Shown piece after piece: positions 1-38,684 of a DNA stretch of 38,684 bases. Location: NCBI GenBank assembly GCA_024694965.1, contig JAILJC010000228.1, forward strand, positions 1 to 38,684. Direction: 5' to 3'. This DNA comes from Lachnospiraceae bacterium. GTDB taxonomy: Bacteria > Bacillota > Clostridia > Lachnospirales > Lachnospiraceae. Within the stretch, counting starts at the first letter, position 1. Each line of letters begins with the position of its first letter. The notes under the pieces were generated by a model. It searched no databases. It saw only the letters and a program-made list of their open reading frames with translations, and was not told the DNA's origin. The position numbers and the translations under genes were made by a program.

Positions 1-2
1 TT

Positions 3-656
3 GAGGTCACGATCGCATTTCCCGACAGCGCAAGATATGCATATATCGGCCTGACCGGCGAAAACTGCCTGATCGGCAATGTCAGCACCGAAAAATGCGA
101 GGAAGAATCACCCGCGAATTATATCCCGAGGATAGCCGAGGAGATAAGCTACATAAACGGTCCCGAAGGAGACATCCCGAACGTACAGATAGACGGATAC
201 CGTACCGCGGCATCGGAGGGCGTTAAGATAGAAAACGGGCTTAAGATAACGCTTCATGCAAAGAGCCTTCCCACGGCGAGGCTCGTATGGCATTGCCCGT
301 ATATCGACATTTTCTGTGCGGATGACGGAAAGATGGGCGGCGAAAACTACAGGGACCTTGCCTTTATGAGGTTTGACGGTGAATCCTGGTCTTGTGACGA
401 CAACTGCGCCCTTGATCTTAACGTAAATCACAGCAAGAGCTTTGAGGGATGGGATGCCTGGAAGAAATTTGCCCAGGACGGTTTTGATGCCGAGATCGGG
501 TTTAATGTCGAGGATAATGAGATAACCGTAATAACCGAAAACTCAGGCATATTCATAAGGAACAAAGTAATAATGACGGAGATAGACAGGCCGATATACG
601 CAGCCATAACGGGTGATCAGGTGGCAATAACAAACATAAGGATAACCAAGCCCTGA
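3..656 (+). CDS. C-terminal part of an unidentified protein (5' truncated)
   Basis: An open frame runs from the window edge to a TGA at 654-656, giving at least 217 residues, so the true start lies outside the window. The visible part has no transmembrane segment and alternates beta-prone stretches with acidic loops. It contains phrases such as DGYRTAASEG, LPTARLVWHCPYIDIF and YRDLAFMRFDGE. I have a weak memory of similar C-terminal regions in large Lachnospiraceae signalling proteins with GGDEF/EAL-type modules, but no catalytic motif is visible, so no function is assigned. The internal ATG at 333 is not the start, because coding continues upstream in the same frame. The convergent Rrf2 gene ends 20 bases downstream; no terminator hairpin was recognised between them. 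Confidence 0.6.
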   Translation, partial: EVTIAFPDSARYAYIGLTGENCLIGNVSTEKCEEESPANYIPRIAEEISYINGPEGDIPNVQIDGYRTAASEGVKIENGLKITLHAKSLPTARLVWHCPYIDIFCADDGKMGGENYRDLAFMRFDGESWSCDDNCALDLNVNHSKSFEGWDAWKKFAQDGFDAEIGFNVEDNEITVITENSGIFIRNKVIMTEIDRPIYAAITGDQVAITNIRITKP

Positions 657-675
657 TAAATCCCGTCTGAGGCTG

Positions 676-1071
676 CTACATAAGGTCGCTGAGTTTTTTA
701 CTGTGGAAAAAGTCATGGATCAGGTTGTCATATTCGATCCACATCGGAAGGGTTGCACAGGTGTCCTTCCTGGGACAGTTATAGTCCTTGTCGGCAAGGC
801 ATGCGACCGATGACATGGAGCCTTCCATAAGTTCCAGTATCTCGTCTATCGTATAGTCCTGCGGTTTACGGCAGAGCATATATCCGCCTCCTTTACCGCT
901 GGCGCCCGTGATGAGCCCGCCGTTTACCATATCCTTTACTATGATTTCAAGATACTTTTTTGATATATCCTGTCTGGCCGCGATATCTTTAAGCGGAATG
1001 TAGCCATTGCCTCCGTTTTCCGCCAGGTCGAGCATAACGCGTATTGCGTAACGTCCTTTTGTTGAGATCAT
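676..1071 (-). CDS. Rrf2 family transcriptional regulator with a Cys cluster
   Basis: A 131-residue protein of typical Rrf2 length. The N-terminal winged helix starts MISTKGRYAIRVMLDLA, and the recognition region reads ISKKYLEIIVKDMVNGGLI followed by the glycine-rich wing GKGGGYML. Three cysteines follow in the order C-X7-C-X5-C (ACLADKDYNC, then PRKDTC). That arrangement resembles the Fe-S ligand cluster of IscR/NsrR-type members, so an iron-sulfur or redox sensor is plausible but unproven. The start at 1071 is chosen over an upstream in-frame ATG at 1194 because it has a strong Shine-Dalgarno (GAGGAGG) and matches the family N-terminus. It is divergent from the DAHP synthase gene and may regulate that run, itself, or genes elsewhere. 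Confidence 0.9.
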   Translation of the reverse strand: MISTKGRYAIRVMLDLAENGGNGYIPLKDIAARQDISKKYLEIIVKDMVNGGLITGASGKGGGYMLCRKPQDYTIDEILELMEGSMSSVACLADKDYNCPRKDTCATLPMWIEYDNLIHDFFHSKKLSDLM

Positions 1072-1094
1072 GTTTTCAACCTCCTCATTTACCC

Positions 1095-1124
1095 ATAATA
1101 CTGCAAGGTGAATAGGTAAATCAA
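1095..1124 (-). promoter_or_regulatory. Putative sigma-A promoter for the Rrf2 gene
   Basis: Read on the minus strand: TTGATT, an 18-base spacer, then TATTAT. The expected transcript start is very close to the Shine-Dalgarno of the 1071 start, so the leader would be short. It lies just upstream (on its own strand) of the Rrf2 start and faces away from the aroF promoter. Confidence 0.45.
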
Positions 1125-1141
1125 GTAAAACAGGCCGGATA

Positions 1142-1170
1142 TTGACAAAACATGGGATTCGGGGTATCTT
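1142..1170 (+). promoter_or_regulatory. Sigma-A promoter of the DAHP synthase gene
   Basis: A consensus -35 TTGACA (1142-1147), a 17-base spacer and -10 TATCTT (1165-1170). The predicted start near 1177 leaves a leader of about 44 bases before the ATG at 1221. It lies in the shared divergent region with the Rrf2 gene, where that regulator could act. Confidence 0.65.
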
Positions 1171-1220
1171 CGGGATATCATTTGCATCATTCAATTTGAC
1201 CGTTTTGGGAGGATCATACT

Positions 1221-2249
1221 ATGGGAATGAGTTACGAAAGACAGCTGGCAATTCCTGCAGAGGTCAAGGAAATGTACCCGCTTACCGCTAAGATGAATGA
1301 AGTCATCCAAAGGCGGAAAGCCGAGCTTGAAGCGATATTCGAAGGAAGGAACAACAAGCTCATACTGATAATCGGGCCGTGTTCGGCGGATAATGAAGAT
1401 TCCGTAATGGATTACATCGGAAGGCTCGTGCCCGTACAGGAGAAGGTCAAGGATAAGATATTTATCGTTCCGAGGATATATACCAATAAACCCAGGACAA
1501 CGGCCGAGGGGTATAAAGGGATGCTCCATCAGCCCAATCCGACAGGCAAGCCGGACCTTTTCAAGGGGATCGCGGCTACCAGGCATCTGCATATGCGTGC
1601 GGTAAAGGAAACCGGATTTGCATGTGCGGATGAGATGCTTTATACGGAAAACTACGGCTATCTTGATGACCTGCTTATATATGTGGCGGTCGGGGCAAGG
1701 TCAGTTGAAGACCAGCAGCACAGGCTGACTTCAAGTGGTATAAGCGTTCCGGTCGGGATGAAGAATCCCACATCGGGAGATTATCAGGTAATGTTAAATG
1801 CAATTAGCGCAGCCCAGAACGGACACACGTTCATTTACAGGGGATGGGAAGTGCACTCTGACGGAAACAGGCATACCCACGCGATCCTTCGCGGATACAC
1901 GGACCAGCACGGTTCAATGAAGCCCAACTATCATTATGAGGATATCGTAAGGCTCTGTGACTGTTATGATGAAATGAACCTTTTGAATCCGGCGCTCATC
2001 GTTGATACAAACCATTGCAACTCGAGCAAGAATGAATTCATGCAGTCGCGTATAGCAAAGGAAGTCCTTCATTCGGCAAGGCATGATGAAAGGATAGCGA
2101 AGATACTCAAGGGATTCATGATAGAGAGTTATATTGAAAACGGCGCACAGGAACCCGGAGGCGGATGTTACGGCAAGTCTATCACCGATCCGTGTCTGGG
2201 ATGGGAACTTACCGAGAAACTGATCTACGAGATAGCGGATCTTCTTTAA
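1221..2249 (+). CDS. aroF: 3-deoxy-7-phosphoheptulonate (DAHP) synthase, AroF/G/H class
   Basis: A 342-residue protein close to the usual length of the AroFGH (type I-alpha) family. It condenses phosphoenolpyruvate with erythrose 4-phosphate, the first committed step of the shikimate pathway. Motifs in order: IIGPCSADNEDSV with the metal-ligand Cys54, KPRTTAEGYKGML for substrate phosphate binding, KNPTSGD, VDTNHCNSSK with the metal-ligand His, and GKSITDPCLGWE near the end. No ACT or chorismate mutase domain is fused, so any feedback control would lie in the barrel and N-terminal extension. The start has GGGAGG upstream; a second ATG two codons later is possible. It heads a run with DHFR and two small fusion genes. 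The isozyme letter cannot be decided from sequence alone. Confidence 0.92.
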   Translation: MGMSYERQLAIPAEVKEMYPLTAKMNEVIQRRKAELEAIFEGRNNKLILIIGPCSADNEDSVMDYIGRLVPVQEKVKDKIFIVPRIYTNKPRTTAEGYKGMLHQPNPTGKPDLFKGIAATRHLHMRAVKETGFACADEMLYTENYGYLDDLLIYVAVGARSVEDQQHRLTSSGISVPVGMKNPTSGDYQVMLNAISAAQNGHTFIYRGWEVHSDGNRHTHAILRGYTDQHGSMKPNYHYEDIVRLCDCYDEMNLLNPALIVDTNHCNSSKNEFMQSRIAKEVLHSARHDERIAKILKGFMIESYIENGAQEPGGGCYGKSITDPCLGWELTEKLIYEIADLL

Positions 2250-2279
2250 TACTAACGGTAAGGAAGGGGAGTAACGGAA

Positions 2280-2759
2280 ATGATCTCATTGATAGTTGCA
2301 TATGCAAAGAATCATGTTATAGGAAACAAGGGATGCATCCCGTGGAGGATAAAGGGCGAGCAGAAACGTTTTAAGGAGCTTACGACGGGAAACGTTGTCA
2401 TTATGGGCCGCCGCTCTTATGAAGAGATAGGACATCCCCTTCCGAACAGGATGAACATAATAGTATCCAATACGAAAAAATTCGAAGCGGAAAACTGCAT
2501 GACGGCAGGTTCACTTGAGGAAGCGATAAAGCTTGCGGGAGATAAGGACATATTCATTTCGGGCGGAGCCAGGCTGTATGAAGAAGCGCTGCCCATCGTG
2601 GAGAAGATGTACGTGACCGAGATAGACCGCGATATCGAGGGCGATACATATTTCCCCGATTTTGACCCCTTACAGTTTGATAAGGAAATTGTTGAGCGTC
2701 ATGATGAGGGCGAAATACCCTTTACTTATGTGACTTATACGAGGAAGAAGAATGCATAG
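2280..2759 (+). CDS. folA: Dihydrofolate reductase
   Basis: A 159-residue protein, the normal bacterial length. It reduces dihydrofolate to tetrahydrofolate with NADPH. The N-terminus reads MISLIVAYAKNHVIG, followed by PWRIKGEQKRF in the substrate pocket, VVIMGRRSYEEIGHPLPNR for cofactor binding, and FISGGARLYEEALP. The acidic residue that protonates the pterin is Glu27 in place of the Asp27 of E. coli; Glu is also used in some Gram-positive and vertebrate enzymes, so activity is expected. An AAGGGGAG-type ribosome site precedes the ATG. The gene ends by overlapping the next start by 8 bases, indicating translational coupling. No thymidylate synthase is nearby. Confidence 0.95.
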   Translation: MISLIVAYAKNHVIGNKGCIPWRIKGEQKRFKELTTGNVVIMGRRSYEEIGHPLPNRMNIIVSNTKKFEAENCMTAGSLEEAIKLAGDKDIFISGGARLYEEALPIVEKMYVTEIDRDIEGDTYFPDFDPLQFDKEIVERHDEGEIPFTYVTYTRKKNA

Positions 2760-3222
2760 ATCATACGAGAATAAAGATATTACGGTATTCTGGGATTCGG
2801 ATAAGTGCTTTCACGCAAAGAAGTGCGTGACCGGCTGTCCGGAGGTGTTTGATTTTCAAAGAAGGCCCTGGATCGATCTTGGCAGGGGAAGCAGTGCGGA
2901 TATCTGGCAGACAGTATCAAAGTGTCCTTCGGGGGCACTCAGTATTACATATAATCATGATGCAGAGATCAGATTTGATGAAGAAGGCTGCCGGAGCGTG
3001 GCATATCTTAACGGGAAACAGATAGGTGAATGCGATTACATTGAAGGTGATAACGGATGGACGATAGTCCATACCGAAGTGGATAGAGAGTACGGCGGCA
3101 AGGGGATCGCCAAGCGCCTTGTATACAGTGTCACCGAAGCAGCGGAGCGCCGTAAAAAGGAAGTTATCCCCGTATGTTCCTATGCCGTAAAGGTTTTGGC
3201 GGATAAAGGAGCAGCTGATTGA
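2752..3222 (+). CDS. Fusion of a YjdI-type 4Fe-4S ferredoxin domain and a YjdJ-type acetyltransferase
   Basis: A 156-residue two-domain protein. Residues about 9-68 carry four cysteines, Cys19-X5-Cys25-X3-Cys29 and Cys58-Pro, with HAKKC and RRPWIDL, matching the divergent single 4Fe-4S ferredoxin family (Fer4_19, E. coli YjdI). Residues about 75-153 resemble the small GNAT family of YjdJ: VHTEVDREYGGKGIAKRLV is the acetyl-CoA-binding region and VIPVCSYAVK is the conserved tail. In E. coli the two are separate adjacent genes; here they are one polypeptide. The substrate is unknown. The ATG overlaps the DHFR stop by 8 bases, and the stop overlaps the next TTG start, so all three are probably coupled. 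Confidence 0.82.
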   Translation: MHRSYENKDITVFWDSDKCFHAKKCVTGCPEVFDFQRRPWIDLGRGSSADIWQTVSKCPSGALSITYNHDAEIRFDEEGCRSVAYLNGKQIGECDYIEGDNGWTIVHTEVDREYGGKGIAKRLVYSVTEAAERRKKEVIPVCSYAVKVLADKGAAD

Positions 3223-3848
3223 AAACAAGGCAGGAAGCACTTGAATACGGACTGACATTTGAAGATACATATGAAGACACACCGTTTTCGGATACCAACT
3301 GGGTGCTGGTAAGGTACAGGGGAAACGGGAAAGCATTTCTATGGACATATGAGAGAAACGGATATATAAATCTCAATGTTAAAACCGAGCCTGAAAAGGC
3401 ATATTTCTGGCGTAAGATATACAGTTCGGTACAACCCGGATACCATCAGAACAAGGATCATTGGAACACGGTGATCTTAGACGGGAGTGTGCCCGATAAG
3501 GATATACGTCTTATGATCGCGGAGAGCTACGACCTTGTGTCAGACAGTCCGACCAAGAGGATATACGAAGCGGTTAAGACGATACCAAGGGGAAAGGTGG
3601 CAACCTACGGAACTATTGCCGCGCTTGCAGGCAATCCGAAGATGGCACGTGCGGTCGGAAATGCCCTTCATAATAATCCCGATCCCGACGGGATACCCTG
3701 TTACCGGGTCGTAAATGCAAGCGGACGGCTGGCGGATGCATTTGTATTCGGTGGGATAAATGTACAGGAGAAGCTCCTTAAGGAAGACGGTATAGAAGTC
3801 ATAAACGGATATGTTGATATTAAAAGATACGGATGGACAGGACAATGA
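3219..3848 (+). CDS. MmcQ/YjbR domain fused to an O6-alkylguanine-DNA alkyltransferase-like domain
   Basis: A 209-residue fusion. Residues about 5-107 look like the MmcQ/YjbR fold (KAFLWTYERN, HWNTVILDG, LMIAESYDLV). Residues about 112-200 are an MGMT/Ogt-type C-terminal domain: IPRGKVATYGTIAALAG, then the helix-turn-helix MARAVGNALHNNP, then the active-site segment IPCYRVVN with Cys161. The usual motif is PCHRV; here His is replaced by Tyr, but the acceptor Cys is present, unlike Atl proteins. It may repair or merely sense alkylated guanine. The start is TTG overlapping the previous TGA, with AAGGAG at good spacing. Confidence 0.85.
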   Translation: MKTRQEALEYGLTFEDTYEDTPFSDTNWVLVRYRGNGKAFLWTYERNGYINLNVKTEPEKAYFWRKIYSSVQPGYHQNKDHWNTVILDGSVPDKDIRLMIAESYDLVSDSPTKRIYEAVKTIPRGKVATYGTIAALAGNPKMARAVGNALHNNPDPDGIPCYRVVNASGRLADAFVFGGINVQEKLLKEDGIEVINGYVDIKRYGWTGQ

Positions 3849-3853
3849 AACAG

Positions 3854-3882
3854 TTGCGGCAGTCAGGTCTTCGGAGTACTAT
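3854..3882 (+). promoter_or_regulatory. Putative sigma-A promoter of ppk2-apt
   Basis: TTGCGG (3854-3859), a 17-base spacer and TACTAT (3877-3882), just after the preceding stop codon at 3848 and about 30 bases before the PPK2 ATG. A second AT-rich hexamer, TATAAT, at 3888-3893 has no well-spaced -35. Confidence 0.45.
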
Positions 3883-3911
3883 ATTAATATAATCCAAAGG
3901 AGGTATCGGGT

Positions 3912-4787
3912 ATGGGTTTTAAGAAATACATGGTGGATGGGAGCAGTAAGGTAAAGCTTAAGGATTTTAACACTGACAGTAAAAAAGATGATGTAAAGAA
4001 GAATGAGATAAAGCTTAAGCAGGCGGAAAACATCGAGAAGATCGCCCTGCTGCAGGAAAAGCTTTATGCGGAGGGCAAGGAAGGACTTATCATTGTTCTC
4101 CAGGCCATGGATGCGGCCGGCAAAGACGGCGCGGTAAAGCATGTTATGAGCGGTATCAATCCGCAGGGCATCGATGTTGTCAGCTTTAAACAGCCCAATT
4201 CCGAGGAGCTTATGCATGATTTCTTATGGAGGATAAATAAAAGGCTTCCCGAGAGGGGAAAGATAGGACTGTTTAACCGTTCATATTATGAGGATGTGCT
4301 GGTCGTACGGGTCCATGAGCTTAACAAAAGTTACAAGATGGCCGAAAGGATCACGGGACAGGCAACGGATGAGTTTTTTAAGAAGAGATATAAGCATATC
4401 AGGAACTATGAAGAATACCTTTACGATCAGAGTTATCGCGTAGTTAAGATATTCTTAAACGTTTCCAAGGGAGAACAGAAGAAACGCTTCCTTGAGCGCC
4501 TCGAGAACCCTGACAAAAACTGGAAGTTTTCGTCATCCGATCTTTCCGAGCGCAAGCTGTGGAAGGAATATCAGGATGTATATGAAAAAGCAATAAACGA
4601 AACGGCAACAAAGCAGTGCCCCTGGTATGTGCTTCCTGCCGATGATAAATGGTATACGAGATATCTTGTTTCAAGCATCATACTTAAGGCACTTACCGAT
4701 ATCGATCCGCAATTCCCAGAACTTCCGGAAAGTGAGAAACTTAAGTTAAACGAGTATCATGACAGCCTTACAAAAGAAGATGCATAA
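3912..4787 (+). CDS. ppk2: Polyphosphate kinase 2 family protein
   Basis: A 291-residue single-domain PPK2. These enzymes move phosphate between polyphosphate and nucleotides, either making NTP from NDP (or NMP) or storing polyphosphate. Visible motifs: the Walker A segment MDAAGKDG at residues 66-73, followed by HVMSGINPQG; the Walker B region GLFNRSYYEDVLVVRVH at about 119-135; and the lid region YRVVKIFLNVSKGEQKKRF. The C-terminal PWYVLPADDKWYTR is typical of the family. The subclass was not resolved. An excellent AAAGGAGGT precedes the ATG. apt follows after 21 bases, so a nucleotide salvage operon is likely: apt makes AMP, which some PPK2 enzymes phosphorylate. Confidence 0.93.
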   Translation: MGFKKYMVDGSSKVKLKDFNTDSKKDDVKKNEIKLKQAENIEKIALLQEKLYAEGKEGLIIVLQAMDAAGKDGAVKHVMSGINPQGIDVVSFKQPNSEELMHDFLWRINKRLPERGKIGLFNRSYYEDVLVVRVHELNKSYKMAERITGQATDEFFKKRYKHIRNYEEYLYDQSYRVVKIFLNVSKGEQKKRFLERLENPDKNWKFSSSDLSERKLWKEYQDVYEKAINETATKQCPWYVLPADDKWYTRYLVSSIILKALTDIDPQFPELPESEKLKLNEYHDSLTKEDA

Positions 4788-4808
4788 GATTTACGGAGGT
4801 AAAATAGT

Positions 4809-5333
4809 ATGAAAGATCTTAAGGATTATGTAAAAAGCATTCCCGATTTCCCGGAAAAGGGAATCATATTCAGGGATATAACAACAGTGCTACAGGATGC
4901 TGACGGATTCCATCTTGCGATAGACGAACTTAAGAAGCTGCTTAACGGAGTTGAGTTTGATGTGGTAGTAGGTGCGGAATCAAGGGGATTTATCTTCGGA
5001 GCACCCCTCGCATACGATCTTCATAAACCATTCGTTCTTATCCGCAAGAAGGGCAAGCTTCCCCGTGAGACCATATCACAGGAGTATGAGCTTGAATACG
5101 GCAGTGCTACCATAGAGATGCACAAAGATGCCTTAACAAAGGGGCAGAAGGTAATACTTGTCGATGACCTTATTGCAACGGGAGGAACTCTTGCCGCTTC
5201 GGTCAAGCTGGTTGAACAGCTCGGGGGTGAAGTGGTAAAGATCATATGTCTTATGGAGCTTGCAGGGCTTAAAGGCCGCGAAGCTTTAAAGGGATATAAT
5301 GTTGAAGCCGTGATAACCTATGAAGGTAAATAA
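4809..5333 (+). CDS. apt: Adenine phosphoribosyltransferase
   Basis: A 174-residue protein of normal Apt length. It converts adenine and PRPP to AMP in purine salvage. Motifs: IPDFPEKGIIFRDITTVL near the N-terminus, VVVGAESRGFIFGAPLAY, the flexible loop RKKGKLPRETISQEYELEYG, and the PRPP-binding VILVDDLIATGGTLAA. GGAGGT lies before the ATG. It follows ppk2 closely on the same strand. Downstream is a minus-strand tRNA gene; no convincing terminator hairpin was seen after the stop. Confidence 0.96.
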   Translation: MKDLKDYVKSIPDFPEKGIIFRDITTVLQDADGFHLAIDELKKLLNGVEFDVVVGAESRGFIFGAPLAYDLHKPFVLIRKKGKLPRETISQEYELEYGSATIEMHKDALTKGQKVILVDDLIATGGTLAASVKLVEQLGGEVVKIICLMELAGLKGREALKGYNVEAVITYEGK

Positions 5334-5363
5334 TTAATTTACCAAAAATAAGAATAAAAAAAA

Positions 5364-5436
5364 TGCGCGATCAGGGGCTCGAACCCTGGACACCCTGATT
5401 AAGAGTCAGGTGCTCTACCAACTGAGCTAATCGCGC
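5364..5436 (-). tRNA. tRNA-Lys (anticodon CTT)
   Basis: Read on the minus strand, a full cloverleaf folds: acceptor GCGCGAT/ATCGCGC, D-stem GCTC/GAGC, anticodon stem CCTGA/TCAGG around loop CTCTTAA (anticodon CTT), variable GTGTC, and T-stem CAGGG/CCCTG around TTCGAGC. The gene is 73 bases including discriminator A. CCA is not encoded. A run of eight T follows the 3' end directly on the minus strand (plus-strand A run 5356-5363) and probably ends transcription. It decodes AAG. Confidence 0.96.
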
Positions 5437-5458
5437 ATGCTGTTGCGGCACAATAGGG

Positions 5459-5487
5459 ATTATATTACAGGAAAATGACTTTTGCAA
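5459..5487 (-). promoter_or_regulatory. Sigma-A promoter of tRNA-Lys
   Basis: On the minus strand: TTGCAA (5482-5487), a 17-base spacer and a perfect TATAAT (5459-5464), about 22 bases before the tRNA 5' end. Confidence 0.7.
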
Positions 5488-5524
5488 TACCTTTTTTGCA
5501 TTTTTTTGGCGGAGTTAAACACCG

Positions 5525-6301
5525 ATGATATTTGAGACTCACGCGCATTATGACGATGATGCGTTTGACACAGACAGGGATGAGATATTAAGGCTTCTTC
5601 ATGAAAAAGGGATAGCTCCCATAGTTGATATAGGGGCTTCTGTAAAGAGTACGGAAGAGGCCTTTTTACTGGCACATAAATACGATCATGTTTATGCGGC
5701 GGTGGGAGTGCATCCGAGCGACAGCGCCGATCTTACCGAAAAGGATATTGAGTGGCTTAAGGGCCTTACGGAAGATCCGAAAGTTGTTGCGATCGGTGAG
5801 ATAGGTCTTGATTACCATTATGATGAGCCGGATAAGGAAATCCAGAAAAAATGGTTTGTAAGGCAGCTTTTTCTTGCAAAGGAAACGGGGCTTCCGATCG
5901 TGGTACACAGCCGTGATGCGGCTGCAGATACGCTGGAGATATTAAGCAGGGATGAATTCAGGGGATTAAAGGGGATCATCCACTGCTTTTCATATTCTTT
6001 TGAGCTTGCAAAGAAGTATGTTGAGATGGGATACCTTATAGGGGTAGGCGGTGTGGTGACTTTTAAGAACGGACGAAAGCTGCATGAGGTTGTAAGGCAG
6101 ACGCCGCTTGAGAACATCGTGGTAGAGACGGACTGTCCGTATCTTGCGCCGGAACCGTACAGGGGCAGGCGCAATTCATCCGCATATCTTCCATATGTAA
6201 TAGAAAAGATAGCATCCCTTAAGGGATTATCATATGAAGAGGTGAGGCGGGCGACTTACGAGAACGCCGCAGCGCTTTACGGGGTGAGAAAAGATGAATA
6301 A
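5525..6301 (+). CDS. tatD: TatD family metal-dependent hydrolase/DNase
   Basis: A 258-residue amidohydrolase-fold protein of TatD length. The metal-site signatures are present: HAH (His6, His8) in ETHAHYDDD, GEIGLDYHYD, VVHSRDA, IHCFSYS and VETDCPYLAPEPYRGRRN. TatD proteins act as Mg2+-dependent 3'-5' exonucleases linked to DNA repair or turnover. The ribosome site GGCGGAG is rather far (about 10 bases) from the ATG. The stop overlaps rsmA by 8 bases; the tatD-rsmA pairing is common in Firmicutes. No strong promoter was seen in 5437-5524 on this strand. Confidence 0.93.
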   Translation: MIFETHAHYDDDAFDTDRDEILRLLHEKGIAPIVDIGASVKSTEEAFLLAHKYDHVYAAVGVHPSDSADLTEKDIEWLKGLTEDPKVVAIGEIGLDYHYDEPDKEIQKKWFVRQLFLAKETGLPIVVHSRDAAADTLEILSRDEFRGLKGIIHCFSYSFELAKKYVEMGYLIGVGGVVTFKNGRKLHEVVRQTPLENIVVETDCPYLAPEPYRGRRNSSAYLPYVIEKIASLKGLSYEEVRRATYENAAALYGVRKDE

Positions 6302-7154
6302 GCTTGTGAGCGCAGGTAATACAATAGATGTGATCAAAAAGCATGACTTTACCTTCCGTAAGCGCTTTGGTCAGAACTTCCTTATTGATGAACATGTGCT
6401 TGAAAAGATAGTACAGGCTGCGGATATCACAGGGGATGACTATGTAATAGAGATAGGTCCCGGGATCGGCTCCATGACGCAGTATCTGTGCGAGAAAGCA
6501 GGGAAGGTAACGGCCGTTGAGATAGACAGGGATCTTATACCCATCCTTAATGAGACGCTTGGCGATTATGATAACGTAACTGTCATAAACGATGACATAC
6601 TTAAGGTTGATATAGCCGGACTTATAGAGAAGGAAAATAAAGGAAAGCCCGCGAAGGTTGTAGCAAACCTGCCGTACTATATAACAACGCCGATAGTAAT
6701 GACTCTGCTTGAGGACCACCTTCCCATAAGCAGCATTACGGTAATGGTGCAGAAGGAGGTAGCGCAGCGCATGCAGGCGGAGCCGGGAAGCAAGGACTAC
6801 GGAGCATTGAGCCTGGCTGTTAAGTATTATTCCGATCCGCATATAGTGGCAAATGTTCCTCCAAACTGTTTCATTCCAAGGCCCAAGGTGGGATCGGCAG
6901 TCATCAATCTTATTGTTTATGATGCGCCGGTCATTAATGTAAAAGATGAGAAGCTGATGTTTAAGCTTATCCGTGCGGCATTCAACCAGAGGAGAAAAAC
7001 ACTTGTCAACAGCATCTCGAATTCGGGTGATCTTGGCTTTTCAAAGCAGGAAATAACGGACGCTTTAAACGCCATGAACCTGCCCGAAACCATAAGGGGA
7101 GAAGCACTGAGTCCGGAGCAGTTTGCGGCCCTGTCGGACCGTCTGATTTTTTGA
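6294..7154 (+). CDS. rsmA: 16S rRNA (adenine(1518)-N(6)/adenine(1519)-N(6))-dimethyltransferase
   Basis: A 286-residue KsgA/RsmA protein. It dimethylates two adjacent adenosines in helix 45 of 16S rRNA using S-adenosylmethionine. Motifs: FRKRFGQNFLIDEHVLEKIV at the N-terminus, the SAM-binding VIEIGPGIGSMTQYL, acidic VEIDRDL, NDDILKVD, catalytic NLPYYITTPIV, and the C-terminal FNQRRKTLVNS. The ATG overlaps tatD. The last codons contain the -35 box of the downstream promoter. Confidence 0.97.
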   Translation: MNKLVSAGNTIDVIKKHDFTFRKRFGQNFLIDEHVLEKIVQAADITGDDYVIEIGPGIGSMTQYLCEKAGKVTAVEIDRDLIPILNETLGDYDNVTVINDDILKVDIAGLIEKENKGKPAKVVANLPYYITTPIVMTLLEDHLPISSITVMVQKEVAQRMQAEPGSKDYGALSLAVKYYSDPHIVANVPPNCFIPRPKVGSAVINLIVYDAPVINVKDEKLMFKLIRAAFNQRRKTLVNSISNSGDLGFSKQEITDALNAMNLPETIRGEALSPEQFAALSDRLIF

Positions 7155-7179
7155 CAATGCACCATGTCTATGATAAACT
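7151..7179 (+). promoter_or_regulatory. Sigma-A promoter for the TPR/acidic-repeat gene
   Basis: A perfect -35 TTGACA overlaps the rsmA stop codon. After a 17-base spacer comes TAAACT (7174-7179). The predicted start near 7186 lies just before the palindrome at 7195-7247, so that palindrome would fall in the leader. Confidence 0.6.
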
Positions 7180-7194
7180 TAAGACCGAGTGTGC

Positions 7195-7247
7195 TCAACT
7201 ATTCAGCCACTTACCCGAAGGATTTTAAGCCTGTTATGAATAGTTGA
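7195..7247 (+). repeat. 11-bp perfect inverted repeat in the leader
   Basis: TCAACTATTCA (7195-7205) and its exact complement TGAATAGTTGA (7237-7247) are separated by 31 bases. It sits between the predicted transcript start and the ribosome site (GAGGTG, 7255-7260). No T run follows, so it does not look like a terminator. It could be an RNA stem controlling translation or stability, or a spaced operator. Confidence 0.6.
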
Positions 7248-7266
7248 TTTATATGAGGTGAAAACG

Positions 7267-10200
7267 TTGGATAAGTACGAATATCAGGTATGCGCCGATC
7301 AGATAAAGACGCTAATAAGTGAGCGAAGGTATGCGGAGGCTATGAACATAGCCGATACCATTGACTGGCGTAAGGTGAGGAGCGTTTCCATGCTCTGCAC
7401 CGTCAGTGAAGTATATAAGATCAACAAAAAGTACGAAGAAGCAAGGGATATACTGTTCCTTGCTTATGACAGATATCCAGGCGGCAGGACCATAGTTTAT
7501 GCACTTTGTGAGCTTGCCATAAAGCTTAACGATGTTCTTCAGGCCAAGGAACTGTATGAGGAATACGTAAGGCTTGCGCCCGAAGATACGGGTAAGTATA
7601 TCCTGCTTTACAAGCTCTATGAGGCTCTTGATGTATCACTTGAAGAGCGCATAGAGGTATTGGAGGAGTTCAAGAAAAGGGACTACAGGGAAAGGTGGGC
7701 CTATGAGCTTGCATACCTGTATCATAAGACAGGTCAGGAGACTCGTTGCGTTCAGGAATGTGACGAGCTTATTTTATGGTTTGGTGACGGCAGGTATGTT
7801 AAGCAGGCAATGGACCTTAAGATGCAGCACACCAGGCTTTCAAAGGAGCAGCAGCTTAAGTATGAAGGCCGTCAGGAACCCATCAATGACAAATTCATGA
7901 ATATGGGGCAGACCCCCGTACAGCAGATATATGATACGGATCCGCAGGCAGGTAATCCCCAGCAGATACCGATGCAGCCTCCCGTTCAGCAGCCGTCCAT
8001 GCAGCAGCCCTACGATGCAAGGTATAACGGTTCATATATGGGACAGCCCATGCAGGATCCACAGCAGATGTACATGCAGGGTACATCGGGCGAAGCCGGT
8101 CCTTTAGGACAGGGACAGGATATGCGGATCACTGCCGAGCCGGTGACTTCATCCGGACAGCGTACCGCACAGATGCTTAACACTTCCGAGATCGATTCGA
8201 TCCAGGTACAGCCCGTCAATGTGGGAATGTATAATACGATGGATCTTCAGAACGGCCTGTCGGAGAATATCAAGAAGTTCTTCGAACGCGAAAATGCCCG
8301 TGCGATCGATGAAGGCGTCACACTGAGCGCCGATCCCGAATCTTATGACCGCTTATATGAAAATAATACGATGGATATCCCTGGATCTACCGATGAGATC
8401 GGCATGAGTGAAGAAAACGGCCCGGTGATAACCGTAAGTGAGATAACACCGTCGGAGAACGAACTGGATGATGTTCCGGGCAACGAGGAAGACGTCCAGA
8501 TCACGACGTTTATGCCTGACAAAGAGGAAATCTACAAGTCCGGCAGCTATAGCTATAACACCGAACCCGAAAGCAGCGCAGGCCTGTATATGGCTGCACA
8601 GGAATTGAGTCCGTCCGAGGAGGATGAGGCGGTAATGCAGGCCGTTATGGGACATGACGGGCATGAAATGCCGTCGGATGAAGGCGTGACACCGGTAACG
8701 GGCGAAGTAGCAGCACCTGCGGGGACAATGTCTGCAGGATCAGTACCCGCAGAAGAGGAGCCTGCAGAAGAAGAGCCTGTTGAAGAAGAGACTGCGGCAG
8801 CCGGTACCGGAGCGGCAGACCCGGATGAAGAAGACGACGAGATATACAGGGATGACCTTGACAGTATATATAGGGAATGGGAAGACAAGAAGCGGGAGAG
8901 CGAAGAGAGGCGCATACAGGAGGCAAAAGAGAAGTCACTTGTATGGACCAGCGATATCATGGCTCAGCTTAAGGGCGTCCTTCCCGAGATAGATGATATC
9001 GCAAGGCCTACACCTCCGAGAGTTGTAACCGGAGAGGAAACGGGTGAAGTTCCGGAGATCGAACCCGTATTCAAACCATACCGTACAGCAAGTGCGGGAA
9101 GTGAAGTAAAACCCGCATCGATATCCATACCTCTTCCGGTTGATGATATAGAACAGGCTGCTGAAGCAGGACCGGATTTTGCAAGGCAGCCCGAAGAAAA
9201 ACCGGCGGAAGAACCTGCAGAAGAACCGGTTTATGAGGAAGCTGAACAGGAACTTACAGAAGATACGGAAGAGTCATATGAGGAGGCTGAGCAGGAAGCT
9301 TCTGAAGATGAGGAGTTACCTGAAGAGGAACCTGCAGAAGAATCGGTAGAAGAAGAACAGCCTGAGGAGGAGCCGGTAGAAGAAGAGCTGCCTCAGGAGG
9401 AAGAGCCTGCTGAAGATGAGGAGTTACCTGAAGAAGAACCTGCAGAAGAATCGGTAGAAGAGGAACAGCCTGCAGAAGAACCTATAGAAGAAGAACAGCC
9501 TGAGGAGGAGCCTGTAGAAGAGGAAGAGATACCTGAAGAGGAGCCTGCGGAAGAAGAGCAGTCCGAGGAAGAACCGGCGGAAGAAGAACAGCCCGAAGAG
9601 GAACCTGCAGAAGAGGAAGAGCAGCCTGAGGAGGAGCCCGTAGAAGAGGAAGAGCAGCCCAAAGAGGAACCTGCGGAAGAAAAGCAGCCCGAAGAAGAGC
9701 CCAAGCCGGTGAAGCCAAGAGCGTTTACGCCCTGGAGGGAAGTACCCGACGAAGAGCCGGAACAGGAATCCGCGGATGAGAAAACGGCGGAGGATGAGGC
9801 TGACCGGGGATCCGAAGTAAAGGATGCGGAAGAAGCCGCAACGGAAGAAGCCGCAACGGAAGAAGCGGAAGTTGATTACGGCAATATGGAGATAAGCTAT
9901 GATCCGCATGCAGATATGGGCTTTGATCCGGAAAAGATAGATGTATCGGTCGCAGTGACCAAGGGTGAATTTGACTACTTAAACAACACCGATCCCGGAT
10001 CGGGTAACGATATTTATTTCCGTGAGATAATGAATATCGAGGATTCCGAGGAGGAAGTGTTCGGAGATGAAAAGGCGGGACTTAAGAAGGATGCTTCCGA
10101 AGAGGAGCTGACTTATTCGGAGGATGAAGAGGCCGCCAGAAAGGCAGCATTTGAGGTTACATCCGAGCTTCCCGAATATCCTTATGAAACCCTTGAGGAT

Positions 10201-11160
10201 TACGGCGAGGTTGAAGAGATCGAAGTCATCGAGCAGCCTGAAGGACTCGACGGCATTATGAAGACCAATGACCTTCCGCTTGATGATATAGCAAGGGCCA
10301 ATTATGAGGCCGGGATCGAGCCCGAGGACGACGAAAACGACGAACCGAAAGAAACGTCGAAGAAAAAACATCCAAGCTATATGAAACTCGAAAAGGCTCC
10401 TGTCAGCAAGCGTGATTTTGATAAGGAGGAGCAGCTTGTATTCGGAAGGTTTGAAGGTATCGAGTGGCTGAAGGCTCAGATCGTCAATTCAATAGACAAT
10501 ATTGATATGGATCCTTCCAGGGGTAACGTGCTTGTCATGGGTACCGAAGCGACCGGAAGGCGCTCGATAGCGATAGATGTAGTTAAGGTAATGCAGTCTC
10601 TCGAAGACGGATTTAAAGGAAAGGTTGCCAAGATATCCGGTGAGGCGCTTAATAAAAAGGACATCCCCCTTACCATAAAGAAGTTAAGGCACGGAGCGCT
10701 TATTATTGAGAATTCGGAAGGACTTACCCCTTCATCGGCGCGTATAGTTGCGGAAGCCCTGGAGCTTGAAACAGAGCCGGTGCTTGTCGTGATGGAAGGT
10801 GAGACCACGGGAGTTACGAAGCTCATAAATGCTTCAAAGGATATATTCGACAGGGTATTCAATTCAAGGATCGAGCTTCAGGATTTCACTACCGACGATC
10901 TTGTTGCATACGGCAAGGGTTACGCCCGTGAGAAGGAATATGCTATAGACGAGATGGGAGTACTTGCACTGTACAGGCGTATCGGTGACATGCAGACGCT
11001 TGACCATATCGTGACGCTCGAGGAAGTCAGGGAGATAGTCGATAATGCGATCAAGCATGTTGACAAGAAGAATATGTCCCATTTTGTGGACGTATTGCTT
11101 GCCAAGAGATATGACGACGAGGACTACATCATATTACGAGAGAAGGATTTCATTGTATAA
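7267..11160 (+). CDS. Large TPR, acidic Glu/Pro-repeat and AAA-like protein
   Basis: A 1297-residue protein that I do not recognise as a named family. Residues about 1-190 are helical and TPR-like (YEEARDILFLAYDRYP, QAKELYEEYVRLAPED, ERIEVLEEFKKRD). About 200-285 is Gln/Pro/Met-rich. About 480-820 is very acidic, dominated by EEEP/EEQPEEEP repeats at 640-815. The last 240 residues look like a decayed AAA+ domain: FGRFEGIEWLKAQIVN, VLVMGTEATGRRSIA at about 1090 where a Walker A would be but with Arg for Lys, LIIENSEG as a Walker-B-like strand, and an arginine-bearing FDRVFNSRIEL. It has no signal peptide or membrane segment. TTG at 7267 is preferred because GAGGTG lies six bases upstream; GTG at 7258 falls inside that ribosome site. 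A role as a cytoplasmic scaffold is only a guess. Confidence 0.75.
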   Translation: MDKYEYQVCADQIKTLISERRYAEAMNIADTIDWRKVRSVSMLCTVSEVYKINKKYEEARDILFLAYDRYPGGRTIVYALCELAIKLNDVLQAKELYEEYVRLAPEDTGKYILLYKLYEALDVSLEERIEVLEEFKKRDYRERWAYELAYLYHKTGQETRCVQECDELILWFGDGRYVKQAMDLKMQHTRLSKEQQLKYEGRQEPINDKFMNMGQTPVQQIYDTDPQAGNPQQIPMQPPVQQPSMQQPYDARYNGSYMGQPMQDPQQMYMQGTSGEAGPLGQGQDMRITAEPVTSSGQRTAQMLNTSEIDSIQVQPVNVGMYNTMDLQNGLSENIKKFFERENARAIDEGVTLSADPESYDRLYENNTMDIPGSTDEIGMSEENGPVITVSEITPSENELDDVPGNEEDVQITTFMPDKEEIYKSGSYSYNTEPESSAGLYMAAQELSPSEEDEAVMQAVMGHDGHEMPSDEGVTPVTGEVAAPAGTMSAGSVPAEEEPAEEEPVEEETAAAGTGAADPDEEDDEIYRDDLDSIYREWEDKKRESEERRIQEAKEKSLVWTSDIMAQLKGVLPEIDDIARPTPPRVVTGEETGEVPEIEPVFKPYRTASAGSEVKPASISIPLPVDDIEQAAEAGPDFARQPEEKPAEEPAEEPVYEEAEQELTEDTEESYEEAEQEASEDEELPEEEPAEESVEEEQPEEEPVEEELPQEEEPAEDEELPEEEPAEESVEEEQPAEEPIEEEQPEEEPVEEEEIPEEEPAEEEQSEEEPAEEEQPEEEPAEEEEQPEEEPVEEEEQPKEEPAEEKQPEEEPKPVKPRAFTPWREVPDEEPEQESADEKTAEDEADRGSEVKDAEEAATEEAATEEAEVDYGNMEISYDPHADMGFDPEKIDVSVAVTKGEFDYLNNTDPGSGNDIYFREIMNIEDSEEEVFGDEKAGLKKDASEEELTYSEDEEAARKAAFEVTSELPEYPYETLEDYGEVEEIEVIEQPEGLDGIMKTNDLPLDDIARANYEAGIEPEDDENDEPKETSKKKHPSYMKLEKAPVSKRDFDKEEQLVFGRFEGIEWLKAQIVNSIDNIDMDPSRGNVLVMGTEATGRRSIAIDVVKVMQSLEDGFKGKVAKISGEALNKKDIPLTIKKLRHGALIIENSEGLTPSSARIVAEALELETEPVLVVMEGETTGVTKLINASKDIFDRVFNSRIELQDFTTDDLVAYGKGYAREKEYAIDEMGVLALYRRIGDMQTLDHIVTLEEVREIVDNAIKHVDKKNMSHFVDVLLAKRYDDEDYIILREKDFIV
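9184..9708 (+). repeat. Degenerate in-frame Glu/Pro codon repeats
   Basis: Many imperfect copies of a unit encoding roughly EEEPAEEEQP, built from GAAGAG/CCTGCAG/GAGGAG blocks. Copies near 9310-9345 and 9415-9455 are almost identical. Such arrays change copy number easily. They also create long, spurious Ser/Leu-rich open frames on the opposite strand. Confidence 0.85.
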
Positions 11161-11188
11161 TATTTGATCATCCGGGAGGGCTAGGTTT

Positions 11189-13102
11189 ATGGCAAATGAA
11201 CAGGATTTTTCACCGTTTATTTCCGATATGGACAAGTATCTGTTCGGCTCGGGAACGCACTATGACATTTATAAGAAATTAGGTGCGCATTTAGCCGAGA
11301 AGGACGGAGAAAAGGGAGTGTATTTTGCCGTATGGGCACCCGAAGCCGGGGGAGTATCCGTAGTCGGTGATTTTAACGACTGGAACGAAGGTGCTTCGCC
11401 GATGGTAAAGATCGGGGACATAGGCATTTATGAGCTGTTTATCCCCGGACTTACAACGGGTACGCTGTATAAGTACCTTATCACCACGGCTGCGGGAGAT
11501 AAGCTTTACAAGGCCGATCCTTATGCAAATTATGCGGAGCTGCGTCCGGGTACGGCATCCATAGTAACGGATATACAAAGCTTCAAATGGTCTGATTCTT
11601 CATGGCTTAAAAAGAGGGATGAGCGGAATGTCCAGGAGATCCCGATGGCTATATACGAATGCCATATCGGCTCATGGATGAGGCATCCGGGACGTGATGA
11701 CGAAGGCTTTTACACGTACAGGCAGTTCGCGGACCGTATAGTCGATTATCTCGTGGACATGCACTATACCCATATAGAGCTTATCGGAATAGCCGAGCAT
11801 CCGTTTGACGGATCGTGGGGCTATCAGGTGACCGGGTATTATGCTCCCACTTCAAGATACGGAACGCCTGATGACTTCATGTATATGATCAACAAGCTCC
11901 ATAAGAATAATATCGGAGTTATCCTCGACTGGGTTCCTGCGCACTTCCCCAAGGATGCGCACGGACTTGCCAATTTTGACGGAAGCTGTCTGTATGAGTA
12001 TGCGGATCCCAAAAAGGGTGAGCATCCCGACTGGGGCACGAAGATATTTGATTACGGCAGGAATGAAGTAAAGAATTTCCTTATTGCAAATGCGATTTTC
12101 TGGATAAACGAGTTCCATGTCGACGGATTAAGGGTCGATGCGGTGGCATCCATGCTCTACCTTGATTACGGCAAGAAGGACGGGCAGTGGATCGCAAATA
12201 AATACGGAAGCAATGAGAACCTTGAGGCTATAGAGTTTTTCAAGCATCTTAATTCGCTCATAAGCGGGCGGTATCCCGGAGTTATGATGATAGCGGAAGA
12301 ATCAACCGCATGGCCGAAGATAACGGCAAAACCCGAGGATGACGGACTTGGCTTTACATTCAAATGGAACATGGGCTGGATGCATGATTTCTGCGATTAC
12401 ATGAAGCTTGACCCGATATTCAGGAGGGACAATCATCATAAGATGACCTTTGCGATGAGCTATAACGATGCGGAGAATTATATCCTGGTACTCTCGCATG
12501 ACGAGGTAGTACATCTTAAGTGTTCCATGCTAAACAAGATGCCGGGCTACTACATCGATAAGTTTGCAAACCTCAGGGTAGGATATACATTCATGCTTGG
12601 GCATGCCGGAAAGAAGCTTCTGTTCATGGGTCAGGAGTTTGCCCAGGACAGTGAATGGAACGAGGATAAGGAGCTTGACTGGGGACTTCTTTCTGATCCG
12701 CTGCATGCGGGGATGCAGGCCTATGTCCGTGAGCTGCTTAAGATATACACCAAGTATCCGGCAATGTATGAGCAGGACAGGGGCTTTGCGGGATTTGAAT
12801 GGATCAACGCAAACGATACATACAAGAGCATCTACAGCTTTTACAGAAAGGGTAAGAACGACAAGAAGAACAGGCTGCTGTTCGTAATGAACTTCACACC
12901 CATATCAAGGGATGATTACCGTGTGGGTGTTCCCGAGAAGAAAAAATACAAACTGCTGCTTGACAGTAACGAGGAAAGGTTCGGAGGCAACGGCATGGTA
13001 AGGGAAACAACCTATCAGGCCGAGGAGGTAGAATGGGACGGACAGCCTTATTCGGTATCATATCCTCTGGCGCCTTACGGAGCGGCGATATTCCTGTTCT
13101 AA
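11189..13102 (+). CDS. glgB: 1,4-alpha-glucan branching enzyme
   Basis: A 637-residue glycogen branching enzyme, typical of shorter Firmicute GlgB proteins. It cuts an alpha-1,4 glucan chain and rejoins it as an alpha-1,6 branch. An N-terminal CBM48 domain (GVYFAVWAPEAGGVSVVGDF) is followed by a GH13 barrel. Signatures: IGSWMRHPGR, DWVPAHFPKDAHGLANFDGS, FHVDGLRVDAVASMLYLDYG with nucleophile Asp317, MMIAEESTAWP with acid/base Glu370, VLSHDEVVH with Asp438, and LLFMGQEFAQDSEWNE. GGGAGG precedes the ATG. It follows the large repeat protein by 28 bases and may be co-transcribed with it; no other glycogen gene is nearby. Confidence 0.96.
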   Translation: MANEQDFSPFISDMDKYLFGSGTHYDIYKKLGAHLAEKDGEKGVYFAVWAPEAGGVSVVGDFNDWNEGASPMVKIGDIGIYELFIPGLTTGTLYKYLITTAAGDKLYKADPYANYAELRPGTASIVTDIQSFKWSDSSWLKKRDERNVQEIPMAIYECHIGSWMRHPGRDDEGFYTYRQFADRIVDYLVDMHYTHIELIGIAEHPFDGSWGYQVTGYYAPTSRYGTPDDFMYMINKLHKNNIGVILDWVPAHFPKDAHGLANFDGSCLYEYADPKKGEHPDWGTKIFDYGRNEVKNFLIANAIFWINEFHVDGLRVDAVASMLYLDYGKKDGQWIANKYGSNENLEAIEFFKHLNSLISGRYPGVMMIAEESTAWPKITAKPEDDGLGFTFKWNMGWMHDFCDYMKLDPIFRRDNHHKMTFAMSYNDAENYILVLSHDEVVHLKCSMLNKMPGYYIDKFANLRVGYTFMLGHAGKKLLFMGQEFAQDSEWNEDKELDWGLLSDPLHAGMQAYVRELLKIYTKYPAMYEQDRGFAGFEWINANDTYKSIYSFYRKGKNDKKNRLLFVMNFTPISRDDYRVGVPEKKKYKLLLDSNEERFGGNGMVRETTYQAEEVEWDGQPYSVSYPLAPYGAAIFLF

Positions 13103-13119
13103 GCAGACATGGGATGGTT

Positions 13120-13188
13120 TGGGACCACGGGGACGGTTCTTTTGGCGAGTTAAAATCACTCGCCAAAAGAACCGTCCCCGTGGTCCCA
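13120..13188. repeat. Perfect 31-bp-arm palindrome, REP-like element
   Basis: Two exactly complementary 31-base arms (13120-13150 and 13158-13188) surround a 7-base loop. The core GGGACCACGGGGACGGTTCT resembles GGGGAC(G/C)-rich palindromes scattered in many bacterial genomes as REP-like elements. It has no T tract, so it is not a classical terminator, though it could block decay of the glgB transcript from the 3' side. No transposase is in the window. Confidence 0.85.
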
Positions 13189-13204
13189 TTTGATTATTAA
13201 GGGT

Positions 13205-13231
13205 TAAGGAAAACGATCATCTGTCCGAAAT
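13205..13231 (+). promoter_or_regulatory. Possible sigma-D/sigma-28 promoter of the flagellin operon
   Basis: TAAG, 15 bases, then TCCGAAAT resembles the flagellar sigma factor pattern TAAA-N15-GCCGATAT, with the CCGA core kept. It lies 38 bases before the first gene of a run with flagellin and FliS, which fits late motility control. The match is imperfect. Confidence 0.4.
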
Positions 13232-13268
13232 AAATATCAGCTAAGAAAACATTCACGTGGAGATGACT

Positions 13269-16200
13269 ATGAAGATAGAAAACAGTTTACACCACGATCG
13301 GAATGTTGACATGGAGAAAATTACATACGGTAACTCCTATCAGAAAGGTACGGCAAGGATAGCCGACCAGGTGGGAGGATTTACATTAGACATTTCTGGC
13401 ACAGTTACGGATAACGCTGCTTACGGAATGGGAGAGCTTAAGTCTGCCGATGAAGTAATGCAGGATGCGGGGCATAAGGATATCGCCTTACAGAGAAACT
13501 ACATGGCAGTAATGTCTAATTCTATGTCAGCAGGAGATTACGCCAAATTACAGGAAGAAGGAATATCCGCTACGGATTCCGACATTGAAACGCACGTTAC
13601 GTCGCTTGATAAGATGAAAGCGAAGCTTGCACAGTCGGGAACGATAATAGCCGGATATAACGATGATCTGACGAACGATCAGATATCCGCTATTGCCGGC
13701 GGTGATATTGCAGCCGAGCAGTTGAGGGAAGTGTTCAGCAAAAATGACCTTCCGGTAAATGAGGAAAACGTTAAAGGCGTATCGGATGCCATGTTAAAGG
13801 CAGCAGGCATCACTTCATTATCGGATGATGTCAAAAAATATATGGTTATAAACGGACTCGAACCGACCATTGCAAACCTGTATAAAGCCGAGTACAGTGC
13901 GGGTACGGGTAACGGCAGGCAGGCAAGGGGCTATTACATGGATTCGACGGACGGTTATTATGCAAAGAAGGCGGACGTGTTTGATTTGGAGCAGATCCGC
14001 TCACAGGTAGAAGGCATAATAGACCGGGCGGGACTTCCCGTAAACGATGAGACTATGGCCGAGGCCGAATGGATAATAAAAAGCGGACTCCCGATAACGG
14101 AGAAGGCAGTAAGCATGCTTGACCGCTTAAACAACCTTGAGCTTCCGCTCTCAGGAGAAGACATTATCAATATCTCTGCCATAGCGATAAACGACGGCAG
14201 GACGCCTGTAAACGGAAGCATAGATAAGGCAGAACCGGATCATTTAACGGCCGTAAGGATACAGGATGAAGTAAACGCGATAACAGATGAAGCCGTAGAC
14301 AGGGTAGTAACATCAGGTAAGGAATTAAATATAAAGAACCTGTATGAAGAATCAACAACCCCTCTTTCAAAGCAGGAAGGGGGACAGGATAAAGCCGTTA
14401 CTTTGGATAACGCAGACAGCCTGACTGCAATGAGGCAGCTTGAGGAAACAAGGCTTATGATGAGCGTTGAAGCAAACCTTAAGCTTATAAAGCAGGGTAT
14501 ATCGATAGACTTAGAGCCCTTAAGCAGGCTGGTGGATGAACTTAAGGAAGCGGAAAGAGCTTATTACGAGCCGTTCCTTTTAAACTCCGATGAGAGAAGT
14601 TCGGACGGATCTGTAAAGATACTTGACGATAAGATAGACCTATATAAGCAGACGACGGATGTATTCACAAAACTTCGTACCGTGCCCGCCGAGATACTCG
14701 GAAGGGTAAATACGGGATCGGATGACTTTACCGCAAGGAACTTATCAGAGCAGGGAGAAGCATTAAGGAATTCCTATGCAAAGGCAGGCAGGTCATATGA
14801 AACGCTTATGACGGCGCCGAGGGCCGATCTTGGAGACAGCATCCGCAAGGCATTCGGTAACGTGGATGAAATACTTAAGGATAATGGTTTTGAGTTAAAC
14901 GATATAAACCGGAAAGCGGTAAGGATACTCGGGTATTCGGAAATCGAGATAAATCCCGAGACGATAAGCAGGGTAAGGGAAGCCGACAGGGCAGTGGAAC
15001 GTGTAATGGAGCTTATGACTCCCGCAAAGACACTGGAGCTTATCCGCTCAGGTGAAAACCCGATGGATACAAACATATATGCCCTGCAGCAGCAGCTTGA
15101 AGTATCACCCGATACGGAAAAATCCGAAAGGTACAGCCGATTCTTAAGAAAACTCGAAGAGAAGAACGAGATAAGCGAGCGTGAAAAATCAGCCTTCATC
15201 GGAGTATACAGGCTGATGCGGCAGATAGAGAAGAGCGACGGTAAGCTTATAGGAAACGTTTTATCAAGCGGAGCCGAGCCTACGCTTCGAAACCTGCTTT
15301 CCGCTTCAAGGAGCAACAGGGCTAAGGGAATGGACGTATCCGTTAATGATGATTTTGGCGGATTAAGCGCCCTTAACCAAAGAGGAATCTCGATCTCGGG
15401 TCAGATAGATTCAGGCTTTGCCGGAAGGAACAGGCAGGAAAGAGACACAAACTATCTTACAAGCCTCTCAGGGGAAGCGTTAGATAAGCTGGATCCGGAG
15501 GGGATGCTCAAGTCAGGGATCGATTTTGATAAACCGCTTGAAGATTTTGCATCCGGTATTATAAACGGATATGATAAGGAAGAATCAATAAAAGAACAGT
15601 TAACGCAGGACATGCGTGCAGTCAATGACGCAAAGGCTGTTGATGATAAAGTCATAGAAATGCTTAAGGACTTTAAACAGCCGGTAACGGTTAACAATCT
15701 CCTTGCCGCAAATGCACTTATGATGAACAGGGGCTCTGCACATAAAGCCCTGATGAATGAAGCCGATAAGGCCGACGGATCAAGAGGAGAAGCATTAAAG
15801 GAAGCGGCCCGTAAGCTTACGGATGAATTCACAAGCCGGGAAAGCGCGGATATAAGCTATAAAGAGTTTACCGAAGAGGCGTTAAAAACAGTGACGGAAG
15901 CCGTTGACAATGCGGTAACGGATATAGATGTAAGGGCACTTAAGCTTCTTCATAAGGAGTTAAGCGTTGCGGGAAGTCTTTCGAGACAGCAGAATTATGA
16001 AGTTCCCGTAAATATAGACGGTGAATGGACATCGATAAACTTAAGGCTTGTAAGCAGTTCCGAGGAAGAGGGAAGCGTTATAGCCACAATGGATACCGAA
16101 AAATACGGTAAGGTGGCGGCAAAGTTCTTAATGACCGGTAAGGAATGCAGGGGCTATATAACAAGTGACAGGCAGGACGGAACGGATGCGTTAAAAGCAC

Positions 16201-16385
16201 TTAAGGATGAACTCACGGAGCTTATTTCAAAGGACGGCCGCAGCGTTAAGGAACTTGATTTTGTAAGGAGCGATAAGCTTGACCTTAACGGTTTTGCAAG
16301 GGAAGAAGGAGAAGGAGCGGCAAATGCCGATTCGGCCGACCTATATGAAACGGCAAAGGCGTTTATAAGTATAATAAACAGGTAG
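13269..16385 (+). CDS. Large DUF6240-like protein upstream of flagellin
   Basis: A 1038-residue, mostly helical protein without signal peptide or membrane segment. I connect it tentatively with the DUF6240 family seen beside Lachnospiraceae motility genes. It contains several copies of a short module: DLPVNEENV (about 160), GLPVNDETM (about 255), GLPITEKAV (about 272), ELPLSGEDI (about 291), then looser FELNDINRKAV and IEINPETI. The segment at about 905-1000 (VPVNIDGEWTSINLRLV, then YGKVAAKFLMTG) recalls the C-terminal domain of the hook-length protein FliK, which is only a suggestion. ATG 13269 is chosen because GTGGAG ends six bases upstream; GTG 13257 is part of that ribosome site. The flagellin ATG follows after 12 bases. 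Confidence 0.65.
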   Translation: MKIENSLHHDRNVDMEKITYGNSYQKGTARIADQVGGFTLDISGTVTDNAAYGMGELKSADEVMQDAGHKDIALQRNYMAVMSNSMSAGDYAKLQEEGISATDSDIETHVTSLDKMKAKLAQSGTIIAGYNDDLTNDQISAIAGGDIAAEQLREVFSKNDLPVNEENVKGVSDAMLKAAGITSLSDDVKKYMVINGLEPTIANLYKAEYSAGTGNGRQARGYYMDSTDGYYAKKADVFDLEQIRSQVEGIIDRAGLPVNDETMAEAEWIIKSGLPITEKAVSMLDRLNNLELPLSGEDIINISAIAINDGRTPVNGSIDKAEPDHLTAVRIQDEVNAITDEAVDRVVTSGKELNIKNLYEESTTPLSKQEGGQDKAVTLDNADSLTAMRQLEETRLMMSVEANLKLIKQGISIDLEPLSRLVDELKEAERAYYEPFLLNSDERSSDGSVKILDDKIDLYKQTTDVFTKLRTVPAEILGRVNTGSDDFTARNLSEQGEALRNSYAKAGRSYETLMTAPRADLGDSIRKAFGNVDEILKDNGFELNDINRKAVRILGYSEIEINPETISRVREADRAVERVMELMTPAKTLELIRSGENPMDTNIYALQQQLEVSPDTEKSERYSRFLRKLEEKNEISEREKSAFIGVYRLMRQIEKSDGKLIGNVLSSGAEPTLRNLLSASRSNRAKGMDVSVNDDFGGLSALNQRGISISGQIDSGFAGRNRQERDTNYLTSLSGEALDKLDPEGMLKSGIDFDKPLEDFASGIINGYDKEESIKEQLTQDMRAVNDAKAVDDKVIEMLKDFKQPVTVNNLLAANALMMNRGSAHKALMNEADKADGSRGEALKEAARKLTDEFTSRESADISYKEFTEEALKTVTEAVDNAVTDIDVRALKLLHKELSVAGSLSRQQNYEVPVNIDGEWTSINLRLVSSSEEEGSVIATMDTEKYGKVAAKFLMTGKECRGYITSDRQDGTDALKALKDELTELISKDGRSVKELDFVRSDKLDLNGFAREEGEGAANADSADLYETAKAFISIINR

Positions 16386-16397
16386 GAGGAACGGGAT

Positions 16398-17513
16398 ATG
16401 AAGGTTAATTCAAACATTCAGGCAATGATAGCGGGGAACGTGCTTAAGAACAACGAGATAAGGCAGTCGGATTCGACAAGGAAGCTCTCAAGCGGCTACA
16501 AGATCAACAAGGCAAAGGATAATCCGGCGGGCATGGCGATCTCTAACAGGATGCGTGCCCAGATACAGAGCCTTAACAGGGCAAACCAGAATGCTTCAAA
16601 TGCGGTAAACGTGATCGAAACGGCAGAAGGTGCTTTGGGTGAGATACAGGCAATGATCCAGAGAATGAGCGAGCTCTCTGTAAAGGCCGCAAACGGGACC
16701 AATACCACCGAAGACCGCGTAGCCATTCAGGCGGAGATCAAGCAGCTTACCTCAGAGATACAGAGGGTTGCAAAAGATACCGAGTACAACGGCCAGAACC
16801 TTCTTGGAGGTGAGCAGGCACTTAAGGGATATGTTACCGATCCCGCTGCTTTGGGACTCAGTGTTGTGGATTATGATCCCGATTTTCCTATAGGAAAGAA
16901 ATATGATATTGAGTTTTCAAAGACGACGGATGCGGACGGTAATACGGTCATTGACAAGACCAGTGTGGTATTTAAAGTTGACGACGTTGCCACGACAGGA
17001 AACATCGAAGTTAACGGAGATAAGATCACCGTTACAAATGCGGACGGTGCAAAGCTTACTCTTAAAGCCGGAGCTACACTTCCCGATAGTGTTTCGACAG
17101 GGCTTGAATTAAACGGTATCGGCGGAATGACTATACAGGTAGGTTCGTCGGAAGGACAGGAGATCAATATTGTTATACCCGAAATTTCCCTTGACAACCT
17201 GGGTATAGAAAAAATAGATGTAAGGACGGAAGAAGGAGCACAGAAGGCTCTTGAGCAGACCAAATACGCTTTGTCCTTCATATCATCGGTAAGGTCAAGG
17301 TTAGGAGCATATGAGAACAGGTTTGAAAATACGATATCAAACCTTGATGTTGCGGAAGAGAACCTTACAAAGTCTTATTCGACCATAAAGGATGTAGATA
17401 TGGCTGATGAGATGGTAGAGTACACCACACTCCAGGTTCTCGTACAGGCTGGCACGTCGATGCTGTCACAGGCAAACGAGCAGCCGCAGCAGGCTCTTCA
17501 GTTACTTCAGTAA
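16398..17513 (+). CDS. fliC: Flagellin
   Basis: A 371-residue flagellin. The conserved N-terminal D0/D1 region runs to about residue 140 (TRKLSSGYKINKAKDNPAGMAIS, NVIETAEGALGEIQAMIQRM, DTEYNGQNLLGG). The C-terminal D1/D0 starts near 285 and ends AGTSMLSQANEQPQQALQLLQ. The central 150 residues are variable, surface-exposed beta-rich sequence. It is exported unfolded by the flagellar type III apparatus and forms the filament. The N-terminus (KVNSNIQAMIAGNVLKNNEIRQ) departs from the common KVNHNI form. GTAGGAGG precedes the ATG. It is in an operon with the DUF6240-like gene and fliS. Confidence 0.96.
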   Translation: MKVNSNIQAMIAGNVLKNNEIRQSDSTRKLSSGYKINKAKDNPAGMAISNRMRAQIQSLNRANQNASNAVNVIETAEGALGEIQAMIQRMSELSVKAANGTNTTEDRVAIQAEIKQLTSEIQRVAKDTEYNGQNLLGGEQALKGYVTDPAALGLSVVDYDPDFPIGKKYDIEFSKTTDADGNTVIDKTSVVFKVDDVATTGNIEVNGDKITVTNADGAKLTLKAGATLPDSVSTGLELNGIGGMTIQVGSSEGQEINIVIPEISLDNLGIEKIDVRTEEGAQKALEQTKYALSFISSVRSRLGAYENRFENTISNLDVAEENLTKSYSTIKDVDMADEMVEYTTLQVLVQAGTSMLSQANEQPQQALQLLQ

Positions 17514-17531
17514 AACCGGGAGGAAGAGGTA

Positions 17532-18005
17532 ATGACCAAAGAACAGATACAGGAGTACACTTTAAGGATCACCCGTGCCAACAGGAGCGAGCTCATAGTC
17601 ATAGTTTATGACCTTGCAATCGGCTATATCGAGTCTGCGATCAAGGCTTACGACAGCCATGATATGGAGGCCTTCAGCGCAAACAGCAGATATGCGAACA
17701 AATGCGTGGGAGATCTTCTTGAGGCACTTGATTTTAATTATGAGCCGGCATATCCGTTAATGAGGATATACGTTTTTGTAAGCAAACAGATATCCCTGGC
17801 GCCTATAAAGAAGGATAAGGAAACACTTGAGGTTGCTCTTAGGCTGCTTAAAAAGCTGCGCAAATCCTTTGAGGATATCGCCGCTCAGGATGACTCTGCT
17901 CCGCTTATGGAGAATACCCAGGATGTGTATGCGGGACTCACATACGGACGGGGCAGCCTTAACGAAAATGTCGGAGGTTCTCAGAACAGAGGCTTCACGG
18001 TCTGA
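17532..18005 (+). CDS. fliS: FliS-like flagellin export chaperone
   Basis: A 157-residue helical protein, slightly longer than usual FliS (about 125-135). FliS binds the C-terminal helix of flagellin and prevents early polymerisation. The pattern ITRANRSELIVIVYDLAIGYIESAI, then SRYANKCVGDLLEALDFNYE, fits the four-helix FliS fold. The last 35 residues (SLNENVGGSQNRGFTV) look like a disordered tail. It sits 18 bases after flagellin with GGGAGG before its ATG, and a terminator follows, so it closes the motility operon. Confidence 0.85.
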   Translation: MTKEQIQEYTLRITRANRSELIVIVYDLAIGYIESAIKAYDSHDMEAFSANSRYANKCVGDLLEALDFNYEPAYPLMRIYVFVSKQISLAPIKKDKETLEVALRLLKKLRKSFEDIAAQDDSAPLMENTQDVYAGLTYGRGSLNENVGGSQNRGFTV

Positions 18006-18031
18006 AAAATCAATTTTGTTAAATACTTACA

Positions 18032-18063
18032 AAAATCACCCTGTTTGACGGGGTGATTTTTTT
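18032..18063 (+). terminator. Intrinsic terminator of the flagellin operon
   Basis: Stem AAAATCACCC (18032-18041) and GGGTGATTTT (18051-18060) with a 9-base loop, leading into seven T (18057-18063). It separates the motility operon from the Tad operon. Confidence 0.92.
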
Positions 18064-18113
18064 GATAAGCCTTGTAGGAGTTGCACAAAGATTATTTTTT
18101 TCATCAAATTGGC

Positions 18114-18142
18114 TTTACAAACCAGATCCCGTTTCATATAAT
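18114..18142 (+). promoter_or_regulatory. Sigma-A promoter of the Tad pilus operon
   Basis: TTTACA (18114-18119), a 17-base spacer and perfect TATAAT (18137-18142). Transcription should start near 18149, leaving a leader of about 149 bases before the chosen TTG at 18298. It is the only strong promoter seen before the ten-gene run. Confidence 0.75.
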
Positions 18143-18177
18143 GCAGACACGTTTTAGATCACAGCTTGGAACATTTC

Positions 18178-18253
18178 GATCGTATCTTTTTTACCTTGAT
18201 CGATACGGTTAATATTTTTCATTCGGAACCGTTTCCGCACGCGGAGGGTTCCG
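18178..18253 (+). promoter_or_regulatory. Two predicted stem-loops in the Tad operon leader
   Basis: The first stem pairs 18178-18186 with 18202-18210 (core CGTATC/GATACG) and is followed by AATATTTTTC, so it resembles a weak terminator or attenuator. The second pairs CGGAACC (18224-18230) with GGTTCCG (18247-18253) and contains an inner TCCG/CGGA stem with loop CACG. No known riboswitch consensus was recognised. Confidence 0.45.
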
Positions 18254-18297
18254 GTCGGATCATTCACCCGGAAATAATAAATAAATCGGAGGTTGGT

Positions 18298-19350
18298 TTG
18301 AATATAAGGAGTATGGTCATCTGCGACCGTGACAGGGATTACGGCGGCAGGCTGACGGAATATATAAGGCGCAGCGAATGCGGCTATGATGTGATGCTGT
18401 ATACGGATCCGGTCAGGTTCCTTAATGAATGGCAGCATAAAAATATTTCACTGCTTCTGATGGAGGAGGAATTTCTTTCAGAAGACCGGGCCATGGACAC
18501 AGGCACGTACGAGGAGGAAAACATATCGGCAGATGTCCGGTTTATATTAACGGGTGACCGCAATAAGGCCGGGTGGGAAGGTGTCATTTACAAGTATCAG
18601 TCCGCGGCCGGCATAATAGCCTGCATAGGCGGTGAGCTTAATGATTCGATCAGGATTATAAATGATAATCAAAGGAGTGAAGGTGCGGGGATGATCGGAG
18701 TGTATTCACCGGTATCCCATGTGCTTAAGACGACATATGCTATGACTTTGGGAAGGATACTTTCAAAGACACAGAATGTTCTGTACGTAAACCTTGAAGG
18801 GTACAACGGGCTTGCAAGGATGCTTGATATCGGCAGCGATCTGAGTCTGCAGGATATGATCTATGAATATTCCTTAAGTCCGGGTTCCCTTAGCGGACTG
18901 CTTACAAGGTATGTTACGACAGTGGACGGACTTGATATGCTGCGGCCGGCCCGCTGCCCCGATGAACTTAAGGAGGTTGAACCGTCAATGTGGCTTTCGT
19001 TTTTGAGCGATCCGGCCGTCAGGGGAAAATACGACAGCGTGATCCTTGACCTGTCCGATGATGTCCGGGGAACGATAGACCTTATGAATGTATGCAGTAT
19101 CGTTTACATGCCCGTAAGGAGGGATGAGATTGCGGTTGCCAAGTTAAAGGATTTCGATGATTCTCTGTTAAGGTATCCCGGGGGTGAAGGGATAATGAAC
19201 AGGATAGTGAGGCTTAAGTTTCCATATTTTGAAGATGCAGGTACACCGCTTAACAGTCATGGAAACGGCATGCTTAAAAGGTATATACGGCAGGAAATAC
19301 TGAAGGATGACAGCACGGGAGAATATGAACAGGAACCGGAATGTGCTTGA
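18298..19350 (+). CDS. cpaE: CpaE/TadZ-like pilus assembly protein
   Basis: A 350-residue protein from TTG 18298. The first part is a pseudo-receiver (MVICDRDRDYGGRL, SLLLMEEEF, RFILTGD). From about residue 120 it has a ParA/MinD-like fold (IGVYSPVSHVLKTTYAMTLGR, VLYVNLEGYNGLARML, YDSVILDLSDDV). The P-loop is degenerate: the first signature lysine is missing, although Lys-Thr-Thr remains, as in some TadZ proteins. TadZ/CpaE helps place the Tad apparatus at the pole. The upstream in-frame TTG at 18166 has no ribosome site and would cover the leader stems; 18298 has GGAGGTT. ATG 18313 has AAGGAG too close. Confidence 0.8.
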   Translation: MNIRSMVICDRDRDYGGRLTEYIRRSECGYDVMLYTDPVRFLNEWQHKNISLLLMEEEFLSEDRAMDTGTYEEENISADVRFILTGDRNKAGWEGVIYKYQSAAGIIACIGGELNDSIRIINDNQRSEGAGMIGVYSPVSHVLKTTYAMTLGRILSKTQNVLYVNLEGYNGLARMLDIGSDLSLQDMIYEYSLSPGSLSGLLTRYVTTVDGLDMLRPARCPDELKEVEPSMWLSFLSDPAVRGKYDSVILDLSDDVRGTIDLMNVCSIVYMPVRRDEIAVAKLKDFDDSLLRYPGGEGIMNRIVRLKFPYFEDAGTPLNSHGNGMLKRYIRQEILKDDSTGEYEQEPECA

Positions 19351-20554
19351 AAAGAGCAGGGAGATAAGGGATGAAGTAAGGCATGACCTGGAAGGCCGGT
19401 TTGGTATTGCCGATGATGAGGTCCTTTCCCTGATAGACGAAAGGATAAGGCTTAAAAACAGACAGCATGCAATGCAGCTTTCCGAAAAACTTGCGATAAG
19501 AAGGGAAGTGTTCAATTCGATCCGCAGGCTGGATGTACTGCAGGAGCTTATTGATGATCCTCAGATCACCGAGATCATGGTGAACGGCATGCATTCCATA
19601 TTTATCGAGAAGGACGGAAGCCTTTTTGATACCGGGAGGAAATTTGATTCAAAAGAGAGGCTCATGGATATCATCCAGCAGATAGTTGCCGGAGCAAACA
19701 GGACGGTAAATGCAGCTTCGCCGATAGTGGATGCAAGGCTGCCTGACGGATCGAGGGTTAATGTTGTTTTAGGCCCGGTTGCGCTTAACGGACCGATACT
19801 AACGATAAGGCGGTTTCCCGGGGAACCGATGAACGGAAAGCGGCTGGTGGAAACAGGGTCTGTAAGCAGTGAGGCTCTTGATTTTCTGAAAATGCTCGTT
19901 AGAGCAAAGTACAACATACTGATAAGCGGGGGCACGGGAGCGGGAAAAACTACCATGTTAAGTGTGTTAAGCGGTGCGATCCCGCAGGATGAAAGGATCA
20001 TCACGATCGAGGACAGTGCCGAGCTTGTCATACAGGGGATAGATAACCTGGTCTCACTCGAGGCAAGGAATGCCAACATAAAGGGGTGCGACCCGATAAG
20101 CATAAGGGACCTTATTAAAACGGCGCTCAGGATGCGGCCTGACCGGATAATAGTCGGCGAGGTAAGGGGTGCCGAGGCCATAGATATGCTCCAGGCTATG
20201 AATGTGGGGCAGGACGGCTCCATGTCAACGATACATGCAAACAGCGCGGGAGATGCTTTATCAAGGCTTGAAACCATGATGCTCCTTCATACGGACATAC
20301 CCATATATGCATTAAGACGTCAGATGGCTTCCGGCATCGATTTTATCGTTCATCTCGGCAGGCTGAGGGATGGCAGCAGGCGGGTCCTTGAGATAAGGGA
20401 GATAACGGGATGCTCCGATAATGAGATACTGTCCCGGAACATATTCAGGTTTGAGGAAACGGGCGAAGCTAAAGGAAAGGTTCAGGGAAGTCTTGTAAGG
20501 GATATGGAAATGGAAAACACGGATAAGCTTAAAAGGGCAGGGATAAAGTTATAA
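19325..20554 (+). CDS. cpaF: CpaF/TadA-type secretion ATPase
   Basis: A 409-residue hexameric type II/IV secretion ATPase that powers Tad pilus assembly. Signatures: ITEIMVNGMHSIFIEKDG in the N-terminal domain, Walker A ISGGTGAGKTTML, IITIEDSAELVI (Asp box), RMRPDRIIVGEVRGAEAIDML (Walker B), and GQDGSMSTIHANSAGDAL (His box). All are intact, so it should be active. Its start overlaps cpaE by 26 bases; ATG 19325 has GGGAG three bases away, while ATG 19307 in the same frame is an alternative with a poorer ribosome site. The next gene starts immediately after its stop. Confidence 0.95.
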   Translation: MNRNRNVLEKSREIRDEVRHDLEGRFGIADDEVLSLIDERIRLKNRQHAMQLSEKLAIRREVFNSIRRLDVLQELIDDPQITEIMVNGMHSIFIEKDGSLFDTGRKFDSKERLMDIIQQIVAGANRTVNAASPIVDARLPDGSRVNVVLGPVALNGPILTIRRFPGEPMNGKRLVETGSVSSEALDFLKMLVRAKYNILISGGTGAGKTTMLSVLSGAIPQDERIITIEDSAELVIQGIDNLVSLEARNANIKGCDPISIRDLIKTALRMRPDRIIVGEVRGAEAIDMLQAMNVGQDGSMSTIHANSAGDALSRLETMMLLHTDIPIYALRRQMASGIDFIVHLGRLRDGSRRVLEIREITGCSDNEILSRNIFRFEETGEAKGKVQGSLVRDMEMENTDKLKRAGIKL

Positions 20555-21292
20555 ATGGACTACGATAAATACAGGATGAGCAAGACAGAAGTTATAAAGT
20601 ATACGCTCATTTATGCTGGTGCCGCTGCACTCATATCATATACCTTCTATGATTCGCTTTATGTGATCGCAGCGTTCATTCCTGCAATGATCTTTTACTT
20701 TAAGCAGGTAAAGGCGGAGCTTAAGAAAGCAAGGAGGGAACGGCTTACAAGGCAGTTTACGGATATGATAGACGGAGTGTCGACGGCGATGCAGGCAGGA
20801 TATTCGGCCGAGAATGCATTTCACGAATCATACATGGACATGCTTAAGCTGTACGGGAAGGAAAGCCTTATCGTATCGGAGCTTGAATCTATTTTTTCAA
20901 AGCTTGATACGGGAATGGCACTCGAACTCATACTTAAGGATTTTGCACAAAGGGCGGATACGGAAGATATAACCGATTTTGAAGAGATATTCATGATAGC
21001 CAAACTAAACGGCGGAAACATGAGCGACATCATAAAAAACACGGTAAGGATCATGAAGGATAAAGAAGATACGGAAAAGGAGATACGTGTGATACTTTCA
21101 GGCAGGAGATATGAACAGAGGATAATGTGCATCATTCCCTTTGCTATCATACTTTATCTTAAGGTGTCGGGCGTCAGTTATATCTCGATACTTTATCATA
21201 ACCCGACAGGAGCGGCGGTCATGACAGTATGTCTGATCATCATGGCAGGTGCATATTATCTGTCGCGGAAGTTTATTGATATAAAGGTTTAG
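20555..21292 (+). CDS. tadB: TadB-like type II secretion F-domain protein
   Basis: A 245-residue inner-membrane platform protein. Two membrane segments lie near the N-terminus (about 15-50), then a cytoplasmic F domain (RLTRQFTDMIDGVSTAMQAGYSAENAF, DFEEIFMIAKLNGGNMSDII), and two membrane segments at the C-terminus (IMCIIPFAIILYLKVS, GAAVMTVCLIIMAGAYYL). TadB/TadC proteins link the ATPase to pilin assembly. The ATG directly abuts the cpaF stop. It is shorter than most TadB proteins, as is common in Gram-positive Tad loci. Confidence 0.88.
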   Translation: MDYDKYRMSKTEVIKYTLIYAGAAALISYTFYDSLYVIAAFIPAMIFYFKQVKAELKKARRERLTRQFTDMIDGVSTAMQAGYSAENAFHESYMDMLKLYGKESLIVSELESIFSKLDTGMALELILKDFAQRADTEDITDFEEIFMIAKLNGGNMSDIIKNTVRIMKDKEDTEKEIRVILSGRRYEQRIMCIIPFAIILYLKVSGVSYISILYHNPTGAAVMTVCLIIMAGAYYLSRKFIDIKV

Positions 21293-21293
21293 C

Positions 21294-22712
21294 ATGATGA
21301 TCATTATATATGGTTTACTGACACTTACGGGAGCAGGATTCCTTATTGTTTTTAACAGGCTGCCGTATGAAAAACAGCTTAAGTTGTTCAGGCGGATCGG
21401 TAACGACAGGACGATACAGGATATAAAGAAAACCGATCCTGCGGGAAATGCATTTAAAAGAAGCATTGACCATTGCAGAAAGAAGATAAAGATAGCGGTA
21501 CTGATACTTACGACAGGTTCAATGCTTGCCTGTATATACGAGCTGAATATGATGGAAACGCATGAACTCATTGACGGAAACATGATAGAGAGGGAAGGCT
21601 ATACGGGCAACAGCCGGAAGGTAAGGCTTAAGGTCCATGACGGTTCCGGTGAGGAACAGGATGTGATCGATGTTACTGTAAGTAAACGAAAATATGACAC
21701 GGATATGCTCACGGATATGGCTGCCAAAGCAGAAGAACAGCTTATGCTTGAAATCCTGGGCGCCAATGATTCTCTCGACAATATAAGGTATGACATGTCG
21801 CTGCCGGAATCACTGCCGGATTATCCCTTCAGTATATCCTGGAGGATAGACGATCCGCTGCTTTTAAGCAGCAGGGGCGTGATAAACAGGGACAGATACG
21901 ATGAAAATGATATCGAAGCGGTGAATGAAGGCATCCTTACAGGGATACATGCCGAGCTTAAATATGAGGATTATGTCTGCGGCATTGATCTTGCGGCCAG
22001 GGTTTTTCCGGTAAAGACAAGGGAGCTTACCTTCGGAGAGTATTTAAGTGAACTAATATTTAAAGCGGATAAGGAAACGAGGGAGGATAAGGAGCTTGTG
22101 CTGCCGGGATCTTTAGAGGGCAGAAAGGTGATATATGAAGAATCATCCGACTTACGGAGTACGGCAATATTATTCCTTGCTGTGGCAGCCGCAGCGCTTA
22201 TGTACTACCGGGAAGATAAGGAGTTAAGCGATAAGGTTAAGAAACGTGACAAGGAGCTTATGCGGGATTATCCGGAGCTTGTAAACAAGTTTGCCCTGTT
22301 TTATTCCGCGGGTCTGCCCACAAGGGGAATATGGCACAAGCTTTGCAGGGATTACAGGGAGTCGCTTGAGCACGGGGGAAAGAAGAAATATCTGTATGAG
22401 GAAATGCTCCTGTGTGAAGGAAGGATGAATGAAGGAACGGGCGAGGTCGCGGCGTATGAAACGTTTGCATCGGCCTGCGGACTGTTTAAGTACAGGCAGT
22501 TTATAAGCCTTATCTGTCAGGCGGTAGGAAAGGGAAGGGCAGACATGATCCTTAAGCTTGAGGATGAAGCATGTGAGGCGTTCACGGAAAGGAAGCGGCA
22601 TGCCAGGGAACTTGGCGAGGAAGCGGGAACAAGGCTGTTGTTCCCGATGATAATGATGCTTATGGTCGTACTGATAATAGTTACGATACCGGCGTTTATT
22701 TCATTCAGGTAA
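21294..22712 (+). CDS. tadC: TadC-like F-domain protein with a large extracytoplasmic insertion
   Basis: A 472-residue membrane protein. Membrane segments lie at about 1-22, 66-84, 288-305 and 449-470. Between the second and third is an approximately 200-residue polar region (about 85-287) predicted outside the membrane, with beta-rich stretches such as KVRLKVHDGSGEEQDVIDVT and YPFSISWRIDDPLLLS. The C-terminal part is the F domain (MRDYPELVNKFALFYSAGLP, ETFASACGLFKYRQFISLI, EEAGTRLLFPMIMMLMVVL). Ordinary TadC proteins of about 300 residues lack such an insertion. The start is one base after the tadB stop. Confidence 0.82.
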   Translation: MMIIIYGLLTLTGAGFLIVFNRLPYEKQLKLFRRIGNDRTIQDIKKTDPAGNAFKRSIDHCRKKIKIAVLILTTGSMLACIYELNMMETHELIDGNMIEREGYTGNSRKVRLKVHDGSGEEQDVIDVTVSKRKYDTDMLTDMAAKAEEQLMLEILGANDSLDNIRYDMSLPESLPDYPFSISWRIDDPLLLSSRGVINRDRYDENDIEAVNEGILTGIHAELKYEDYVCGIDLAARVFPVKTRELTFGEYLSELIFKADKETREDKELVLPGSLEGRKVIYEESSDLRSTAILFLAVAAAALMYYREDKELSDKVKKRDKELMRDYPELVNKFALFYSAGLPTRGIWHKLCRDYRESLEHGGKKKYLYEEMLLCEGRMNEGTGEVAAYETFASACGLFKYRQFISLICQAVGKGRADMILKLEDEACEAFTERKRHARELGEEAGTRLLFPMIMMLMVVLIIVTIPAFISFR

Positions 22713-22734
22713 TGAAGTTTAAAAAGGAGGATAT

Positions 22735-22929
22735 ATGACCGGAAACATATTTAGGGAAATAAGAAGGCTGACAAGGAGATTTGCGGGAGATGACAGGGGT
22801 ATCGGAGTGGTCGAGCTGATACTTATATTGGTCGTCCTCATCGGCTTGGTAGTGATATTCAGGGATCAGCTGACATCACTTATAAACGGTATCTTTGAAA
22901 GAATAGTAAATGATTCGCATGCGGTATAG
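22735..22929 (+). CDS. flp: Flp-type type IVb pilin
   Basis: A 64-residue prepilin. After a basic leader (REIRRLTRRFAGDDRG) comes the cleavage site Gly22|Ile23, with Glu at mature position +5 (IGVVEL) and a hydrophobic helix (ILILVVLIGLVVIF). The mature pilin would be about 42 residues. The usual Flp motif has Glu-Tyr; here it is Glu-Leu. An AAAAAGGAGG ribosome site, the strongest in the operon, fits a highly made structural subunit. It is probably processed by the prepilin peptidase at 25080. Confidence 0.93.
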   Translation: MTGNIFREIRRLTRRFAGDDRGIGVVELILILVVLIGLVVIFRDQLTSLINGIFERIVNDSHAV

Positions 22930-24310
22930 GGACCACCGGTTAAGCGGTGAGATAACGGTATTCCTGGCCCTTGTCATATCAGTGCTTACCGGGTTTTTCA
23001 TAGTCCTTATCGAAAGTGCCAGGCTTCAGTTGATAAGGATGAATATTGAGGCACTGATGGATACGTCTCTTACCTCGTGCTTCGGTGAGTATGACAGAAA
23101 ACTGTTTGACAGATATGATCTTTTGTTCATAGACAGCAGCTACCGGGGCGGCGAAGAAGCGGGGATCGACAGTGTCAGGAAGCATCTGTCCCGGTATATG
23201 TCGGTAAATGCCGATTATACAAAGACGGACTGTACCGGTGAATGGTACAGGGAAATATTATGCAGTGCTTCTGCCGGCATATGGGAGCTAGCAAGCGATA
23301 GAAGCGGAGAAGTGCTTAAGTATCAGGCATCCAGATACATTGATGAATACGGAAGCCATATATATACAGCGGGTATACATACCAATAAGGCAGAGATCGA
23401 CGGCATTTCAAGGGTCGATCTTATGGGGGAATGGGATGAGGTCCTTGCAAGAATAGACGGATACGGATTCCCCCTCATAAATCCGGGCAGGATAGTGCGG
23501 GAAATGGTTCTTGACAAAGATGATCTTTTAAAGGGTGCTCATTTATCAACCGCAGGTTTTAGCGATCTTCCATCGGGCAGGGGGCTTGATGAGGGAAACG
23601 GAGCTCCGGACAGTGGCAGCAGGACGGGCAGCGATGAGGCATTTATTGAATACTTAATGCAGAAAGCAGGCTGTTATACCGAATTTTATGAGGAACAGAT
23701 GCTGAGAGCTGAACTTGAATACATCATTTACGGCAAAGAAAACGATAAGGATAATATGTCCCTCGTCATTGACCGCCTGTTTGCAATAAGGGAGGCCGAC
23801 AACCTGAGGTGTTTAAGGTCTGACGATGCAAGGATAAAAGAGGCTGAAATGAAGGCAGAGGAAGTGACCGCACTGTGTGTCACGGATTCTTTTTCGGTGC
23901 CTGACGAAACGCTTACGGAACTGGTTAAGGAATCAATAATATATGCATGGGCTTATGCGGAGTCGGCAGTGGATGTAAGCACGCTTTTAAATAAGGGAAA
24001 ATGTCCGGTTATAAAAGCATCATCGGACCTGACACTTGGAATCGAAGATATCACCGGATTTACATCACGGCTTAACAGGTCTGGGGGAAGGGGGATCGGC
24101 TATAAAGAATACATAGGTGTATTTTTAAGTGAAACCGATGATGGATTGAGAAGAAAAAGATGTATGGACATCATAGAGGGTAATTTCAGGATGTTTTATA
24201 ACGACGGATTCAGGATAGACGGATGTGTGGATTATCTTAAAGCCTCTGTCGGGCTTGAAAGCGGATACGGTTATTCACATGAGATAACCCGGGAAAGATA
24301 TTATGAATAA
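22910..24310 (+). CDS. DUF5702-like Tad-associated protein
   Basis: A 466-residue protein with one N-terminal membrane segment (GEITVFLALVISVLTGFFIVLIES) and a long exported region of helices. The start LSGEITVFLALV resembles the N-terminal segment of TadE/TadG proteins, and the overall organisation matches the DUF5702 proteins found in Firmicute Tad loci. It may be a minor pilus or cell-wall component; the function is unknown. The ATG lies 20 bases inside flp, so translation may be coupled. The gene overlaps the following one by 8 bases. Confidence 0.75.
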   Translation: MIRMRYRDHRLSGEITVFLALVISVLTGFFIVLIESARLQLIRMNIEALMDTSLTSCFGEYDRKLFDRYDLLFIDSSYRGGEEAGIDSVRKHLSRYMSVNADYTKTDCTGEWYREILCSASAGIWELASDRSGEVLKYQASRYIDEYGSHIYTAGIHTNKAEIDGISRVDLMGEWDEVLARIDGYGFPLINPGRIVREMVLDKDDLLKGAHLSTAGFSDLPSGRGLDEGNGAPDSGSRTGSDEAFIEYLMQKAGCYTEFYEEQMLRAELEYIIYGKENDKDNMSLVIDRLFAIREADNLRCLRSDDARIKEAEMKAEEVTALCVTDSFSVPDETLTELVKESIIYAWAYAESAVDVSTLLNKGKCPVIKASSDLTLGIEDITGFTSRLNRSGGRGIGYKEYIGVFLSETDDGLRRKRCMDIIEGNFRMFYNDGFRIDGCVDYLKASVGLESGYGYSHEITRERYYE

Positions 24311-25067
24311 TGATTTCGGGAGGGCAAAGGGAAGCCTGACCATTGAGGCATCACTGGTCATACCGCTGTTTATGTTTGCTACGTTCATGGTGCTGTCGGT
24401 CATAAACCTCATGAGGTTTCATCTAAACCTTCAGGAGGCGGTGCATCAGGAAGCTGCAAACCTCTCGCTCCTTGCATATGAGGAATGGGATGTTAGCGAA
24501 GGTTCGGTCAGGGCGGCCGTACTTGACGGAATGGATGATTCGGTTAAGGGAATGGCTCCCGTAAAGGGAGGCGCCGATGCGATAGATCTTTCGTTAAGCA
24601 GGCTCGATGACAGGGAAATAGTTGAGATAAATGCTTCGTATGAAGCGCAGCTGCCATACGATCTTACGGGTCTTTTTAAAAAACGGTTTACCGCAAGGTG
24701 CCTTATGCACACATACATAGGATATGAGAAGGGACTTGCTGATATATCCGACAGGTTAGAGGACGAGGAATACGTATACGTGACCGAGACGGGTACCGTA
24801 TATCATAAGGATCCGGAATGCAGCTATCTAAGGCTGTCAATAAGGAAAGTAAGCAAAGATTCGGTAAAGGATTTAAGAAACAGCGGCGGACATAAGTATT
24901 ATCCCTGTGAAATATGCGGAAAGCATGCAGGGGATACGGTATATATAACAAATGACGGAACATGCTATCACGGCAGCCTTGGCTGTTCGGGACTTAAAAG
25001 AACGATACACTGCATTCCCATTTCAAAAGTAGGCGGCAGGGGGCCGTGTTCAAGGTGTTCCAGATAA
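24303..25067 (+). CDS. TadE-like pseudopilin with a duplicated His/Cys domain
   Basis: A 254-residue protein. The prepilin-like signal is KGSLTIEASLVIPLF with predicted cleavage Gly10|Ser11 and Glu at +5, followed by a membrane helix. The C-terminal 100 residues contain two copies of one module: VYVTETGTVYH...C...PCEIC with His168, Cys173, Cys202, Cys205, and VYITNDGTCYH...C...PCSRC with His223, Cys228, Cys249, Cys252. This resembles the small Ada-like zinc module (VYVT..G..YH...C...PC..C) found in various secreted proteins. Two HC3 metal sites are therefore plausible. It probably forms part of the pilus tip or base. Role inferred. Confidence 0.82.
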   Translation: MNNDFGRAKGSLTIEASLVIPLFMFATFMVLSVINLMRFHLNLQEAVHQEAANLSLLAYEEWDVSEGSVRAAVLDGMDDSVKGMAPVKGGADAIDLSLSRLDDREIVEINASYEAQLPYDLTGLFKKRFTARCLMHTYIGYEKGLADISDRLEDEEYVYVTETGTVYHKDPECSYLRLSIRKVSKDSVKDLRNSGGHKYYPCEICGKHAGDTVYITNDGTCYHGSLGCSGLKRTIHCIPISKVGGRGPCSRCSR

Positions 25068-25079
25068 ATAAGGAGACAG

Positions 25080-25556
25080 ATGATATTACTGAGCCTATTA
25101 CTACTTGTCATATGCAGTTTTACAGATCTACGGGAGCGCGGCATAAGCGTTATGCTGCTTGCCGCGTTCCTCACATCTTCAATACTGCTTATGATAAGTG
25201 TTTCGATATTCGGTGACCGGTCAGGCATTCTTAAGGGAATGCTTGAGTATGAACCGGGTGCCTTAAGCATTGCGGCATCTTTTGTTCCGGGAATCATACT
25301 TTTTGTAATAAACAGGGCAACGCACGGAGCGGTGGGGCTTGGAGATGTATATATGATACTTATCCTGGGATTTATGATGGGGGCAGAAAAGATAACCGTT
25401 CTTATCTTTGTATCAATGATGATGACGGCACTGTTTGGGATCATATACATGATCACAGGCAGGGGAGGGCGCAGGGACAGCCTTCCGTATGCTCCTTTCC
25501 TGCTCGTATCGATGGTACTTATATTGATTTTTTTAAAGTTTGGAAAGGCGGCTTAG
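25080..25556 (+). CDS. cpaA: Prepilin peptidase, A24 family (TadV/CpaA-like)
   Basis: A 158-residue integral membrane aspartic protease. The two catalytic aspartates are visible: Asp16 in FTDLRERGIS and Asp89 in VGLGDVYM (GxGD motif). It has about five or six membrane segments and lacks the N-methylating cytoplasmic domain, as in Tad peptidases. It should process Flp and the two TadE-like proteins in this operon. AAGGAGACAG precedes the ATG. Confidence 0.92.
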   Translation: MILLSLLLLVICSFTDLRERGISVMLLAAFLTSSILLMISVSIFGDRSGILKGMLEYEPGALSIAASFVPGIILFVINRATHGAVGLGDVYMILILGFMMGAEKITVLIFVSMMMTALFGIIYMITGRGGRRDSLPYAPFLLVSMVLILIFLKFGKAA

Positions 25557-25561
25557 ACAAA

Positions 25562-25972
25562 ATGAAAAAAGGCAGTCTAACGATCGAATTATCACTTATC
25601 ATGCCGGTCATCCTCGGACTGTTAGTGATCATCATATTTACGGGTTTCATACTCCATGATAAATGCCTGGTTAACAAAGCCTGTCTGAGTGCCGCACTCA
25701 GAGGAAGTCAGGAAACAGATGAGGCAAAGGCAATGGATGTGGCCGGCATGGCAATAAACGAGGTGATCCCTGAACGCCTTCTGTGCAGGTGGGATTACGA
25801 TACAACGGTTGATGTGGGAGAAGATGAGGTAAGGGTATCGTTTAAAGGCACCACCGGGATAACGGACGGACTGGCAGGCAGGCTGCTTGCGGTGAAAAGC
25901 ACAGTCCATGATTATGAATGCAATGCCCGACGTTTTAACAGGGCGGATTATTTAAGGAAGCACAAACACTGA
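25562..25972 (+). CDS. TadE-like pseudopilin
   Basis: A 136-residue protein with a very short leader, MKKG, cleavage predicted at Gly4|Ser5 and Glu at +5 (SLTIELSLIMP), then a membrane helix (VILGLLVIIIFTGFIL). The remaining 95 residues are exported, with a few cysteines but no CxxC. It starts five bases after the peptidase stop. Together with the 24303 product it gives the two TadE/TadF-like minor pilins typical of the system. Confidence 0.85.
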   Translation: MKKGSLTIELSLIMPVILGLLVIIIFTGFILHDKCLVNKACLSAALRGSQETDEAKAMDVAGMAINEVIPERLLCRWDYDTTVDVGEDEVRVSFKGTTGITDGLAGRLLAVKSTVHDYECNARRFNRADYLRKHKH

Positions 25973-25995
25973 GATGATAAGCGGGGTGGATCAGA

Positions 25996-26904
25996 ATGTA
26001 TGACGAAAGATATGAAAACGGAATAAACGGGAACAGCCTGATATTTGAAAATGAGAATAAAACAGAAAAGGCCTATATCACAAGGATGATAACGGAGAAT
26101 CACATTCCGGGATATCTTGATTGCAGTGTTGTTTATACCGACGGAAGCGAAAGGTATGTATATGACATAACGTCAAGATCAAATCTGGAGAGCATGTATG
26201 AATATGATGAGATAGGATACGATGCATTGTGCGATATCCTTAATTCACTTGCTTTAGCTCTTGAGTCTGCGGAAGAATACCTCCTTCCCGCAGAACATCT
26301 GATGCTTGATCCGCATTACATTTACAGCATACCGGGCAGCGGAAGGATGATGTACTGTTATTATCCCGGAGCATATTCAGCATTAAGCGAATCAATGAAT
26401 GAAATAGCCGAATTCATTCTTCAAAAGGCAGATCATACCGATGACGCCGCTACCATGCTGGCATACGATTTCTATAAACAGGTTACCGACGGAGATTATA
26501 CTATACGCCGGCTCCTTGACAGGGCGGAAACCATGATCGAAAACGATACGGAGGAGGATGAATGCCTTAAGCACGTGGTGATAGAAGACGATGAACTGTA
26601 TCCTCCTGATGAGGATATGGCTCCGGTCATACCTGCTGCCGGAAGGATCATCATGGCAGTATGTATCGCACTCCTTGTTATGATCTCGGGATTTGTTTTA
26701 TTTGCCGAATTAAAACCGTACGGAATGGCCGCCGGGCTTATGGTGTATAAGGAAATGAAAATCCTCATCTGCTCCTCTTCGGCAATGTCTGTTCTTCTTC
26801 CCATACTCATTGCACTTAAGTGGTTGGGAGAATCAAAACAGTATAAGGAAAAGCTTAATGAATATGATAATGACAGAAGTGCGGAATTGTTTTATTTAGG
26901 GTAG
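25996..26904 (+). CDS. DUF6382-like membrane protein at the end of the Tad operon
   Basis: A 302-residue protein. The first 200 residues are soluble (AYITRMITENHIPGYLDCS, YDITSRSNLESMYEYDEIGYDALC, EYLLPAEHLMLDPHYIY), a pattern I associate with DUF6382. Two membrane segments follow near 215-235 and 255-275 (IIMAVCIALLVMISGFVLF and a second), then a short charged tail. Many DUF6382 proteins carry a C-terminal FHA domain; none is visible here. It probably has a regulatory or structural role in the pilus machine. Spacing from the previous gene is 23 bases with GCGGGGTGG-like purine-rich sequence. Confidence 0.7.
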   Translation: MYDERYENGINGNSLIFENENKTEKAYITRMITENHIPGYLDCSVVYTDGSERYVYDITSRSNLESMYEYDEIGYDALCDILNSLALALESAEEYLLPAEHLMLDPHYIYSIPGSGRMMYCYYPGAYSALSESMNEIAEFILQKADHTDDAATMLAYDFYKQVTDGDYTIRRLLDRAETMIENDTEEDECLKHVVIEDDELYPPDEDMAPVIPAAGRIIMAVCIALLVMISGFVLFAELKPYGMAAGLMVYKEMKILICSSSAMSVLLPILIALKWLGESKQYKEKLNEYDNDRSAELFYLG

Positions 26905-26918
26905 AATTGTGCTATACT
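26890..26918 (+). promoter_or_regulatory. Putative extended -10 promoter
   Basis: TGCTATACT (26910-26918) is an extended -10; a weak TTTTAT lies 17 bases upstream. It would drive the flavodoxin-SCP2 gene and the HIT gene. Two strong purine-rich ribosome-like sites (GGGAGGAA and GGGAGGGG) lie before the ATG at 26985. Confidence 0.4.
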
Positions 26919-26984
26919 TTTACTGTTCGGGTATTATTCGGCCCAAAACGGATATATGGGAGGAATTAACGGGAGGGGCATTTA

Positions 26985-27989
26985 ATGAAGATCAATATTT
27001 ATTACGGCGGACGCGGGATCATAGACGATCCGACACTGTTTGTCTTAGGTAAGATGCAGCAGGTCCTTGATGAACTGAATGTCAAGGTTGAGAAGTTTAA
27101 CCTGTATGAACTTAAGAATTCGATCACCACGCTTCCCGCATCCATAAACGATGCCGACGGAATAGTGCTCGCTACAACGGTCGAATGGTTCGGCATAGGC
27201 GGATATATGCAGCAGTTCCTTGACGCCTGCTGGCTTTACGGCAACAAGGAGAAGATCGAAAACACATATATGTGTCCCGTTGTAATGTCTACAGCACCCG
27301 GTGAAAGGGAGGCTATGACAAGCCTTGAGCTGGCATGGGAGATGCTGGGCGGACTTTTATGCAACGGACTGTGCGGGTATATAGATGATCTGGTATCCTT
27401 TGAGATGAACCAGGGATATTTAAGCGTTATTGAGAAAAAGACAGAATCTCTTTACCGGGTGATATCGCAGAAGGCCAAGTCGCTTCCGTCAAGCAATAAG
27501 GCTGTGGTCAAGGCAGGAAACACTCCGAGGAACATCCCTCTTACACCGCAGGAATCGGAACAGCTGTCCAAATATGCTGCAGATGAAACCTATGTACAGC
27601 AGCAGAAGGAAGATATCGAGCAGCTGGCGGAGCTTTTCAGGGGAAAGATGGAACACAGGGGCGTTGACGAGAACATGCTGTACGTTAACGATTTTAAGGA
27701 TAATTTCCATCCGTCCCAGAACATTACGGCAGTATACAAGTTTATGATCAAGGACAGGAAGAAACCTCTCATACTTGATATTGCCGATTCCGAACTTAAC
27801 TGCTATTACGGCAATCATGAGGATCCGCAGGTGGTATGTAAGGTTTCAATGGAAATTATGAACCATATCGTAGCCGGTCAGATGAGTTTCCAGCGGGCGT
27901 TTATGTCGGGAGAAATGCAGGTCAAAGGAGATTTTAAAAAGTTAAGGATGCTGGATCAGATATTTACGTTCAGCAACGAGAGCATATAA
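26985..27989 (+). CDS. Flavodoxin-like NAD(P)H oxidoreductase fused to an SCP2 sterol-binding domain
   Basis: A 334-residue fusion. Residues about 1-165 have the flavodoxin/NADPH-dependent FMN reductase layout: INIYYGGRG, ADGIVLATTVEWFGIGGYMQQFLDACW for FMN-loop binding, and CPVVMSTAPGEREA. Residues about 235-330 look like an SCP2 lipid-binding domain (VYKFMIKDRKKPLILDIADSELNCYYG, VVCKVSMEIMNHIVAGQMSFQRAFMSGEMQVKGDFKKL). Between them is a charged linker. The fusion suggests reduction of a hydrophobic or lipid-like substrate; this is inference. The HIT gene follows after 18 bases. Confidence 0.82.
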   Translation: MKINIYYGGRGIIDDPTLFVLGKMQQVLDELNVKVEKFNLYELKNSITTLPASINDADGIVLATTVEWFGIGGYMQQFLDACWLYGNKEKIENTYMCPVVMSTAPGEREAMTSLELAWEMLGGLLCNGLCGYIDDLVSFEMNQGYLSVIEKKTESLYRVISQKAKSLPSSNKAVVKAGNTPRNIPLTPQESEQLSKYAADETYVQQQKEDIEQLAELFRGKMEHRGVDENMLYVNDFKDNFHPSQNITAVYKFMIKDRKKPLILDIADSELNCYYGNHEDPQVVCKVSMEIMNHIVAGQMSFQRAFMSGEMQVKGDFKKLRMLDQIFTFSNESI

Positions 27990-28007
27990 CAAAACGGAGG
28001 TAATACC

Positions 28008-28415
28008 ATGAAGGATGATTGTATTTTCTGCAAGCTTGCAAACGGTGTGTTTGAAACAAATATGATATATGAGGATGATGATTTTGCGGTGATACTGGAT
28101 GCGGCTCCCGCAACGAAAGGACACGCACTCATCATTCCCAAGGAACATTATTCCGATATATATGAGCTTGATGAGGAAGTTGCGGGCAAGGCATTTAAGC
28201 TTGCAAAGAAGCTTGCGGCACACATGAGTAAGAAGCTTGACTGCGACGGATTTAACATTGTTCAGAACAATGGTGAGGCAGCGGGACAGACGGTGTTCCA
28301 TTTCCATATGCACTTAATACCCAGGTATAAGAATGACAATGCATTTATCCAGTGGAAACCGACCGAACCCTCGCCGGAAGACCAGAAGGAACTGTGTAAG
28401 CTCCTGTCTATGTAA
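28008..28415 (+). CDS. HIT family protein (Hint-like)
   Basis: A 135-residue histidine triad protein. It has CIFCKLANGVFETNMIYEDDDF at the N-terminus with a CxxC, and the catalytic HFHMHLIPRY. Such proteins hydrolyse adenosine 5'-phosphoramidates and related nucleotides. ACGGAGG precedes the ATG. It ends two bases before the stop of the convergent murG gene, without a visible terminator. Confidence 0.95.
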   Translation: MKDDCIFCKLANGVFETNMIYEDDDFAVILDAAPATKGHALIIPKEHYSDIYELDEEVAGKAFKLAKKLAAHMSKKLDCDGFNIVQNNGEAAGQTVFHFHMHLIPRYKNDNAFIQWKPTEPSPEDQKELCKLLSM

Positions 28416-28417
28416 AC

Positions 28418-29479
28418 TTACGATAATTCCCTGATGAGAGATATTATGGTTTCAACAGCATTATTCTGACTGCTTGATGACATGGCCGCGATATATTTAT
28501 CGCGGTCTTTGTACAGTTCATCGATCATATCAAGAAGGCGTTCATCGGTAAGTTCGTCTTCGGTAAGGAGCATGGAGTAGCCCTGCTTTTTAAAAGATTC
28601 GGCATTAAGGAGCTGATCACCGCGGCTGCTTGCAGATGGCAGGGGGATAAGAAGATTGGGCTTTTTAAGTGCGAGCAGTTCGCATATCGCATTTGCCCCG
28701 GCACGGGAGATGACCAGGTCACTTAAGGCAAAAAGGTCCTTAAGCTCATCGCTTATGTATTCATACTGGCGGTAGCCGGGTATGTCATTTAACGCATCGT
28801 CAGACTTACCCTTTCCGGTAAGGTGTATAACATTAAACTTTTCTGTAAGAGAGGGCAGTACATTACGTACTGCTTTATTTACGTTTGCGGCTCCGAGAGA
28901 TCCGCCTATAACCATTATCACGGGCTTATCATCGGTAAAACCTGTAAAATCACGGCCCTTTTCAGGGGAGCCCTTAAACAGTTCGCTTCGTATCGGAGAA
29001 CCGGATAAAACCGCTTTATCCTTCGGAAGATAAGCTACAGTTTCCGGAAAATTGCAGCATATTTTTTTTGCGGACTTAAAACAGAGCTTGTTTGCAAGCC
29101 CGGGTGTCATGTCGGATTCATGTATGATCACGGGAACCCCCGCACGTCCGGCAGCGATCACGACCGGAACGGATACGAAACCGCCCTTTGAAAATAAGAC
29201 ATTGGGTTTAAGTTCCTTAATGAGCTTCTTTGCTTCGAAAAATCCCTTTAAAACCCTGAACGGATCCGAGAAATTCTGAAGTGAAAAATACCGCCTCAGT
29301 TTACCTGAAGAAATCCCGTGATAGGGGATGCCGATATCCTCAATAAGTGCTTTTTCCATTCCGGCATAAGAGCCGATGTACTGTATGTCATATCCCTGCT
29401 CTTTTAAGACAGGTATAAGTGCTATATTAGGCGTCACATGCCCGGCGGTTCCGCCGCCGGTCAGAATTATCCTCTTCAT
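28418..29479 (-). CDS. murG: UDP-GlcNAc:undecaprenyl-pyrophosphoryl-MurNAc-pentapeptide GlcNAc transferase
   Basis: A 353-residue GT28 glycosyltransferase of the usual MurG length. It makes lipid II from lipid I at the inner face of the membrane. Motifs: ILTGGGTAGHVTPNIAL at the N-terminus, VLFSKGGFVSVPVVIAA, VIHESDMTPGLANKL, VMVIGGSLGAANVN, and LVISRAGANAICELLALKKPNLLIPLP. Start ATG 29479 has AAAGGAA upstream. It stands alone, outside a division/cell-wall cluster. The protein is complete, so it could be the housekeeping copy or a second one; the rest of the genome is needed to tell. Confidence 0.95.
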   Translation of the reverse strand: MKRIILTGGGTAGHVTPNIALIPVLKEQGYDIQYIGSYAGMEKALIEDIGIPYHGISSGKLRRYFSLQNFSDPFRVLKGFFEAKKLIKELKPNVLFSKGGFVSVPVVIAAGRAGVPVIIHESDMTPGLANKLCFKSAKKICCNFPETVAYLPKDKAVLSGSPIRSELFKGSPEKGRDFTGFTDDKPVIMVIGGSLGAANVNKAVRNVLPSLTEKFNVIHLTGKGKSDDALNDIPGYRQYEYISDELKDLFALSDLVISRAGANAICELLALKKPNLLIPLPSASSRGDQLLNAESFKKQGYSMLLTEDELTDERLLDMIDELYKDRDKYIAAMSSSSQNNAVETIISLIRELS

Positions 29480-29568
29480 TTAAACGGGGTTCCTTTCAAT
29501 GTTTGTGGGATCAACGAAAATGATCCTGTTGATTGTAGCATGAAACAGACAAAAAAGCCACGTTTCGA

Positions 29569-29597
29569 TTGTATGATCATTGCGTGCATGATAAAAT
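29569..29597 (+). promoter_or_regulatory. Sigma-A promoter of the EAL gene
   Basis: TTGTAT (29569-29574), a 17-base spacer and TAAAAT (29592-29597), about 44 bases before the chosen ATG at 29641. Confidence 0.5.
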
Positions 29598-29640
29598 AGA
29601 AATAGCAGCTTTACATAAGATGAGGGAGAAAGGACAGGCT

Positions 29641-31296
29641 ATGAATAAAGATGATCTGACAAGGTTAGATGAAATATTCGAAGCCTTTTCCATTATTGCG
29701 GAAGGTTCATATGTTTTTTTGTGTTATATGGACGAAGATTACTCAAGATGGTCTAAATCCGCAGTTGATTATTTCGGTCTCCCCGATGAGTATATGTACG
29801 AGGCAGGAAAGATTTGGGAAGAGCATATCCACCCCGATGATGTTGACGAATACCGCAAAAGCATCAGGGCCATTATAAACGGCACCGAGACCACCCACGA
29901 CATGCAGTACAGGGCAAGGGCCTTAGACGGCAGTTACTGTACCTGTACATGTAAGGGTGTGGTCATGCACGATTACGACGGTACACCCAGGTATTTCGGC
30001 GGATGCATCAAGAATCACGGGCTTACAAGCTATGTCGATTCCGTGACCGGGCTCCGCAGCCTGTACGGTTTTTTTGAAGATATGAGGACCATGTTCTGGA
30101 AAAGGAACGAGGGCGTCATAATCCAGATAGGGATCAGTAATTTTTCGGTATTTAACGATATTCACGGATATACTTTCGGTAACCGTATCCTTCAGTCATT
30201 TGCAAGGCTGTTACAGAAAAAATTCACGAATGTCGGGTCCGTTTACAGGATGGACGGTACCAAATTTGCGGTGATCACACACGAAACCTCCCTTGAGGAG
30301 ATCGCAAAGATATATTCCGATATACACAGGTATGTAAGTGAGAACTTCTTTGTGGATGAGCACAGGATCAATCTTATGGTAAACGCCGGGGATATCCTGG
30401 TCGACAATTTTGAGATAAGCGATAAAACGGTTTATTCATGTCTAAAATATGCCTATTATGAATCGAAAAACGCCAAGATGGGTGAGCTTTATACCTTTAA
30501 GGATGCCCTGAATGAAAACAACCGCATTATGCTTGAAAAGCTTAATGTCATACGGAGCAGCGTATCGGATAACTGTAAGGGATTCTTCCTTTGTTATCAG
30601 CCCATCATGTTTGCGGATTCACAGAAGCTTAAGGGAGTTGAAGCCCTTATAAGATGGAGGGATGACAAGTACGGGATAGTCCCGCCGATACAGTTTATCC
30701 CCGTACTTGAACAGGATGCGATATTCCCGAGCCTCGGACGGTGGATACTCAGACAGGCAATGACTGACGGAAGGACTTTGCTTGAAAGCTATCCGGGTCT
30801 TATCATGAACATCAACCTTTCATATGCACAGCTTGAGAAGGAAGGATTTGTCATGGAGGTATTGCAGATCCTTGAGGAAACGGGATTTCCGGCAGAAAAC
30901 CTGTGTCTTGAGATAACGGAGCGGTGCCGGCTTATAGACATGGGACTTTTGTATAACATGATAGAACTGTTCCACGGTCATGGGATAAAGATCGCGCTCG
31001 ATGATTTCGGGACCGGATTTTCAACAATCGGTATCCTGCGTGATCTTCCGATAGATACGGTAAAGATCGACAGGTCATTTGTCATGAACATAGAGAGCAG
31101 CAAAGCAGACCAGATAACCGTAAGGAGTATATCAAACCTTGCCGAAGCTTTTGAGGCCGAGGTGTGCGTTGAAGGTGTCGAGACTCAGGGAATGGTGGAA
31201 CAGCTGTCACAGTATAAGGTTGATTCTCTTCAGGGGTATTTCTATTCAAAGCCGATACCGATCGAAGAATTTATCGAGATGGATTTTCTGAAATAA
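29641..31296 (+). CDS. PAS/degenerate GGDEF/EAL cyclic-di-GMP phosphodiesterase
   Basis: A 551-residue soluble protein. Residues about 15-125 look like a PAS domain (WSKSAVDYFGLPDEY, HPDDVDEYRKSI, ALDGSYCTCTCKG). About 135-285 is a GGDEF fold whose signature is replaced by MDGTKFA, so no cyclase activity is expected. The EAL domain (about 305-551) keeps its key residues: VEALIRWR, NINLSYAQL, LEITE, LDDFGTGFS, KIDRSF, CVEGVET and LQGYFYSKPI. It should hydrolyse c-di-GMP, possibly controlling motility or pili. The start at 29641 has AAAGGA at good spacing; the frame opens further upstream at a TTG inside the promoter. The channel gene follows after 8 bases. Confidence 0.93.
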   Translation: MNKDDLTRLDEIFEAFSIIAEGSYVFLCYMDEDYSRWSKSAVDYFGLPDEYMYEAGKIWEEHIHPDDVDEYRKSIRAIINGTETTHDMQYRARALDGSYCTCTCKGVVMHDYDGTPRYFGGCIKNHGLTSYVDSVTGLRSLYGFFEDMRTMFWKRNEGVIIQIGISNFSVFNDIHGYTFGNRILQSFARLLQKKFTNVGSVYRMDGTKFAVITHETSLEEIAKIYSDIHRYVSENFFVDEHRINLMVNAGDILVDNFEISDKTVYSCLKYAYYESKNAKMGELYTFKDALNENNRIMLEKLNVIRSSVSDNCKGFFLCYQPIMFADSQKLKGVEALIRWRDDKYGIVPPIQFIPVLEQDAIFPSLGRWILRQAMTDGRTLLESYPGLIMNINLSYAQLEKEGFVMEVLQILEETGFPAENLCLEITERCRLIDMGLLYNMIELFHGHGIKIALDDFGTGFSTIGILRDLPIDTVKIDRSFVMNIESSKADQITVRSISNLAEAFEAEVCVEGVETQGMVEQLSQYKVDSLQGYFYSKPIPIEEFIEMDFLK

Positions 31297-31304
31297 GGAC
31301 GGGT

Positions 31305-32279
31305 ATGATGCAGGAAGGCAGAAAGCGCATTTTCAACATAATAGAGATAGGCAACAAGGATGATGCCCCAAGCGCCGTATTTGACGGGTTCATAGTAACG
31401 GTTATACTGTTAAACCTGTTTGTAACGCTTGCACAGACCTTTAATGAGATGAGTCCTTATGCAGGGATCCTGGGCATAATCGAGCTTATCACGATAGTGA
31501 TCTTTACAGTCGAATATATACTGAGGGTATGGACTGCGGATTATCTTTATCCCGATGAGAAGGTTAAGTGGAAAGCAAGGATCAGGTTCATTGTTTCGGC
31601 ATACGGTCTTATTGACCTGTTTACGATAATCCCGTATTTTCTTCCCTTAATTTTTCCGGAGGGAGCGGTGGCATTCAGGATATTCAGGGTCATAAGGATA
31701 TTCAGGCTGTTTAAGATAAATGCACAGTACGATGCATTTAATGTTATAACTAGTGTCATTAAGGAAAAGAAGGATCAGCTGATCTCGTCTATGTGCATGA
31801 TCCTCATACTTATGGTCGCATCATCGCTTTGCATGTACAGCCTTGAGCATGAAGTACAGCCTGATCACTTTGAAAATGCGTTTTCCGGGATATGGTGGTC
31901 GGTATCAACGCTTTTGACCGTCGGCTACGGAGACATTTATCCCGTAACGGCAGCAGGAAGGGTAATGGCCATTATAATCTCTTTCCTCGGAGTGGGTATG
32001 GTGGCTATTCCTACAGGTATCATTTCAGCGGGTTTCGTGGAGCAGTATACCGAATTTAAGATGCTGGGCGGCTCGGTAAACGATACAAAGCTTAAATATA
32101 TCACATCAAGGATCGGTGAAGAGAGCGGCTTTGTAGGAAAGAAGGTAGGAGAAGTAAAATATATGCCCGACATGATACCGGTAATGATAATTCGGGGAGA
32201 TGAAAAGATCCTGCCACAGCCTGAGCTTAAGTTTGAGAAGGACGACCTTCTGGTAATGGGAGTTAATACATTAAGTTAA
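31305..32279 (+). CDS. Voltage-gated-type potassium channel with a C-terminal TrkA-C-like domain
   Basis: A 324-residue six-helix channel subunit. S1-S3 cover about 25-125; S4 has spaced arginines (RIFRVIRIFRLFK, about 128-140). The pore helix and selectivity filter read TLLTVGYGD (about 203-210), followed by S6 GRVMAIIISFLGVGMVAIPTG. The last 60 residues (VKYMPDMIPVMIIRGDEKIL, FEKDDLLVMG) resemble a TrkA-C ligand-binding domain. It could set membrane potential or K+ balance. It is probably co-transcribed with the EAL gene, with AAGGACGGG before its ATG. Confidence 0.92.
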   Translation: MMQEGRKRIFNIIEIGNKDDAPSAVFDGFIVTVILLNLFVTLAQTFNEMSPYAGILGIIELITIVIFTVEYILRVWTADYLYPDEKVKWKARIRFIVSAYGLIDLFTIIPYFLPLIFPEGAVAFRIFRVIRIFRLFKINAQYDAFNVITSVIKEKKDQLISSMCMILILMVASSLCMYSLEHEVQPDHFENAFSGIWWSVSTLLTVGYGDIYPVTAAGRVMAIIISFLGVGMVAIPTGIISAGFVEQYTEFKMLGGSVNDTKLKYITSRIGEESGFVGKKVGEVKYMPDMIPVMIIRGDEKILPQPELKFEKDDLLVMGVNTLS

Positions 32280-32284
32280 GGCCA

Positions 32285-32563
32285 TCATGAGTTATTGTCA
32301 GTCTTCTTTTTTATGAACGAAGCCCTTCCGTATGAGTCATATTCCTTAACATATTCATAACCGCCGTCACTGTCTGTTTTGACAGCCTCATATCTGCTTA
32401 TCACCTCGCGGATACGATCGGCGCTTAAGGATCCCGAATCAAGATATTCGCTTATTTCTTCGGGTGTGTATCCGCTGTTATGAAGGTGTCTTATAGAATC
32501 ACCGAAAGCAGCATCAAATGCAAAATCGGAAAGGGCTGCCTTAAAGTACCTGTTATCACTCAT
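32285..32563 (-). CDS. Small hypothetical protein
   Basis: A 92-residue charged, helical protein (SDNRYFKAALSDFAFDAAFG, IRHLHNSGYTPEEISEYLD, REVISRYEAVK) with no membrane segment. I do not recognise the family. ATG 32563 has a GGGA stretch upstream and is preferred; an in-frame ATG at 32590 lacks a ribosome site. It is convergent with the K+ channel gene (5 bases apart) and divergent from the histidine kinase. A good promoter faces it. Confidence 0.65.
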   Translation of the reverse strand: MSDNRYFKAALSDFAFDAAFGDSIRHLHNSGYTPEEISEYLDSGSLSADRIREVISRYEAVKTDSDGGYEYVKEYDSYGRASFIKKKTDNNS

Positions 32564-32589
32564 ATGGTTTCCCGCGCATAACCGTGACA

Positions 32590-32618
32590 TTGACCGGTTA
32601 AAGTGTTATATTGATATA
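32590..32618 (+). promoter_or_regulatory. Possible promoter of the hybrid kinase gene
   Basis: TTGACC (32590-32595), a 17-base spacer and a weak -10 GATATA (32613-32618), upstream of the TTG start at 32679. Confidence 0.3.
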
Positions 32619-32631
32619 TGGCGTTACCGTA

Positions 32632-32660
32632 ATTATAAACTGCTTTGTGGACAAACACAA
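32632..32660 (-). promoter_or_regulatory. Sigma-A promoter of the small hypothetical gene
   Basis: On the minus strand: TTGTGT (32655-32660), a 17-base spacer and perfect TATAAT (32632-32637). It overlaps the upstream region of the kinase gene on the other strand. Confidence 0.55.
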
Positions 32661-32678
32661 GGAACGGCGGTGTAGCGA

Positions 32679-34478
32679 TTGAACAAGATAAAGAAGCTTA
32701 TAAAATATCTTCTCCGCGATGAGCTCACTACTCAGCACAGGCTTATAAATGCCATACTGGTGGTGGGTATAGGTGCGCTTGTATTCTGTACGTTTTTTGA
32801 TTTTTTTGTCGGTACGGGCATCAGGACATTTTGGATAATGGGGCTCCTGATCCTGTGTTTCGTTTTTTCCCTTTATATCGCAAATGTAAAAAACAAACCT
32901 AATGCGGCAGGTCTTATCCTGGCGGTAATATCCAACTATTTTCTTATGCCGTTCTTATATTTTTTAGAGGGCGGCAAGGAATCGGGAATGCCAATGTGGC
33001 TTACTCTGGCAGGGCTGTTTGTTTGGCTTATAGTTGACGGATGGCCGGTGTTCCTTATCTATATCGGGGATATCATCTTATATGCTTCTCTACTCATTAT
33101 TGAATATTTTCATCCCGAATATGTTCATAAGATGGCTGACCGTAAGGCTGAATATATCGATTATATATTTGCGATATCGGCGCTCATCATTATCTTCGGA
33201 TCGATATTCAAGGTGCAGAACCGCGTATACGAAAAGCGCAGGATAGAACTCGAAGACAAGGAACGTGAACTTACGGAGATGAACTTAAGCCTTGAGAAGG
33301 CCAATGAGGCAAAGAGCATTTTCCTTGCCAGGATGTCTCATGAAATAAGGACTCCCATTAATGCCGTCATCGGTATGAATGAGATGATCTTAAGGGAGAG
33401 TGCGGAAGCCAATATCCTTAACTATGCGGGAAGCATAGAAACGGCATCAAACTCTCTGCTGTCACTGATAAACGATATCCTTGATTTTTCAAAGATAGAA
33501 TCGGGACTTATGAAGATCATTCCCGAGGAATATGAGGTTGCTTCCCTTATAAACGACTGCTACAGCCTGCTTGACATGCGTGCAAAAGGCAAGGGATTAA
33601 GGCTTAAGCTTGAACACAATGAGAAGCTTCCTTCGGTACTCCTCGGTGACGGAGTAAGGATAAAACAGATCATTACCAACCTCTTAACAAACGCCGTTAA
33701 ATATACGGACAGGGGAACAATAACCCTGGAAGTCGATTACATTAAAAAAGAGGATACGAGGATAGACCTTGTGATCCGTGTCACCGATACGGGACGAGGC
33801 ATATCGGATGAAGATATAGGAGGCATCTTTGATTCGTTCTCAAGGGCAGATGAGAGGCAGAACCGGAACATTGAAGGAACGGGACTGGGACTGTCCATTA
33901 CTAAGCAGCTTATTGACCTTATGAACGGATCGATAAGTGTTAAGAGTAAACAGGGCGTGGGTTCCGAATTTACGGCAGTCATACCCCAGACCGTTGTTTC
34001 AAGAGAACCTATCGGAAACATATGGGAAAAATTCAATGCAGGCAGCAGGACGGGACAGAATTACAGGGAGAGCCTTACTGCACCCGAAGCAAGCATTTTG
34101 GTCGTTGATGATGTGCAGGTAAACCTCCAGATAATAAAACTCCTGCTTAAGACAACACAGATCAATATAGATACGGCGGAAAGCGGCAGGAAGGCGATCG
34201 AACTGTATGAGGATAATCATTATGATCTGGTATTCCTGGATCACATGATGCCGGAAATGGACGGCATAGAAACGTTCGATGAGATAAAGAAGTCGGAAAG
34301 GTATAAAAATGAGCAAACACCGATAGTAGTTCTCACGGCAAACGCGATACAGGGAGCCGATAAAGAGTATATGGCCGTCGGTTTTGCGGATTATCTTACC
34401 AAGCCGGTTCAGGCTAAGGAACTTGAACATGTATTGATCAAGCTCCTTCCTAAGGATCTGGTAACGATGACCGAATAA
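32679..34478 (+). CDS. Membrane hybrid histidine kinase with C-terminal receiver
   Basis: A 599-residue protein. Five or six membrane segments occupy about residues 22-178, with no recognised extracytoplasmic sensor, and a coiled coil follows (180-210). The kinase core has FLARMSHEIRTPINAVIGMN with His221, ITNLLTNAVKYTDRG (N box), VTDTGRGISDEDIGG (G1) and EGTGLGLSI (G2). The C-terminal receiver has ILVVDDVQVN, VFLDHMMPEMDG with acceptor Asp521, LTANA and TKPV. The start is TTG with GGCGGTG six bases upstream. There is no separate response regulator or output domain here. The next gene follows after 15 bases. Confidence 0.93.
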   Translation: MNKIKKLIKYLLRDELTTQHRLINAILVVGIGALVFCTFFDFFVGTGIRTFWIMGLLILCFVFSLYIANVKNKPNAAGLILAVISNYFLMPFLYFLEGGKESGMPMWLTLAGLFVWLIVDGWPVFLIYIGDIILYASLLIIEYFHPEYVHKMADRKAEYIDYIFAISALIIIFGSIFKVQNRVYEKRRIELEDKERELTEMNLSLEKANEAKSIFLARMSHEIRTPINAVIGMNEMILRESAEANILNYAGSIETASNSLLSLINDILDFSKIESGLMKIIPEEYEVASLINDCYSLLDMRAKGKGLRLKLEHNEKLPSVLLGDGVRIKQIITNLLTNAVKYTDRGTITLEVDYIKKEDTRIDLVIRVTDTGRGISDEDIGGIFDSFSRADERQNRNIEGTGLGLSITKQLIDLMNGSISVKSKQGVGSEFTAVIPQTVVSREPIGNIWEKFNAGSRTGQNYRESLTAPEASILVVDDVQVNLQIIKLLLKTTQINIDTAESGRKAIELYEDNHYDLVFLDHMMPEMDGIETFDEIKKSERYKNEQTPIVVLTANAIQGADKEYMAVGFADYLTKPVQAKELEHVLIKLLPKDLVTMTE

Positions 34479-34493
34479 GGAGGATAGATCACT

Positions 34494-35966
34494 ATGATAG
34501 TATGTCCCAGCTGTGGGGCCAACTTAAAGTTTGATCCGACAAAACAGCGAATGCTGTGTGATTTCTGCGGATCGGATTTTGACCCCAAGGAATTTGATGT
34601 TAAGGCGGACGCTCAGGAGCAGCAGGTAACCGAACAGACCGAAGACCTTGACACCTATGACGTGACCGTGTTTACCTGTCCGCAGTGCGGAGGTGAGCTT
34701 ATGAGCGTGGATTCCAATACCGCCGCGGCATTCTGCAGCTTCTGCGGAGCCTCGACAATACTGAATTCACGTATCGCAAAAGGTAAGCGTCCCGAGTTCA
34801 TCATACCCTTCAGTAAAACGAAGGAGGACTGCAAGGAGGCTTATCTTAAGATCGTCAGGCGTGCATTGTTCATACCGAGGGAATATAAGAGCAAGGAATG
34901 CATCGACGGGTTCAGGGGTATTTATATGCCTTACTGGTCCTATGATGTTAAGCAGAGCGGTCCTGTAAAGCTTAAGGGTAAAACAGAAAGCAGGTCTGGT
35001 GATTATATAATCACAAAGCATTACAGCCTTTCGGGTGAGATAGATGCCTCATACGAAGGGTTAAGCTATGATGCGTCATCTTCATTTTCCGACAGCATAA
35101 GTGAGGCGCTGGCACCGTATGATGTTAAGCAGCGCATACCTTTTGAACCCTCTTACATGAGCGGCTTTTATGCGGATATCGCGGATGTCGATAAGGCGGT
35201 ATATTCAAAGGAGGCTGCGGGCTTTGCCTATGACCGGTCGGTTGAGCGTATAAAGAGCGAAACGCCCGAATTCAGGAAATTCACTATAGAAGATGAGAAC
35301 AGGCCGGCTGACAAGGGACCCGGTACGGCATTTTCCTCACGGACTATGAAGGGTCATTCTTCAATGTATCCGGTATGGTTCATGTCATACAGGAACGGGG
35401 ACAGGATCACCTATGCCACGGTTAACGGACAGACCGGAAAGGTTGCCGCGGATCTTCCGATAGACGTTAAGAAATATCTTCTGTTTTCCGGAGTGCTTGC
35501 ACTTATCATATTTGTGATCCTGAATACATTTTTGGTGCTTACACCGAAGGCGGTACTGGTCACCGCAAGCATACTTACCATAGCCGTATTTTTGATAAAT
35601 GCAGTTCAGAGAAATACGATAAAGAAGGCAGTAACAGGCGAGGATGATAAAGGCATACAAAGTGTTGCCGCCGCTGCCAAAAAGGCAATGAAGGATAAAA
35701 AGAAGGCACCGGAACCTGATATACCCGAGGCAAAGATGAGCCCTGTTGAGAAGATCACTTTATTCTGCGGTATAGGATCCGTCGTGATAGCGGCACTTAT
35801 GATCTTCTTCATCCATGTTGTACATGATATGCCGTATTATGTGATGTGTATATTCGATGCGGTGCTGTTTGTTTTAAGCTTCCGCTTCACACTTAAGAAC
35901 TATAATATAATGGCCACAAGAAGGCTTCCCCAGTTTGACAGGAAGGGAGGTGATGACCGTGCGTAA
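34494..35966 (+). CDS. Double zinc-ribbon membrane protein
   Basis: A 490-residue protein. Two Cys4 zinc ribbons lie at the N-terminus: CPSCG...CDFCG (about 4-26) and CPQCG...CSFCG (about 62-83). A large soluble region follows (FIIPFSKTKEDCKEAYLKI, FRGIYMPYWSYDVK, SSMYPVWFMSYRNGDRITYATVNGQTGKV), and then membrane segments at about 327-375 (two) and 423-467 (two). The central YMPYW...YPVW pattern occurs in zinc-ribbon proteins that I believe often accompany TPM-domain proteins in Firmicutes. The function is unknown. AGGAGG lies before the ATG. It overlaps the TPM gene by 8 bases. Confidence 0.82.
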   Translation: MIVCPSCGANLKFDPTKQRMLCDFCGSDFDPKEFDVKADAQEQQVTEQTEDLDTYDVTVFTCPQCGGELMSVDSNTAAAFCSFCGASTILNSRIAKGKRPEFIIPFSKTKEDCKEAYLKIVRRALFIPREYKSKECIDGFRGIYMPYWSYDVKQSGPVKLKGKTESRSGDYIITKHYSLSGEIDASYEGLSYDASSSFSDSISEALAPYDVKQRIPFEPSYMSGFYADIADVDKAVYSKEAAGFAYDRSVERIKSETPEFRKFTIEDENRPADKGPGTAFSSRTMKGHSSMYPVWFMSYRNGDRITYATVNGQTGKVAADLPIDVKKYLLFSGVLALIIFVILNTFLVLTPKAVLVTASILTIAVFLINAVQRNTIKKAVTGEDDKGIQSVAAAAKKAMKDKKKAPEPDIPEAKMSPVEKITLFCGIGSVVIAALMIFFIHVVHDMPYYVMCIFDAVLFVLSFRFTLKNYNIMATRRLPQFDRKGGDDRA

Positions 35967-36792
35967 GGTGAATTTCAGTAAGGATCAAATATTCGTAAGA
36001 GCAGCGGCTTTTATCATGTCGCTAAGCATGGTCATGCTCCTTTCATGCGGACTTACCGCGGTTCCCGTATGGGCGGATGATTCTTATACCGTTGAGCAGG
36101 AGGCAGATGATTATGTCCTTTGCAAGAACAGGGACAGCGGTTATGAGATACTCATTGATGACAGCGCAGATCTGTTTACCGAATCGGAGGAAAACGATCT
36201 GATCCCGTATATGATCGCATGCTCGGACGGCGGATTCGTAATGCTTGTTACGATAGATGACAACAAATACAATGATGCATACGACTTCTGTCACAGCTAC
36301 TACCGTTCAAAGATACCTGAAGAGAGCGGCATCATGTTCCTTATCGACATGGATACGAGGGAGCTGCGATTCTACAGTGAAGGCAGCTACCACAGGCAGC
36401 TGACCAAAGATGTAATGAACATCATAAGCGACAACGTGTACAAGCAGGCGCATAACGGTGATTATTACGCCTGTGCGAGTGAGGCGTTTGCGGAAATAGC
36501 GGATGTGCTTGAAGGCAAGAAGATAGCTGCTCCGATGAAATATGTTTCAAATGCCTGCCTTGCCATACTTCTTGGCCTTATAATCAATTACTTTTTCGCA
36601 AGGGGAGTATCCAAGGCCGTTAAACCTTCAAACAGTGAGATACTGAAGTCTATCTTTTCAGCCTTCGAGTTCAGGAATCCGACGGTTACGTTTACCCATC
36701 AGACCAAAACCTATTCACCCAGGAGTTCGGGTTCCGGCGGTGGCGGCGGCGGTGGCGGTGGCGGCCACTCATCGGGCGGACACAGTTTCTAG
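35959..36792 (+). CDS. TPM-domain membrane protein with a Gly-rich tail
   Basis: A 277-residue YgcG-like protein. An N-terminal signal or anchor (FVRAAAFIMSLSMVMLLSCGL) is followed by a TPM domain at about 55-185 (ILIDDSADLFTESEENDL, GGFVMLVTIDDNKYNDAYDF, GIMFLIDMDTRELRFYSEG). A second membrane segment (about 195-215) leads to a short region ending in an unbroken run of ten glycines and HSSGGHSF. TPM domains belong to a family implicated in membrane protein quality control or phosphatase activity; the specific role here is unknown. GTG 35959 has GGGAGG at eight-base spacing; ATG 35953 is too close to it. Confidence 0.85.
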   Translation: MRKVNFSKDQIFVRAAAFIMSLSMVMLLSCGLTAVPVWADDSYTVEQEADDYVLCKNRDSGYEILIDDSADLFTESEENDLIPYMIACSDGGFVMLVTIDDNKYNDAYDFCHSYYRSKIPEESGIMFLIDMDTRELRFYSEGSYHRQLTKDVMNIISDNVYKQAHNGDYYACASEAFAEIADVLEGKKIAAPMKYVSNACLAILLGLIINYFFARGVSKAVKPSNSEILKSIFSAFEFRNPTVTFTHQTKTYSPRSSGSGGGGGGGGGGHSSGGHSF

Positions 36793-36804
36793 GGACAGGA
36801 TCAA

Positions 36805-37542
36805 ATGTTAAACTACAGGTTCACGATCAGTTATGACGGGTCGCGCTTTCAGGGCTGGGAACGCCAGCCCTCTACCGATATGACCATTCAGGGCAAGCTT
36901 GAAGCGGTTCTTGAAAAGATGACCGGGAAAGAGGTCGAGGTGATCGGAGCGGGGCGTACCGATGCGGGGGTCCATGCAAGGGCAATGACAGCCAATGCTT
37001 TCATGGATACCGGGTTAACTCCCGATGAGATACGGGATTACCTAAACCGATATCTTCCCGACGACATATGCGTAAGGGAGGTAAAGGAAGCCTCGCCGCG
37101 GTTCCATTCCCGCTACAATGCTGTCGGTAAAACATACCGCTATACCTGTTATACGGGACCTGTAAAACCCGTGTTTGACCGGAAATATGTTTATTATCTT
37201 GAGGAAACTCCCGACATCGATAAGATGAAGCAGGCGGCTTTGTTCCTTACGGGGGAGCATGATTTTAAGAGCTTCTGCTCAAATCCGAGGATGAAGAAGT
37301 CGACCGTAAGGAAGGTTGACAGGATCGATATAAGCAGAAAGGGAGCGTATATTTATTTTACTTATCACGGCACGGGATTTTTGCAGTACATGGTAAGGAT
37401 ACTGACGGGAACCCTGCTTGAGGTGGGATTTGATAAGCGCACGCCGGAGAGCATGAAGGAACTCCTTCTTGCAAAGGACAGAAAACTGGCCGGAGCTACT
37501 GCCCCGGCGCAGGGTCTTACTATGATAAAGGTTGATTACTGA
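36805..37542 (+). CDS. truA: tRNA pseudouridine(38-40) synthase
   Basis: A 245-residue TruA. It forms pseudouridine at positions 38-40 of the tRNA anticodon arm. Motifs: FTISYDGSRFQGWERQPS, GAGRTDAGVHARAM with catalytic Asp53, FHSRYNAVGKTYRY, and FLQYMVRILTGTLLEVG near the C-terminus. It follows the TPM gene by 12 bases. Its last 23 bases overlap the 3' end of the convergent esterase gene. Confidence 0.97.
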   Translation: MLNYRFTISYDGSRFQGWERQPSTDMTIQGKLEAVLEKMTGKEVEVIGAGRTDAGVHARAMTANAFMDTGLTPDEIRDYLNRYLPDDICVREVKEASPRFHSRYNAVGKTYRYTCYTGPVKPVFDRKYVYYLEETPDIDKMKQAALFLTGEHDFKSFCSNPRMKKSTVRKVDRIDISRKGAYIYFTYHGTGFLQYMVRILTGTLLEVGFDKRTPESMKELLLAKDRKLAGATAPAQGLTMIKVDY

Positions 37543-38650
37543 AATGCTCCGTAAGATAGTCGGATATTATTTCCGCAGTGATCATGTGGGATTTAAGCCC
37601 CGGATGTGAACGCGCTCCGACAGTCTTTTCATTAACATTGGGAAGCTGGAGATAGGTAACGTTTTTGTCTCCGCTTTCAGCTTTATATCTGTTTACAGCA
37701 TCCGCAAGATACAGGCTCAGATCATAACCCAGCATCCCATACAGCCATACAATGTGGGATGAGGGGTTATTTTTTCGTACCGTTTTAAGAAAGTTAACGG
37801 CGGCATCGGTTATAAGCTTTACATCCTCCTTAACAAAGGAGCCGTCTTCTTTTTTGTTAAGCTTATATACCGCCCCCGTATCCGGATCGGTGAAAGGGGG
37901 CTGGTTAAAGCCCGAACAGTCATTGGTACCTAAGTTTATGAGGATCGCATCCGGGATCCAGGAGCTGAAGTCATACGGTTTTGCCGCACCGAACCTGTCG
38001 TTTGCACCTCCCGATGCAAGTCCGCATATCCTGTCATAATACCTCGGAATATTGTGGTTTCTGTTATTATCCCATCCTGAGAATACACCCCATCCGCCCT
38101 GAGACATAACACGGCACTGGGCATTTAACAGTTTTCCGACGCGGTTTACATAAGTCCTGCTGTAACTCATGCAATACGCCGTCCAGTCCTCATCGGTTAA
38201 AGCTCCGTAGCTTCCTTCTCCCGAATTGATACTGTCTCCGATGAATTCAAGCCTGTATTTATAGGCAGGGGGAGCCTGGAACTCGCCGTCTGTTTCAAGT
38301 CCCTTTATAACAATATTAGTCGTTTGGTCATCGCTCATAGCCTGAAGCTCGCGGTAAAACTTTACACGGGTGGTTCGTGTCGGATCGATGCCCCTGAAAA
38401 GACAGATACGGTGATGCCCCTTATCGATCATGAAACGGCTTATGAGTTCACCGTTTATTTCAATCGCGGCCCAGGGTTCAAAATCCGTGTAGTCGGCTTC
38501 CACATCGGCCCAAAGCTGTGAGCCGGTCACATTTACCTCGATACCGTGCCCGTTTGACAAAAGCGGTACAACATCAAGTGTTGTATCGATGCGCCCGTGA
38601 AGGCAGATATTGTCGATTTCCTTAATTTTACAATATTTCAGTTCGTTCAT
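37520..38650 (-). CDS. SGNH-hydrolase esterase resembling carbohydrate esterase family 2
   Basis: A 376-residue protein in two parts. Residues about 20-120 form a beta-rich N-terminal domain (WADVEADYTDFEPWAAIEING). The SGNH domain starts near 130: LEFIGDSINSGEG with Ser140, SQGGWGVFSGWD, ILINLGTNDCSGFN and RSHPGLKSH with the His. This order matches CE2 acetyl-xylan/deacetylating esterases, so removal of acetyl groups from plant or other polysaccharides is likely, but substrate cannot be read. There is no signal peptide, so the enzyme is probably cytoplasmic unless exported otherwise. The start has AAAGGAG on the minus strand. Its promoter lies beyond the window. Confidence 0.85.
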   Translation of the reverse strand: MNELKYCKIKEIDNICLHGRIDTTLDVVPLLSNGHGIEVNVTGSQLWADVEADYTDFEPWAAIEINGELISRFMIDKGHHRICLFRGIDPTRTTRVKFYRELQAMSDDQTTNIVIKGLETDGEFQAPPAYKYRLEFIGDSINSGEGSYGALTDEDWTAYCMSYSRTYVNRVGKLLNAQCRVMSQGGWGVFSGWDNNRNHNIPRYYDRICGLASGGANDRFGAAKPYDFSSWIPDAILINLGTNDCSGFNQPPFTDPDTGAVYKLNKKEDGSFVKEDVKLITDAAVNFLKTVRKNNPSSHIVWLYGMLGYDLSLYLADAVNRYKAESGDKNVTYLQLPNVNEKTVGARSHPGLKSHMITAEIISDYLTEHFSNQPLS

Positions 38651-38680
38651 AATGGCTGCTCCTTTAATGGCTGCTCCTAA
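38651..38680 (-). repeat. 15-bp tandem duplication carrying two ribosome-binding sites
   Basis: Units 38651-38665 and 38666-38680 share 13 identical bases (AATGGCTGCTCCT on the plus strand). On the minus strand each carries GGAGCAGCCATT, so two Shine-Dalgarno sequences sit in tandem before the esterase ATG. Confidence 0.75.
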
Positions 38681-38684
38681 AACA

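Follow-up and report, generated by a model that had tools for sequence, protein, structure and literature searches.

The closest described counterparts of the gene considered here are AAA+ proteins of the SpoVK/CbbX/EccA clade, whose characterised members are reported to have one target or context apiece (PMC10659427). SpoVK is reported to activate MurG in sporulation and to be an active ATPase for which Walker A, Walker B and the arginine finger are needed, and a sensor-1 Gly-Tyr and an asparagine four residues before the first arginine finger are given as signatures of the clade (PMC10659427). A degenerate member of another AAA+ clade, the McrB-derived PcdA of S. aureus division, is described as having an eroded P-loop and Walker B and a role in assembly (PMC10602043). 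We analysed a gene, termed here gene X, in a window of 38,684 nucleotides (the whole of the stretch studied, from Lachnospiraceae bacterium assembly GCA_024694965.1, contig JAILJC010000228.1); a search of titles and abstract openings, with coverage that leaves out most subscription journals, found no literature on it. The reading that we favour, which we hold to be evenly poised between right and wrong, is that X is an ATPase-dead adaptor or scaffold descended from a retired chaperone of the SpoVK/CbbX/EccA clade, with GlgB as a possible client in some lineages. The features concerned are as follows.

7151..7179, + strand: promoter-like TTGACA-17-TAAACT at the 3' end of ksgA
7195..7247, + strand: leader inverted repeat with perfect 11-nt arms at 7195-7205 and 7237-7247
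7267..11160, + strand: gene X, TPR, acidic linker and degenerate AAA+ (1297 aa plus stop, TTG start)
7267..7857, + strand: N-terminal TPR domain, residues 1-197 (Pfam, AF2, Foldseek)
7939..8136, + strand: Gln/Pro-rich opening segment of the linker, residues 225-290 (66 residues with 15 Gln and 10 Pro)
8197..8283, + strand: linker island 1, residues 311-339, consensus YNTxNLQ.ELA (68/146 linkers, 0/146 shuffled)
8851..8994, + strand: linker island 2, residues 529-576, consensus EWE..K.e.E (65/146 linkers, 0/146 shuffled)
9195..9702, + strand: Glu/Pro tandem-repeat array, residues 643-812 (170 residues with 93 Glu and 26 Pro)
10363..11157, + strand: degenerate AAA+ domain with its lead-in, residues 1033-1297 (AF2 pLDDT 83.2, pTM 0.77)
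10540..10566, + strand: former Walker A, GTEATGRRS (Lys to Arg and Thr to Arg relative to CbbX GKT)
10699..10722, + strand: former Walker B, LIIENSEG (Asp to Glu and Glu to Asn relative to CbbX FIDEA)
11189..13102, + strand: glgB, 28 bp downstream of X (NF003811, 898.5 bits, cut-off 741)

The TTG at 7267 is the likelier start of gene X, because the in-frame GTG upstream at 7258 overlaps a Shine-Dalgarno-like GAGGTG (7255-7260). The single antisense frame translated was broken by many stops; reverse-strand ORFs of up to 161 aa are present within the gene. The only match to X in its own genome was X itself (E <= 0.001). Taken alone, the promoter-like site is weak, since the region has 13 such sites and shuffled sequence averages 10.6. 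Among seven aligned relatives compared by eye, a similar site is seen in L032, L033, L035 and L036 and its second half only in L039, with L034 and L037 ambiguous. The arms of the leader inverted repeat co-vary in L032 and L033, also in an alignment read by eye, and an Rfam scan of the window returned one tRNA and no match at gene X.

To follow the gene beyond the window, we used a profile of its N-domain, which matched 370 of the 397 Lachnospiraceae genomes sampled. Against 196 genomes of the class it matched five of six Lachnospiraceae and one of about 190 others, G562 (E 1.1e-14), whose 1341-aa frame matches the C-domain profile in scattered pieces only. When a full-length relative served as query against 391 class genomes, strong matches were confined to Lachnospiraceae; those outside the family (best E 8.8e-9) covered the AAA part, the N part or the linker part only. 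The N-domain also accompanied the C-domain in 55 of the 57 ORFs with a C-domain match (the window and L049, a duplicate locus, being counted), a pairing beyond chance; the two exceptions, L038 and L087, are cut by contig ends. Loci were assembled as three sets, 55 chosen by similarity to the window, 40 chosen for missing glgB or low similarity and 80 drawn at random from X-positive genomes; L049, which duplicates L040, was dropped, and the census rows contain no identical pair, yet are related.

The first-pass annotation had suggested a link between X and glgB, and this holds in part: the association is real but lineage-bound. The 28-base gap that it gave was confirmed by measurement, and the ORF beyond it is GlgB by NF003811; the gap is short, from which we infer co-transcription. 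In the clade of the window, which lacks the P-loop, glgB is the next gene in 46 of 47 loci. Adjacency is kept far above shuffled expectation on a quick tree, built from N-domains alone and without a mixture model, and in one half of that tree glgB is the best-kept neighbour of X, with the +1 neighbour retained at 79 of 95 loci against 31 of 93 for KsgA at -1. On the other side, glgB follows X directly in 34 of the 80 random loci and is absent from 43, 14 of which have fewer than 2500 bases downstream. The GlgB profile TIGR01515 (E <= 1e-100) was unmatched in 20 of the 397 genomes, 17 of which carry X; one of these, G006, has a GlgB cut by the contig end beside X, leaving 16 X genomes without a detected glgB of the GH13 type, the type that the search covered. 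On these 16 genomes we reject strict dependence of X on glgB. Conversely, 27 genomes gave no N-profile match, seven of them identified by exclusion, and GlgB is present in 24.

These data bear on an alternative that we consider rather unlikely, namely that X serves as a general housekeeping scaffold with no tie to glycogen, with the position of glgB ancestral and kept through a shared transcript and the RecR, KsgA and transporter neighbours incidental. In its favour, X is near-universal in the Lachnospiraceae sampled and persists in genomes in which no GH13 glgB, and in some no glgA either, was detected. Its neighbours, annotated as GlgB, KsgA, TatD, RecR, an ABC transporter, flagellin and others, also vary by clade (RecR lies at -1 in 11 of the 80 random loci, and in 10 of the clustered loci the -1 position is taken by a cluster annotated, via one member, as ABC transporter ATPase). 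The retention of the +1 neighbour relative to KsgA in the half of the tree with kept glgB argues the other way, although co-transcription alone could give the same contrast.

Turning to the protein, the TPR-like N-terminus proposed in the earlier annotation is well supported by prediction: AF2 models residues 1-197 as a helical TPR domain of tandem helix-turn-helix units (mean pLDDT 95.8), Foldseek matches are TPR proteins, including MamA, and Pfam TPR_19 matches at E 3.8e-5, its 24.4 bits lying just under the cut-off of 25. Residue composition agrees with the Gln/Pro-rich part and the Glu/Pro array proposed downstream, and the array is a tandem repeat at the DNA level, its units including some of about 12, 30 and 33 bp. 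The linker is net acidic in every member measured, and its two islands are conserved in nearly half. Island 1 was found in 57 of 78 glgB-adjacent against 11 of 62 non-adjacent linkers, and island 2 in 60 of 78 against 5 of 62; despite this raw contrast, tree-independent pairs gave no support to the islands as GlgB-specific docking peptides, an idea that we rejected.

The C-terminal domain had been proposed to be a decayed AAA+ module of the CbbX/SpoVK type, which a fold unlike AAA+ would have contradicted. The model of this region has an AAA+ fold, and its best match in the PDB, by sequence profile as well as by structural rank, is CbbX. The AAA+ fold by itself cannot tell the SpoVK/CbbX/EccA clade from other AAA+ proteins; the family profile of the domain matches CbbX and EccA (EccA1 9lur at 5.6e-7), and we therefore regard it as derived from that clade of dedicated chaperones. 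At E <= 0.01, 47 of 50 X members matched the SpoVK-type TIGR02881 and 40 of 50 the EccA-type TIGR03922. Pfam and NCBIfam scans of X gave weak TPR, AAA and DUF4866 matches only, the last (PF16160) at E 0.0074 for the window and 1.3e-4 for the best member, with five of the 50 members reaching E <= 0.01; a DUF4866 search of 21 genomes found no match, its controls likewise being without a match. Among the matches listed from a viral structure library, most are general AAA+ proteins.

Both motifs singled out earlier, the P-loop GTEATGRRS and the Walker-B-like LIIENSEG, are read in the 1297-aa ORF and align with CbbX (GTEATGRR with GNPGTGKT, ALIIENSEG with VLFIDEAYY). The protein in the window departs from the Walker A pattern GxxGxGK[ST], and a GK[ST] P-loop is kept in 57 of 154 C-domains of the family. 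Walker-B Asp is found in 7 and Glu in 13 of 142 C-domains (LIIEN in the window), and none of the 154 combines a GK[ST] P-loop with a Walker-B Asp-Glu. Of the sensor-1 signature, Tyr occurs in 0 and Gly in 26 of 142, and sensor-2 Arg occurs in 2 of 145, the CbbX reference residue being our own assignment. At the arginine finger, where the CbbX residue was assigned from the stated spacing (Asn four before Arg) and divergent rows align uncertainly, Asn is found in 59 of 142 and an aligned-column Arg in 13 of 143 (INASKDFDRVF in the window). The alignments thus support degradation of the catalytic motifs in the window and across the relatives examined, and every C-domain open to scoring has lost the full catalytic set.

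X might still be a nucleotide switch, in which ATP binding or weak hydrolysis alters the assembly state. A precedent is offered by PcdA (PMC10602043), and GK[ST] is retained in 36 of the 75 C-domains from the random draw; the P-loop of the window is nevertheless without Lys and Thr, its clade has lost GK[ST] in 46 of 46 scorable loci, and the sensor counts above point the same way, making a switch improbable. It is very improbable indeed that the C-domain is a functionless remnant and that only the TPR domain counts, for although the P-loop state changed 10 times on the tree (14 maximal all-lost clades) and 13 of 163 loci have an N-domain ORF without a detected C-domain (some lie at the end of a contig or have their C-domain in an adjacent ORF), the dN/dS of the C-domain is low (0.011-0.054), indicating that it is maintained, and its C-terminal E.DF is invariant in 50 of 50 aligned rows. 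With N-domain values of 0.004-0.039 (four pairs with finite dS), purifying selection acts on both end domains. A mixed ring of X with an active SpoVK-type paralog was rejected as a general explanation, a TIGR02881 match (E < 1e-40) being found in 11 of 36 genomes; the window's own genome is among the 11, and the rejection does not extend to it.

For the ATPase-dead adaptor or scaffold, a role that we infer, the TPR domain would bind a client, the linker would act as a spacer with additional docking peptides and the C-domain would serve as a binding or oligomerising module that threads no substrate. More tentatively, in lineages with fixed X-glgB linkage X may position or stabilise GlgB as its client, and X would then descend from an enzyme-dedicated chaperone while working independently of nucleotide; in lineages without this linkage, the client would have to differ from GlgB. 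We regard as doubtful the wider proposal that an ex-chaperone lineage without ATP hydrolysis forms a Lachnospiraceae-wide pseudo-activase, whose TPR dock, acidic tether and linear motifs organise the branching enzyme in many lineages. A branch that occurs in 370 of the 397 genomes sampled from a gut family, without the catalytic set and yet under strong selection, would show that the SpoVK/CbbX/EccA clade can work motorless, and glycogen branching in Lachnospiraceae would gain a possible organiser. The analysis also sets boundaries for a gene with only weak matches in Pfam and NCBIfam.

Compared with known systems, X is most like EccA in architecture, both combining an N-terminal region with TPRs, as reported for EccA (PMC10659427), and a CbbX-like AAA+ C-terminus. 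X differs in having a long acidic linker and in the loss of catalytic residues, and EccA is the AAA+ ATPase of type VII secretion, of which no gene was seen among the X neighbours annotated. SpoVK belongs to the same AAA+ clade, but X has TPRs and is without the full catalytic set. CbbX, the red-type Rubisco activase, is the best match among solved structures; X is without its Walker-B Asp-Glu, sensor-1 Gly-Tyr and sensor-2 Arg, and its two loop inserts are missing from the C-domain. PcdA, as described in PMC10602043, resembles X in its eroded AAA+ motifs and differs in its AAA+ clade, in its N-domains and in retaining a weak NTPase activity that is required for its function.

X, the open reading frame followed up here, and a tRNA gene are located in the window as follows.

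7267-11160, (+), X, encoding 1297 residues
5364-5436, (-), tRNA gene (Rfam RF00005)

The TTG start of X at 7267 is preceded by a Shine-Dalgarno-like GAGGTG (7255-7260), and an in-frame GTG at 7258 overlaps the same motif. The leader also contains a perfect 11-nt inverted repeat (7195-7247), whose 3' arm lies just upstream of the Shine-Dalgarno and whose arms, judged by eye, vary in step in two relatives of X (L032 and L033). All parts of the protein named in the first-pass annotation were recovered, from the TPR N-domain through the Gln/Pro stretch and the Glu/Pro tandem repeat to the domain at the C-terminus. The N-domain was modelled with a pLDDT of 95.8 and the C-domain with a pLDDT of 83.2 and a pTM of 0.77, the latter model being of low confidence at residues 1-13 and around 237-252 (numbering of the modelled piece).

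A profile of the N-domain matched 370 of 397 sampled Lachnospiraceae genomes (304/319 among those of good quality). Searching with a single C-domain sequence gave matches in 336/397 at E <= 0.001, although the weakest of these matches may be to other AAA+ proteins. N- and C-domain matches fall in separate ORFs in four relatives, adjacent in L134 (3642-9114, reverse strand), L127 (7393-11312, forward) and L117 (7785-10531, forward) and with one ORF between them in L129 (2550-8569, reverse), which suggests gene fission or frameshift. In another relative, L102 (6131-13552, forward), a frame of 2473 aa opens with the N-domain and matches the C-domain only in part, at residues 521-632.

When the window was compared with five close relatives, dN/dS lay between 0.004 and 0.039 in the N-domain, where four pairs gave finite values, and between 0.011 and 0.054 in the C-domain, where three did. 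The linker was freer to change (dN 0.16-0.46; dN/dS 0.05-0.14, three finite pairs). All these ratios are rough because many dS values were >1 or saturated. Judged from these substitution patterns, X is maintained. The linkers of >50 residues (61-1150) were net acidic in 146/146 cases, with medians of 31% Asp+Glu and 8.5% Lys+Arg. Of two islands shared among these linkers, one was present in 68 and the other in 65, compared with 0/146 in shuffled linkers.

We then aligned 154 C-domains with CbbX and scored their active-site residues, counts per column omitting rows gapped there and the most divergent rows being of uncertain alignment. The P-loop GK[ST] was kept in 57/154 and, among 80 loci drawn at random from X-positive genomes, in 36 of the 75 bearing a C-domain. 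The Walker-B Asp (7/142), catalytic Glu (13/142), sensor-2 Arg (2/145) and Arg at the Arg-finger column (13/143) were rare, and the sensor-1 Tyr was found in 0/142. GK[ST] and the catalytic Glu coincided in four rows, and no aligned C-domain combined both with the Walker-B Asp. In the profile alignment, CbbX carries a 7-residue (QYIGHTA) and a 9-residue insert, both absent from the X family, which we take to be substrate-facing pore loops. As read from this alignment, the active site of X is gone. P-loop state is clade-structured, since it changed 10 times on the 161-row N-domain tree whereas shuffling gave 44 changes on average and at least 37, a count that carries no direction of change.

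The first-pass annotation had tentatively linked X to glgB and raised the question of whether this neighbour is conserved across Lachnospiraceae. Among 55 loci chosen by similarity to the window, 50 had GlgB as the next gene 3' of X in the same orientation and 52 had it no more than four genes away, the gap being <=50 bases in 37/52. Conservation held in the window's own clade, which has lost the P-loop (GlgB at +1 in 46/47), but not across the random draw, where GlgB directly followed X in 34 loci, lay within three genes in 1 and was missing from 43, with contig ends in 2. Adjacency changed 8 times on the N-domain tree, compared with an average of 50.5 and a minimum of 43 after shuffling. The 95 tips holding the linkage lie on one side of a single branch (SH-aLRT 87; GlgB at +1 in 79/95, KsgA at -1 in 31/93), and a different branch (SH-aLRT 99) sets apart the 47 tips of the window's P-loop-less clade. 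As P-loop-bearing clades are also linked, the X-glgB linkage is probably older than P-loop loss in the window's clade, as read from an unrooted tree.

Other neighbours of X included RecR (immediately 5' in 11/80 random loci), an ABC transporter ATPase cluster annotated via one member (at -1 in 10 loci) and, at single loci, a DHHA2 pyrophosphatase and a rhomboid protease (L115, L129). KsgA was directly downstream of X, not upstream, in L148, L150, L154, L156 and L165. After glgB, at 13257-18005, the window encodes a DUF6240 protein whose tail weakly resembles FliK, along with flagellin and a FliS-like protein; the DUF6240 protein at +2 and flagellin at +3 were each seen in 27/55 similarity-picked loci. 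T2SSE, T2SSF-like, DUF5702 and A24 prepilin peptidase genes (19307-25556) presumably form a Tad/Flp-type pilus cluster.

GlgB (TIGR01515) was detected in 377/397 family genomes. X was kept in 17 of the 20 genomes without a match, one of which has a cut GlgB adjoining X; glgA was present in 12 of the remaining 16 and not detected in 4 (75, 86, 95 and 99% complete). GlgB was likewise present in 24/27 genomes without an N-profile match. X is therefore neither restricted to GlgB genomes nor needed alongside GlgB.

No description of X was found in the literature searched, most subscription journals lying outside its coverage. According to Delerue et al. (PMC10659427), characterised members of the SpoVK/CbbX/EccA clade are chaperones, each with a narrow dedicated role, and their variable N-domains, which include TPRs in EccA, may recruit substrate. 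Compared with this clade, X has a recruiting part and an AAA+-shaped domain but not the motor, and for this reason we favour, on sequence and structure models, a role as an adaptor or scaffold. Where X and glgB are linked, gene order alone would suggest GlgB as a possible client. Residual activity is possible, as the degenerate AAA+ protein PcdA cautions (PMC10602043). X is a catalytically degenerate variant of a known AAA+ clade, bearing TPRs and an acidic linker.
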